From NCBI GenBank assembly GCA_032358255.1, contig JAULBX010029488.1, positions 62,001 through 126,000 of the forward strand: 64,000 bases of DNA, given 5' to 3'. How positions within the stretch are numbered: the first letter of the stretch is position 1; every line of letters starts with the position of its first letter. Both the position numbers and the translations under genes were made by a program. The notes under the pieces are model-generated. The model ran no database searches. It was not told the origin of the DNA and worked only from the letters and a program-made list of their open reading frames with translations. The stretch is from Heterotrichella gracilis. Lineage: Eukaryota > Sar > Xanthophyceae > Tribonematales > Xanthonemataceae. Positions 1 to 64,000 of this stretch are shown here, piece by piece.

Positions 1-1280
1 CCACTGGCCAGTCACAGTGCTTGGGCCAACACCTATCACAGCCAACAGTGCGGTACAACTCAACGTTGGAGGACCACTTCTCGGCAGGCCAGCGGGTTGC
101 TGACTCAGACTGGGTCCCACAAGCCGGGCACACACCACCTTCCACAGGAACTGGCCGCCATCCCATGGCATGCATTGCATGTTTGATGCACAATCCCCCC
201 AATAAGCGGTCGAATGGTAGGTTGAGGTTTCCTGACCGCCCCAGCGATGTCTTAATTATGCCCCATCCAAGGTACACCCACCGCCAATTGCCACGCAGCA
301 CGCGTGGCGCAACCATGATGGCATGTCGCAACGACCATGGTCTCAGTTCACAACTTGAGGCTGCACGCACGCAGGCATTGGTATGCGCGCCCAAGGATAC
401 AACCGGCACAGCACCCCTAACAAACATGTCACGAAGCCACCAACACCTAACAGGGTCCCAAATGCCGCCCATACAGGGGGCCATAGCAGTGGCGCCTGCC
501 AAAATAACTCCACAGCACATCACACGATATTGTAGTGACCTGTGACCTGCTAGTGCGTGTTTTCAGGCGCAATGCATTGAGATGGCTATCCCTAAAACCC
601 GTGAGGCAGGGTTGCCATACGGGCCGCCACCCCAACCCTGGAAAACCCTAAAAAACTGCTGTGCAAGCACGCGTGTGCGTGGTCTGACCCCCGCCCCCCC
701 AACCCTGGATCAGGCCGCCTTCTTTTGAGAGAGGAGCAAAGCAACGAAAAGACAGGGAAAACGTTGTTTCTGCGTGTCAAAAAATGCCGGGGCCCGCGCT
801 GCGGGTTAGCCCCAATGTCAGTGGCGGGGTCAACACACCACCAGCCATGCATCGCCAGCACCCCCCCCCCTCTCCCCCCCCCTCTGCCTGCTGCGCTACT
901 GACTTCACCCCTCCCCCCACCAGCCACAGCAAGTGCGCCACTCCAGTGTACCCTTCCCGTCTCCCCACTGGAGCCACACCACCAGCCATTGCCATTGCCC
1001 CGCCTGCTGCCGCCCTGACTGGCCGCGACTGTCTCCTTCCCTTTCCAGCTGCCGCATGTGGCGGCTACGCCTCCCCTGGCCTCCCCCAGCCACCCACCCT
1101 CTCAGCTCCCTGCGCGAGCGGCTGCCCTCGCCCTGGTCGCCATAGCAGCTTCCCCCTCCAGCCCCTACCCATGGCCATCCAGTGCCATGGGCCTCAGCAC
1201 AAGTCACTACCACTCTCCTCCCTCCCTCTTCCACACCACACCTCGCCTGGAAGCCCCCCCCCCGGTCCCCTTCAATCCCC
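1..1280. other. 3' flank of TPS, no supported gene
   Basis: No reading frame here resembles a known family. About 800-1280 is very C-rich on the + strand, with homopolymer C runs and CCA/CCT repeats, which gives long shadow frames on both strands. The frame at 21-545 has no recognisable motif. The stretch directly follows the TPS stop codon at 1281, so its right part is probably TPS 3' UTR and downstream flank. Confidence 0.5.
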
Positions 1281-4200
1281 CTACCCATCCATGTCCTGAG
1301 GCCCTTGCCCAAGCTCCTGCACCTGCGCCCGCCCTGGCCCCGCCCTGGCCCCCGCCCCCACCCCCGCCAGCTTGTGCAGCAGCAGCGCCACCTCATCGGT
1401 GTCCTTCACGTAGTAGGGCGCCTTGGAGGGCTTCTGGCCAACCGTGCAGGCAAACACCTGCGGGGGAGGGTGTAGGGTTTAGGATTAAGGGTTTAGGGTT
1501 TGAGATTAGTATCCTTGACTAGGAGGGCGCCTTGGAGGGCTTCTGGCCAACCGTGCAGGCAAACACCTGCGGGGGAGGGTGTAGGGTTTAGGATTAAAGG
1601 TTAAGGGATTGTGTCCTTACATAGTAGGTCGCCTTGAGGGAGCCTTGGCCCACAATGCAGGCAAACATAGGCAGGGAGTGCGGGGCTGGGGGGTGTACAA
1701 GGGTGGGGGTTGGCAACCGGGCGGCATGCGCACCACAGCTGAAGAGGGTGAGCATGCGGGCACAGGCGTGGTTGAAAAAGGCGGCTATCACATGTGTGCA
1801 ATGGGGAGGGGAAGGGGGGAGGCACCCATATTGCTACAAGGAAACTGGTGCCTCACCCATCTTCTCACCATGCACCCACCACCACTCCCTCATCCACCAC
1901 CCCCTCAACCCCCCCACGCGTACCTCTGCCGGCATGTGTGGCGAGAAGGTGACATGCTCAATGGCGTCAAACATGTCCTCATCGCTCCGGTCATCTCCCA
2001 CGCACAGCACAAAGTCTGGCGGCGTGGCCCCCGCGCCCGCCCCCGCCAGGATGCGCTCCGCCACGATGCCCTTGGACACCCGCTCCTTGGGTGGCTTGAC
2101 CTCCACGATGGATTGCCCGCTCACCACCTCCACCCCCTCGTTGGCAAGCACCCCCTCAAGGTGGTCAAGCAGCTCCTTGGCCTGCGGGGGGTGGGGTGGA
2201 GGGGTGGGTGGGGGCGGTGGTGGAGGAGAAGAGTGCACTTTGCAACCCAAGCGCATGCCCGACGCGCCCACAGCACTACCGCCGATTAATGCCACGTTGA
2301 CATAAGATTACTGTCAGCATCATTCAAAGATTAAAACCTCCGGTAATGGAGGCCGATATTGGGCAATGATATCAGGTCTATATCAACTGCTGCACCAGCT
2401 CAAAAAATGGTTTGAAGGGGGCATCTGACTGCACCGGCCATTGCTCCAACCCATGTGACCACCACCCACCTGCCAGTGCCCAAAGTCTGGGTCTGCGTCC
2501 CTGTAGTGCCACACCAGCGCGCTCTCCTTGGCCTCGATGCGCGACCCGTCTGTTGACTCTGTGTAGAGCTGCAGAATGGGGCGCACCAGGTCCTGCCAGC
2601 CCATCTCAAGGGGGTCGCGGCACGACCACTCGGGCGAGGAGGGGTGGCGCACGAAGAAGCCGTGCTCCGCGGCGATGCCCAGGCGCTCCTGCAGAAGGAT
2701 TTAGGCGAGGTGGCCAGGTATTCCAAGGAGGCGGGTATGGGTAGGAGGAAGGTGTTTTGAGGTTTCAGGGAAGGGATTTCGTGGTTCAGGACCCATCGGG
2801 CGAGGAGGGGGTGTGCACGAACAAGCACTGCTCGACAGCAATGCCCAAGCGCTTTTGTGGAAGCAGGTATGGTTGTAGGGCTTCGGGTGGGGGTGGGAGG
2901 TTTGCTTGGCGGAAGCCGCCACTGGCGCACCTAGGAAAATCAATCAGGGCTTCAGGAGGGAGATTGCCACTGCCACTGCACATGTACATGCGCTGCCCAA
3001 TCGTCCTACGCCAGGTAGGGTTTTACTAGGGTTCCCACTGAGGTATGTACTTGGATTCCCACACCCAGCTCCTCCCCCAAACTGCTCCGCCACCTCCAGC
3101 CACATCATGGCTTCAGGTTTTAGGGTTTCCGCACGCACCACTCCGCCAAACCACTCCGCCAGCTCCACGCGCGCCCTCCCGCTGATGACGTACACGGTGT
3201 TGTGCGGGTCCGAGGTGAGAGCGCGTAGCGTGTCCAGCAGCTCGGGCGTGGGGTGCGAGGAGATGGAGGAGGGGGGCACAAGGGTGCCGTCGTAGTCCAG
3301 CAGGAACACGCGGTTGCGCGCGCTGCAGGGGTGGGGGTAAGGGGCCTTGAAAAGGTGGCTCAAATGTGCTTTTTGAATGTGCGCACTGGATGCCCTCTCT
3401 GAATGCCCCTCGGATGCGCCGCACGTGCACCCTCCCAATGCATGCCCTGAATATGCGCCGCTGGAAAGTATTAACCGAATGCGCGCCCTGGAAAGGCACC
3501 CACAATATGCCCTACATGCACCCTTCCTCCCACCAATTGCGCATGCCGCCAACACCGGCCTGCCATGCGCAGCCGCGTGAGCCTTGACCAAAATTTCCTC
3601 CAAACCCAACCCTGACGCCAACCTGGCCAATCATGGCCAGCCAACCAACCAACCCTAAACCCAAAACCCTAAACCCTAAACCCAACTCATCTGACCCCAA
3701 CCTGGCCAATCACGCCCAGCCCACCACCTCATGCACCTAACCTCGCCATTTCTCAACACCCCCAACCTCCCACCTTGCGTATGTCGCCAGCACCGCCGTG
3801 ATGTCCAGGCGCCTGAACTTGGATGTGAGCGCAACCGTCCTGAATGAGTCTAGCCCCAGCCCCAACCCTCCCAATATCGGAAAAGCCTATCCCCCACCAT
3901 GCCCAGCCACCCTCATTCACCACCACCCCCACCCTCCAACCCCACCGCCCACCTTGCGTATGCCGCCAGCACCGCCGTGATGTCCAGGCGCCTGAACTTG
4001 GATGTGAGCGCAACCATCCGGAAGGAGTCCAGGCCCAGACCCAGGTCGTAGCAGCGCATGTTGAAGTGCTCCTTGGTGAAGCGCCGCAGGTCAGACACGT
4101 ACGACTGCGGAAAAATGAATATGTGAAAGGGGAGGGGGGAGGAGGGAAGGAGGAAGGGAGGCATGGGGATTGCAAGATATGAATGGATCCAGTCCCAGTC

Positions 4201-7200
4201 CCAGGTCATAGCAGCGCATGTTGAAGTGCTCCTTGGTGAAGCGCCGCAGGTCAGACACGTACGACTGCGGGTGGATAGCATTGTGGAAGCGGAGGGGGTG
4301 AGGGGGAAGGGAGCGTGTGATTTTGAGGGGTGATGTGTGAGAGCAAGAGGAGTGAAGGAGAAGGTGGGAGGAACGGGGGCGATGTGGAAACAAAGGGCAG
4401 ATTTCAGACATTTAAAGTGCTGTCAGTCAGTGCACGTCAGGACCCTGAACAAAATCTTCAGCCCACTTTGCGCCATATTTACACCCTATCAAAACCCTGC
4501 ATAAAACCCTACGCAAAGCCCCCGCCAGCCACCTGCGCCCAGTAGGCCACCGTGTGCTGGCTCAACAACTGCCACACGTAAACCCTACCCCAACCCTAGC
4601 AAAAAACCCGCCACCCACCTGCGCCCAGTAGGCCACCGTGTGCTGGCTCATGTACTGCCACACGTAAACCCTACCCAAAGTCTAGCAAAAACCCTGCCAC
4701 CCACCTGCGCCCAGTATGCTGGCTCACGTACTGCCACACGTAAACCCTACCAAAACCCTGCAACAAACCCTAGCAAAGCCCCCGCCACCCACCTGCGCCC
4801 AGTACGCTACAGTGTGCTGGCTCACGTATCGCCAGTGCTTGTCGTGCCGCAGGCGCCGGTCCGCAGGCGTGAGCTTGATTGCCTTGTAGATGCCGTCAGC
4901 CACGCACTCGATCGACCAGGGGTTGACTCGGATGGCGCCCGAGAGCGAGGGCGAGCAGCCCACAAACTCTGAGACCACCAGCAGGGACTCGCGTGCGTGC
5001 TCCATGTCCGAGCCCTGCGGTGGGGGGTGGGGTTGAGGTGGGGAGTGGGGATGGGCACGAGACAGGGGGCAAGAGGCGTCAGGTGCATTACGAGAAGGTT
5101 TTTTTATATTTGGTGCAGCATGGGAAGGGAGTTTCCTGCCTGTGCTTCTCTTTTCGCCACTCATTCCCAGCAGCCAAACCCATCACCCCATCCCGCCATG
5201 CCGCCCCCACCCCCACGCTCCTCTCATCTGTGCCTGCCACCCCAATCCCCTCCATGCAGGGACCAGCACCGAATCAGGGCCGAGGAGAAAGCCAACCCCC
5301 CACACCTCCGCCACTAACCCCCCACCACCTATCCCCACCACGTACCTCCGGCCCCTGCCGCGCCACCACATACTCGTAGGGCACCAAATTCATCCCGTCC
5401 CTTGTGCAGGTCACCAGCGCCACGTCAGCCACTGAGTAGAAGGCCACCCGCTCGTACAGCGGCACGGGCCTCTCATAGAACAGCACCGGCGTGTATGTGG
5501 CGGTGCCGTACTTGGCTGTGATGCGGTCAACCACCTGGTGCACAAAGGCATGTAGGTCCTGGATGTCCTTGCCGCTGGACCTGCAAAAAGAGGATAAAAG
5601 GATTGGATTTTGCACCACAGCGGGCTGTGTAGGTAAAATTTTTCTGAAGGTTAGTGGTAGGGTAAAGGTTAGGGTATGTGTTGGGGTTGGAGGAAGTGCG
5701 GGGCCAACCACCTGGTGCACAAAGGCATGCAGGTCCTGGATGTCCTTGCTGCTGGACCTACAGGCCAGAAGGGGGGCGGGTCAGAGATTTTATTAGGGTT
5801 GAATTAGGGTTTTTGTTAGCGTGCTCATCCACTGAGGACATTAATCCAGCGCCCGCTCATACACCTCCAGCACCCGCTCATACACCAGGCTCACACACGT
5901 CCAATTGCTGGATGCCCCTGTACCCCACCCGCCCAACTGTACTACACAAAACATCTCCCGACAAGTGCACACTTTCGCCACCCCGTGCCCCCCCCCCACC
6001 ATCCCACTCCACCCACCTTGGCGCGTTTGAGATCTGCACCAGCACCAGCTTGCCCCTCCACTCTGGGTGGTGGTCCAGCACCCGCTCAAACGCCTCCAGC
6101 TTGAGCTCAATCCCCTTGAAGATGTCCATGTCATCCACGCCAAGCAGCACAGTGCACCCCTTGAACTGTGGATGGGAAGAGGAAAAGGGGAGGTGACTAC
6201 CCAGGCATAAGAAAAGTTGACTTTCTGGATCCTGGGGAAAATACATGCATATGGAAATGGGTACCATTGGCCCTTGAAGATGCCCATGCCGTCCCCGCCA
6301 AAGTAATAAGGTGCAGCACTTGAACTGTGGACAGCCATCCCCTCCCCACAACCCCACCGCCTGCAGCTCCCCTTCCCATGTCAGTATCCTCCCATGAGGA
6401 CACGCTGAGCAGGCGCTCTGGCTTGAACCCCCAGTGGCCATGACCGTAACACCTATGCCTGGTTTGCCTGTAGCACTCAACCATCCACCTCCATCACCAC
6501 CGCCGCCACCCCTCACCTGCGCCTGCAGCTCCCCCCTCCTCCACTTGGTATCCTCCCACGAGAACACGCTGAGCAGGCGCTCTGGCTTGACCCCCGTGGG
6601 CATGATCTTGATGCCTATTGTCCGCCCGTAGTACTCCAGTATGATGCTCCCCCGGCTGGTCTGGTGCTCAATGCCAAGCATGCGCGAGCAGCACGACAGA
6701 AAGTGGCGCGCATAGTCGAAGGTGTGGAAGCCTGCAGGAGGGCGTGACTAGGGCAGGTCAATTCCTGGACCATTGCTGGTCCCTGATGCATACCCCGATG
6801 CATCATTTTCAGGCCCTATAATAGCCCCGTCCAGCATCACCTGACCCACACTTGCACAAGCTACGTCCTCCATTGCGCACCACGGGCCCCATCCCCCCTA
6901 CTCCCACCCAATCCAAACCCTCTCCACCCCCATGTAACCCAACCGCACCCACCAAACCTGTGCCATACCCCAACCGCACCCCACCGCACCCCATGCACGG
7001 CCACCCTTTATTCCAACCACGTGCCCCCCCACAATCCAACCCTTGCCACATGCGCCCCCCACCTCCCCACCCTTCCCACCACCCCGCCACGCACCCACTA
7101 CATCTGCGTTGAGCAGCGAGCGCAGCACCTCCTCCCGCTTGGGGAAGGTCCTGAAGATCTCCGATGATGGGAACACCGAGTGCAGGAACAGGCCGCAGCG

Positions 7201-9737
7201 TATGCGCAGGAACCGCTTGCGCAGCAGCGACGGCAGCACCAGCAGGTGGTAGTCGTGGATCCACACGTAGTCGTCGTCCACGCTGATGATCTCAACCAGC
7301 TTGTCCTTGAAGGCCTGGGTAGGATTGGGGTTTAGGGTTAAAGGTTAGGGTTTAGGGTTTAGTGGTCGTCCACACTGACGATCTCGACCAGCTTGTCCTT
7401 GAAGGCGTGGGTAGGGAATAGGGAATGGAGAACAGGGTTTAGGGTTCAGGATCAGGGTTTAGCCGATCCACGCTGATGATCTCGAGCAGCGTGTCCTGGA
7501 AGGCCTGATGGGGTTTAAGAGTCGAGGCTCAGGGTTAAGGGTTGGATTATAGAGTTGAGAGGGAGCTTGAGTGTGTGGGTGGTGGGTTGGGCGTGAAGGC
7601 AGGGGCTGCCAAGGAGTTAGGGTGAATTGTGAGGTGAAGACAAGCACAGCAGGGCTTGGAAATTAGGAAATTGCCTTGACGTAGCCCTGGCCACAACTCG
7701 GAATTAAAGCGCCCGATGACAAGCGCAGCAAGGATAGGGTTTGTGCCTCACAGGTATTAGGGTTTAGGGTTTTTGTACCTTGTTTGCCTTGACGTAGGCC
7801 TGCCATAGCTCGGGGTTGAAGCGGCCGGGGCTGGTTGGGGACATGGGCAGCAGGTAGTGGAACAGCGGCCATAGCTGCTGCTTACAGAACCCTGCAGGGC
7901 GGACAAATGAGATTAAGGACAGCATAAGGTACCAGGATTTTGTAATTCTGCAGGCAAATAGCCCTTGAAACATGCACGGGGATGGTTTTGTGCAGGCCTC
8001 TGCATTTCCCATTTCCTCGATGTGCAGGGCGCGTGCTTTTGCCTGCCTCACTGTTCTAGGAGAACTTTTGGGAGGAGAGGTGCATATGCCTTTTACAGCA
8101 AGCTGTGGCATGGTTTTCAACGGTCTTCCCTTATTCCGAAATGGTTCTCAGGTTGGGCATGCAATCGCTACTTTGAGGTAGAACGGGGCGCACTGGACAT
8201 ACCAAGGCTGTGTTGGCCAGTTGGTTATACGTTAGTACACACCAACTAGAGGTACAAGCCAAATTAGTAGGCAGCCTTGCACCAGCACCGCTTACACCAT
8301 GTATGGGTGTGCCTCCCCCGCCAAGCCAAAGGTCAGGAGGGCGCAAGTGCCTACCTTTGTAGTATTGCTCCTTGAGCTCTGGCCCCAGAAACACTGGATA
8401 GCAGTTGAACAGGCTGAACAGCTCCTGAGATACCATCTGCAGCGCACAAGGGGGTGTAGGGATTAGGGCTGAAAACGCTGAAAGCCCTTGCAAGGGGTTT
8501 AGGGTTTAGGTTTGAACAGGCTGAACAGCTACTAGGACACCATCTGCAGAGCACAAAGGGGGGGCTTGGTGGGCAGCCTGGAGGCGCCAAGGTTGCAGCA
8601 ACATGCCCGTTGCAATGGCGGCAACCACCGCTGATACCAAGTGGGATGCATCCACCAGCACTGGCCACACACCAGGCGTTCCCTGTACTTCTCCAACCTC
8701 CCGCCAGGGACTAGCCACAATGAACCTCTGCCAATAAGGTCTTTCTGGGCAGTTGCATGCCATATGGCACCAGGGTTCCCCAAGGTGGGGTTGGATGAGC
8801 TGGCAGGGTCCACTAGGAGGGACCCTACAGAGAAACCAGGGCGATACAACACCCAGCTGCATTTACTCCATACTACACCACGCAACCCCCGAAGGCAGCT
8901 GCGTGGCGTGCTGATGCTCTCAACCATGTGCTTGCTGTCAGCATGCCGTACGCGTCAGGCGCTTCATCATGCCACGCAATGGGTTGCACCAACTGTGCCT
9001 CCTGAGGGACATGGGTGGTTGTGTTTTCTGGCTGTAAGATGTATGCCACTCCTACCTCCTGCTCTGCTGGCTCTATCTCCACCGGTAGGCATCCCACATA
9101 GAGCACCTCCAGGTCTTCACCCACCCCCTCCTGCAACACCCAAAGAGCAAAATGCTCAAAACCCATGCGCTTTACGAAAGCCACGGTCTGGGTCTGAGTC
9201 GGGTTTTAGAGAACGGGTGCAACGGGAGACAGTGCAGGAAAACAGGGGAGGTTGACGAACCAGGCTATCAGGCATTGGCTAGACATGCCATGCATTAACT
9301 TTGTGTGTCAGCCTTTTGGGCAAGTGTCATCTGTGGCAAACAGGTCTGGTTTTGCTCTGGCTAGAGCTGCACCTCTACCAAGTGCTGCCTACCTGTGCTT
9401 GGGCTATCAAGGCGTCTTCATCCCACTCAAACTCCCACTCGCTGTTGGATATGTCCCTCTTGGCGATGAGAGGGAGGTGGTTTGAAACGAGAATGAGCCT
9501 GCAGGAGAAGCAGCTGTGAGCCAAACCAACTTGATAAAGAGTAAACCTGGGTTTCCCTCCCTTCAGGCTTGCTTACCGAGACGTTTTCCGGCCATCACTA
9601 CTGTCGATGGAATTCCGCGAGGTCCTGTTATTGGCTGCCGAAAAGGAAAGCGGTCCGCCACCCGACAGATCAATGCCCCCAAAGTCCCCAGAAGCGAGGG
9701 CTGCCAAGTTGCGGAACGAGCCCGAAAAGTTCTGCAT
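1281..9737 (-). CDS. TPS: Class II trehalose-6-phosphate synthase/phosphatase, 15 exons
   Basis: The protein (855 aa) joins a GT20 synthase domain (about residues 54-560) to a HAD trehalose-6-phosphate phosphatase domain (about 579-800). Exons, 5' to 3': 9577-9737, 9393-9498, 9056-9130, 8355-8436, 7779-7891, 7095-7314, 6517-6731, 6017-6165, 5346-5580, 4793-5014, 3953-4104, 3139-3322, 2470-2688, 1924-2181, 1281-1457. All phases agree. Visible motifs are RLILVSNHLPL, WIHDYHLLVLPSLLRKRF, FLHSVFPSSEIFRT, DYARHFLSCCSRMLG, GVDDMDIFKG, DGMNLVPYEYV, the phosphatase nucleophile motif LLDYDGTL and VGDDRSDEDMF. An in-frame TGA lies 9 nt before the chosen ATG. Length and order fit plant class II TPS (about 850 aa), which act mainly in sugar signalling and are often weak or inactive as synthases. 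Catalytic activity is not claimed here. Expected location is the cytosol. It is divergently arranged with the exonuclease gene. Confidence 0.96.
1523..1676 (-). repeat. Two echoes of the last TPS exon start
   Basis: Bases 1415-1487, the start of the last exon plus its 3' splice site and intron end, recur almost identically at 1523-1594. A more diverged copy lies at 1611-1676. Both lie in the intron between exons 14 and 15. The copies carry the splice acceptor followed by TTTAGGG-like sequence. Confidence 0.9.
2780..2870 (-). repeat. Echo of TPS exon 13 start
   Basis: This diverged copy of about 2620-2700 holds the 5' part of exon 13, encoding the AEHGFFVRHPSS region, and its 3' splice site. 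It lies upstream of exon 13 in the adjacent intron. Confidence 0.8.
3772..3850 (-). repeat. Echo of TPS exon 11 end and donor
   Basis: This copy of about 3953-4025 covers the 3' end of exon 11 (FRRLDITAVLAAYA) and its 5' splice site. It lies downstream in the following intron. Confidence 0.85.
4190..4270 (-). repeat. Echo of TPS exon 11 start and acceptor
   Basis: This near-identical copy of about 4030-4110 covers the first part of exon 11 (SYVSDLRRFTKEHFNMR) and its 3' splice site. It lies upstream of the true exon. Exon 11 is therefore flanked on both sides by copies of its own edges. Confidence 0.9.
4536..4750 (-). repeat. Three tandem echoes of TPS exon 10 end
   Basis: The last bases of exon 10 (VSQHTVAYWAQ) and the GTGGGT donor at about 4793-4830 recur at about 4536-4590, 4618-4670 and 4703-4745. 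Telomere-like CCCTAA-type sequence separates the copies. Confidence 0.9.
5705..5765 (-). repeat. Echo of TPS exon 9 start
   Basis: This near-identical copy of about 5528-5582 covers the exon 9 start (SSGKDIQDLHAFVHQVV) with its 3' splice site. It lies upstream of the exon in the intron. Confidence 0.9.
6255..6440 (-). repeat. Echoes of TPS exons 8 and 7 in one intron
   Basis: Bases 6260-6325 are a degraded copy of the start of exon 8 (FKGCTVLLGVDDMDIFKG). Bases 6360-6435 are a copy of the end of exon 7 (KPERLLSVFSWEDT). One intron thus carries a copy of both neighbouring exon edges. Confidence 0.85.
7358..7510 (-). repeat. Two echoes of TPS exon 6 start
   Basis: Copies of about 7265-7320, the start of exon 6 (AFKDKLVEIISVDD) with acceptor, lie at about 7358-7412 and 7462-7510. 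TTTAGGG-type repeats separate them. Confidence 0.9.
7660..7735 (-). repeat. Echo of TPS exon 5 end
   Basis: This degraded copy of about 7785-7835 covers the end of exon 5 (FNPELWQAYVKANK). It lies downstream in the following intron. Confidence 0.75.
8512..8556 (-). repeat. Echo of TPS exon 4 start
   Basis: This copy of about 8405-8445 covers the exon 4 start (MVSQELFSLF) and its CTGCAG acceptor. It lies upstream of the exon. Confidence 0.85.
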
Positions 9738-10486
9738 TGTGCACACTCAATGCACTCCCGAAAGCATCGTTTGCTACCCTACAAGTGGCCAACCCAACTC
9801 ACGCCCAGTGCAACGTGTCTCCGACAGTGATTTAAAGCCAGCTCCCTGCAGTCGGGTACAAGCACCTCCTCTATAAGCTACTCAATAGGAGAATGGAGCA
9901 CGCGTGCCTGGTCTAGCCTCAGAGTTCGAGGCAGAAACGGCACGGGATGGCAATGGCACCGCTAGTCTAGTCCTTGCTAAAAACGCTTTCGACAACACTG
10001 CAAGGGAGAAAACGCTATTGTGAATGGCGAGGAAGGAATTTTGCGCAATGTTTTTCAAGCAAAGCGTCCAGTTTGTTGGCCAACCCTTGTACAACAGACC
10101 TTGCAACCAGTGTCTGTGTGTGCGTTCCCCCGCCAGACAGCGTCTGCTGACATCACCTATTCAATTGTCGCATGCATTATGCATGCATGCATCACCAACC
10201 CACTTGCACACTCAGTTGCTCACGGGACTCCGTGTCAGACAGAATTGTGCCTAAAGAAACACTTTGTAGTACAGTGTATTTGAAGCTGACTGAGCATCTG
10301 TCCACAAAACACCGACACCCGGTGGGTGTGAGGCACCCCCAGACTAGTACAAGAACCAAGGCTTCCAAGGCTTCCTGCGTGCCTGGTCAACAACTGGTCT
10401 GCCCATCAATGTCATGAAGCTCCACCCATCCCTCACCAGCAAGACCTAGGGGTTCGTGACGTCCATTCTAGCGTGCGGTCACCACC
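9738..10486. promoter_or_regulatory. Shared upstream region of TPS and exonuclease
   Basis: The two start codons face away from each other across about 750 bp, so this stretch must hold the 5' UTRs and promoters of both genes. It contains a TGCATGCA palindrome run at about 10171-10193. I see no convincing TATA box or other defined element. The promoter role is inferred from position only. Confidence 0.4.
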
Positions 10487-13400
10487 ATGCACCAGGTGCC
10501 AGCACATGGCGCAGCCACCAGCCCACCCGCTATGACCAGCGCTGCTCCCTGGAGCCTGGCACCACACCCTAGGCAAGGGTTTCACCAAGCACCACACCCT
10601 GGGCAAGGGTATCTTCACGCACCACAGGGGGGTTGGCGTAGCAACAGGCAGCAAAGGCGGCCGCACCAGCATGCCAGGGGTGTGTGCTACTGCAGTCAGG
10701 TACGGTAACTTAGCTCTCTCTACTCCTCCTGGTACTGTAACCCCCCCGCCTGAACTGCCAATGTTTTACGGATTTGATTCACACCTGTTCCTACCTCAAA
10801 GCTTCCTCTCCCACTACCGCCACCGCCACCGCAGGCCCCACCACCGCCGTCAGCACCCCCACCCCCACCCCCCACCGCCCTCCTTGTCATCGACGCCACC
10901 AACATCGCCTGCATGGCGGCTGCGGACCGAGCCCGCTGGTCCCACGTGAGGGCTGATCTGCACGCCTGCTTTGACCTGTGGGTAGACCACCTGGAGACGC
11001 TGACTCAGCCGGCCAAGGTGGTGGCGGTATTCGATGCAAAACAGGTGGATGCGGCAGCAGGTTTTGGTATTGATACGTTTATGATACTATTAGTGACAGC
11101 ACGGTGTTAGGCGGAAAGCATGTGGGTGGGAGAGGGTGGTGCGGCAGCACACATATTTTGCCCATTGAATCTGTTCAGGCTAGCACATGCTTTGTCCTGT
11201 GGGTTGCCACCTGGAGACGCTGACTCAGCCGGCCAAGGTGGTGGCGGTATGCGATGCAAAACAGGTGGGTGGGTGCGGCAGCAGGTTTCGGAATCAGCAT
11301 GGTGGTGGTGGTGGGTGGAAAGTAGGTGGATGAGAGCGCATGGCGCGACAGGACTTGATTCATCTCTTTTATCATCTTGGTTAGCACATGTGTTGGCCTG
11401 TGGGTAGATGATCTGGAAGTGGTCAGCCGCCCTGCGGGGGCGGTGGCGGTATTCGATTACACGCAGGCGGGTGTGTCAATTCTCCCGCAGCAGTCTTCAT
11501 GTGATGCATCCCCCTTACACCCCAGAATTGCCTGTGGCCTAAAAGGGCTGCGGCGAGCAGTTCATCATTGTTATGGGAAGTCCTGTTATCCCCCACCCTG
11601 CAATTACGCTGGCCAATCAGAGGGGGAACGCCGCACCACCCGCCACTCCGCCAGCCACCACGCCCTCCACCACAACACTCTGCGCCTCTGCACCTCTGCA
11701 CCCACACCTTATAAATTACACCTCACACCCCACAGGCCTCCCGCAAGCAGGCCTCCTCCCCTTCTTACCTCAAGAGGAGGAAGGCCCGACCTGGGAAGGG
11801 ACCACAGCCACACCACCAGCCACGCCACCAGCCGCAGCATCAGCCGCAATCCCTGCCGGCCCTGGCGGCCAGGTTTGAGGGGAGGGGGGGGCTGGCGCTG
11901 GTGGCTGGTAGGGGTTGCGAGGCGGATGATGTCATCGCTGCGCTGTGCGTGGTGGCGGGGGGGATGGTGCCTGATGGGGGTGCGTGGTGGTGGTGGTACA
12001 GGGGGGGAGATGGTGTTTGATGGGGTGGGGGGTGCGGGAGCAGGGGTGATGCTGGAGGGGATTATGTGGTGTGTGATGTGGAGATGGTGTGATGGCGGGT
12101 GGGGTTCGGGGGTGTAGTGGTGTGTTTTGGTGGGACGTGGTGCTGGGATGGGGGGTGGCGGGTGCATGGTTATATTATTACAAAAAAATATGTAGTGTGT
12201 ATATAAGCATGTATATGTCGCCCTCTAGTGTGTATATATAAGCATATATATGCCGCCCCTTAGTGTGTGTTAGGCTGCCTCATGGCATCACATGCTACGT
12301 AAAACATATAGGGGTGGTGCCCGTTTTCCGCGGATGTAGAGAAAGCTGGGTCTAAAAATGTGCTGCCGCTAGGGTGCCTCTGCTGCAAAATAACAGCTGG
12401 TAATTGCTGGTTCTAATCATTATCACTCCCTGATCAGGGTTGTTAATCACCAATCAATCAATGCCATCCCTGTGTGCAGGCCGCATAGTCGTGGCCAGCG
12501 GCGACATGGACATGCGGGGGGTGCTGGCCCCACAGGTGGCATGGCTGCAGGTGCACAAGCTCACTGGCCCATCCAACCCCATGGGGGCGCAGCTGGTGAC
12601 GGCAGATGACTTCCTACAGGGGTTTGGGTTCCCCCCTGGGGCGTACCACGAGTACCTGGCGCTCACTGGTGAGGGTTTGGACTTCTGATTACCTGTTGTG
12701 GGGCTTCCTGCAAAGAGTGATCACTAGATATTTGGTAGTAGTCCATGCCCATTTATACACCATGCCTATCTGGCGCTGTTTGGCAAGGGTACATTGTAAG
12801 TCTTGTATGCTGAAGCTGTAGGTAATGCTTACGACACAGCACAGCACCCCACTTTCCCCCCAGCCACTATGGCCTGCTCCCAATGTTTTAGCAGCAAACC
12901 CTACTTATCAACCCCAAAACCCTAAAATCTAAGCAATGAACCTAGGTCCTTTTTTCCTGGTGAACCCCAGATCCCTCTACCCTAAACCAGGCCCACCCCT
13001 CCTTTGCCCCAGGCAAGAAGGAAGCCAGCATCGGCGGCACTGGCCTGACCTCCACCACTGCCAAGAAGCTGCTGCATCGGTACGGGAGCATAGAAGGGGT
13101 GGAGGGTGCGGGGGAGAGGGGGGAGCTGCGCAGCTGGCCGTTGCAGGTGCAGGCGCTGTTCGATGAGCCACAAGGTATGGTTTTTCTCTAGGGTTTTCTC
13201 TAGGGTGCAGGACCACACGTAGGGTTTGGTGTTGGGTACATACAGCGGCTTGCTGTTGTTCCAGGGGGCTGTGTGCTGTGGGCAATGTTTGGGTGAAAAC
13301 TCTGAATCTTTAACCCTAAACCCTAAACCCTACACTCTTGTGTCCTGCCTCCAGGTAGCACCCCTACACAGGCCCTGACCCAGCTAGAAGACAACCAGAC

Positions 13401-14321
13401 ATTTTTCATGCAAACCCTAAGCCCTGATCCTCAAACCCTAAGGTGCTCTCCCTGCCTACAGGTTGCACCCCCACGCAAGCCCAGCGCCAGCTGGCGCACA
13501 ACCGGGCCCTGTTCACCTCCGTGGACAAAACCATACTGGTTGATGACACCATGCGTGACATTACCGCATACCTCACGTCACCACATGACGCAAACAGTGC
13601 CCCCAGCCAGCAAGGGGGGGACGCTGCTGTGGTGGTGGAAGGGGAGGGGGTGAGCAGCGCATCAGTACCCACAGCCACAGCCACGGCGGTGCCCCACCGC
13701 CAGCAAGGGGGAAACGCTTCTGCCGTACCCTCCCCACCGTCCACCACCCCCACCCCTCCCCTGCCCCAGCTCCTCCCGGGGCTGGCGCTGCATGATCCTA
13801 CTGCCGCCATGTGGTCCCGCCCCCACCACGCCTTCCGTCGCAGTCATGTGGCGCGGCATGTGACGGCGCTGGCGGCGGCATGTCGGGCGGCGGGCGCGCA
13901 TGGTGTGGCGTTTGGCGTCACCCGCAGCGGCTGGCCTGTGGATATGCTGGTGCGGATCCCCGGGAGGGCAACCGGGGACGGGGATGCGGAGGATAGTGGG
14001 CCTGGGACAGCGGCTGTGAATGGGGATGGGACAGACACTTCTGGGATGGCGACTGGGGCTGGGGATGTAGTGGGGGTCATCATTTTGTGCAAGTGCGACT
14101 ACGCAGCCGACCAGGGGGACAGGCGTAGGGGGCCCAACGACGCGCCGCGGGAGGCGGGGGCGTATGCGGTTGTGCCCAAAACCCTCAACGGGGTAATGCA
14201 GCACCACGTGGGGATGGTGCGCCGCAGCGGGGATGTGCGCCTGGTGTGCGTGCCTTTTTATTACGCGGCCAGCATGTGTGGCTTCCCTCCAGAGGTGCTG
14301 CAGAAGGTGCTGGGCATGTGA
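10487..14321 (+). CDS. 5'-3' exonuclease (PIN/H3TH) with possible RAP-like tail
   Basis: Model exons are 10487-10699, 10835-11044, 11736-11979, 12480-12668, 13013-13174 and 13462-14321; phases agree and give 625 aa. The DNA polymerase I-type 5'-3' exonuclease domain shows an N-terminal Asp in LLVIDATNIA (about residue 90), the acidic GCEADDVIAAL motif (about 200), ASGDMDMR (about 230) and an H3TH region GGTGLTSTTAKKLL (about 295). Such plant and algal proteins are usually organellar. The 71-residue first exon, rich in Ala, Pro, His and Arg, could be a transit peptide, but it rests only on phase agreement. After a Gly/Ala/Pro/Ser linker, the last ~175 residues contain SGWPVDMLV, VIILCKCD and VRLVCVPFYY, spaced like a RAP domain (inference). 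Exon 2 has two extra copies downstream. Confidence 0.8.
11190..11466 (+). repeat. Two extra copies of exonuclease exon 2 end
   Basis: The exon 2 segment at about 10973-11060 (LWVDHLETLTQPAKVVAVFD plus donor) recurs at about 11198-11275, nearly identical but frame-broken. It recurs again, diverged but open, at about 11396-11466, where it reads LWVDDLEVVSRPAGAVAVFD. Both lie in intron 2. Confidence 0.9.
12190..12275 (+). repeat. Short AT-rich tandem repeat in exonuclease intron
   Basis: Two full units and one partial unit of about 37 bp start with TAGTGTGTATATA and end with GCCGCCC or a variant. They are tandem within intron 3. Confidence 0.8.
12750..12792 (+). repeat. Echo of exonuclease exon 4 end
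   Basis: This degraded copy of the exon 4 end and donor at about 12640-12675 (YHEYLALTG) lies downstream in intron 4. It is weaker than the other echoes. Confidence 0.55.
13340..13400 (+). repeat. Echo of exonuclease last exon start
   Basis: This copy of about 13447-13505 covers the acceptor and the start of the last exon (TPTQAQRQLAHNR). It lies upstream in intron 5 and still carries an intact CAG|GT-like acceptor. Confidence 0.8.
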
Positions 14322-15099
14322 GGCAGTCTTTGCCAGCCTTGGGCATTTGCTTCATTCTGGTGACGTGCCAAACCCTTGTTTACACATTAGGATTTCATCA
14401 GCAGTGCTGGTGGACTGCTAACCAAACTGGCTCCAACCCACAGCTTCCTGCGCTATTGTGGCTAGTAGTCACAAGGAAAACTCTATCTAGTTTACACCTC
14501 TGTGCGTTACCTTTCTTTCTTTCTTCTTACTACAGAAGAAAGTAGGAAATTGCTGGCGCCATTGCTGGGGCGCCTGCTTAAAATATGGATTCTGATCCAA
14601 TGCGCAATTTGTTGTAGCTATGCCATGACAGTTGTGAAATAAGTATTGCAGTACTGCTATTTGTTGACGATTGATGATGGGATGCTCAAGCCTGTCGGCG
14701 ACATGCATTATGAAACATTGTAACCAACAAGGCATTGTCAAGGCAAATGCGATGTAAAACGGTTGATCCATGTTGGCAGTCAGTGCATCAGCAGGCTGGC
14801 CTGTGGAATGGCAGCAAGATCCATATGGAATATTCATAAACTGCTCTAGCCTAGAAGGATCCCCTGCAGGAACAAGGTGTTGGGGCTTGAGGCGTGCGGA
14901 ACGCAACTGTGTATCAATGCAACGTATGATTCCTGGAACAAAAGCTCCTCGACTACTGAGTATACCCAGCGCCCTAGGCTGAATTTAGAATGCTGTTTGT
15001 CCCATTCCCCTTGTCCATTCCAGCCAGGCAGTGCTGCAGCATTTTGCACGCTGGTGCAGTGCAACGCATGCCATGCTGCCCAATTACACGCATACAGCA
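14322..15099. other. Convergent intergenic stretch
   Basis: This lies between the exonuclease stop and the stop of the facing F-box/SAP gene, so it should hold both 3' UTRs. I see no gene. A pyrimidine stretch with three TTTC units at about 14490-14531 recurs at 36198-36246. Confidence 0.5.
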
Positions 15100-16008
15100 T
15101 CAGATATCCTCCGAGTCTAAATTCCACAGGAACCTCTCTGTGTTCCGCCGACCATCAGGCAGCCTCCTCTCACGCATCCTGGCAGGCAGCTCAGGCCTGA
15201 TCTTCGCTTGCCCCCTGCCCCCACACCCCTTCACCCATGCATCCAGTGCCATCTCCCTCGCCTCATCAGCCACCTCATTCAGAATGTCACTGTAGGCAGC
15301 ATGGTATTCATCCCGCTCATCCCCTGAATAGTAGAAGTTCCTCACTCGCAGCTCCAGCAGCTCCCTGAAATCCTCGTATCGCGTGTGCTGCTCATAAAAC
15401 TCCATTTCATGCAGCTGGGTGGCGATGCTGGCTGGGGTGCCGGGCCGTGTATACGCAATATACCTGGTGCAGGCTTTGGAGTACAGTGCAACGCTGACAG
15501 GTTGAACCAGGTTTTTTGCCTGCAGGGCTGTGGTCAGCTCCTGTGTGCGCCGCTCCACATCCTCTGGATCGCAATCCACCGAATACACCTCCTCCCAATA
15601 AGGGTCCAGCCACTTTGCCTGCTGTGCTGCCAGGTAGGCTGCCTGCGTGCCATGCAGCTCCCTTGCGACGCGCCTCACATCAACAGCCTTGTAGAGGCGC
15701 ATTTCCCATACAATAAACTTTGCATCCTCGAAAGGATACCTAACCATCTGACGCGTGAGAGCCATGAGTTCCTCGTAGCCCAGGTAGCCCAGGCCAAATC
15801 GGGACAATGCAACCGTCTCAAGCACCCTGCGGCTGATCTTGGTGCCCACAACCAAGCCACGCTGCTTGGGGTGCAGAGTACGAGGGTTCTCGTGGTGCCT
15901 CTGGTCCTGCTGCATGTGCACCAGGTGGGCTTGGATCCTGGGTGCCAGGTCTCCCCGCTTGGAAACTCCAAGTCTGGCAGCAGTGGCTCTCAGCTGTTTC
16001 AGTGTCAT
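15100..16008 (-). CDS. SAP-domain protein, copy A of F-box/SAP family
   Basis: The open frame from the ATG at 16008 gives 302 aa. It begins with a SAP-like helix-turn-helix (MTLKQLRATAARLGVSKRGD), a nucleic-acid-binding motif, followed by a family-specific region (GLGYLGYEELMALT, EMRLYKAVDVRRVAREL, DEAREMALDAWVKGCGG). Two related copies lie at 18446-19580 and 22406-23759. Those encode an F-box-like start (ALPSPAIELIATAL...FWTLQDIAQ). Here the same frame continues upstream to about 16250 (LPAPAIELI) but reaches a stop before any ATG. A candidate ATG at 16273 is thrown out of frame by an apparent 5-nt deletion near 16243. The gene may therefore be N-terminally truncated, wrongly sequenced or newly broken. 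It converges with the exonuclease gene. Confidence 0.55.
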   Translation of the reverse strand: MTLKQLRATAARLGVSKRGDLAPRIQAHLVHMQQDQRHHENPRTLHPKQRGLVVGTKISRRVLETVALSRFGLGYLGYEELMALTRQMVRYPFEDAKFIVWEMRLYKAVDVRRVARELHGTQAAYLAAQQAKWLDPYWEEVYSVDCDPEDVERRTQELTTALQAKNLVQPVSVALYSKACTRYIAYTRPGTPASIATQLHEMEFYEQHTRYEDFRELLELRVRNFYYSGDERDEYHAAYSDILNEVADEAREMALDAWVKGCGGRGQAKIRPELPARMRERRLPDGRRNTERFLWNLDSEDI

Positions 16009-16273
16009 GTGCTGCAAGGCGCCAGCTGTCAAGTCTGGTGGTACAGGGCGCTCTGGCAGTGGCGGCAGCAAGGACCGGAGCTGTCGCCAGATCTCCTGAG
16101 AAAGCTCCTGGCACAGATGGTGGGATGGGCCGGCCAGCGCTACAGTTGCTGCCTGCTGAGCAACGTCTTGAAGCGTCCAGAAGGCATCCAGGTGTATTTT
16201 CCTGGTGAAGGCGTTCGCAATGAGCTCTATTGCAGGTGCGGGCAGCCCAGTCTGTTGGATCTGCGTTATCCAT

Positions 16274-17880
16274 GGCTTCCGCAGCGGGCGCCCAAAATTG
16301 GGTTACCAGAATGACATGTCAAGGATATTTTTTTGGGTTTGCAGCGCCGATGGACGGGGCTGTTGCGGTCAAGTGGGAACTAGTCCACATGCATGCATGC
16401 GCACAAGCAATGCAATAACGCCCAGTTGGCTGTCACAACCAACCAGACCAAGCCCTCGTACTGTTGAAAACAGCAAAAGCCGTGCGGTTGTGATCAGGCA
16501 GCAACGAGGGGTTCGTGAACAAGACCAGAGCTTGCGACACAAGTTGTCAACAATTGGACCGGGTGCAAGACGTTTCACGTTACCCAACAAACTGTCCACA
16601 GGACACAGGTTAAAACTTTTAGCTCGTGTTGTGCCAACCTCTTTAAGCAAAGCCCCTTATCGATAAAACATCGGTTGTCCTCAACTTGGGCGAACAGGCC
16701 TAGGAAGGGGAATAAAGTATTGAAGTCCGGGTCTGGGTCACGTTGTATGCATGCATATGTGCAAAACTGCATGCTCATATGCATCGGTGCTGTAGAAGCC
16801 CTTCCACTCGTATCAGTGTTTTTGTGCAGCAGCGCTGGTGTATGCTCGACGTTTCAGTCATGTCAGAACAGCTGTCCACACACCCTCCTCAACGCAGTCT
16901 TGCAATTGGTGTACGCATGGCTGCGCGTCATCCCCCCTCTTGCACAGTACGTTTCCCGTAATTCTCGCCAATCTACTGTACCACGCTGGAGGTTTGGGCT
17001 GCTGCAGCGTTGCCCGGTAAGTTTGCCTACAAACCGCCCAACTTACTGTACCACGCTGCAACGCTGCTATGCGTGAGCCTGGGTCGTCCTATATGCATGC
17101 ATATGTGCAAAACTCGGTGCCCTGGAAGCCCTTTTACTGGTCCCAGTGTCTTTGCGCAGCAGCAATGGTGTATGCTCGACGTTTTAGTGTTGTTAGAACC
17201 GTTGTAAACGCCCCCTCCACAACGCAATCTTGCAATTGGTGTAAGGATGGCCGCTCGGCATCCCCCCTCTTCCCAGTAAGTTCCCGTGAATTTCGCCAAT
17301 CTACTGTCCCACAGCCGCCGCAGCTACCTGGGGTCGTCTTATATGCATGCATGTGTGTAAAGCTGCATGCTCATATGCATCGGTGTTGTAGAAGCGCTTC
17401 CACTTGTACCAGTGCAGTTGCGCAGCGGCACTGGTGTATGCTCGACGTTTCAGTGTTGTTAGAACCGCTGTACATAACGCCTCCTCAACACAAACACGCA
17501 ATTGGTGTATGTGTGGCCGCAAGTCATCCCCCTTCTTGCACAGTAAATTTCCCGCAATTCTCGCCAACTTGCTGTACCACATTTGGAGGTTGGGCTGCTG
17601 CAGCGTTGCTGCCAAACTTACTGCACAACGCTGCAACTTAAAATATCTGCTAGGCGCCGTGTGCTAGCCTGATTGGTGTGCTAGCACAGTTCAGCGCCCC
17701 TTCAGGAAAATGCCAGCCACTGGAATTGCAACTTATTCCACACCAACTTAAGGCGGGCAGGAATGCAAAAGGAAGTAATACTTAAAGGCCTTTAAAGCAC
17801 AGCTGCCGAGGTAGCAACAGCGCAGCCCACAAAGAAGTTATTTTAAAAATATATTCAGTTCAGCTGCAAGTTGCTAATGT
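16274..17880. other. Non-coding stretch with satellite-like array
   Basis: I see no supported gene. Most of it is the repeat array listed separately. The rest is ordinary sequence with TGCATGCA palindromes. Confidence 0.55.
16740..17640. repeat. Three-unit decayed tandem repeat, about 250-350 bp units
   Basis: Units start at about 16744, 17091 and 17341 with TATGCATGCATRTG. They share, in order, the words GTATGCTCGACGTTT, TTGCAATTGGTGTA or a variant, CATCCCCC, CTTGCACAGTA and GCTGCAGCGTTG. Identity is moderate. No open frame is conserved, so this looks like a decayed tandem duplication of non-coding DNA. Confidence 0.8.
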
Positions 17881-18280
17881 TGTCACAGCATGCAAACCCC
17901 GGCACGAGGTGCACCACTGGACGCACAATGCACACAGCACAATAAAAGGCACTCTATCAAATATTTACAAGTTTCAAGCTGCTGGCCCACCCTTGTGTCT
18001 GTGCACCCTAAAACTACCTGTAGGGGTGTGCACTTGCTGTGTGCTAGTAGTCCTGGGCCAAGGCACGGCGCTGCCTCAGGCTTGTGTCGAGCAAAGCAAG
18101 GCAATGGGGGTTCCATTCAATCACCACCATGCTGATGTCCATTTGCAAAGTTTGATTATGTGGATGTGCTCATGCACGACCCCACCGCCATGCATGTGGT
18201 CCCACACCGCCACACCGTCTGATGCATCCACAGATACCAGCGCAATGCCAGCCAGGCTTGACATGTTGGGGAGCTAGGTG
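17880..18280 (+). pseudogene. Decayed fragment related to exonuclease 3' end, copy 1
   Basis: Bases 18030-18130 match 20805-20890, and 18165-18200 resemble the exonuclease region around 13785-13815 (CATGATCCTACTGCCGCCATGTG-like order). There is no open frame. It lies just upstream of the facing F-box/SAP copy B, the same arrangement as the intact exonuclease and copy A. Confidence 0.6.
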
Positions 18281-18445
18281 TTAAAAAAGCTGGCTATGGA
18301 ACCACAACACGTATGAACGATCATCTGTCCCATCATGCCCTCTGGCCCATCCCCTTCTCAACATCCAGCCACACAGTGCTGCGGCATCCTGGAATGCTGC
18401 GCCTGCTGCCCAATCGGATGCAAACCGCGTCACCCATATTCTGAG

Positions 18446-19580
18446 TCAAAAGTCCCACAGGAAAGCACTCGCATACCCTCGACCACCAGGCAACCCCCTC
18501 TCGCGCAGGCTGGCAGGCAGCTCAAGCCTGCGCAGCGCCTTCTTCCTGGACCCACACTCCATCACCCATGCATCCAGTGCAATCTCCCTCGCCTGAGCAT
18601 CCAGCTGATCCAGGATCCCACCATAGGCCGCATGGTATTCATCCATCTCATCCCTCACATATATTAGTAGTCCCTCTCACGCAGCTCCAAAAGCTTCCTA
18701 AACACCTCGTATCTTGTGTGCTGCTGATAAAACTCCATTTCGTGCAGCTGAGTGGCAATGCTGTCTGGGGTGCCAGGTCGTCCGTGTGCAATGTACCTGG
18801 TGCAGGCCTTGGAGAACAGCGCAATGCAACAGGTTGAGCCAGGTTCTTTGCCTGTAGGGCTGTGGTCAGCTGCTGTGTGCATTGCTGCTCGTGCGCTGTG
18901 TCCCGCCCCTGCCAGAATGGATCGCTGTCCCGCTGTGCTGCCAGGTATGATGCGTGTGTGCCATGCTTTGCCCTGGCTAGGCGCCTCACCTCAGCTGACC
19001 TGTAGAGGCGGATTTGCCAACACTGGAGATAACCTTCATCGTCGAGAATGTATTCAATCGTCTGACATGTGAGAGCTTGAAGTTCCTTGCAGCTCAGGTA
19101 CCCCAGGCCAAATCGGCACATTGCAACAGGTGCAAGCACCCTGCGGCTCATCTTGGTCCCCAAAACCAGTGCACGGTGTTTTTGGTGCACGGTGCGAGGG
19201 TTCTGGTCCTCCTGCATTTTCACCACGTGGGCTCTGAGCTTGGCTGCCAGGACTGCCTTCTTGCCCTGCTTGTGGATCTGAAGGCTGGCAGCAGTGGCTC
19301 TCAGCTGTGCCAGTGTCATCGCGCCAGTGTCAAAGTCTGGTGGTGCAGGGCGCTCTGGCAGTGGCGGCAGCAAGGACCGGAGCTGTCGCCACATCTCCTG
19401 AGAAAGCTCCTGGCACATCTGGTGGGATGGGCTGGCCAGCGCCACAGTTGCTGCCTACTGAGCAATGTCCTGAAGCGTCCAGAAAGCGTCTACTTCTGTT
19501 TTCCTGGCCAGGGCGGTGGCAATAAGCTCTATTGCAGGGGAAGGCAGCGCAGCCCAGTCTATTGGAATTGCAGTTTCCAT
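18446..19580 (-). pseudogene. F-box/SAP family copy B, broken
   Basis: The reading starts at ATG 19580 with an F-box-like segment (DWAALPSPAIELIATALA, FWTLQDIAQ, CQELSQEMWRQL), then a SAP-like motif (MTLAQLRATAASLQIHKQGK) and the family region. Three lesions are visible relative to copy A. A TAG replaces CAG right after FWTLQDIAQ (about 19457). A 1-nt deletion lies near 18828, after ALQAKNLAQPV. A further stop lies at about 18664, after RERDY. The C-terminal part (REIALDAWVMECGS) remains readable to the stop at 18446. It is a decayed tandem paralogue, though its N-terminal half shows the likely original domain plan best. Confidence 0.78.
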
Positions 19581-20640
19581 GGCTGTGGATCTAGCTCGAG
19601 CTATTGCTTCTGAGTGTGACAGGGGTGTCGTGGAGAGAGACCTGCAGTGATCACAACCACAAGTAGTCAGCATATGCATTAGTTTCCAGTGCACTGTACG
19701 TGTACCCACCGGCGGAAGCAGTTGCGTGCCCTGCAGCTCTGTCACTATTGGGATACCAGGTCATACTAAGGAGTCCAATTCAGAGAAACAAAACCAGTTT
19801 GATCAAGGCAACTACCATGGCTTGGCCAGGGGCAGTGCAATAAACTGCATTGCATGCATGCATATGCTTACGCAGGTGCTAAGGAGCTACAGGAATTATA
19901 TGCCGTATACTTCTGACTGTAGTTCTGACTGTAGGTCCTGAAGTGAGGAGGAATACCAACTGCAGAGGTAACCCACATCTCCATATCACTACTCACCTGC
20001 TTCCAGAGACTTGTTGAGCGTGTTTGGAGGTGGCCTCCGGCATGCCACATGCGCTGCCAAACCGCGAGGCAGCTATCGGAAAGCGACCGTACTGGTCAAC
20101 TGTTTTGCTTTAACCGCGAGGCAGCTAGCTAAATGTATACGTGTTTGTCGCTTCTGAAGGGACAACACGTATGTTGCTGCTCTTCGCCAGTTCTGAAGGT
20201 CCCCAGAGTGGGCCTAGCCACACCAAAATTCTGAGGGCATCCGAGTGCTACGACCCTATTTCAAGAGCTCACAGACGCCGGTTTGTCGGATGCATTTGGT
20301 ATTTTTGGAGCGTCTTATTAGGCTAGTCTGCGTGTATCAAAGCGCTGCGAACACTACGGGAAGGTTTCTGCATGGGTTACCTGGATGCATGCATGCATGC
20401 ATATGTCAATGCCTCTGGGCCCCGGTTGCACACTGAGTTGCAGTGTTGCGCCTCGTGAACGACGACAAAACAACCGATAAAGGTTCAAACTGCTTTTTTT
20501 TTGTTACTACTCAACCGTTGTGACTTGGTGCCGATATGTTCGTCTACCAATGGAGCTTTGAAGGAGTGGCAGGAGGTGTCAGTACGACCTAGTAAACTAC
20601 ATAGTTTTTCTTGATGGTTGGTATGGTATCAATTGTGAAG
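19581..20640. other. Intergenic, nothing recognised
   Basis: I see no supported gene. It contains TGCATGCA-type palindromes at about 19852-19866 and 20386-20403 and an imperfect short repeat of GCGAGGCAGCTA around 20060-20130. Confidence 0.5.
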
Positions 20641-21480
20641 CACCTGCCACCACGTCTTTGGATCCAGTGGCAATGCGCTGCGTGGGTGTGTCAAACATCA
20701 GGTGCACCACACAAAGCACACATACGCAGCACCCTACTTGGAAGTGCTTTTCTCAAACATTTGAAGCTGCTGGCGCATCTCTCTCTGATATCAGGGGTAA
20801 GGGTGTGCACTTGCTGTGTGCTAGTCGTCCTGGCCCGATGCAAGGTGCTGAAGCAAAGCAGGGGAGTGGGCGTTCCACTGGCGTGGTTACCAGTGCTGGT
20901 GTCCAGCTGTGAATTTGGAATTTCCTGCCCGGGCTATTCAACTAATGCTGCACGGCCCTACCATGCATGTGGTCCCACTCGCACCCGTGGGCGGGCGTGA
21001 TACCCTACCGCGGCATGTCCATGCGCCATGTGTGGCGATGGCATGGCGTGGCACTCAAGGTTACCCGCAGCCACCGGTGGAAGTGATGCTGCGGGTCCTG
21101 TGGAGGGTGACTAGTTGTGGGGCAGAGGGTAGTGGGCTAGGACATCGGCTGGAAATTGGGCAGGCACTTCTGGGATGGTGGCTGATGGACCTGGGGGTGC
21201 GGAAATCATCGATTGTTTAATTGCATCCATGCAGAATGCATCCATAGGGAGTGGCGCATGATCCACATCCGTGTTTCACTGGAGGAGTCGCAGGGTACGC
21301 ATTGGTGGTCAAGACCATCAAGTGGAGTAATCCAGCACCACATAGGATCGTCCATCATGGTAGGACGCAGCGGGGATGCGGTAGTTGGTGTGGGTGCCTT
21401 TCTACCATGCGGGCAGCATGTGCACACGCAGGCGCATGCGCCGCCTGTAGAGGTGAAGCGGAAGGGGTTTGGCGCGTGAA
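20640..21480 (+). pseudogene. Decayed exonuclease 3' end, copy 2
   Basis: Bases 20945-21480 follow the exonuclease last exon (13785-14290) in order. Conserved pieces include the ATGTGGTCCC word, a GGCATGGCGTGGC-like word, ACCCGCAGC, and near the end CAGCACCACATAGG and GACGCAGCGGGGATG with the following GGTGTGGGTGCCTTT. Frame is lost throughout. Upstream, 20690-20890 matches the first fragment at 17900-18130. Confidence 0.75.
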
Positions 21481-22405
21481 GGCAGAAAATTGCCATCATT
21501 GATATAATGATTAGGTACTCGACTGTCTGCCTGGCACTGCCACCGCAACCATGGTTGTGGCCAGGGCGGGGCACAAGATTGATTAATTAGTCAACATTTA
21601 TTGATCAATTTTATCATTTTAATTAATTGATTAAGACAATATTGATGAACGCATTAATTAACAATTATTGGCACTGGCACACCAGGCTGTGGACCATCAC
21701 AGTGTGGCAGGGCCACACAGACGGTCATGAATTCTTACAATGATCACAGCACGGCATGTTACTGTTGACCACGCACTATGCTCAGGGTAGGCAAGCTTTT
21801 AGCGTAGATTTATTTATTTTAACGATCGTAATGCTGCCGGAGTTCTTACATAAATGATTGTCTGTGAAAAACATTGTTCCAAATTAAAGCAATTTGTGTC
21901 ACTCTGTAATTGCACAGTGCAAATTTAACAGGTACATTTATGGGAAGCGTCAGAACAAATTGCAGGACACCGACTCTATAGGATATCATTGCATTGCTAA
22001 TGTGAAATGCTTTATTGCCTTTCATGAAAGTGCATTGTTAACGTCGATTTCTGTCCAGATGCATCCAAATTTCACCTTTGCCATTTCAACTAATATAATA
22101 AATTCAAGTGCACTCTCTTGAGAAAACAAGGCTTGATGCGCCAGGTACATGTTGTGGGCCATGCGCCCCCTTGGGAGCAGAGCAACATACATGGCGTGCT
22201 CGACCCGCCAACAGGCACTGACAGCCATGCACACCATGGCACAGAATGCGTGCACAAGGTAAGGTCAAATATTGGTAATACTGCAAACATTCAACGTAGG
22301 TTAAAAACGAGTTCAGTGGGTAATGGTTTGGTGGATGCCATCAGTGACCCAGCCCATTCCTCCATTGTGCAAGCCAGCGCATGCTGCCCATCATCCCCCA
22401 CCCTC
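21480..22405. other. AT-rich intergenic stretch
   Basis: No gene is supported. About 21580-21680 is strongly AT-rich with many TTAATTAA and TTGATCAA palindromes. Its base composition differs sharply from the GC-rich genes. A mobile-element remnant is possible but no ends or coding parts are visible. Confidence 0.5.
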
Positions 22406-23759
22406 TCAGTCAAGCTCCCATAGCAGCGCACCAAAGTTGCGCCGGCCCTCAGGCAGCCTCTCAGCCAGGGTGCCAGGCAGCTCGGGCCTGAGCAGCGCCT
22501 GGGCCCTGCCCCCACACCCCCTCACCCACGCCTCCAGTGCCATCTCCCCAGCCTCGGCATCCAATTTCTCCGGGATGATGTAGTGCTCATCGTAATAGCG
22601 CTCTATATCGTCCTCCATCCAACAGGCGGAGGCCCTTATCCTCTCGCTCCTCCACAAGCTGCCTGAAGTCGTCGAACCGGGTGTGTTGCTGGTAAAACTC
22701 CATTTCGCGCACCTGCATTGCCAATTTAGAAAACAAAATAATTAACGTAAATAATTGAATTGTGATATTATGCCGAAATAAATGTATAAACAGATACATA
22801 CACAGCCTGTCCTTGAACAAGCGTGCTGGTCAAGAGAAAGAGCTTAGCAAAGAGAAGGGCACTGCCTGAATTGGGAAACAGCAGACACGAGGGCACTGCC
22901 CTTCTCTTTGCTAAGCCCTCTTAGTAGCTATAGTATAGGTATACCACGCACCTGTATCGCCAGGCTGTCTGGGTCATCGGGTCCTCCAAATGCAATGTAC
23001 CTGGAGCAGTTCCGGGAGAACATTGCAATGCTGACGGGTTGAGCACAGCCCCATTCCTCCAGGGCAATGTCCAGATCCTCTATGCGATCCGCGTGGTGCT
23101 CTTTCTCGCAGTCCGACCAGAATGGGTCCTGGGCCCGCTGTGCTGCCAGGAATGCTGCCTGCGTGCCGTGCTTTGCCCTGGCCATGCGCCTCACCTCAGC
23201 AGCCCTGTAGAGGGTGTACTGCTTGGATTTGGTGTCCAGCGGGAATCTGACCGCGCGATACTCCAGCTTGCCGAGATCCCCCCAGTTGAGGCCATACCTA
23301 TCCCTTGCAACAGAGCCAAGCAGCATGGGATTCACCCACACATTACCAGGCCACCTTGTCACCCATTACCAGGCCACGCTGCTTGGGGTGCACAGTGCTA
23401 GAGTACTGATCTTCCTCAATCTCTGCCAGATGGTCCCTGAGCCTGTCTGCCAGCTCTGCCTTCTTGCCCCATTTGGAGAGCTGGAGGTTGTCAGCAATGG
23501 TTTTCAGCTCCACCAGCTTCATGGCGTCAAAGTCTGGTGGCGTAGGGCACTCTGGGAGGGGTGGCAGCAGGCTTCTGAGCCGTAGCCATATCTCTTTGGA
23601 AAGCTCCTGGCACAGCTGGTGAGTTGGGCCAGCCAGCGCCACAGATGCTGCCTGCTGAGCAATGTCCTGAAGCGTCCAGAAGGCATCTAAATCTGAAGCC
23701 GTGGTCAGGGCGGCAGCTATGATCTCCACTGCAGGCGAAGGCAGCGCACCCCAGTTCAT
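22406..23759 (-). pseudogene. F-box/SAP family copy C, frameshifted
   Basis: It starts at ATG 23759 with MNWGALPSPAVEIIAAAL and FWTLQDIAQQAA (F-box-like), then MKLVELKTIADNLQLSK (SAP-like). The frame closes near 23345 after RGLVMGDKVAW, next to a short direct duplication of ATTACCAGGCCAC. It resumes at about 23335-22952 (YGLNWGDLGKLEYRAV, AAEVRRMARAKHGTQAAFL). A clean GT-AG intron (22714-22951) joins LAIQ to VREMEFYQQHTRF. Another frame break near 22630 precedes EAGEMALEAWVRGCGG and the stop at 22406. Unrecognised introns could explain part of this, but the breaks match those of a decaying duplicate. Confidence 0.65.
22840..22920. repeat. Intronic hairpin, arms about 25 bp
   Basis: Left arm 22841-22866 and right arm about 22892-22916 are inverted copies with about one or two mismatches (core CTTAGCAAAGAGAAGGGC and its complement). 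The loop is about 25 nt. It lies in the intron of F-box/SAP copy C. Confidence 0.8.
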
Positions 23760-24360
23760 TGTATCGGCTTTATCTGGAGATGTGTCTTCTTGGTGGTTGG
23801 AAGGAGTGTCGTGGGTGCACCACCAGCTCCGCAGTAACAGCAAACCCAGGATCCAAATTCTGTACAAGAACAGCAGCTGTGTGTTGGAAGCTGTTGCTGG
23901 TATGAAGAGGTCCCAACAGTTGGCAGCAGTTGTTCAGACGGTAAATGACGATATTATTTTAGCTCAGCAAACCCAGGCTGGTCCCAAGCGGTTGATATGC
24001 GCAGTTGGGTCCAATGTAGCTACAACAGCTATGGTGCATGCATGCATATGCTGTTGACCAGCCAAGGAACGGAACCAGAAGAACCTGCCGTCTACATCTG
24101 ACTTAACGTCGTCACAGCCACACATAACTTTCGAATGGAGATAAAACCCATGTATCCATTCTACCACACACCTTTTAGGCGAGCTCTGGCGTCTTTGGGC
24201 GTCCTTCACAGCAGTGGCATGCCATGCATGTTCTGCTGGAGAGAGTTTGACAGTGGCCGGAAACAGTACGGGGTACCTGCAGTGGATGCTATTACAAACA
24301 CATGGGGCAATCCTGTTGGGTCTGGACCAAATACACTCAGGTAGCTGTCTTCGGCAGTTA
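23760..24360. other. Intergenic, nothing recognised
   Basis: This is upstream of F-box/SAP copy C and contains its presumed promoter. It has one TGCATGCATGCATATG run near 24034-24049. No gene is visible. Confidence 0.45.
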
Positions 24361-25063
24361 TCAAGGTCCCTGTCTCAGCGTGAAGTCACGGCCCAGCTGG
24401 GGGTCGACTTTGAAAATTTTGGTTGACTGATAAGTCATGACTGTGTGGCAGCAGCGACTTGCAAAGTAGTGGTAGACCCATACAAGAGTGCTGGCAGCGA
24501 CAGGTGACTCCGTCCCCGCATTGCCCCTTGCCGCTGCCTCTGCCGCCTCTCGGGCTAGCGTTTTTTTGTTTTTGGAGCCAGGTTTCCGGCCTCTGCGTAT
24601 AGGGCCGATGGCTGCAGTTGCTGGTGGTGCCTGGTTGTGCAATACCAAAAGGTTGTCTAGTGCAATGTGCTCCACCACCGTGTCGTGCGGCTGGGCACTG
24701 TCATCCACAAAGGCGACGTCGCCTGCGTAAACAACGGTACGCTGTCATTCGACTGATTGTTCCTCGCACGCTTGTGCACCAACACTCACAGACCTGCCAT
24801 CGAAACTGCACGAAGCCGGAAATCACTCCATGCGTACGCATGCCGGCCACGCAAACATTCCACCAATACTGCTGCTCTTGCATACCTGCAGTAGGACCGT
24901 CCACTCTCTCCTCACGCTCGTCCCCCGCCACTCCAGGAGGACCGACAGCCTCATCGTCTACGTATCTATTCTGCTCAACCCCCTCCTCCACACCGGCGCA
25001 TGGGTTGCAGTGCCACAACCACACTGCCAACACCACCACTGCCAACACACCCACTCTCCTCAT
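24361..25063 (-). CDS. Possible small secreted or membrane protein, two exons
   Basis: The candidate model joins 24886-25063 and 24361-24722 (phase-consistent, 179 aa). The start MRRVGVLAVVVLAVWLW looks like a signal peptide or membrane anchor. An acidic stretch follows (GDEREERVDG). Exon 2 contains VEHIALDNLLVLHNQ and a very basic segment RRGRKPGSKNKKTLAREAAEAAA that resembles an AT-hook but would be odd in a secreted protein. I recognise no family. The last residues before the stop at 24361 could instead be intron. Support is only the open frame, the signal-like start and the matched splice phases. Confidence 0.35.
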
Positions 25064-26508
25064 CTTTTCCACCTCATCCCGTCCTGCAATACCACCCAAT
25101 TGAATGCAAACCTTGCGATTCGAGCTGCTCCACGACTTGTTTATGCCGCACCCAATTCTGCCTGCCGACGTTCCAACTTGCCACCTTGCAAGTGACTCAC
25201 ACGCATCACGCTGATTCAGCACGCATCATGCTGACTCAGCAACTCCTCCCCACTCCCCCAAACCCTACTGCGAAGTTGAACTCCCCCTACGCTGCGACCC
25301 TAACCAAAGCCCCATAAAACAGGGCCCCTGGAGCGCGCAAAAGAGTTGGAGACACATACCCATCAAACGCGTCAATAGTGCACATGAATTTCTTAACGTG
25401 CTTTGTGTTTGTACCGAAGCCCTGCCAACGCTGTGATGTGTTCCTGCACCAGCCTTGCAATGCGTCAATGCATGCATGCATGATGGCCAACCCCCTATTT
25501 GCTCACTAATTGCAGCGGTACGCCTTGTAATAAACGCTTAAAAGTCCGTTACCGGCGATCGCTGTCGACACTTTTACTGCAACTCCTCAACGTTTGTCAC
25601 TGGGGAACACGAGTCGCCTGCCAGTTCCAGGTGGAGACTGGATTTGACAACAGTTACTGCAAACCAAAACCCTCAGATCTGACTCAAGTCACCGGTGATG
25701 CCAGTACTGGAAAGAGCTGTCTTGTAAGATCTGGTCTGACATGTCAGATGCATCTTTGGGGCAGTCCTTCTGTGCAGGTGCTGATCTGCCCCCACGACAT
25801 GCACTGGCATGCATGTATCTGACTGTCACTGCATGTCCCTGTCTCACCCTAGCCTCCGGAGTAGGTTAGTGAGGCCACCCAGTCTGGCAGAAGGAAAGGA
25901 AGCGGTTTCAAGCTGACAGTGAATAAGTGGCTTTCCACTCTATGAATACATTACACCAACGGCATGCCAGAGCAGGCACTGCAATTATAAAATGGTCAAA
26001 CATACCATGCCCACTGGACTGTGTATCCAATGGCTGTCAAATCCATAGACTGGCAGTGGGCCAACACTAGGGTGTAGCCAACCTCACCAACTCTGCACCA
26101 GAGATCCACTTGCCTGAAACGTGTGGCTTACACACTGTTGCTCAACCCAGGGACCAACCCCCAAGCAAAACCACGCACTACCACCAAACTACTACATATG
26201 TATCGTACAGCTGCCCTATCCCAGCAGTCTCTGGATAGTGCGAATAACTTGACCAGAATCTTAGACCCATGGGGACAGACACCTATTCCCCACATTATAG
26301 TCCCAAAACCACAGCCCCCTTTGCCCTCTAAGAGCATACAACTCCCGCACCCTCCCCTCCCCTCCCCTCCCGTCCCCCTCCCATTTTGGCCAGCATCACC
26401 CCCTGGAACCACCACCCATCACACCCCCACCACACCCACGCCAGTGAACATGATAATGGTAAGACTGTCGTTGTTACGGTAGATCAACTCCAAAGCGGTA
26501 GTCACCCC
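25064..26508. other. Intergenic, nothing recognised
   Basis: I see no supported gene. It contains a TGCATGCATGCA run at about 25462-25480 and a C/T-rich tract with CCTCC repeats at about 26340-26390. The right end is 3' flank of the PP2C gene. Confidence 0.5.
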
Positions 26509-29500
26509 CTATTGTGCCGGCGCCACTTCCCCTCCATTGTTGCTATTGCTCGCGCTCACCCCTTGCGCCTCCCCCTCCACCACCCGTGCCACAATGACGG
26601 TGATGTCATCCTGCTTACCCCCCTGCAAGCACACAGGTGGCGCCATGTCAGCATTGAAGGAGCAACAAGAAGGGATGAGAGAAGAAGGAAGACAGAGGAA
26701 GGGCAGCGCCACCTGGCTGCCCCGCAGCTGGCACAGATTGACGCCGTACGCCACCCCAGGTACTTCAAACCCTACATACCCTCATAAAATCCTGCACCAA
26801 TTGCCCAGCGCCACCTGGCCTTCCTAAAGCGTCATTGTGGCCGGCTTCTGCCACCTAGGGTATGCCCCAAAACCCTACCAAACCTTACACAAACCCACCT
26901 GCAGCTGGCCTGGGGCCACCTGACCACCACGAAACCCTACAAAAGCCCTACACCGACCCTACAGAAACCCTGCAGAAACCCACCTGCAGCTGGCCCAGCG
27001 CCACCTGTCCATCCTTGAGCGTCATGGTGGCCAGCTTCTGCCACCATGGGATGTCAAAGCCCTGTGCGCGCGCCTCAAGGGTGTATGGGGACTCGTAGGA
27101 AGGGTCCTGGCTGTTGTTGAAGGCGCGCTCGGCAATGGTGTGGGCAGCCTGCGTGGTGGGATGGGTGGTGGGTGGGGTGAGGGAGTGGGTGGCCAGGGAG
27201 GGTGGTGGGTGGGGTGAGGGAGTGGGTGGCGAGGGAGGGTGGTGGGTGGGGTAAATTGTGCCTTTTGGCAAGGGACGGGGGGCACATGGGGATGGGGTGA
27301 GCTGCGTTTGATGGCTGATGCATTAGGCCCGCTCTTAAATATCGTGCGCGATCTGCAGGAAAGGTGGTGTGAGGGGATGCGTCGCCAGGGAGGTCGGTGG
27401 GTGTGGTAAGTGGGTGTGGGTGTTGGGGAGGGGGGCTAATGGGGATGGGGTGAGGTGCGCTTGGTGGTGGCAATATACTCCCCAATGCAGACACACACAA
27501 GATGCCATGTATTTTGGGCATAATGATGCAAGATGCGAGGTGCAGATGGCATTTCTCCCACCTGTATCCCAACCCAATATGGAACCCTGATACAAACACT
27601 ATCTGCGTTCACGACCACCTTTAGGTCGTAAGTGGTTTAGGGCTCTATTAATACTTCTACCTGCTTCTTGTTGGCTGCGCCGGTGACCATAGCCAGCATC
27701 TCCTGATCGCAGTCCTAAGCCCTACACCCTAGGGTTTTATAAAACCCTACCTGCTGCTCGTTGGCTGCGCCCGTGACCATAGCCAGCACCTCCTGGTCGT
27801 AGCAGTTATCCCACAGGCCATCGGTGCCAGCCACCACCACATCGCCAGGGAGCACACGCAACCGGAGGAGCTGCGAGGGTGGAGATGGGGGATAAGGGGG
27901 TGGGGCGGGGTGGCGAGGAGGGGAGGGAAGGGTGCTGGCAGGGTATTCAACTACAACCAGGATCCTGGTTTATAATGTCAACACCCCTGGTGCTAGTTGC
28001 AAGGGGGAAAGGGGATGGGTGGGGCGAGTGCCAGTGCCCATGTCGGATGCATACAGTGGCTGCCTGCAATGAATCCCTCTGTCTTTCACAAGCCGCTGCC
28101 TGATGCCCCCCACATGGCATACACATTTGATATATATATTACAGCACACCGGAGCAAAGGCCAGATCAGCAATCAGCCAAGCACAAGCTTGCGCCACCCA
28201 TTCCTGTTCTGAAATTGTACCATTTTTGAATACACATTTTGGTCTAGTGGAACACTCATCGATGTGCGGCACCAACACTGGTATGCTGCGCATTGCATGC
28301 GCTGCAGATGGGGGGCGCCGCAGGGGCGCTGTGCACCCAGAGCCAGCAAAAGCAGCACATGCGTAAGCTGTGCAAGGTCATACTGCTGCAACGCATGGAA
28401 CTACAGGCATTCCAAGCCGAAAACGATATGTTATTGACTAACATTAATTATCATTCACTAACATTTATCTCGCCACATGACTACTTAACACCAGCACGGC
28501 CAGGCCCCTCACCTGTGCATCATCAGCGTTATCTGTGGCCTCGGCGTATTCTGGGAACGCGCCGAATTGCAGGGGGCAGTCGAAAAAGTGCTCCAGCGCA
28601 GGCGACTTGTACAGTACCTGCTGGCCCCGGATCAGCACAAACTGGCTGTCGCCCTGCAAGGGGAGGAACCCCACACAAGGGTCTTCAGCACATGCGGAAA
28701 CCCCACATAAGGTTTTTCAGCACCAGCAGCAGCCCACCCTACTTGTGAACCCTACAAGCTTTGAACCCAGCCCTTAAACCCCTCTACATACTGAACGCAC
28801 CCTATTCCCCAAACCTGGCACCCTCCACAACCCACCAACGCTGAGGCCACCAGCCCCTGTTTTTGTTTTGCCCAGCCAAATCACTGTACACAACATTTGA
28901 CAATGCACCATACACCCACCGGTCAAACCACATAATCCCCCATGCACCTTCCACGCACATACCCCCACCCCAACCACCCACCAGCGCTGACGCCACCAGC
29001 TCCCTGTTCTCCCTGTCCAGCAAAATCACTGTGGCGGTGGTGGAGCCGGGCAGGCGGGTGAGCTGATGCGCAGCATCCATGGCGACCTGCGAGCGTTGGG
29101 GATGGGTGGGATGGTGGTGGTGGTGTGGATGGTGGTGGTGGTGGTGGGTGTGTTTTTCATCACAGAAACGCAATTTAATCTGCAGACATTTGCACACGTC
29201 TCCTGCCATCCAGTGAGCATCCAATCCCCCACGAATGACCCAAATCCCCAAGCAGCCCCCCACATTTCCCCACCTGCACCGGGTGCGCATCATCCTCCAG
29301 GTCCAAAGCAAACCCCTACGGCTCCTCAGCCACAATGGCACCAATCCCTTATCCCCACACACAATAAACCCCCATGACATTTGCACTTCACACGCCATCA
29401 TTCATCCTCTAACCCAATCCCCCCACTGCAGCCCCCCACATTCCCCCACCTGAACCGGGTAAGCATCCTCCTCCAGCTCTGACCCAAAGCCCTTTCCCCC

Positions 29501-31908
29501 CCCACCCCCCCCCAAATCCCAAAAACAATGACAATTCCACCCCACCCACCTGCACCGGATGCGCGTCCTCCTCCAGATCTGACTCAAACCCCTGCAGCTC
29601 CTCAGCCACACTGACAGCGGTACCCTCCCCATCAACCACGAACCCTGACTGGCCCCCAGTGGGCGCAATCGTAGCCAGGAACTCCGGCCCTCCCTCCCCC
29701 TCAGCCGCCTCGTCTTCATCCATGGAGGAGACGCTCTCCAGGTATGACTGAGCCACGCGCATGAACTTGCGGGAGTAGGCTGCGGGGAGAAAACCCCAAG
29801 TTATGGTTTGGGGGGTGTTTGAAGTGCACCCAACCCTCCATTTCTTGATTTTCTGACACGCAATCGCGCCAGGTTGGGAAACACGCTCTCCAGTTCGATA
29901 ACTGGCCACAAATTGCAAGCTCGAGGAAATCAATGTGCGAGAGGGAACTTTCAAAGTGCAGCACTGTTATCACAGCGGTAACTCGTTAAACCCGCCGACC
30001 AAAAGTGTACAGAAGCATACAACCCACCCAGATTGTTGGCATTCAACCAGGACGTTGGCCCTGTTTCAAGTTCAGGGCTAAGAGGGTCGGAAAGCCCCCA
30101 GGGCAACCCTAAACCCTAAAACAGCACACCGAGACTCTGGCCCAGGGCCCAATTGCATTCTTGCCCAGAGACTGTGCCTGTGTCCAAGCTAGACGAGCAC
30201 GGTGCCCCATTGAGCATCCGATTCAGTGGGTGCCCCACTAGCTCCCTTTGGAATTTTGTGTCCATATAGATCGCATGCTGCCACTGCCAAAGCCAAGGGG
30301 CACAATGGCCCTCCACAGCGTGCAGAGCTAGATCCCCTGGGGACTCTCAACCCCGCAGACTGCAGAGACCTACCCGCCTGTTGACTCCGAAAGCGATCAC
30401 GAGCAATCAACATGGACACCAAAATCCAGGGAAGCTTTCGGGACAGCCACTGAATCTGATGCCCATAGGGTTTTGCATAGGGTATCCAGTCCACCCACCT
30501 GCAGGGCTGGTCAGTCACCTCCCATTCTCGGGCCAGCCCTCCACGCCATCTGCTACCCCGATGGCCGCGTTGACTAGGACACACACACACAAAACGGAAA
30601 GGAATAAACAACTGTACCCTACTTGCTGCAGCTGACCAGCCACTTTTGCGTGCCGTTGCAGCCACGAGCCACCACCTGTACAGGGCCGTTCCGTAGGGTT
30701 TGCCTAGGGTTTTAGGTGCCGGTCCACCCACCTGCAGGGTTGACCCCACTCTCCGCCCAGCCCCCCACGCCATCCGCAATCCCAATCGCCGCCGCCGACT
30801 CAGAAATGAAGTAGGCGTCCTCCCCTCCATAGTGCGCCTGTTCCACGCACCCCTCAAGGGTTACCAACTTTGCACCCGCTATTATGGTTTAAAAGCAGCA
30901 CTCGCATAAAAGCTTGGGTATTGCTATGATCTGTTCAACAAGGACTTGCCATATATGCACCACCTGGGAGCGGGGTTGGTATGAGTGCGCTAGGTGCGCA
31001 TGCGCCATTTTATCTGGCGTTACTTGTACCATTTTACTCAACTATGTAGTAGAGCGGGCAGCCCATGTGTCAACCATTTGCCAGGTGGAAGGTCCAAACC
31101 CATGTGTGTAAGGGACTCCTAGGTGGTTTAAGGGTTCAGTGACTCACCTTGGAAGGGTTTGGTATGTTCCTCACTCCTATGTCAACACTCACGCTCAGAT
31201 GTAGGTTTTAGGGTTGTTGTGCTCACCTTGGAAGGGTTTGGTATGTTCTTCACGCCCACGCACAGGGCCAGCAACGGCTCGGGTGGGGGTGGGGGGGAAG
31301 GGGTGGGGGTTTCGACTGGCGTGGCATCGGCTGAGCATCAAGGGGGGCAGCGGGTGAGGGGCAGGGGGGGAAACAAGGGGAGGGCGCAGTGCATGAGTGG
31401 CAAATGGCCTACAAGCTCTGTGATCCGCGTTTCTCCGGGTGCCTAACCTAGCCAGCTGAAAACACGTCCTGTCTGTCACAGGTTTCACCTGGCCTTTCAC
31501 CTGTGGGCACCTCCTGACAACTAGCAAGCACTCCTACCCCCAGGGATAGTGCAACCCTGCACTAGCAATCCGTCTACACACAGGCCCCACTGTAAAAGCT
31601 CTTACAGGTGCAGCATTGCACACCACCCTTTCTACCTCCTGAAGAGAGATCGAGGCCGTCTTGCCCCACCCAGGCAATGCATATCTCACTCCTGTGTGGT
31701 ATTAACATGACCCCACCACCACCACCCCACCTGCCGTCGTGTTGGGCTCAGCTACCCGCAGCCTGGTGGTGCGACGGGCGGCGGGGAACCGCTGTGGCTG
31801 TGCGCCTCCCTTGGCTGCTGGCGCCACCCCTCGGTGGGTGGCGGGTGCAGGGGCGGTGGTGAAGGGGCGGTGGATGGGCCCACCCGCCCGGGACACGACG
31901 TGCTGCAT
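26509..31908 (-). CDS. PBCP: Plastid PP2C phosphatase, PBCP-like, 9 exons
   Basis: Exons 5' to 3' are 31731-31908, 31227-31315, 30732-30837, 29550-29779, 28982-29086, 28513-28653, 27751-27870, 26984-27148 and 26509-26622; all phases agree and give 415 aa. PPM/PP2C metal-binding motifs are visible: GGEDAYF and ADGVGGW (about residues 93-113), RLPGSTTATV (about 212), GDSQF (237), GTDGLWDN (about 298) and GGKQDDITVIVARVV (379). The segment ESPYTLEARAQGFDIPWW closely follows Arabidopsis PBCP, the thylakoid phosphatase that dephosphorylates photosystem II core proteins. The Arg/Ala-rich first ~60 residues read as a plastid transit peptide. An acidic Gly/Glu-rich insert occupies exon 4. The PBCP assignment is by motif recall, not alignment. 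Its introns hold many exon echoes. Confidence 0.92.
26805..26925 (-). repeat. Echoes of PBCP exon 8 end
   Basis: Copies of the exon 8 end and donor (true copy about 26984-27050) lie at about 26805-26865 and 26893-26925 in the following intron. They include the CTGCAGCTGGCC core. Confidence 0.8.
27660..27720 (-). repeat. Echo of PBCP exon 7 end
   Basis: This copy of 27751-27805 covers VLAMVTGAANEQQ plus the donor region. It lies downstream in the intron, just before true exon 7 in window order. Confidence 0.88.
28815..28900 (-). repeat. Echo of PBCP exon 5 end
   Basis: This copy of 28976-29040 covers LLDRENRELVASAL plus the GTGGGT donor. It lies in the following intron. Confidence 0.88.
29270..29480 (-). 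repeat. Two echoes of PBCP exon 4 end
   Basis: The exon 4 end and donor (true copy about 29545-29605; LEEDAHPVQ) recur at about 29270-29330 and 29448-29480. Confidence 0.88.
30478..30560 (-). repeat. Echo of PBCP exon 3 end
   Basis: This copy of about 30722-30795 covers the ADGVGGWAESGVNPA region with its donor. It lies in the following intron. Confidence 0.88.
31138..31180 (-). repeat. Echo of PBCP exon 2 end
   Basis: This copy of about 31221-31262 covers VGVKNIPNPSK plus the GTGAGC donor. It lies in the following intron. Confidence 0.88.
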
Positions 31909-32644
31909 ACCGTGCTGGTATCTGGTTGGTGCTGTGGCAGTTCTAACGCCGGGAAGCCAACAGCGTTTGTTGCGAATATGTTAGTAACAGACAACAATGA
32001 GTCACAGCGTTCAAAACGAGGGTTGGGCAAAAGGTGCTACGTTCGAGCTACAACCCCAAAAGGCAAACCATAACCTGGCAACGGTACTGCACGGCGATCG
32101 ACTAAACTGTGAATACAACCCGGGGTGATACCCAGGTCCCTGTGTTGGGCTAATTGCTACTTGCTGAGGTGGGGGCTGGTGAGTACAACCCGCTGGTTGT
32201 ACGTGTACAACAGCTCACCAAAGGCAACACAGGGGCTGTGTGTACCAGCTGTGGGGTTGTGGTATACTTTGGACAGGTGTAATAGGAGCACAGGGCTTGT
32301 TGAGACGTGTACTGGGCAGCCCTATCCACGAATGGGCCACCTGAGGTCTCCCCGCTCAAAATTGTGGTGTTATCCATCCCAGTCATATGCATGCATTCGC
32401 TCGACCCAAAAGTTTATGCATGCATCGCTCGACTCAAAGGTCCTTGCCAAGGCTAACGACTCCCTGATTGGACACGGTCCAATGTTTGTAGACGTATGCC
32501 AAGGGGTGTGCCTGTCCAGCTCTATCTATACGGCTCGATACCCCTCGTTGCAAACGTTTTCTCCACTACTCTCAGTTGTATCAGTTTGCTGCAGCTATCT
32601 ACTAGTGAACCAACTGGAGCTTGGATTTTACCTTGACTCAAAGC
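31909..32644. promoter_or_regulatory. Upstream region of PBCP
   Basis: This lies between the PBCP start and the next + strand frame. It should contain the PBCP 5' UTR and promoter. I see no defined element apart from a TGCATGC palindrome near 32388. The promoter role is positional inference. Confidence 0.35.
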
Positions 32645-33399
32645 ATGGCTGACCAGATAAGGCGCTGGCCTGCGTTTGACGACATCAGCAACATAAAGGG
32701 AAGGGTACTGAAGAAGCCCCGAGTTGACGGACCTCCTGACGCTAAAACCATTGCAGAGGACCACCAATGTATCGCCGAATTCGCCAGACTACAAGGAAAA
32801 CCTGTTGACGTCTCAGATTGGAACCTGACTTAACCGCGTCTGTGCCTGATCTGTGACTGCGTTGACAGAGCAAGAAGCTTGGAATGGGAGCCCCAACGGT
32901 GGTGAAGCACTGAAGGAACTTTGGGCAAGGCTGTGATAACACAGCACAAACTCCTGACAGGTTAGTGCCTACAGCAACTACACCAACTTGCGCCTTTTTA
33001 TCCTACGAGTGGCGACTGACTCATACTTGCTTTTCACTTGCAGTGGTCAGCAGTGGACCCTGCAAACCGCCAACAAAGCAAGGCCTGGGCAGCCTTGAGA
33101 AGAAGCTTCAAAAGCTGCAGAAGAACACCCGCACAATGCACGAGCTGGGCACACAGAACGACATGGCGATCAGCCTCAACAGAGCCAGCACTTGGGACGA
33201 GCACCAGCTGACCCGCATGGTCGTGGATGTGGTGGAGACACACAGAGGGCTAGCCAGATTGGAGAAGCCAGCATTTGCCGATGCCGAACAGGGCCACAGA
33301 CAGGCTCATATGGTGACGATAGCGACGACGACCAGGGTGGAGCAGCTGGGGGAGCGGGTGGCGCAGCTGAGGGACCGATGGCCAGGCACCCAATCATAG
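32645..33399 (+). CDS. Doubtful small coiled-coil protein
   Basis: An ATG frame at 32645-32833 (62 aa, starting MADQIRRWPAFDD) is followed by an open stretch from a good acceptor at 33043 to a stop at 33399. The second stretch is helical and heptad-like (LGSLEKKLQKLQ, HQLTRMVVDVVETHRGLARL, RVEQLGERVAQLRDRW). I could not find a certain junction between the two parts; a donor at 32768 would keep phase. No family is recognised. It could be a real two- or three-exon gene or a decayed one. Confidence 0.35.
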
Positions 33400-34331
33400 T
33401 GCACGAGAACAGTGACCGTGCAGCAAGGTTTCCAAGGACCGTGGAAGATGCATCACGAATGAATCTCACCTGGGCATTTGTGTAAGAGAGTGGTGCATTG
33501 TGGCGACATTATGTTTTTTTGCTGATGGCAAGACTTTCAAATGAATATTTGGTTGCTTTTTTTGTACCAATTTTTCATATGCATGCATGCACGCTCCAGT
33601 TAGGAGATACAGAAAGACACTTTGAGGATAGCGTGCTATATTGAGCCAGTGGTCTGACTGAACGTAGCCGTCTTTGAGCCTTCGCTGTCAAAACAAGGGT
33701 GTCATGCCCCATTTGCGTGCATGCTTTTATTAGCATGGATGCATCCTCTGAGGTAGTGCGCGTTTTTTATTCTCAGCTGGCTCTGCGCAAAACGTCAAAT
33801 ACCTGCGTTGTCAACGCTCCGGCACCGTCTGGCAGCAGCTTCAGGAGGTGGGTGCATGCATATGGGTCACCTTGTCATCATGTCCTAACGGTGTGTGAGA
33901 GGGAGACGACCACGTTTGTGTGAGGTGGTGTGTGTGTGCCACAGATTAGCTATGGGAAGTTTTTTCCACAGTTTGGGTGTGTGACCAACTTGGAGTTGTG
34001 CTGACTCCAAGGTGTTGACCAGGGTTTGCATGCATGCAGTCAGTTGGGCACAGCTTGCTCTGTTGTAGCAACAGATCACCGGTAGAAGCCTCTTAGGTTT
34101 AAAAGTGTTTACCAAAAATGCCTTAATAGCAGTATGGTGGCAGGCTGGTATTGTTTGGCCACGTTGTATTGCAGGTTGACCCAGATCTTTCTGCTCAGTA
34201 GCTTTCGGCCCATGAGCACTGCTCCCACGCTTGCACCGGTTCAAAAGAGTGCTGTCTGGCACATACGTTCACTCTCCCTTTGCCCTGCAGGTTTCCCCTA
34301 CAAGCTGAGCCTGGACAGGTCATTAGGTGCA
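33400..34331. other. Intergenic or 5' region of the F-box/LRR gene
   Basis: I see no separate gene. The F-box/LRR frame extends upstream in frame to ATGs at 34212 and 34134. A good acceptor (TTTGCCCTGCAG) ends near 34290, so an upstream exon is possible. TGCATGCA palindromes occur at about 33574-33590 and 34026-34036. Confidence 0.45.
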
Positions 34332-35651
34332 ATGGCAGAAGAGTTGGTCCGGCACTGTCAGGGCTGCCGCATACACTCCCTCCCCGACCACCTGCTGCAG
34401 CAAATGGGTACTCTACACCAACATTTCCACGCCACGTCTGACCTCAAGTACTTCGTTCAGCTGCAGCTGGTGTGCAAGCGCTGGCGCCAGGCCCTCGCAG
34501 GCCCAAGTGTGGTGTGGGAAGAGATCAGTTTTGACTGGTGGTGTGGCAGGGCACCTCTCGACTGGCTGTGCCCCAGGCTGGGAGCCACCAGGTCCGTTGT
34601 TATTGGAAATCTTCAACCACCGCACCACTATGTGCTGCGCGTGCTCAACAACCTCAACCCAGCTTGCCTCGATGGCCTGAGCTTGGTCGGCGGCGAATAC
34701 ATCAGCGGGGCCAATACCAGGCAGCTGCTTGAGGCCACCTTCCGCCTCACCTCTCTCGCTTTCCTGTCCATGCGCCTGGTCTGCACCCCGGAGGATGCGG
34801 CGCCCTGCATGCCTGCCATGTCAGCACTGGTCAACCTGAGGGGATTTGACTTGAGTGTCCGGTGGTATCCCACGGGCAGCCAGCCATGGTGGCCGCAGAT
34901 TCCCCACCTTCCCAAGCTGAGGTGGGCAATGTTGCTGCTGAACGGGGTGGACGTTGCTCCATTGGTCGCCCACCAGTCTGCACTCACCGAGCTGCTAGTG
35001 GTTCCGGATTGGCGCGGATCATGGGCAATCGGACATCCTGGGTGGCCCAGCGCCAGGTTTGGCACCTCTTTGCAGCAGCTCACACAGCTGAGGAGCCTGG
35101 TTGTGTCGGGTCAGAGTTTGGGCATACCTCCTGACAGCCTGCCTACATCGCTACACAACCTAAGCCTCACAGGCGATCCTGTGGATGTGGATGCCAGGAT
35201 GTTTCTCCCACGGCTGGTCAATCTGACATCTCTTCGCCTGAATTGCAAAGGCGTAGAGCACTTGACCCCTGCCCTGGCCAGCCTCTCCAGCCTACAGCAA
35301 ATGGAGCTAATAGAGCTGTCAGAGCCGCTGGTGCTGCCCGTCATGCCCAGCCTCACATTGCTGGAGGTTAGGTCTGCGCCTGGTGTGCAGCTGCAGGTGC
35401 CAATCAACCCCAGCCTGCGCATTACGCTTTGGAATGGATGGCGCAAAGCCACGCTTGGCAAGGTGATCATCATCAAGGGGCAATGTGGGGAGTACAGCAT
35501 GGCGGTGGAGGCGGATGGCTGCATTGTGGTACAGGCATTGGAGCGCACGCCCCAGGACGCTTTTCCAGTTGGTGAACGGGTGCGTGAGGCAGAGGAAGAG
35601 CAGGAGCGGTGGTGTGCGTGGCTGCACGCTGCGGCAAAATCGGGGGTGTAG
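34332..35651 (+). CDS. F-box-like leucine-rich repeat protein
   Basis: One exon, 439 aa from ATG 34332 (two in-frame ATGs lie upstream). Residues about 13-65 form an F-box-like motif (HSLPDHLLQQM, QLVCKRWRQALAGPSVVWEEI). The rest carries irregular leucine-rich segments (LTSLAFLSMRLV, LPKLRWAMLLLNGV, LTQLRSLVVSGQSLG, LVNLTSLRLNCKGV, LSSLQQMELIEL, MPSLTLLEVRS). Such proteins usually act as substrate receptors of SCF ubiquitin ligases; that role is inferred from family. A Glu-rich helix ends the protein. Unlike its neighbours it has no introns in this part and no echoes. It converges with CPSF160. Confidence 0.78.
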   Translation: MAEELVRHCQGCRIHSLPDHLLQQMGTLHQHFHATSDLKYFVQLQLVCKRWRQALAGPSVVWEEISFDWWCGRAPLDWLCPRLGATRSVVIGNLQPPHHYVLRVLNNLNPACLDGLSLVGGEYISGANTRQLLEATFRLTSLAFLSMRLVCTPEDAAPCMPAMSALVNLRGFDLSVRWYPTGSQPWWPQIPHLPKLRWAMLLLNGVDVAPLVAHQSALTELLVVPDWRGSWAIGHPGWPSARFGTSLQQLTQLRSLVVSGQSLGIPPDSLPTSLHNLSLTGDPVDVDARMFLPRLVNLTSLRLNCKGVEHLTPALASLSSLQQMELIELSEPLVLPVMPSLTLLEVRSAPGVQLQVPINPSLRITLWNGWRKATLGKVIIIKGQCGEYSMAVEADGCIVVQALERTPQDAFPVGERVREAEEEQERWCAWLHAAAKSGV

Positions 35652-37205
35652 CACTACACGCATGGCTTGCTTACTAAGCTAATAGCACACCACGTGTGTT
35701 CACTCGATCAGTCAACATGCATGGTGCCAGTGGGTTGGGCAACTTTGGAACCTGCCAGGTGGACTGGTGGACTGGTAGATCCTGATGCTCTTCAGCAACT
35801 TGACAGTGATTTTCGTTCATTGCATTGCATTTAAGGGGGCACCAAGCATTTTGGAAAGGCATGCCATGCGCATGCAGGATTTTTTTATGTACAGCACACT
35901 AAGAAAGAAAGAAACAAACAAACGCCCCCACACACGGCAGCACACCACAACCAGCAATGTTGAAAAACACAGACAGGCCGGGCAACTGATATCAATATTA
36001 CCATATGGGTTTTTGGACTAGCTCCTAGTATGCTTGCCAAACTGATTCCTGAGTTGCAACTTCTTGCTATCCAAGGCTCCTATTCTGTGTACACCAAACG
36101 TCAAACGCTTTTGCATGCCATGCATACTGGCATTGGCTAAGGCCTGTGCTTGACCAGCCGTTCTGGCTGGTCGGTGCCCTGGTGCGAGCCAGTGGCCCCT
36201 CAACTACGCCTTTGTGCGTCCCCTTTCTTTCTTTCTTCTTACAGTTTTTGGTGTCTTCCACGACGTGATGCATTTAGTCTATTAGGTGCATATTCAGGTA
36301 CCAGTAATTGTATACTTAATGTAGTGCTCAATAGTACGCCTCGCTGTGTGCGGTAGAAGGCACACTATGCTAGCTGACGGCGTTGACTTTCAATGAGTCA
36401 AAGTTCAACTTCTCTGCAACCTGCGCATTTGATGCTGAAGCAGATGTACAACAACATGACACATTGTGCCAGGTCAACATGCTCGGTCAACTTGCTTACA
36501 AACTACGCTGCTGCAGCAGCCGTCTTATCATATTGATATGACATTGGCTCACGACAGTAATCAGAGTACCTTGTGATCCTACACATCAGATCTATACCAC
36601 AACAGTGATGTTACTAACTTCTTATCCCCAACATCAACAACACGAGCCGTCAATTGAGGCCACCCATCAATGATAATCTACAAACGACACGTCGGATGAT
36701 GATCGCATCCCAAACAAGCACCGCGACCTAGTACCAAACCGGCAACACAAATGCATTATTTGGTCACATTCATGGCGACACGCTGCATCTGATCAGAGAA
36801 AGAATACAACCTATGCAATTTCCCCCACCTCCCCAACACCAGGGGCCCCCACCCCCTCGCCCCCATATGCATGCAGTTATCGTTGTCGTCCATTAATATA
36901 AAAATTGGCGCGACATGGTATCATGGTATCAAAAGCTGTGAGCTGCCGGCACAGCTCAATACATCCGACCAGAGCACCAATGACAACTGCTCAATTTCGA
37001 TCAGGATAACAACATAGAACTGGTTGAGGAAAGATGCACATCTCATCAGAAGAACAGCACCGTGCGCGCCATTGGCCCCAGTGCCGGTATGACCTCCCTC
37101 CAGCTGACGCTCCACTCCACCGCCAGCACAGCGCATTGCTTCCAATCAGAGCATCAAAGACAACTGATCGCATCTGAACAGGAGCACAATGCCCAACTGA
37201 TCGCA
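35652..37205. other. Convergent intergenic stretch, AT-richer
   Basis: This holds the 3' flanks of the F-box/LRR gene and CPSF160. A GAAAGAAAGAAA tract lies at about 35896-35910 and the inverse pyrimidine tract at 36220-36246, about 340 bp apart; this could be a weak inverted repeat. Bases 36940-37140 contain copies of the last CPSF160 exon. Confidence 0.5.
37040..37140 (-). repeat. Echo of last CPSF160 exon beyond the stop codon
   Basis: About 37043-37140 copies 37206-37300, the coding end and stop of CPSF160. It sits downstream of the true stop, in 3' flanking DNA rather than an intron. Confidence 0.88.
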
Positions 37206-40200
37206 TCAGAAGAACAGCGCTGTGCGCGCCATTTCCCCCAGTGCCCCCATGATTTCCCTCCGGCTGGTGCCGCACTCCACTGCCAGCTCCTCCTGTGCCC
37301 CCACCGGCAGCAGCCAGTAGAGTGAAAGCACCTCCCCGTCCAACATGCTGTCGCTACCCACCTGGCAAGGGGAGGAGAGGGGCAATGGGGTCAACGGAAA
37401 GGGGAGGAACAGGTGAGGGGGAGAGGGGCAAGTCAAGGGGAAACCATATGGGACAGCAACACTTGACCAGGCCCTAATCGGCAAAAGGTGTTTACAGAGG
37501 GCAGGCTGCATACCTTGCTGGGGCGCATGTAAGTATTGTTTTTGCGTAATGGTGCATTCCTGGTACTCATATATTCAAGTGTGCAGTGCTGGCACGCATG
37601 TAGTTATCTAGCCAACTGATTGTAAGCAACTCCCAAGGTGGGGAGTTGGGGAGTGGGGAGCAAGAGGCGTTACATGGCAGCGGGTGCATGGGGGCCCAGG
37701 TTCGGAGTAATGCCAATGCCCAAAACCCTTTCATACAACTAAATAAAACCCTAACAAACCCCGCACCCTGCACTGACCTGCTTAGTGAAGTGCTGACCTC
37801 CCATCATGCCAGCGGGGGTGCGGGCGTAGCGCCGCCTGCAAAGTGGTGGTGGTGGGGTAAGCACATGTGCTCCAGCTCTATAGCCAGGTCAGCATTGCGG
37901 GGTGTGCCACAAAACCGATCGAGGCTTGTTGAACCACTGCTACCAATGTGGCAGATGGGGACCGACCATTTGTGCCAATTACTGGATTTCAAGCGTGGCA
38001 ATTAGTCCCTAATCATCACATTCATCTCAAATATCTGCCAATTGATTTGACAGTGCACAATAATCATGAGCAGGGTTTGATTCACCCGTTATCCAAACCC
38101 TAGGCATCATCTGAAGGTGTGTGGGTTGAGCCCTGCAGTGTGGTTGACCACCAAACTACAGGGTTTTACAAGGAAACAAAACCCTATCCAAACCCTAGGG
38201 CTTACCTGAAGGCGTGTGGGTTTAGCCCTGCTGTGTGGTTCACCGCCAGCACCAGCCGCTTCTGAAGCGCAGCCAGGGGGGAGTACAATTTCTCATCTGG
38301 CAGGGGCGCCACGCATTCGCACCCGCCCCCCGTGGTGCCAAATAGGGCCGCCTGGCGGGGGGTGCTGTCAAATGTCTCCATTTTGACCCTCAGCACCGCC
38401 AAGGAGCGGTGGCCGGTGAAGAATGCCGACCTGGAGGAGGGTGGGGCATTTTCAGGGGGGATAAGAGAGGATGGACGGAAATTATTAGGAGGAAATGCGG
38501 TGACCCGTGCAGGGGGAGGGGGAAATGCCGTGCGAAGTAGGCCGGAGGATTGGTGTACGCCTGATACATACCAAGCATGCCTTTGACTGCACTAGCGCAA
38601 AACATATTTGTCCTTCATATCGTGATTCCCAAGCCCCCCTTGCCCCCACCAAAAAAGACAAGAAACTCTAGATCTGCCCCTCCCACACCACCTGCACTTA
38701 CTGTGGCATCAGCCTCTGCCCCTTGTAGGACAGCGGGTTGCTGGGCTGGTATGCAAACACCCTTAGGGTTCCGGCTGCCTCTGCGCCCACAAAGCACAGC
38801 TGGCTGCCGTTGATCAGGAACTCAGTGGCCAGGTCAGGGGAGTTGTCAAACTGCTTAGACAGCTGGAGCAGCTGCTTGCCCTCCTCCTGAGGAAGGAGAA
38901 CAACACATTAGGGTTTGGTAAGGGCGCAGGGTTTACAGTGTAGGGTGTTTAAGACTGCTGACAGCTGCAGCAGCTGCTTGCCCTCCTCCTGGGGGGGAAT
39001 AAAATGGAAGGGTTTAGGGTATTGCACCGCTGGTGAGTCTGGTTTCTCAGCCTTTACTTGGCAGTCACATGAGCACAGGCATTACTAGTGTACACTTCAG
39101 GTCTCCCATGCACTTCCACGAACGCCCCTCAGAGGGGTTACAAACCCTTTTTTAGGGTTTGTCAAGAACTCACGGAAACCTAGGGTGTTACCAGGGTTGT
39201 TAAGGGTCTTGCACGCACCACGTATCGCACAAACCGCATGCCCTTTGCCACATCCCCAACCAGGATGAAGTTCTTGACCACGTTGATGGATGTGATGAGC
39301 ACAGGGGCATCGTAGAACGCCAGGCGCACAAGGGAGGTGCCGGACCAGGAGTGGACCTCAAGCCTGAGGAAGGGGAAAAGGAGGCTTGAAGGTGAGGGTT
39401 AAAACATGTGCAGCCAGTTTTTCAGCCCTTTCCAGCCCTACATTCCCGTTCCAAACCCTGCTCGCCCATGTAAACCCTGCACACCCAACCCGGTTACTAT
39501 GTCAGAATACACAAGGTGTATCATCGCAAGCAACTCATAAATGGGTACCTTGCGCCTTTGGCCCCGTAGATACACCCTTTTGCAGTCCATTGAAAACCTG
39601 ACAGCCAACAGTTCAAACCCTAGCAAGAACCCTACCTGTTGCCGGCAGCCAATAGCAGATTGCCCTCAAATGTGGTGAGGGCAGTGATGGGGCCCCGAAA
39701 TTCCCGCACGTAGATTTGCTTGGCACCCCACTGCCCCGCATTTGTGCCCTCCGCAGCAGGGGCCTCCGAGCGCGCCACCTCAAAGAATCGCAATTGCCCT
39801 ATGCAAGGGTAATCCTCGCCTGCGCGTAAAGGGGTGTCAATGTTGGATGCAGGTAGGTGGAGCCCAGGTTGCAGTCTAGTTAATTATCGCATTTTCAAAA
39901 GTACACCACAGCAAGGGCTGCCACCCTCAACCCTACACCCTAAGCTGTAGCTGAACCCTACACACGTGGCTCTACCCTTGGGAGTTACAAGCAAACCATT
40001 TCTGGACATGTATAAACCCACCCACAAATTTCCCCTCCAAAACCTACCTGCGATGAAGGCGCACCCCAGCGCCACCAGCGGCTGCGTGGCGCCACTTGTC
40101 GAGTTTTTGAGGTGCACCGTAGCCACAGACATCACATGCTCGCCAGGTGGCAGCGCGTGGCGCCAGCAGGTGGCCCATTGCCCGGGAACAACCAGGCGCA

Positions 40201-43200
40201 CCTGCAATAGGGTTTAGGGTTTAAGAGCAAGGTTTTTTAGTGATTTTAGGGCTTGGGTTTTGGGTTGGGTTGCATGGACGGGTCGTGTATTCAGGCCGTG
40301 GCAGGGATGTATGCGCACCACAATTCAGGCTGTGTGGGCATGTAAGGTGTCTCTGTCAATACCCCTGAAACCCCACCCACCCACCTCGAAACCCTCCTCA
40401 GTGCCCCTCAGCTTTGCGGCGGCTTCAGCGGTTGCGTAGTAGAACGAGGCGTGGGTGTCACCACCATCCTCCTCAGGCAGGCGGGGTCGGTAGGGAACCT
40501 GCAGGTAGATCGAGGGTATTGGCTAGGGTATTGACAGGTTGCTGAAAGCAATCGGTGTAGGTTTCATTAGCCTGGGATTATGCTAGGACTTGCTAGGGTG
40601 GTAAGTGCCCATATCACAACTAAGCTTCTAACCCTGACATATTGCCGAACCTCAGGTTTTGCACGCACCACAACCTGCTGAACCCTACACCCTAGCAGGG
40701 TTTGCAGCGCACCTGTCGGGAGGTGACCAGGGCATACAGCCTGGCGTCAGGGTAGTAGGAGATTTTGTGGGGGGTGGCACGCAGGGGCACCTTTTGGAGC
40801 AGCCACTCCCCTTCCACCCGCACCCGCGCCGGCATTTGGCAGATTTTCAGCACCCCCGTGTCCACATTCCCCGCCGCGGCAATAAAGCCCTGGGGACAAT
40901 TTGCATTGTGGAAGGGGGTGAAGCCAGAAATAGGCCCCTCCCCCGCCATGGGGTGCTGCACGAATTTGCCCCGGGTGGAAATGAGCCACAGGGGGTGGGG
41001 GCCACACACGAAGATGCCGCTGCTGGGGGTCACCTCCCCTGCACATTTGCACGCATTTGCGTCACCCCTTGATGCACAAAGTGTACGGGGAGTCTTGTAG
41101 GCTGACCAGGGTTACTAACAAGCTCGGTCACGAAATTTGGGACTCCACATTGTATAGCAGTATCAGGACAAACCTGGCTTGCCCCAAGTATGCAAGGCTA
41201 TTTAGCTGTCTGTTGGAATGCATGTAGAACGTGTTGGAACGCATGCAACCACCTAAACAATACTCCATGATTCCAAATCCTACCCTAGGGTTTCGTACCT
41301 ATGCCGTCGAAGCGCACCAGCCGGCTGCTGCCGAGTTTGAATCCCGGATTTGAATCCCCAACCCCCGCACCGCTGCTCACTGCCCCCCCCCTGTGAGCAG
41401 CCCAATCCACCCGCTCCCTCCTAAACCGTAACACTCCCCCTGGCCCCTTGAAGCCCTGGTAGAGATACAGGGTGTCATCTGACGTCAGCATGGTCAAAAC
41501 TGGTCCCTGGGGACTGTCGCTGGGACCGAAATTTGTGGCGGGAAAGTGGTCCAGCCGGATTTCACAGATGGTGGTGAGGGAGGATGGAAAGAGCGAGGGG
41601 GAGGCGGAGGGGGGTGTGGGGAGGAGGTGGGGGGGGCCCTCAGCCAGGTTGGCGCAGCTGAACACCAGCTGCATGGTGGGTAATCTGCGGGTGGGGGGTG
41701 GGGGTCGTATTTAGGGTTTAGGGTTGGGGGATGGTCATAGGGAAGGGGGGAGTGGGGGATTGGAATGGGACATTGGGGAAGGTTAGCAACTGATGAGGTC
41801 CTGTGGCAACCTGCAGGGACTTGTGAGTTCCTTAAATTGTAAAGCATAATTTGGGTGAATTATACTCAGACTGGACCACCAAGGTTGGATCAGTGACCAA
41901 GATCAGTCACACCCATGCACGGTTGCAAACGTGCAAAGATCTCCTGAAAGGAACTGCGATTCCACACCAGCCACAAGCGCAAGTGCAGTGGAGCGAGTAC
42001 CAAGGGGGGCAAAACAACATTTCCAAATACACAACGGGGGTCACCTGTAGATGTGCAGGGCTCCTCCACTCCGACACACAATGCAGTACACCGCAGCAGC
42101 AGCAGCACCGCCACCGCCATCCTCTCCCACATCCATGGGTTCAGCACCCTCTGCCACAGCCGCATCCCCAACACCGCCACCACCACCATCCGTGCTCGGC
42201 CCCTCTGCTTTCCCTCCCTCCCCTTTGATCCCCTCCTCCACATCACCACCACCACCCACCGCCCCACTGTCTGGCCCAGCAGCTGGTTCTGTGGTAGTGG
42301 TTGTGGCTGGCGCTGTCGCTGGTTCTGTGGTAGTGGCTGTGCTAGTGGCTGTGCTAGTGGCTAGTCCTGCAGTAGCGGCTGTGGATGTGGCTGCTTCTGT
42401 GGTTATGGCTGTGGCTGTGGCTGCTGCCAGCCAGCCAGTGGTGTCTGTATACAGCACACATGCAGTGACCATAGCTGTCCCGTCGATGGTGGGCAGGGTT
42501 TGCAAGGGTTCTTGGGCGGCCGCCAGGGGGACAAGCGTATCTGGGAAACAGGGGAGGGGGACTTGGGTCAGAGTTGCCTTTGTGGACCAATGCAAACTAC
42601 AGCAGGAGTGTGCAAGTAGACTGGTTGCAGACGCAAGTAGACTGGTTGCAGACGCATACATTAATGCAACTCACCCACCACCAGGGCAATCAAATGCCCC
42701 CAAAATGAACTCCTGCCCTACGATTTCCTTGACTACTGCTCCACGGGCCCCAGTAGCAAATCTGCACACATAAATGTAGACCCTTATCCAAAAATGTACA
42801 ACCCTACCCCGCGCCCTCCACCTCCACGCTCCGTTGCCATGCACCTCCAGCAGCATATTCCCTGATACCCTACAACCCTAGACCCCATGAAAACCCTAAA
42901 CTAGACCCTACCAACCCAATGCACCTCCAGCAGCATGGCTGGGAGCATCATGTTCAGCTTGCCAGGGGCACCCTAACACCCCAAAACCCTAGCATCCATC
43001 AAAACCCTAACCCTATTTAAAACCCTACCGTTCCCCTGCACCTCAAGCAGCATGGCAGTCATGTTGCTCAGCTGCAGCAGCACATAGGGGTCTGCCAGGC
43101 TGGCGCTGGTGGCGCTGACCACCGCCACCTCAGCATCCGCATCGTCCTCATCCATGTCCAGGTCAGCATCAGGGGGGGGAAAGAGGTCCGAGAGGACGAC

Positions 43201-46200
43201 CTCCCCTGCGGCCACCTCCCCTGCCAGCAGGCGTACCACCCCTGGGGTCACCTGCGGGGGGTGCTTTAAGGGTTGAGGGTGGAATCAGGGTTTGATGATA
43301 AGGGTGTGCTGACAGCACCAGCAAACAAAGCACACACCCTCCCAGACGGGAACCACAAAGTGCACCACCCCTTGTGTTCCTGTTGCCCACACACCTCTTG
43401 GCGATCCACTTACACCATGGGTTTTGAGAGCCTACGGGATTTCCTGAGACATGTTCTAATACATGTAATAAAAAGGCACCCCATCCGCGAGAAGGGTTTC
43501 CCCTTGACTGGCTCCCCATGCTGCCTGCTGTCAGAGTTTGAGGCTTTCAGGAATTTAGGGTTCCAGGGATTTGGATTTGTGGAGGGTTACCCCAGTCTTA
43601 CCTGCACCACCCGCTGGCTGCCCCTCATGCTGCCTGCTGCCAGTGTGGGTGCATCCACCACGTACTGCACCCTGTCAGTCACCTCCTGCAGCTCCTCCCC
43701 TGTCTCCAGCACCTTGGTCTCCCCCCCCACGCTGAGCAGCAGGTAGGCGTGGTAGGCGGAGGGGGAGGGGGAGTTGTAGTGCACCGCCCAGGCACCCACC
43801 ACCCCTGCAGGCATGGAAAGGTATTTTCCCATGAGGACCGCATTCGGTGTGGCACATTACCTGGTTTCAGTATGCGTCGTGCAGCATCAAGCAATACTGT
43901 GGAACCGCTCGTGGCAGAGATGGTATCAGCTGTGCCAGGTTGGGATGGCTGGCACAAGGCAGAGAGGGCTGGCTGAGAATCTGGCTGTATTGCTGGAACC
44001 CATGTTCCTAACTCAGCAACATTGTGATGCATGTTGGTTGATAGGTTTAGTCATACCCCTGCCTAAGAGCAACATTTTTAGTTCAACGGCACAGAACACC
44101 ACGCTTGTCCCAAAAACCCTAGCCAGGCTCACAAAAGCCCTACCTGGCAGCGGCACTTCGGTGATCACCTCAGGCACCAACGTGCGCCTGAGCACCGAAA
44201 GACTCCCATTCCTCTCAAACCCAGTGCACGCCACCAGCATCTGCGGCCCCCGCCCCCCACTCCCCTCCCCCCCACCCCCCACCGCTGATGTGGCACCCGC
44301 CATGCCAGCTGTCATGTCGTGGATGGGCCCTGTGGTGATGAGGGCATCCGAGACCTTGAAGTTGTACTTTACCACCCCTTGGTTGGTGGCCAGCGAGGGG
44401 ATGTCGTCAGTTTGGTAGATGGCGGCCTGCGGAATGGGGTGGGTGGGGTGGGTGGAAAGGAGGCGTTACTCAAATTGGGCACCAGCTGCAGGCTGTGTCC
44501 TGGCAGCTGCACTGCAGGCAATCGTGGATTCATAGCACAGCAGCGTAGTGCTACAGCATGCACGCACGTGATCAGCTCATTGAAAGACAGCAGGGCACAG
44601 TGGCATACCACTACATACAATGGCGCAGCATGGTCAATTGCATTATTGCATGTAGCAGATTAGCTGTCACGGACATCAAGTGTAACATTCAGAGTTTCAA
44701 CAGCCACAAGAACCATTGCAAAACCCTAGCAAAATCCGAGCAAAACCCTAAACCCTGCGCACCTCCTCGTCGTCGTCCGCATCCCCCAGCCCCTCCCCTG
44801 CAGCGCTGTCCAGCTTCCTCCTCTTCACCCCCTTGCCATCATCCCCGGGAGAGATTGAATCCCCGCCCTCCCCGTACACGTCCTCGTAATCGTCCCCTGC
44901 CGCGCCCCCTGATTTCCCCCCTTGCAAAAGGGCCTTATTGTCGGGGGTGGTACGGATGAGCAAGGAGTCACCCACCCAGGACCCCAGGAAAATGTGGCGG
45001 GGCCCTAATGTGCAGGCAGTGCAGGTGATGGGGGCGCCCCCCGCCCGTGTCACCTGCAATGGCCACATTTTCAACTCAGTACCGCCCAAAACCTCACCAT
45101 TACCCTAAGGACTAGCTTGGGACCAGAGTGTAGATGATATAGTGATGATGGTGTTGTTGACGTGATCAACACAGTTTGCGCAATGGACAACATTGTACTT
45201 TTGCTTCCCCTAGCTCCTCATGAAGCTCTCCAGCCCCCACACACAAATGCCACCTTCATGCACACCATCTGCACCACAACTTCCTGCACCCCAGGATGCG
45301 CTCCCACCCACCCCCACCCCCACCCCCATCCCCACCCCCATCCCCTCCCACCCACCTGCATGCGCCGCACCGCCCCCCTCTTCACCACCACCTCCACCAC
45401 CACACAACATTCACCACCACCCCTCCCACCATCCCCACCACCACAACCGCCACCCCACACACCTGCATGCGCCGCACCGCGCCCCCCTCCACCACCAGGT
45501 GCACCTGCAGCAGCTGCCCAGATGCAAGCGCAAGCAGGGCAGTGCTTGTGTCCAGCCATGTGGCAGTGCAGCCGTCGCACTCCGCCTCGATACCCTCCGC
45601 CTTGCTGGCGCCCACAGAGGCAGCGGAAACAGACTCCTGCGACCAGGGTTACATAGATCAGGTTTCTTGAATTTTACCTCCTAGCCGCTCACCCTTGCAA
45701 TATTTTGCATGCCAATTTTACTAAGGGTCTGTCCTACGCATTTCCGAGTTATCATATGTAGTGCACCGCACAGGGTTGGAGGGGGGAGTGCATGGCGAGT
45801 GTTGGCAGGAGAGCGCAGCAGTGCAGCAAATTCAGGGTTTAGGGTTAGTATTGTGAAGATACGGTTCAGGAGTGGGGTTTAGATATTTACTGTATTTCAG
45901 GCCACGTACCGGGTGTATGTTGAGTGGGTACTGCCTGGCATGACGGGTGGCAGTCACGGTGGGGGGCTCCCTCATGGGGTCGAAATCAAGCTGGGGGGGT
46001 GCAACCCCGGGAAATGCTGCGGAATTGACCACGAGGGTGCACGACCCACCCTGCAGGGAACAAACAAGCATTTTGTGGCGCATTTCTTGGATAGAGGCAT
46101 GCACAGGCGAGGCGTGGGTGTCCGATTTGCGACCAGGATCTATCCCATTGTGGCAAGATCAGATTAGGTAATGGGGAGCGTCTAGGCGGAGCACCCCCCG

Positions 46201-48543
46201 GATGCCAGGCCTAGATTCCCTCCCCAAAATCCTCTCTCCCACCCACTTGCTCTTAGAAGGAGAAAGCAAGCAAAAGTACCACAGCATGCTCTTGCTCAGC
46301 ACCAGGGGGCCCAAAACCCTACCCAAACCCCCAAGTAACCAGCCTCACCTGCGTGAAGTACTGCACCATGTTCTTGCTCAGCACCAGGGCACCCCCGGAG
46401 GGGCAGGCTACCACCTGGCTGGCATCGGAGGGCAGGCGGTCAGCGGCCCAGATGCGCGGGTGTCGCTTGCCCGCCACATTCAAACTGATGGCGGACAGCG
46501 CCAGGGTGTCCTTGCGGTCGCGCAGGCGGCCCTGCCAGGTGGCGTCGCCTGACTCGTGCAGCAGCAGCAGAACGGGCTCGTTGTAGCGGTGCAGGAAAGC
46601 CAAATCGCGCACCTGCAGGTGGGTTTACTAGGGTTTTAAATAGGGTTTCGAGCAGGATTTCGATTATGGTTGGGCTTGTTGTAGCGATGCAACAAGGGCC
46701 AGCTAGCAGGGGTTCTGGTCAAGGTTGTCTTAGGGTTCTGGTCAGGGTTTTGGGGGATGCCAAGCTCAAGCTCGCTGTAACGGTGCGTGAAAAGCCAGGT
46801 AGCAGGGCCTTTGGCAGGATTTGATTCTAGTTGGGGGTTCCTCACCTCCTTGATTCCCATGATGCTTGGTTGACGGCATAGGCACAGGCTGTGAATGTGT
46901 AGGGTTTAGGGTTTTGTCAGGGTTTTGGCGAGGGTTTCCCTCACCTCCTTGATGCCCATCTTTGCCAGGTTGATGACGTAGCTGTTGCCCACTGTGGTGG
47001 CTGGGGGGTCGGTGCTGCTGCCACCACCGCCATTACCGCCACCTTCCATCATCAACCGCAGCACATCCACCTGCGTGCAACGGACACCCTCGCTAGGGCT
47101 CTTGATGCGCCACGGGGTAGAAACCCTTCACTGGGGTGCTTGATGGGACATGGGGTACAAACCCGTCACGAGGACGGCTGACCTTTCTTAGGGTTCTTTA
47201 GTGAGATGGGGGGAAAGCGTGGGGAAAAGCCATACCACCCGGACCGCAACCGCCACCACCACCACCACCGTCGCCACCACCACCACCACCACCACCACCA
47301 CCACCACCACCACCGCCGCCACCACCCACCTCCATGGCTGGCAGCAACGCCAGCTGGTGCCTGAACATGAGCACCGCCGCACACCTCCCCTGGGGATCAG
47401 CCACCACCACGGGGCCCCCAGGAAAAAGCTCCCTCCCCGTCTTCAGCGACGTGTCCCCCTCAAAGTAGTGCAGGGCGCTAGCCCGCAGGCTGAAGGTGGC
47501 GGGGCACCACTCAAGCACACACACTTTGGCATCCCTGCAGAACGTTTTCTACTAAAAAAGGCAATCACATGCAAAATACACCACATACTTTCTCCAAATT
47601 ATTGCAATACAATTTACCGAGATCGCAATCGAGCAGGGCACCACTCCAGCCACGTCCCTGCAGGAGGTGGGTGGCAGGGTGCAGAAAAATCTATGCTATG
47701 GCGGCCATAAGGTGCGCTAGTGAGTTGGTTTATCGGGGAAGGGTTTTAGCGGGTCTCAGGGCGGCGGGCATCGTTCCTTCCCGCACATACCATACCATCA
47801 GCATACCCTGGCAGGCATGTGTGCCAACGCGCTCCCTTTACGCTGGACTTGGGTGCAGTGTTTTGGGTCTAGGGTTTATGGTTGCGTGTGTAGGGTTTAG
47901 GGTTCCCACCTGAACGACAGCAGCAGCGCATCCCTGTGCGTGGTTGGCGACCTGCTGCGCAGCACTGCCAGGCTGTGCACCACACCAAACAGAGGGAACC
48001 TGCCCAGCAGCTCCAGTGTCATGCCCCCCTGCGTGCCCTCGCCCACCCTGCAACGCGCACAGCATCTGGTTAGGGACTGTAGGGTTTTAAATGCCGCGCC
48101 GTGACCCCACCACCAGGCCGATTACAACTGCAGCAATAAGGTGCCAGATCGGTTGTCTGTAACTGATACAATGCCCAGAACACATGTAACCAATACATTG
48201 CTAGGATGCAAATACGGTAATTCAGTGGGGAATCAGCGGGGGTTTGTTTCAATATGCAGGGTAGTTTTTGCTGCTCACGTGCGCACCTGGGCAGGGCTAG
48301 GGTTTGGGTCAGGTCTGCAGGACTATGTTGCTGCACCCGCCTGTGCAGGGTCAGGGTTTGGTTAGGGTCTGTAGGGTTTCCATGCCGCACGCACCTTGGC
48401 AGGTACACCTCCACTGCTGTGCCCCTCGCCACCACCAGGTTGGGGGGGGGGACCTCCCCTGTGCGCCTGTCATCGCTGTCTCCCCCTGGCAGGTGGGACA
48501 GGTAGGCGGAGGCACTGTGGGTGACGCCGCTGGGACCCAGCAC
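37206..48543 (-). CDS. CPSF1: CPSF160, cleavage and polyadenylation specificity factor subunit 1 (5' end unresolved)
   Basis: More than 20 exons encode a large beta-propeller protein that helps recognise the mRNA poly(A) signal in the nucleus. CPSF160-type segments appear in the right order: LGPSGVTHSASAYLSH and NLVVARGTAVEVY (first recognised exon), AISLNVAGKRHPRIW, RRKLD, PEVITEVPLPG, LETGEELQEVTD, LADPYVLLQL, VTACVLYTD, GEDYPCIGQLRFFEVA, REFRGPITAL, VKNFILVGDVAKGMRFV, TEFLINGSQLCFVG, HTAGLNPHAFRR and LDGEVLSLYWLLP. From 42540 downward, exons I could fix are 42045-42540, 41299-41684, 40713-41038, 40385-40498, 40048-40201, 39636-39819, 39219-39363, 38702-38886, 38206-38430, 37778-37835 and 37206-37361; those from 42045-42540 to 40713-41038 and from 40048-40201 to the end join in phase. 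Two acidic or low-complexity inserts are odd: a Thr/Ala/Gly-rich one at 42090-42440 and an Asp-rich one near 43130-43190. The first exon with the start codon is not found. Confidence 0.92.
38100..38155 (-). repeat. Echo of CPSF160 exon end (GLNPHAF)
   Basis: This copy of 38202-38250 covers an exon end plus the donor. It lies in the following intron. Confidence 0.85.
38945..38995 (-). repeat. Echo of CPSF160 exon start (EEGKQLLQL)
   Basis: This near-identical copy of about 38855-38895 carries the acceptor and exon start. It lies upstream in the intron. Confidence 0.88.
42815..42965 (-). repeat. Two echoes of a CPSF160 exon end
   Basis: The exon end around 43025-43075 (MTAMLLEVQGN) recurs at about 42828-42862 and 42918-42960 in the next intron. 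Confidence 0.8.
46270..46320 (-). repeat. Echo of CPSF160 exon end (LVLSKNMVQYF)
   Basis: This copy of about 46355-46400 lies in the following intron. Confidence 0.82.
46660..46865 (-). repeat. Echoes of two CPSF160 exon edges
   Basis: Copies of the FLHRYNEPVLL exon start (true copy about 46570-46615) lie at about 46668-46710 and 46762-46805. A copy of the next exon's end (true copy about 46940-46985) lies at about 46840-46865. One intron thus holds three partial copies from both neighbours. Confidence 0.82.
47250..47335 (-). repeat. (CCA)n microsatellite at a splice donor
   Basis: A CCA/CCG trinucleotide run, GGT on the coding strand, begins directly at the donor that follows LLPAMEV in CPSF160. 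Read through, it would add a long polyglycine stretch. Confidence 0.85.
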
Positions 48544-49960
48544 CTGGGGGGTAGGGGGAGTTGGGTTTAGGGTTTAGGGTTTAAGGGTGTGGTTGTGGGT
48601 GACCGCTGGGCCAAGCACCTGGGTTGGGTGAGACGGGGAGGGTTAGGGTTCAGAGTAGAGGGTATAAGGGTGTGGGTGTGGGTGATGCCGCTGGGGCCAA
48701 GCGCTTGGGATGGGGGGAAGGTGGTGGAATGGGGACGTGACGGAGGGGGGGTGGGTGGATGGTCACCCATATGGGTGTAAGTGTGGGCGTGGGCGTGGTT
48801 TTGGGTGTGGTGGTGGACGATAGGGCGGCACACCTGTGTTGGTGGGTGGGTGACCGCTGTATGGTGGGTGGGTGGGTGGGTGGTAATGCAAGATGGGGGA
48901 GGGCGTGCAAACGCCAAAGCAAAAGAGCTTAGTTTGATGCGCGGTATAAAGATGGCGACGAGTACAAACACACCCTATCGTAACGCTGCAGCGCCCCGAG
49001 ACGTTCACTAAGTGCAAGCATGGTGGTAGCTCATGCTAAGCATGCAGGCCCACTGCAACCGCTCGCACAGCAGTGCGTGCAACATCCAGCCATACAATAG
49101 GGAATTGTTTGCTTGGAAGATATGACTACCCAATTTTACCTCTTTGTAGATGGTTTTGATAGACTCCGTGGCTGGTTGCATCTTGGGTTCGCTGGTTACC
49201 CACCACCCAAGCCTGCTACTGTGTGCTAGAGCAGCTCTTGTACTATATCTGGAGTGCGTAAAATACCAATCCTTCAAGCTTCAAGGATAAACAGCGGAGG
49301 TTGTGTAGCTGTGGGTGATGCCGGTGACCCCTGCATGCATGCATTGCATTTGCAAATGCGATGCATGCGCCCACCAAGGTGGCAGCAGTGGCCTGACAAC
49401 AACCAGAAGAACTGCCAAATGGTGAGTATAGACCAAGGACTTTGTTATTTATCTTTGCACGAGCGCACTTCTCCAGTACAGGAGTGACTGCTGTGGGTGA
49501 AGGCAGCATGACCTCTACAGGTGCGCTTTTGATACGACCAGTGGCTAGCCCACAAAACCGGCTTAGACAACAAGCACCTTTTGAGCCGTTGCTGTTCTTC
49601 CACAGAGAAGTGGCTGCCCTTCAAAGTGGTTGGATGCGTCTTTTAGAAAAACTTTTATTAAATTTAAACCGAAATTACTTTGATTTATTTATCGTCCGAA
49701 AAAACAGCTTCCTTTGTAGCCTCGCAAGGTTGAAGTGCAGCAGCCACCTACATAAACTGGTTATGCTTCCGCTACAGGGGTTTAGAACAACCTTTGGGTT
49801 GCTGATCCAGATCCTTGGTGGGTGTGTTTAGGCTGTTGTTTACCTGTTGCAGGCGCCAGGCAAGCCCTGATCCATAACACCTTCTGGCTGGCTTCAATTT
49901 TGAACGATGGTGCAACAGCAGGAGACATGAGCTAGACTGGCACTCCTCCTGGCAACCACA
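48544..49960. promoter_or_regulatory. Divergent region between CPSF160 and GT31
   Basis: This must contain the missing first exon and promoter of CPSF160 and the promoter of GT31. Echoes of the first recognised CPSF160 exon start (LGPSGVTH; LGPSGITH-like) lie at about 48598-48622 and 48682-48712. Bases 48720-48890 are G/T-rich simple sequence. A TGCATGCA run lies at about 49331-49345. No further gene is supported. Confidence 0.45.
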
Positions 49961-52900
49961 ATGCGGAGAAGGCGGGACAGGGTTGGCTGGAAACAAGTGT
50001 ACTGGGTTTTCCCAGGCCTCATTGCCCTTGTCACACTCTTTGCTTACAGCCGGTCGGCTGACCAGTCTAGGAGCATACACCTGATCTCCCATGGCCTCTT
50101 GGAAGCCCAGTTCAGCAACTGCACGGGCCAGTCGCCTGCAATCACACTCCCAGAGCCTTGCAACTGCAGCGAGGCGGTCGAGGCAGCCCTCCACAACCAC
50201 ACCCACTCGCTGCCACAGCTGGAGTCCCCCCCCCCCCCAGTGGACGTGAAAGCCGAGGCCATAACCGATGACCCGCTCACCGCAATAGAGAAGCTGGAAC
50301 CTATCTTCCTGTTCGTCGGGATCCTATCGGGCAGGGGCTACCGCCACAGGAGGCTTGCGGTGAGGGAAGCATGGGCCAACAAGGCGCAGATCAGCGGCAT
50401 CTCGGTGTGCAAGTTCATCCTCAGCGACGACGAGCGCACGCCCCAGGTTCAGAAGGAGCTGGACATGCACAAAGACATTGTCTTTGTGAAGGAGAAAACC
50501 AACTACAAGAGCATCCTCTACAAGACCTACTTTGTGCTGGAGCACGCCGTGCGCCATTACAACGTCAAGTTCATCCTCAAGACAGACGACGACGCCTTTG
50601 TCAACGTGCCCTCACTCATGGACGAGCTGCGGTCCAACTGCGAGCACCCAGACTGCGTCAACGAGCGGCTGTATATGGGCAGGATGGCCAGGCATAGCGA
50701 GGTGCTGTTGCAGCCTGGGCACAAGTGGAATAACATGGTGTTCCACAACCACACCGGGCTCAAGACCTACCCCAACTATATGATGGGTGGAGGCTATGTG
50801 CTGTCAGGTAAGCATATGCGTGAATACCCTGATCCCAGCTTTGTGTGTGCACCAACCTCTCTACCTTGCTCATCTGCCAGATCCTGGTTGCAAACAAGCG
50901 TCAAGCTCTGGTGATGCATATCAATGCGTCATGGCATTGGGTTATTCCTGGGACAGCTGTCATTGCAACTACTCTGTATGCAACTACCGCAGCCAATCCG
51001 CAAGTCCTCTGTCAGCTTAGAGCAACAACACAAGTCTGCATCACTGCTTTAAAATCCGAGCCGATTTTGGGGGGTCAGTCACAGCAAAAGAGGGTCTGCG
51101 ATGTGCTTGCAGGTTGTGCTTCCAGGTTGCCTGCCCCTGCTCTGAGCACCGATTTGCAAAGGCCCATACTTTAACCCCTCTCCACAGCACCCTGTGGCCA
51201 CCCGGTTCCTAGCTACCAACACCCATCACACCACACACACTACACCACACCCTCCACACCACACACACTACACCACCTTGTGCAAAAGCACACACACCAC
51301 CTTGGAGAGAACACACACACCATACCCACAGCACACACACACACCCTCCCAGGCGATGTCTCCCGCACCCTTGTGGACGTCAACTCCAAGATGAAGCTCA
51401 AGTTCACGCCCATCGAGGACGCGACAGTGGGGTTCTGGCTGATGTCCATGGACCTGCGCCACATAGACAACCCGCGCTTCTTCACGTGGGCAACGCCCTG
51501 CTGCTTCAAGGCACCCGTGCGAAAGGAGGGGCAGCGAATAGTCACCAGGTGCGCAGCAGGGTACTAGTTCCGGGGACACACATGGCCATACCAGTACCAC
51601 TGGTTACAGTGCGCATTCATTTCACTTAGTCACTTGTGACGTAGCGTGGAAGTGCGGCTAGCGGCACACTTGGTTGACCATCATCGGCCACACTGGAAAC
51701 AGCGGTTTTGACAAGGCCTTGGCTCTCCTGGGGTGAGGCATGCTTAGCAATGCTGACCCCAAGGGAGGGTGGGGAGGGGGTTTGAGGGTTGGGAACCATG
51801 GCTGGGGATGATACCAGATATATAAACAACTCTAACCTGAAGAATGCAACTCTTTTTCATTAGAGAAAAAGCACCAGCATATGCCACGCCGACGGCATGG
51901 CTTAATAACACATCGGCAGCAACCACTTTGCCCTGGTGTATGGAAGACGTCAAGACAAGTTGACAACAAAAGGGTTGAGGGTTCAGGGTCGAGTGACACC
52001 TCAACCTGCTTCCCACCCCCAGGTTCCAGCTTGCTGACGAGTTTGAGAAGGACCTTTGCTCCAACGAGCCCTGGCTCATCCTGCACAAGATCGACTCGCC
52101 CACCAAGATGCGCTACGTGGGCAACAGGGTGGCGCAGTGCGTGAAGGAGGACCACGCGCCAGCTGGCTCGCCGGGGGAGGAGGGGAAGGGCAAGGAGGGG
52201 GAGGCAAAGCAAGGTGGGTGGGCAAGGGACTCAGAGGGGGAGGGTGGAGTGGAAGGGGGGAGGCGAAGCAGGGTGGGCGTGTGGGCAGAGGCAAGGGTAA
52301 TAAGATAATCCGAATGGTCCTATTATCTTACTACCCTTGGCAGAGGGTGCGGGACATGGGGATGCCAGGGTATCAGGTGGGGACGGTTCCTGCCAAGGTA
52401 TGCTGGCATAATAATTGATTCCTTTACTAGGTGTTGCCTGGTACTAGGTGTTGCCTGGCGGTGTTGCACTGCGTCTGGTGAGGCGCTGCGCTGGGCTGGT
52501 GCTGGCGCGCTTGCATGGGTTGCCATTGGTTGGGAGAGGGGTGTTTCGCGCTGACTTGTGCGGCAGGGTGTGGTGCGGTGGGTGTAGGGGAGTGTGATAC
52601 GTATCTGTATGCATGTATTTGGGTTACATACAAACCCAAACTCTTAGGGTTAGTCTAAGCCTTCAAGGAGACAGCTCAGATGCTGTTGCTGGTGTTGGTT
52701 TGGTAGGGAGTTTGCATGCAGATCCGCCCAAAGATCTCCTGCAATGGGCTGCACACTCCACCCTCGCCGCAACTCAGCAGCACTCACCGCATCAGTCAGG
52801 GTTATAGTGGATGACTTTGCCAAGTCTGTCCTCGTTTACTCCCCCCCGTCCCCTCACCACCCCTTCCTCCCCTTGCAGCCGACGCCACCCTCTCCGATGA

Positions 52901-53243
52901 CTCCATCAAGCCCCTCATCCTCACCCAGACCAACCCCAACACCGAGGTCACGGCGCGGGAGGCCCTGCAACAGCAGGAGCAGCAGCAGAAAGCGGAGCAG
53001 CAAAAGGCTGCGCAGCAAAACGCCGCGCTGCTGCAGAAAGCGGAGGAGGAAAAAGCCGCGCAGGAAGCCGCCGCGCAGCAGCAGAAAGCTGAGGAGCAAA
53101 AAGCCGCGCAGCAAAACGCGGCGCAGCTTTTGCAGAAGCCCGAGGAGCATCCTGTGGAGCCCCAGAAAGCAGACGCAGCGGGTGGGGAGCAGCAGCAAAC
53201 GGCGGCCAGCAGGCGGTTACAGCAGCAACCGCGGCCGTTGTAG
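49961..53243 (+). CDS. GT31 beta-1,3-galactosyltransferase with Q/A/E-rich tail
   Basis: Exons 49961-50807, 51353-51548, 52023-52213 and 52879-53243 agree in phase and give 532 aa. A type II membrane anchor (about residues 14-30, VFPGLIALVTLFAY) follows a basic cytosolic start, typical of Golgi enzymes. The GT31 catalytic region has RRLAVREAW (about 129), the metal-binding TDDDAF (about 207), MMGGGYVLSG (about 275) and EDATVGFWL (about 303). Several NxT/S glycosylation sites occur near the N terminus. GT31 enzymes transfer galactose or related sugars to glycans or hydroxyproline-rich proteins; the acceptor here is unknown. The C-terminal ~90 residues are repeats of Gln, Ala, Glu and Lys (QQKAEQQKAAQQNAA-like), a predicted coiled coil that I do not know from GT31. 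Confidence 0.92.
51225..51350 (+). repeat. CA-rich simple repeat in GT31 intron 1
   Basis: CACACA and ACACC repeats run up to the intron 1 acceptor at 51352. Confidence 0.8.
52291..52342. repeat. Intronic hairpin in GT31 intron 3
   Basis: Arms of about 19 bp (CAAGGGTAATAAGATAAT and a near-perfect inverted copy) flank a loop of about 12 nt. It lies in intron 3. Confidence 0.85.
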
Positions 53244-55301
53244 TGCGGGTTTAGGGGAAGCGGGGGGGACGTGGGATTTGGTTATTCAGGGACCCTTGGG
53301 GAGGGTTTTCATTGTTGGGGTAGTCTCACATCGGCGCTCAATCCTGCGCCGCATTGCGGTTGCTGGTTCTCTTTCTCTTTTCGGCAGCAGCTGTTGACTT
53401 GGCAGCAGCAGCGGCACACATAGGGGCGCTGGGGATTAGTCCACGGGGGTCTTCACAGCTTTTAGGGTTTAGGGTGCCACTGCGCACCCGCACAAAACTC
53501 AACACACGGGAACGAACCCCAATTTAGCAGGAACACTAGTAGTAGTTTACCACCAGGTTGCAGGAGCGGACTATTCTTATTCTTACCTCTGCCTTGAATA
53601 TATATGCATCTGGGTGTAGGGTGTAGGGTTTGCCTTGTGCCATTTCCCCAGGAGCACAGTAGTTGACGTGGGTGCCTAGGATTTTGCCTAGGGTTAGGGC
53701 TGGATGTGAGATGCCCCGCCCTTGGCAGGCAACCCCATGCTGGCAGTTACTGTACCTGTTTCAGACGCCTTTGTGATATCAGGTCCAGACCCTACCTAGT
53801 CTAGGGCATAGTGGACGCATGACACTGCAAAGTACGCAGCATCTGAGTCTGTCTCGGACCGGGGTGTGACTGAAGTTCAAGAGTGAGACTCTTTCAAGCC
53901 ACTGCATTTAATGATTTATCAATGAGTCAGTTAGACTGCGCGGTGGCAAACCACACGATCATTTGCCTTGCCTTGCGAGGCACACCAAGTGAAAGTGTAC
54001 ATACGAAGCATCGAGTGCGTGCTGTCCAGTAACGCCTGACTCAGAGCTCTGAGCAGTGCGTCACTGAGCAGTCATTCGAGCTCGGCCGATCATGTCAGAC
54101 AGTACTGGTCTGGACTAGTTTGAGACTCTAGAAAGACAGAAAGGGGATGCACAGCAGTGCTTGAAATGTATCATATTATTAATTAACCCTTAAAGGCACG
54201 AAAGGGTTGATGCTGAGTGTAATTGTAACAAATGAGACAGCAACCTCTGTATGCATGTACGCATGTGTATCGGATTTTAGGTTATTAGTAACCTGATTGC
54301 GCAAAAAACCTTGGTATGTGGCAGTCCAACAAACGACATAATTTGTAACGGAATGAATTTGTGAGTAGTGTTCACCTAGATTATGTCCTCATGAGGACTC
54401 CTAAGGAATCATAAGGATTGAATATTGATTACACAATCTACAGTACGTACAAACAACACCAAGAAGAGGGGGACACTGCACGACATTCGTCACGGGCCTG
54501 CTGCAGGCTCTGCATTGGCTCACCCCAAAGTACCACGAGGTTTCAAAAACTGGCAACCGCTGCTAGGATACACGGCATTGCAATGATACATGTGCAGCAA
54601 GATATTTGCAGACGCACATGCTCAGCAAAGTTTGCAGGAACGCAGATCAGTTGGACTCGCCCGTAGAGCCCATCCCCCACTGCCAACACAGCCATGCACC
54701 CGGACGTTCAAGGTGCAGGTGTGTGGACGCCTGAGAGCACCGCCAAAATGACATAGACCATTAGAAGAAGCATTGGCCACCACGTTGTTCCAAAACCAGT
54801 TTAAAACATCCATCACCAAGCTACTCTACCATTATAAAAAGAAGCACAATCACCCCCATATGGAAAGTCCACGTACAGGCGCTGATCACCATATGCTCAC
54901 AGACCACTCATAGCAAACCATGCCGGTGACTAGGGATCATCAAACAAAATACCAAAAAACAAAACATCATTTCATCGCCCAGCTCTCTCTACATAAATAT
55001 ACCCCTTGACCACGGTGCCCACCCGATGCCACCCCTCCTCCTGTGTCCCATTCCTCCCCAGTGGCGCATAATGGTAAGTGATTATAAAAGGCGCACCATG
55101 GTAAGTGATTAAAAAAGGCGCATGCAATCTGCGCTCGATCCAAAAAACCTTTCCAGGACCTGTAATTGGATGTGCACTTCAGCAAAATGGTGCATGCATT
55201 ATGTGCTTGGTTAGACGCCTTTCTAGGACCTGTGCTTGTATCTGCATTCCAGCTTTAAAGCGCCATGATTGCCTTGACCACCCCTGCCCCCTCACACCGG
55301 C
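53244..55301. other. Convergent intergenic stretch, nothing recognised
   Basis: This covers the 3' flanks of GT31 and the multi-span protein. I see no gene. Isolated telomere-like GGGTTTAGGG lies near 53460 and TGTAGGGTGTAGGGTTT near 53613. Most of the stretch is AT-richer than the genes. Confidence 0.5.
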
Positions 55302-58300
55302 TTACACCGGCCCCCATGCGCCTACCGCCCGCACCCCGTGCACGTACCCCACCCACACCACGCTCAGCCACACAGGGCTGGTCAGCGCCAGCATGGCAGC
55401 ATGCCACTGGCTCATGGCCACAGACGCCTCCATGATGGCCCTGGGGGAAAAGAAAAAGTAAATTAAGGATAACATTATATATAATATTACAATACTTATT
55501 GTAATATTATTATCTATTTGAGTACCCGCCACTGGCCCATGGCCACACGAGGAGAACAATGTTAATATATCAATTAATAAGTAGTGATAAGGTGAGTACC
55601 CAAAAGCATCTAATGCGCACAGACGCCTCCATGATGGGGAAAAGAAAGAGACTCAAATTGAGAATCAAAATGAGAATGAGGACACGGATGATGGCGATGA
55701 TGAAAACTAAGTATGATATGTACCAGCAGCAATTCTTACTCAATTTGCGCAAAAAGAAAAGGAGCAGTACATACACCATGCTACACTTAAGAAAAACAGG
55801 TGGGTCAGCGAGTGGATCAACATCAGGCGCACCTGGGGAAGTCCCATTGGTGAACTGCAGATGCGCAATTTAGGATTTAGGGTTTAGGGTTAAGCTCACC
55901 TGGGGGATCCCCGTTGGGGCGGCCCGCCCCCCTCCATCCCCGCAAGGTACGCCAGCCTTGCCCGCCTCTCCCTCATGTACTGCAGCACCGAGGGGACCAA
56001 AAAACCCACCACGCAGTTTGTGAAAGTGATGAGGGTCACGCACGCCTGGCTGCCTCCCCAGGAGTCGAACTCCTCCCCTGGCCCCCCTTCTACCGAGGCC
56101 AGGAGGTGCGCTAGGGTGTTGGCTTCGGTGAAGAGGTGCCGGAACTCTGCCCCGGTGCAGGGCCTGGCACGTAGGGCGATTGCGCAGTTGTGGCTGTTGA
56201 GCCCCGCGGCTACCAGCACAAGGCCCACCTGAAAAGAAGAAATAAAATTAAGAGAATAGTGGAAATAAATAATGACAGGGGGGTTGTACTTGAGGGACAT
56301 CCGTTTAATACAGGAAAACCCTACCACAGACCCTACAGCCTAAACAGAATCCCCAATACAAGCCCCACCTGTCCGACCAGGAAGAGCTCCAAGGGGGGAT
56401 TATACATGAGCGGCAGGATGACTATCCACGTGGCGATGGCTGCTGTGTTGAAGGCAACAGTGGGGCCGCAGGGGCGCTTGAGGCTGTACGCCCAGTATGG
56501 CCCCATGAGGCGGCCTAGGTAGTAGTTGAGGGTGTAGGTGGCGACCTGGGGTTGAGAGGAGGGCTTAAGGCTTAGGGTTTAGGTAGTAGTTGAGGGTGTA
56601 GGTGGCGACCTGGGGTGGGAGGAGGGTTTGGGGTTTATAGTTTAGGGTTTAGGTAGTAGTTGAGGGTGTAGGTGGCGACCTGGGGTGGGGAAGAGGATTT
56701 AGCAGGGAGAGAGGGGGGATGAACAAAGGGTGCAGGCGGCAAGCCGTGTGCGTTGGGGGGGTATGGCTTCGGCATTGGTGTATGCGCTTATCAATAAACC
56801 ACTGCCACACGCTGGGCCTGCCTAGGCCACTGTGGTAGGGTTTCCACTGGACCAGCAGGGTTGTGCGTCCGACCCATAGGGTTTTGCATTGGACCAGTAG
56901 GGTTTTGCATGAGACCACCACCAATCTTTTATACCGAGCATATACCAGAGTCCAGGGTTGAGGGTTTAGGGTTTAGGGTTTCGCGGCGCACCTGCCGCCA
57001 GTCCCTGTACCTCGCACACACCAAGGTATAAGGTTTAGGGTTTAGGGTTTAGGGTTTCGCAGCGCACCTGCAGCCAGTCCCTGTACCGCGCATACACCCT
57101 TGGGCAGTACACGTTGAATGCCGTGAGTAGGAACAGGTAGGCGGCATCTGCCACGTGCACCACAGCCGCCCACTTGAAGCGTCGCTCCTCTGACCCACCG
57201 GCGTACCTGCACCCCGGTGGACGGGGTCTTAGAACTCTACGATATAAACATTTTTTATTAATATAACTTTAGTGTTTCATGTTCTTTAATATTTGAATTT
57301 CAGGCCATTAGACAACCCCGAACTATGATATGTAGGCGTATAACTATCCCCAGGATTCAGGTTATGAAAGACAAGACCATCTCCCGACTCACCACCCACC
57401 ATCCCCCAACACTCACTTGGGTGCGGCGCCACCCTGCATCTGAGCAGTGTCCAGGAAAGATAGAGCTGCCAGGAGGTTGCTGACAACACACATATGAGCG
57501 CGTGAGTGTGGTCCTTGCCCCCCCCACCACCCATGACGCATGCACCATCCCCCATTATGTGCCCAACTCCCACCACCCACCACCACCACCCACAACATAT
57601 GCACCATCCCCCTTCATGGTTCCATCCCCATCCCCCCACCACTCACTCTGGTGCGGCTTCCCACTGCCTCCTAGCTATGACCAGGAACAGGAGCGCTGCC
57701 AGCAGGTTTCCTGCGGCGTCCGTCCATCGCAGGCGCGCAACCCTTAGGGTCTGGAACCGGGCCTCAAGGGAGGGGCTCTCAAGGGACAGGTACAGGGAGG
57801 TCTTGAAGCGCTGCGGGTGGGAGGTGGGAGGGGTGTGGGGGGGGTACTGTCTCGAGGGGTGGGTACTGCAAGGGGTGGGTACTGTGCAGCGCAGGCGCGC
57901 AACCCTTAGGGTCTGGAACCGCATTTCCATTGACAGGTAGAGGGAGGGGTGTGTGGGAGGAAAGCACCGCCACAAGGGCGCCAGCAGTAAGGCAGGTGGT
58001 CACGTGGATACAATGGGAGTACTAGATGGAACAAGGGGACACGTTTATATCAACGGTGCAGGAGAGATGCTGATGCACCCCATGCGCCTTGCCATCACAG
58101 CTACTTGCCCAAACTTGACAAGGATCTTGAAAATCACGCTGAGATAAACCTTGACGAATGGCTTGGCAAGCAGATCTGCACAGTCTGAAGCCCAGATACG
58201 GAGCCCACAGGGGTCTGCTTCGGTGGTTGTTGCTTCAAACACGCATGCATGCATATGCACCCAGTGAACCTGCAAGGTAAGTTGCTGGTCGAGTGCCACT

Positions 58301-58537
58301 CACCCGCCACTTGGAGTTTATCCACCACGAAGAGGTTCTGTAACCAACCCAGTCGTCGTTGTCATGCGTTTCCACCTCGTCGTAACCTGTGGATTTGTGG
58401 CCGGTGGGCGGTGCATGGGAGGGGGGTGGGTGGTCTTGTGGGCTGGCCTTCCAGGGCTTTTCACTCGTGCTTGGCCCGGCGGTGTGGTCGGGATATTCCC
58501 CGGGTGCTGGGCGCGGTGTCTTTCGTCGTTGGGTCAT
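55302..58537 (-). CDS. Unrecognised multi-membrane-span protein, 6 exons
   Basis: Exons 5' to 3' are 58304-58537, 57647-57810, 57068-57206, 56369-56545, 55900-56228 and 55302-55440; phases agree and give 393 aa from ATG 58537. The first ~75 residues are polar and Pro-rich, with WVGYRTSSWWINSKWR near the end. About six hydrophobic segments follow, including LLAALLFLVIA, AYLFLLTAFNVY, AAIATWIVILPLMY, VGLVLVAAGL, CVTLITFTNCVVGFLVP and LALTSPVWLSVVWVGYV. RFQTLRVARLRW and LNYYLGRLMGPYWAYSLKRP may be family signatures. I do not recognise the family. The first exon's start could lie further upstream. Echoes occur in several introns. Confidence 0.78.
55520..55645 (-). repeat. Echo of last exon of the multi-span protein
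   Basis: Bases 55525-55552 and 55608-55645 are degraded copies of 55405-55455, the acceptor and start of the last exon (AIMEASVAMSQW). They lie upstream in the intron. Confidence 0.75.
56575..56695 (-). repeat. Two near-perfect echoes of exon 4 start
   Basis: The start of exon 4 with its acceptor (56515-56560; VATYTLNYYLGRL) recurs at about 56580-56625 and 56650-56692. TTTAGGG repeats are included in the unit, giving a clear three-unit tandem repeat. Confidence 0.93.
56990..57040 (-). repeat. Echo of exon 3 end
   Basis: About 56983-57030 copies 57057-57105, the exon end (VYARYRDWLQ) and donor. Both copies are followed by telomere-like heptamers. Confidence 0.9.
57885..57945 (-). repeat. Echo of exon 2 internal segment
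   Basis: About 57885-57940 copies 57728-57790 (SLEARFQTLRVARLR) upstream in the intron. Confidence 0.85.
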
Positions 58538-60209
58538 GTTTTCTTCTGCTTGGGGTTCTATGGTGTACCATGAGCCGGCTGCTACGTCAAGCACCCCACG
58601 AGGCCGTCCATCGGGCTGTTGAGGCCCCAGCAGCCCCAGTAAAACTCCTCAAGCAGCTCACAAGCACCAACTGTATGCGTCCTGACGAGGGTTGGCCGAG
58701 GGGAGTGAGGCTGGTGCCTGGGTGGACCAATACCTGGCGACGTTGTGGTGTATTGTAATCCTGGAAGTGTTGCATGCGTGACCCAACAGACCTGCAAGCA
58801 AAATCTGCTGCAGTCATAAAGGCGTAGTTATCAGGGTATCGTATCTGGCTCGGAGAACAGAGAGGTCCGCAAGTCTGCGTACACAGAGTCTGCGCAATGG
58901 CGGGATAAGTGGCCATCACCGGGACCTCGAGTGCCAGCACATGGGGGCAAAGACCTCCGTGGACTCTCAAGATCCTCACACCCGCGCCTTAATATGTCAT
59001 GTTTAGAACGCCCTGTGCATAGCCCAGACGTTGCTGAAGGTGATCGTGACGCGGGTTATGGCATGTCACAGGGACACTTGGCACTCACTGGTGTGACATG
59101 TCTAGATGCCACCACCCCTTGACCCCCCCTTAACTGAACGGTGCAGCAAGACCTTGCCAGGGTGCTGCAAAGAGTAGCGCTGCAGTATAGAAAGGACACA
59201 GGACACCTGCGTTCCTGCCAACCTTCGTTCACAGTCCTGTATATGCACGCATAACACTGTTGAACCCAAAGCTGGCAGGTGGGTTGGACTACAGCACACC
59301 TCTCAAGTAGAGCATTCCAGGCCTTTGGAGACAGCATGTACAAGAAGCACCAGTTATAGAAAGCACCACTAAATGGTGTGCACAGGTGTTGTTTCACAGC
59401 TGCCCCCCAGGCCCAACCCTAAACCCTGCACCCAGTGGGGCCCCAATCCAAGGCCAGAAAACCTCGTCTGGCAGCGTAACGCCCACCACAGCACTAGTGC
59501 GCTGGCTTCAAAGCACAACCACCGCAACAAGCAACCAGACAGCCTCCACCGCCTGCTGCCTGGCTTGCGCAGCATACAGCAACGTACCATATACACACCA
59601 CAAGCTTCTGAGAGTTAAAGTGTCGCCACTACAGTACAACTACACATTGCCTCCTCACAAAATTACATGAACGTGATCAACGGGCTCCAAGGTGCATTTA
59701 TTAACCACCCCTTGCAACACTACATCAACTAGTTCAACCCACAGGCTACAACAGGCTACAAAACAACAGTACCCCATATGTGCACAACCCATGCAACAGC
59801 ACGCACAGTCAAATGAACGGGGGAAACGCTCTGTATAGAAGCCGCAAATTCAACACCCTTTATTTTCCTGGCAACCTCTGTTGAGGATACACTGTCACAC
59901 ACCTCATCGACAGAACAATCTCGGGTGGTGTGGGTTCCAACCAGCGAGCGGTGACACCCAAACACACTCCAAACCTGTCCCTGACCCCAACTTCCACGCA
60001 CACATCGCACACTACATCAGCCCCCTGCAGGTGCACCACTGATGTCACCCGATCGCTCGCACCTCCCAGCAGGGACCACCCACACCCCTTTACAACCGCA
60101 CCCAATTATCCTCCAGCAATCGCGCGCCACAAATACTCGCCACTGGCCATCACATCCCATCACTTGTCATCGCACCCAATGACCAACCACTAATCGAATT
60201 CGGATCCAC
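58538..60209. other. Intergenic stretch, nothing recognised
   Basis: This lies between two minus-strand genes. It should contain the promoter of the multi-span gene and the 3' flank of the methyltransferase-like gene. I see no coding family and no clear repeats. Confidence 0.5.
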
Positions 60210-63200
60210 TCACAAGTCCTCGTGCCCATACCGCACACTGGATGAGCTGCCACCGTTTTTGCCCTCCCCTCCCAACCGACCATAGTACGCCCCCTGAGGG
60301 CTCTCCGCCTCCATCGCCCCCTTGGCGCCCGAGGTGTCCAGGGGGGTGAGGCCATACTGCTGCTGGATGGCGTTGTAGTACACCTGGTAGTCCACATCCT
60401 GCACATGGAAGGGAGGAATGCAATCAATAAAAAGGGGTGGCGGGTGGGGGAAAGGGTGATGGCGTTGTAGAGCACCTCTGTAGTCATCCTGCATAGGGGG
60501 GAGGGGGTGGGGGGGTATTGGTCAACTGAAAGGGTGGCGGGTGGGGAATAAATGGCGTTGTAATACCGTACACCTGGTAGGTTGATATCCTGGGGAGGGG
60601 GAAGGTGGATTGGGGGCTGGTGCGGATGGTCATGTAGTACACCGGCTGATGGAAACTTTCAACTGGAATACTGATCCTTGGAAATTACCCATGCGCACCA
60701 ACCCTACATCTTGCACATCCACATAAACCTGTGTTCTCCGCACGGGCCCACACATGGGCTGCTGTGCGGCATGTCATGTTCGCAACTACCGGCGGCCAAA
60801 AATAGATGTGCGGCAGAGGTCAAACCCATTCCTTGACTCAGCATCCCACCTGCAGCAGGTGCGCCTCCTCTGTCATTGCCCGCATGTAGTACACCCCGTT
60901 CAGCATGGCGCAGCGCATGCATCGCTTGAAGGCCATCACCCAGCCGTCGTGCAGGGACCACGGCACCGAGATGAGCCACCAGGAGAGGTTCTTGCAGCAG
61001 TAGGCGGGGTGGCGCAGGAACCTGCGGTGGGATTTAAGGTTCAGGTTTTAGGGTTTAGGGTTCAGGTTTAGGGTCTAGGGTTGAGGCACCGAAATGAGCC
61101 ACCAGGTGAGGTTCTTGCAGCAGGAGGCGGCGTGGCGCAGGAACCTGCGGCAGGGTGTACTGTTTAGGATAAGGGTTTATGCACTGAGATGAGCCATCAG
61201 CTACGTTCTTGCTGCAGTAGGCGGGGGTGGCGCAGGAACCTGCGGCACGTTTTAGGGCTCAGGTTTAGGGTTTAAGGTGTAGGGTTTAGGCACAAAAAAT
61301 GGGCAAGCAGGACAGGTTGATTAGGTTCCTCAGATAGCAGTGTGGAGCAGGAACCTGCAATACACAAGGTTCCACAGTGGCACCCGCAGCTGCTGGTACC
61401 ATCCTCCACCTCACCCTGGGTGGTGTCAGTGGCACCCGTGCGCCAGGCGCCTCTGGCGCATACGCTCCCTCAACCCCCATGGCAGGATCCAAGTACGGGT
61501 TTAGGGTTTACATTGACTAATTTCAGAAACCAGCATTCAGTGACAATGGCATAAGCCCTATCATCCATAGCCCCGATTTCCCCCACCCCACCCACCTGTA
61601 CGGCCCATTCGTCACAATCCCGCGGTTGGTCAGGTTGGAGAACCTCAGCCCAAAGCTGATGGTGGCCCACACACATATTTTCCGGTCAACACCCCAAGGA
61701 TATCCTGGCAAACCTATTCCCAATCAGTGACACTTCACTGGCCATTCCCAACCCATCCCACCCCCACACCTCCCTACCCCATCATCCACCCACCTGTACG
61801 GCCCATTCGTCACGATCCCGCGGTTGGTCAGGTTGGAGAAGCGCAGCCCAAAGCTGATGGTGGCCCACACGTACACCCCAGTCAGGCCCAGGATCAACAG
61901 CGCCCAGGCCTGCTGGATCCATGCTGGGTGCTCGGGAAGCCATGTGTCCCAGTTCATGTCGCTGGCATATGCCAGGTAGTTGGGCTCGATCACCCCCGCC
62001 CAGAAGGGCTGGTAGCACAGGATGGCCACTATCCAGCCAAAGAGGGTGGGTTCGGTGGAACGGACGTGGGAGTCGAACAGCCTGCGGGCAAGGGGGTGGA
62101 GAGGGGGTTAAATGAGGCGCAGAGAAGAGGAGGAGAGGGTAGAGTAGGGGTTGGGTCTTGCGAGTTGGCTTAGGGTTGGACAGATGGAGAAGGGACTCGG
62201 TAGGACATAGGCACCATCCAGCCAAAGAGGTGGGTTTGGGGGAGCGGACGCGGGAGTCAAACCGCCTGCAGGGTGAGGGATTATTGTGTCAAGCGGGTCC
62301 CTACGGTAAGACATAGGGTCCGGCATTGGCAATAGGTAAACATATGAAATAATGATAATAGGACCTTTACTAATACCCTTGAGATAGGGTTCAGATGTAA
62401 GGTGAGGTCTGTGTGCGTGCTATGTGCAGTTGCAGTTGCAGCTACATAGCCAGGCGCACGGAAGAGCAGGGGCATCTCAGTATTTGCGACTCACACCCAG
62501 TCTGCACATGCAATACCATGGGATGCGCATAACACTCACTTGCATGCCAGGCTGTAGCCAAAGCACACTCACGGCATCCACCAAAACATCATATCATACA
62601 AATGCACGTGCTTAGGTAGCCTACCCAATCTGCACGTGCACGCGCATTTTTGCACAGGCGACATCTGCACATGCAATACCATGGGATGCGCATGGACTCA
62701 CTTGCAGCCCAGGCTTACCCAAAACACACCCAAGCTACATCCACCACAACACATCATTGTCGTACAGACGGGCTAGATGGCCTACATGTGAACAAATTGC
62801 ACGTGCGACATCTACGCATATGGGATTTTTTGGTGGACACAGCACTCACTTGCATGCCAGGCTGTAGCCGAAGCACACCCATGCCACATCCACAAAGAAC
62901 AGGGTGTCATACAGGAAGCTGTACAGGCGCATGAAGGACAGGTCGCCGTCCCAGTACAGGTGCCAGATCTCAACCACATTGTTCTCGTAATCCTGCAAGG
63001 ACGGCATAATGATAAACGCGTTTATCTTCCATTACTATTAGTATTGGTAAAACGATATCAACTACTTTACAAACAAACAAAACTTGGCACATTACCCCCG
63101 TAATCCTGCAAGGGAGCGGTATACATACTAGTATACAACAAAATCCAACAAGTGCTCATAGTCTGCAAGGAAGGGGTATAAATACGAACTATTTTACCAA

Positions 63201-63890
63201 TATTCAAAAAGTTGTTTCCGTAGTCCTGCGAGCAAGGGGCTCAGGCAATGAAACAAAAATGATTGAAATTTCCCGACCCTTCTCACTTGTTCCTGATGGC
63301 TGGACCAGCAATGAATCATTAAATCATTAAATCATTACATGCATGCAGACATGCTTTGTTCAAGGTAATGATCAGCCTTTACATGTGGTCAATGTCAATT
63401 GATCAGTTCAACACAATCTGTATAGAACATGCATAAAATGCGACTGCTTAAAACCTCATCAGCTGTCACACTTGATGCATGCCTTGTACACCTTGTGATG
63501 AGCTGATACAACGACATCGGCCAACTGTATAGACTGACTGTTGATCATTACCTTGGGCAAGACTTGCTTGATTTATTCTACTATTTTCTTGTCCATGAAA
63601 TGGACTAGGCCTAAGCGTGTCTTCTAATCTTTCTGTCTTTGCTGCAGGCACCTAACACCCCCCTTGCCCCCCTTCTATTACGTTATACCCCCTTTCATGT
63701 TCCTACTCTTGCCTTAATTTACAATCCGGCGGGGCGTTTGGGTTTGGTTTACAAGGGTCTCGGAGCACTGACTGCCGCCTGGGTAGGGTTCGTAAATTCT
63801 CCTGCAATTGTTCACTTGGTAGCCGTATATGGCCACATAGGTGATCACAGCGTTGTCCACGTCGTTATGGACAGCAGACGTGCTTGGCAT
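60210..63890 (-). CDS. Isoprenylcysteine/phospholipid methyltransferase-like membrane protein
   Basis: Exons 5' to 3' are 63816-63890, 62850-62992, 61794-62081, 60850-61021 and 60210-60398; phases agree and give 288 aa from ATG 63890. Four to five hydrophobic segments are visible (SFLYDTLFFVDVAWVCFGY, LFGWIVAILCYQPF, ALLILGLTGVYVWATISFG, LSWWLISVPW). The segment FSNLTNRGIVTNGPYR followed by FLRHPAYCCKNLSWWL is the SAM-binding signature of the ICMT/PEMT-type membrane methyltransferase superfamily (GPYR...RHPAY). A conserved acidic region (MTEEAHLLQDVDYQVYY) follows. Substrate is unknown; similar bacterial proteins are annotated only by superfamily. The C-terminal ~45 residues are polar Gly/Ser-rich. 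The start exon is short but phase-consistent. Confidence 0.87.
60430..60660 (-). repeat. Echoes of last exon start of the methyltransferase-like gene
   Basis: Degraded copies of 60366-60405 (DVDYQVYYNAI, with acceptor) lie at about 60458-60492, 60550-60592 and possibly 60628-60650. Confidence 0.75.
61085..61250 (-). repeat. Two echoes of methyltransferase-like exon 4 start
   Basis: The acceptor and exon 4 start (60965-61030; FLRHPAYCCKNLSWWLIS) recur at about 61087-61150 and 61182-61245 with TTTAGGG repeats between. The copied part includes the catalytic RHPAY segment. Confidence 0.9.
61590..61680 (-). repeat. Echo of methyltransferase-like exon 3 end
   Basis: About 85 bp at 61592-61678 are nearly identical to 61788-61874, the exon end (VWATISFGLRFSNLTNRGIVTNGPYR) and donor. 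Confidence 0.93.
62205..62275 (-). repeat. Echo of methyltransferase-like exon 3 start
   Basis: This copy of about 62025-62095 (LFDSHVRSTEPTLFGW with acceptor) lies upstream in the intron. Exon 3 is therefore flanked by copies of both its edges. Confidence 0.85.
63090..63245 (-). repeat. Three short echoes of methyltransferase-like exon 2 start
   Basis: The acceptor and exon 2 start (62980-63005; CTTGCAG followed by GATTACGAG) recur in altered form at about 63098-63120, 63155-63182 and 63212-63242. Each still has a plausible AG acceptor. Confidence 0.75.
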
Positions 63891-64000
63891 TGGTGAAAGT
63901 CAACTGCCACCGCTGGCAAGTCCAATGGCGGTCCAACTGCCACCGGTGGCCACCCAACTGCCACCGACACCTAGCATGCCTAACGTTCAAAACGGCGCTG

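What the first reader, a model, noticed from the sequence alone, without database searches (positions are those of the whole stretch)
1281..9737. Exon echoes: introns filled with copies of neighbouring exon edges and splice sites
In TPS, at least 8 of 14 introns contain 30-90 bp copies of the adjacent exon's start or end. Each copy spans exactly one splice junction, and the best copies are nearly identical (1415-1487 against 1523-1594). The same pattern recurs in PBCP, CPSF160, the exonuclease, the multi-span protein and the methyltransferase-like gene. Copies lie on the same side as the edge they duplicate, in the same orientation, with varied divergence. This looks like an ongoing process of tandem duplication across exon-intron borders that grows introns and plants decoy splice sites. 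Tandem duplication is a known route to new introns; such a systematic intron-growth pattern is not one I know.
Basis: partly seen in the sequence, partly recalled or inferred. Interest (0 to 1): 0.88.

Follow-up and report, generated by a model that had tools for sequence, protein, structure and literature searches.

The report
Exon-edge echoes with telomere-like patches
In a green alga's genome, many introns carry decaying copies of the neighbouring exon's edge, joined on through filler that is often telomere-like and starts a dozen or so bases past the splice site, which suggests that breaks at exon borders were repaired sloppily and made introns longer.

Summary
In 226,963 bp (window plus 17 other loci of the same 68.5-Mb green-algal assembly) 119 direct self-matches within 1 kb face 1 inverted; 82 contain a predicted splice edge, shuffled mean 41, maximum 58 of 1000. 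Of 82 sources in multi-exon genes 62 span an exon edge and 8 are intron-only; fair random placement gives 31.9 and 26.1, and detection power (250 and 211 of 300) does not explain it. TPS has echoes in 8 of 14 introns.

Three facts go beyond plain tandem duplication. Copies take about 49 bp of exon but 13 bp of intron (medians). In 29 of 43 records the spacer is unrelated to the flank beyond the echo. Outward TTTAGGG-type words are over-represented in spacers (odds ratios 7.8 at acceptors, 4.5 at donors). Echoes decay as unconstrained DNA (codon positions 7.7, 7.4, 17.6%).

Best reading: breaks just outside exons, repaired with duplication of the exon edge plus filler, often telomere-like, which lengthens introns. 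Splice use, ancestral empty sites and the cause of the border preference remain open.

The parts
1285..9737 (-). TPS gene (trehalose-6-phosphate synthase/phosphatase), 15 exons: 9577-9737, 9393-9500, 9056-9130, 8353-8436, 7779-7892, 7099-7314, 6517-6732, 6016-6165, 5346-5580, 4793-5014, about 3955-4107, 3139-3321, 2470-2688, about 1921-2181, 1285-1457
   Evidence: tblastn of homologs
1399..1667 (-). Acceptor edge of exon 15 (ends 1457) with two echoes, about 1509-1565 and 1611-1667, and telomere-like spacer; 1415-1487 identical to 1524-1596
1467..1508 (+). Telomere-like spacer (AGGGTGTAGGGTTTAAGATTA x2), reading outward from exon 15
2621..2853 (-). Acceptor edge of exon 13 (2621-2687) and echo 2787-2853
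3711..4043 (-). Donor edge of exon 11 (copy 3898-4043) and echo 3711-3864
4028..4310 (-). Acceptor edge of exon 11 (copy 4028-4150) and echo 4188-4310
4505..4834 (-). Donor edge of exon 10 (from 4793) and an array of three echoes with CCCTAAA-like spacers (period about 86)
5525..5762 (-). Acceptor edge of exon 9 (5525-5585) and echo 5702-5762, 93% identical, unrelated flanks
6113..6331 (-). Acceptor edge of exon 8 (6113-6172) and echo 6271-6331
6358..6618 (-). Donor side of exon 7 (6520-6618, starting 3 bp inside the edge) and echo 6358-6456
7268..7543 (-). Acceptor edge of exon 6 (to 7314) with two echoes and GGGTTTA-like spacers
8405..8561 (-). Acceptor edge of exon 4 (8405-8454) and echo 8512-8561 with GGGTTTA spacer
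10967..11294 (+). Echo pair in the exonuclease-like gene (10967-11070 / 11188-11294); spacer 11071-11187 has one match in the assembly, itself
26791..27802 (-). Echo families in the PP2C-like gene: 26791-26926 / 26956-27045 and 27657-27712 / 27747-27802
38090..38994 (-).
56516..56696 (-). Three-copy echo array in the multi-span protein gene
60962..61290 (-).
61588..61870 (-). Young echo pair, 96.5% identical over 85 bp, unrelated flanks; spacer 61673-61785 has one match in the assembly, itself
62002..62272 (-). Echo pair in the same gene (62002-62088 / 62188-62272)

Best explanation
Exon-edge echoes are scars of break repair. Shown: in most families the copied block runs from a variable point some 25 to 100 bp inside the exon to about 5 to 25 bp past the splice site; the copies are direct and mostly separated by other sequence; that sequence carries TTTAGGG-type repeats pointing away from the exon in about half the families; the echo decays as unconstrained DNA. 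Inferred: DNA breaks in a staggered way near the exon border; both overlapping ends are kept, so the edge is duplicated; filler is added at the join, often by telomerase or a telomerase-like activity extending the G-rich 3' end that leaves the exon; the ends are joined. The protein survives because the splice site still attached to the whole exon is used. Each event lengthens the intron by about 100 to 200 bp, and unequal exchange between copies can make arrays.
For: Edge concentration: 62 edge and 8 intron-only of 82 sources, fair null 31.9 and 26.1, its maximum 46 and minimum 14 in 1000, with similar detection power: 250, 211, 199 of 300 for edge, intron, intergenic. Exon share longer than intron share in 48 of 59 families, window 20 of 25, other loci 28 of 34; random placement 115 of 246. 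Of 22 families at >=88% identity, 20 reach at most 26 bp past the splice site. At acceptors the flank beyond the echo has the composition of an ordinary intron end and the spacer has not; spacers are also lower in GC than the far flanks.466 against .522, p .0015. Outward telomere-like words in spacers: acceptors 17 of 31 against 32 of 237 echo-less edges, donors 11 of 28 against 30 of 239 (p 9e-7, 9e-4); inward words 1 and 7, not enriched (baselines). Of the 28 tracts 22 begin within 30 bp of the splice site. In L024 a donor reads exon, ten intron bases, TTTAGGG repeats, exon-edge copy, with three echoes in series.
Against: 31 of 59 families have no outward telomere-like word. At donors alone the outward bias is weak (11 outward, 7 inward). 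14 of 43 spacers resemble the flank beyond the echo, and spacers as a set resemble their own far flank more than those of other loci (12.05 against 7.84, p 1.6e-4), so part of the set is ordinary tandem duplication with a longer intron share. G-minus-C skew does not separate spacer from far flank (p 1.0 and 0.24), and at donors the composition argument is less clear. Nothing here shows why breaks would fall at splice borders. No empty site could be seen. At acceptors selection should have favoured longer intron shares than those seen.
Confidence: 0.46

Rival explanations
1. Random local tandem duplication everywhere, filtered by selection: copies inside exons are purged, copies across a splice border are tolerated, copies inside introns fade twice as fast.
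For: Pairs are direct and local, 113 of 119 within 300 bp. 14 of 43 spacers resemble the flank beyond the echo. Third codon positions differ twice as much as the others, as the fading argument needs. With the fair null the edge excess is about 6-fold in odds, less than I first reckoned.
Against: Intron-only sources are too few (8 against 26.1 expected, minimum 14 in 1000) although simulated ones are nearly as detectable (ages drawn from detected pairs). Breakpoints are not symmetric about the splice site (48 of 59). Does not predict outward telomere-like words.
Confidence: 0.24
2. Templated insertion: a break inside the intron is patched with a copy of the nearby exon edge taken from DNA or nascent RNA; the spacer is old intron.
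For: Young copies end sharply on both sides in unrelated sequence. Echo acceptors without their own upstream region would be harmless decoys (inference).
Against: At acceptors the flank beyond the echo, not the spacer, has the composition of an intron end. Echoes stay near the same edge (median distance 146 bp). Telomere-like words sit in the spacer near the splice site. Exon segments away from an edge are rarely copied: of 6 partly exonic pairs 4 end within 12 bp of an edge.
Confidence: 0.2
3. A mobile element (introner-like) inserts near exon edges with a long target duplication.
For: Spacer plus duplication has the layout of element plus target duplication.
Against: The two spacers searched match only themselves in the assembly; spacer-to-spacer matches are telomere-like words or mirrored records in the 25 of 44 displayed; exon shares of 23-104 bp exceed the 3-9 bp target duplications described for introners.
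Confidence: 0.04
4. Echoes are functional duplicated exons kept for alternative splicing.
For: Splice dinucleotides are mostly kept; a permissive gene finder of 59 as exon.
Against: 30 of 31 indels break the frame, and first and second codon positions are not spared beyond what a conserved working copy explains. A solved prolyl-tRNA synthetase aligns around the echo exons of L024.
Confidence: 0.03
5. Assembly artefact or fused haplotypes.
For: Source reads were not available.
Against: Divergence spreads from 0 to over 25% with a codon-position pattern; the pattern recurs on many contigs.
Confidence: 0.03

Closest known systems
Interstitial telomeric repeats inserted at double-strand breaks (mammals; PMC2246262, PMC7215372)
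   Same: Telomere-type repeats at a join, with random filler and sometimes direct duplication of the target, ascribed to staggered breaks (passages seen).
   Different: There duplications were few (6 of 130 in rodents, 4 of 25 in primates, 3 of 66 in horse plus 2 complex ones) and positions were taken as random; here the cases lie at exon borders. My search could only see cases with a duplication.
Short tandem duplications from break repair in plants (Vaughn and Bennetzen 2014, seen only as described in a section of PMC7407515; Schiml et al. 2016 recalled)
   Same: Local duplications of tens to hundreds of bases, partly with other insertions, ascribed to asymmetric nicks.
   Different: No exon-border preference or telomere-like filler known to me; not checked in those papers.
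Intron gain by tandem duplication of a proto-splice site (Lehmann et al. 2010, PMC2891723, abstract and one section read; Hellsten et al. 2011 recalled, not held)
   Same: Duplicated exon sequence becomes intronic and splice signals are copied.
   Different: There a new intron is born; here an existing intron grows and the copy lies on the side of the edge that it duplicates.
Introners (Gozashti et al. 2022, PMC9860276, passages seen)
   Same: Many events per genome that add intron DNA.
   Different: No shared element sequence found in what was searched, no short target duplication.

Membership tests
Interstitial telomeric insertion at a repaired break | Telomere-type repeats of the species at the join | tested here: inconclusive
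   28 of 59 families have outward words. TTTAGGG is the prevailing type in the sample, 35 doublets against 1 and 1 for two others, but chromosome ends were not read.
Interstitial telomeric insertion at a repaired break | Ortholog without the insertion shows the intact break site | not testable with these tools
   No relatives are held for this assembly.
Interstitial telomeric insertion at a repaired break | Direct duplication of target as from a staggered break | tested here: met
   119 direct against 1 inverted pair within 1 kb.
Break-repair tandem duplication of plants | Local direct duplication of 10-1000 bp | tested here: met
   Median match 83 bp, 113 of 119 within 300 bp.
Break-repair tandem duplication of plants | Copies contiguous, or separated only by filler | tested here: inconclusive
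   Spacer unrelated to the flank beyond the echo in 29 of 43 records, related in 14.
Introners | Many sequence-similar copies across the genome | tested here: not met
   Two of two spacers searched match only themselves; most spacers were not searched genome-wide.
Introners | Short (3-9 bp) target duplication or terminal inverted repeats | tested here: not met
   Exon share 23-104 bp in 22 young families; inverted repeats not tested, and not all introners have these marks.
Intron birth by duplication of a proto-splice site | Duplicated halves lie at opposite ends of the new intron | tested here: not met
   78 of 92 edges with an echo have it outward on their own side; the other 14 were not examined one by one.

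The most novel reading that the evidence does not exclude
This alga has a splice-border-directed mutational process: DNA breaks form preferentially a few bases outside exons, perhaps where the outward strand turns G-rich or where splicing and transcription meet, and telomerase patches the exon-bearing end. The repeated cycle of edge duplication plus telomeric filler would be a so far undescribed, systematic way in which introns grow and acquire spare splice sites.
Probability: 0.28. Interest if true: 0.87.

Novelty: new variant of a known kind. Interest (0 to 1): 0.73.

Why it matters
Intron lengthening is usually put down to transposons and random duplication (general knowledge, not searched). 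Here about 9% as many bases as the sampled introns hold lie between working edges and their echoes, with datable copies that decay like a clock and often with a telomere-like mark of direction. That makes intron growth, decoy splice sites and telomerase in repair directly testable in one organism, and warns that gene finders will annotate echo exons.

Tried and rejected
Lariat-stop idea (reverse transcription stopping at the branch point sets the intron share of acceptor copies): dropped, since some acceptor copies reach only 4-6 bp into the intron and donors behave much alike. Large ancient tandem duplication with fast intron decay: dropped as the general case, since the youngest pairs also lose similarity just past the splice site, although 14 of 43 spacers do resemble the far flank. 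Selection for harmless decoys as cause of the short intron share: would not explain donors. Motif at the inner breakpoint: none seen by eye. Echo exons annotated in other algae: 1 of 120 TPS homologs has a near-repeated 8-mer. Naming the species through rbcL: no match in the assembly; nearest TPS is Myrmecia bisecta, 71%. The T-rich sense strand of acceptor spacers may be selection for splicing rather than mechanism.

Literature: ten searches; among the listed titles and abstract starts I saw none that described exon-edge copies in introns; lists were capped, most papers were seen as listing only, and subscription journals are largely missing.

Full report
What was examined. The window is bases 62001-126000 of contig C695 of a 68.5-Mb, 903-contig assembly. 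Its TPS protein is closest to Myrmecia bisecta (71%), Coccomyxa and Micractinium, so the organism is probably a trebouxiophyte green alga; it could not be named. Nineteen further stretches were fetched (a twentieth did not exist); two with 35-36% GC (L011, L015) were left out, and L011 has the dense long reading frames of a bacterium. The working set is the window plus 17 loci, 226,963 bp, two of the loci on the window's own contig. It calls some echoes as exons, which is a limit.

The pattern. Self-alignment of the window gives 44 pairs within 3 kb, all direct. In the whole set 119 pairs within 1 kb are direct and 1 is inverted. Of the 119, 91 contain a predicted exon edge, 10 are intergenic (7 of them one array in L010), 9 intronic, 6 partly exonic, 3 exonic; at 88% identity or more, 32 of 35 contain an edge. 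With splice edges only, 82 of 119 against 41.0 on average after circular shifts of the gene models, maximum 58 of 1000. Of 98 pairs inside multi-exon genes 80 hold an edge and 9 are intronic, against 46.1 and 33.0 when the pairs are moved at random in their genes. Per source (82, binned by 60 bp) edge 62, exon 12, intron 8, against 31.9, 23.9, 26.1, with at most 46 edge and at least 14 intron in 1000 rounds. Simulated duplications with the observed lengths and ages are found in 250, 211 and 199 of 300 cases for edge, intron and intergenic sites; the ages were drawn from detected pairs, so very old ones are under-represented.

TPS and a second checked gene. Homologs of TPS match each exon at full strength and most echoes as weak second matches to the same residues. 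The two best copies are identical over 73 bp. L024 holds a prolyl-tRNA synthetase: the best solved relative aligns to residues 117-402 and 461-656 of the predicted protein and skips 403-460, the echo exons (one alignment viewed).

Anatomy. 92 edges have an echo, 78 of them on their intron side; merged where pairs overlap, 59 families, 31 at acceptors and 28 at donors. The exon share is longer than the intron share in 48 of 59 (medians 49 and 13 bp), in the window 20 of 25 and elsewhere 28 of 34; random placement gives medians of 42 and 42. Of 22 families at 88% identity or more, 20 reach at most 26 bp past the splice site; the other two reach 128 and 152 bp. The edge-to-echo distance has a median of 146 bp. 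Even very similar pairs end abruptly: the 96.5% pair at 61588 and 61786 has unrelated flanks. In 43 single-copy records with a spacer of at least 30 bp, 14 spacers resemble the flank beyond the echo at z>3 and 29 do not. As a set, spacers resemble their own far flank more than those of other loci. So some events are longer tandem duplications. Two spacers searched match only themselves in the assembly.

Which side is old. At acceptors (22 records) the first 20 bases beyond the echo have the composition of echo-less intron ends (outward G .352 against .337, C .180 against .187), while the spacer beside the working site differs (A .339, C .109). At donors the contrast is less clear, and G-minus-C skew separates the two nowhere (p 1.0, 0.24). 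The old intron end therefore seems, at acceptors, to sit with the echo. Selection for splicing may also shape acceptor spacers.

Telomere-like filler. TTTAGGG occurs 0 times in 59.7 kb of exon, 141 times in 96.2 kb of intron, 37 times in 71.1 kb between genes. Outward words occur in the spacers of 17 of 31 acceptor and 11 of 28 donor families, against 32 of 237 and 30 of 239 echo-less edges; inward words in 1 and 7, not enriched. The orientation contrast 28:8 against 62:54 has p .011; at donors alone it is weak. Of the 28 tracts 22 begin within 30 bp of the splice site. In L024 the donor at 3304 is followed by ten intron bases, TTTAGGG repeats and the next edge copy, three echoes in series.

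Decay. Over the families with an exon share of at least 20 bp, echo and exon differ at 7.7, 7.4 and 17.6% of first, second and third codon positions, and 30 of 31 indels are not multiples of three. That fits an unconstrained echo and a working copy that changes mainly at silent sites. Splice dinucleotides remain in 31 of 38 donor and 37 of 40 acceptor echoes. Of 78 best pairs 5 are under 5% divergent, so present activity is unproven.

Reading. I take the events for break repair near exon borders in which both overlapping ends are retained and filler, often telomere-like, is added on the exon-bearing 3' end. An outward direction at donors and acceptors is what 3'-end extension would leave; intron ends are G-rich outward on both sides (first tenth G .339, last tenth C .347), which could favour telomerase (its preference for G-rich ends is recalled, not tested). 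Mammalian work describes telomeric insertion at breaks with random filler and target duplication (passages) and plant work local duplications after asymmetric nicks (section of a review). For the border preference I found no precedent in ten searches.

Limits. The gene models are mostly ab initio; two genes are checked by homology. The sample is 0.33% of the assembly and not strictly random. No transcripts, no reads, no relative. Events without a duplication are invisible to this method.

Noticed in passing
all predicted introns of 100 bp or more in the sample, including the window: Introns run from G-rich to C-rich on the sense strand: first tenth G .339 and C .198, last tenth C .347 and G .197.
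   Followed up: partly
window 1415-1487 and 1524-1596: 73 bp are identical in both copies although the longer match around them is 83% identical; suggests later exchange or conversion within the array.
   Followed up: no
window 14990-31908: Several gene models share a repeated protein segment (around ATVALAxPSH..CQELSxE.W..LRSLLPPLPE), and 14990-16277 matches 18335-19584 at 75%: a local gene family, not named.
   Followed up: no
window 49508-53243: Galactosyl_T domain gene whose C-terminal part carries a 48-bp coding tandem repeat at 52979-53128.
   Followed up: no
L011 (contig C1) and L015 (contig C100): 35-36% GC stretches; L011 has dense long reading frames, so the assembly probably includes bacterial contigs. 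L015 was not looked at further.
   Followed up: partly
L010 6438-6928: Intergenic tandem array that supplies 7 of the 10 intergenic near pairs.
   Followed up: no
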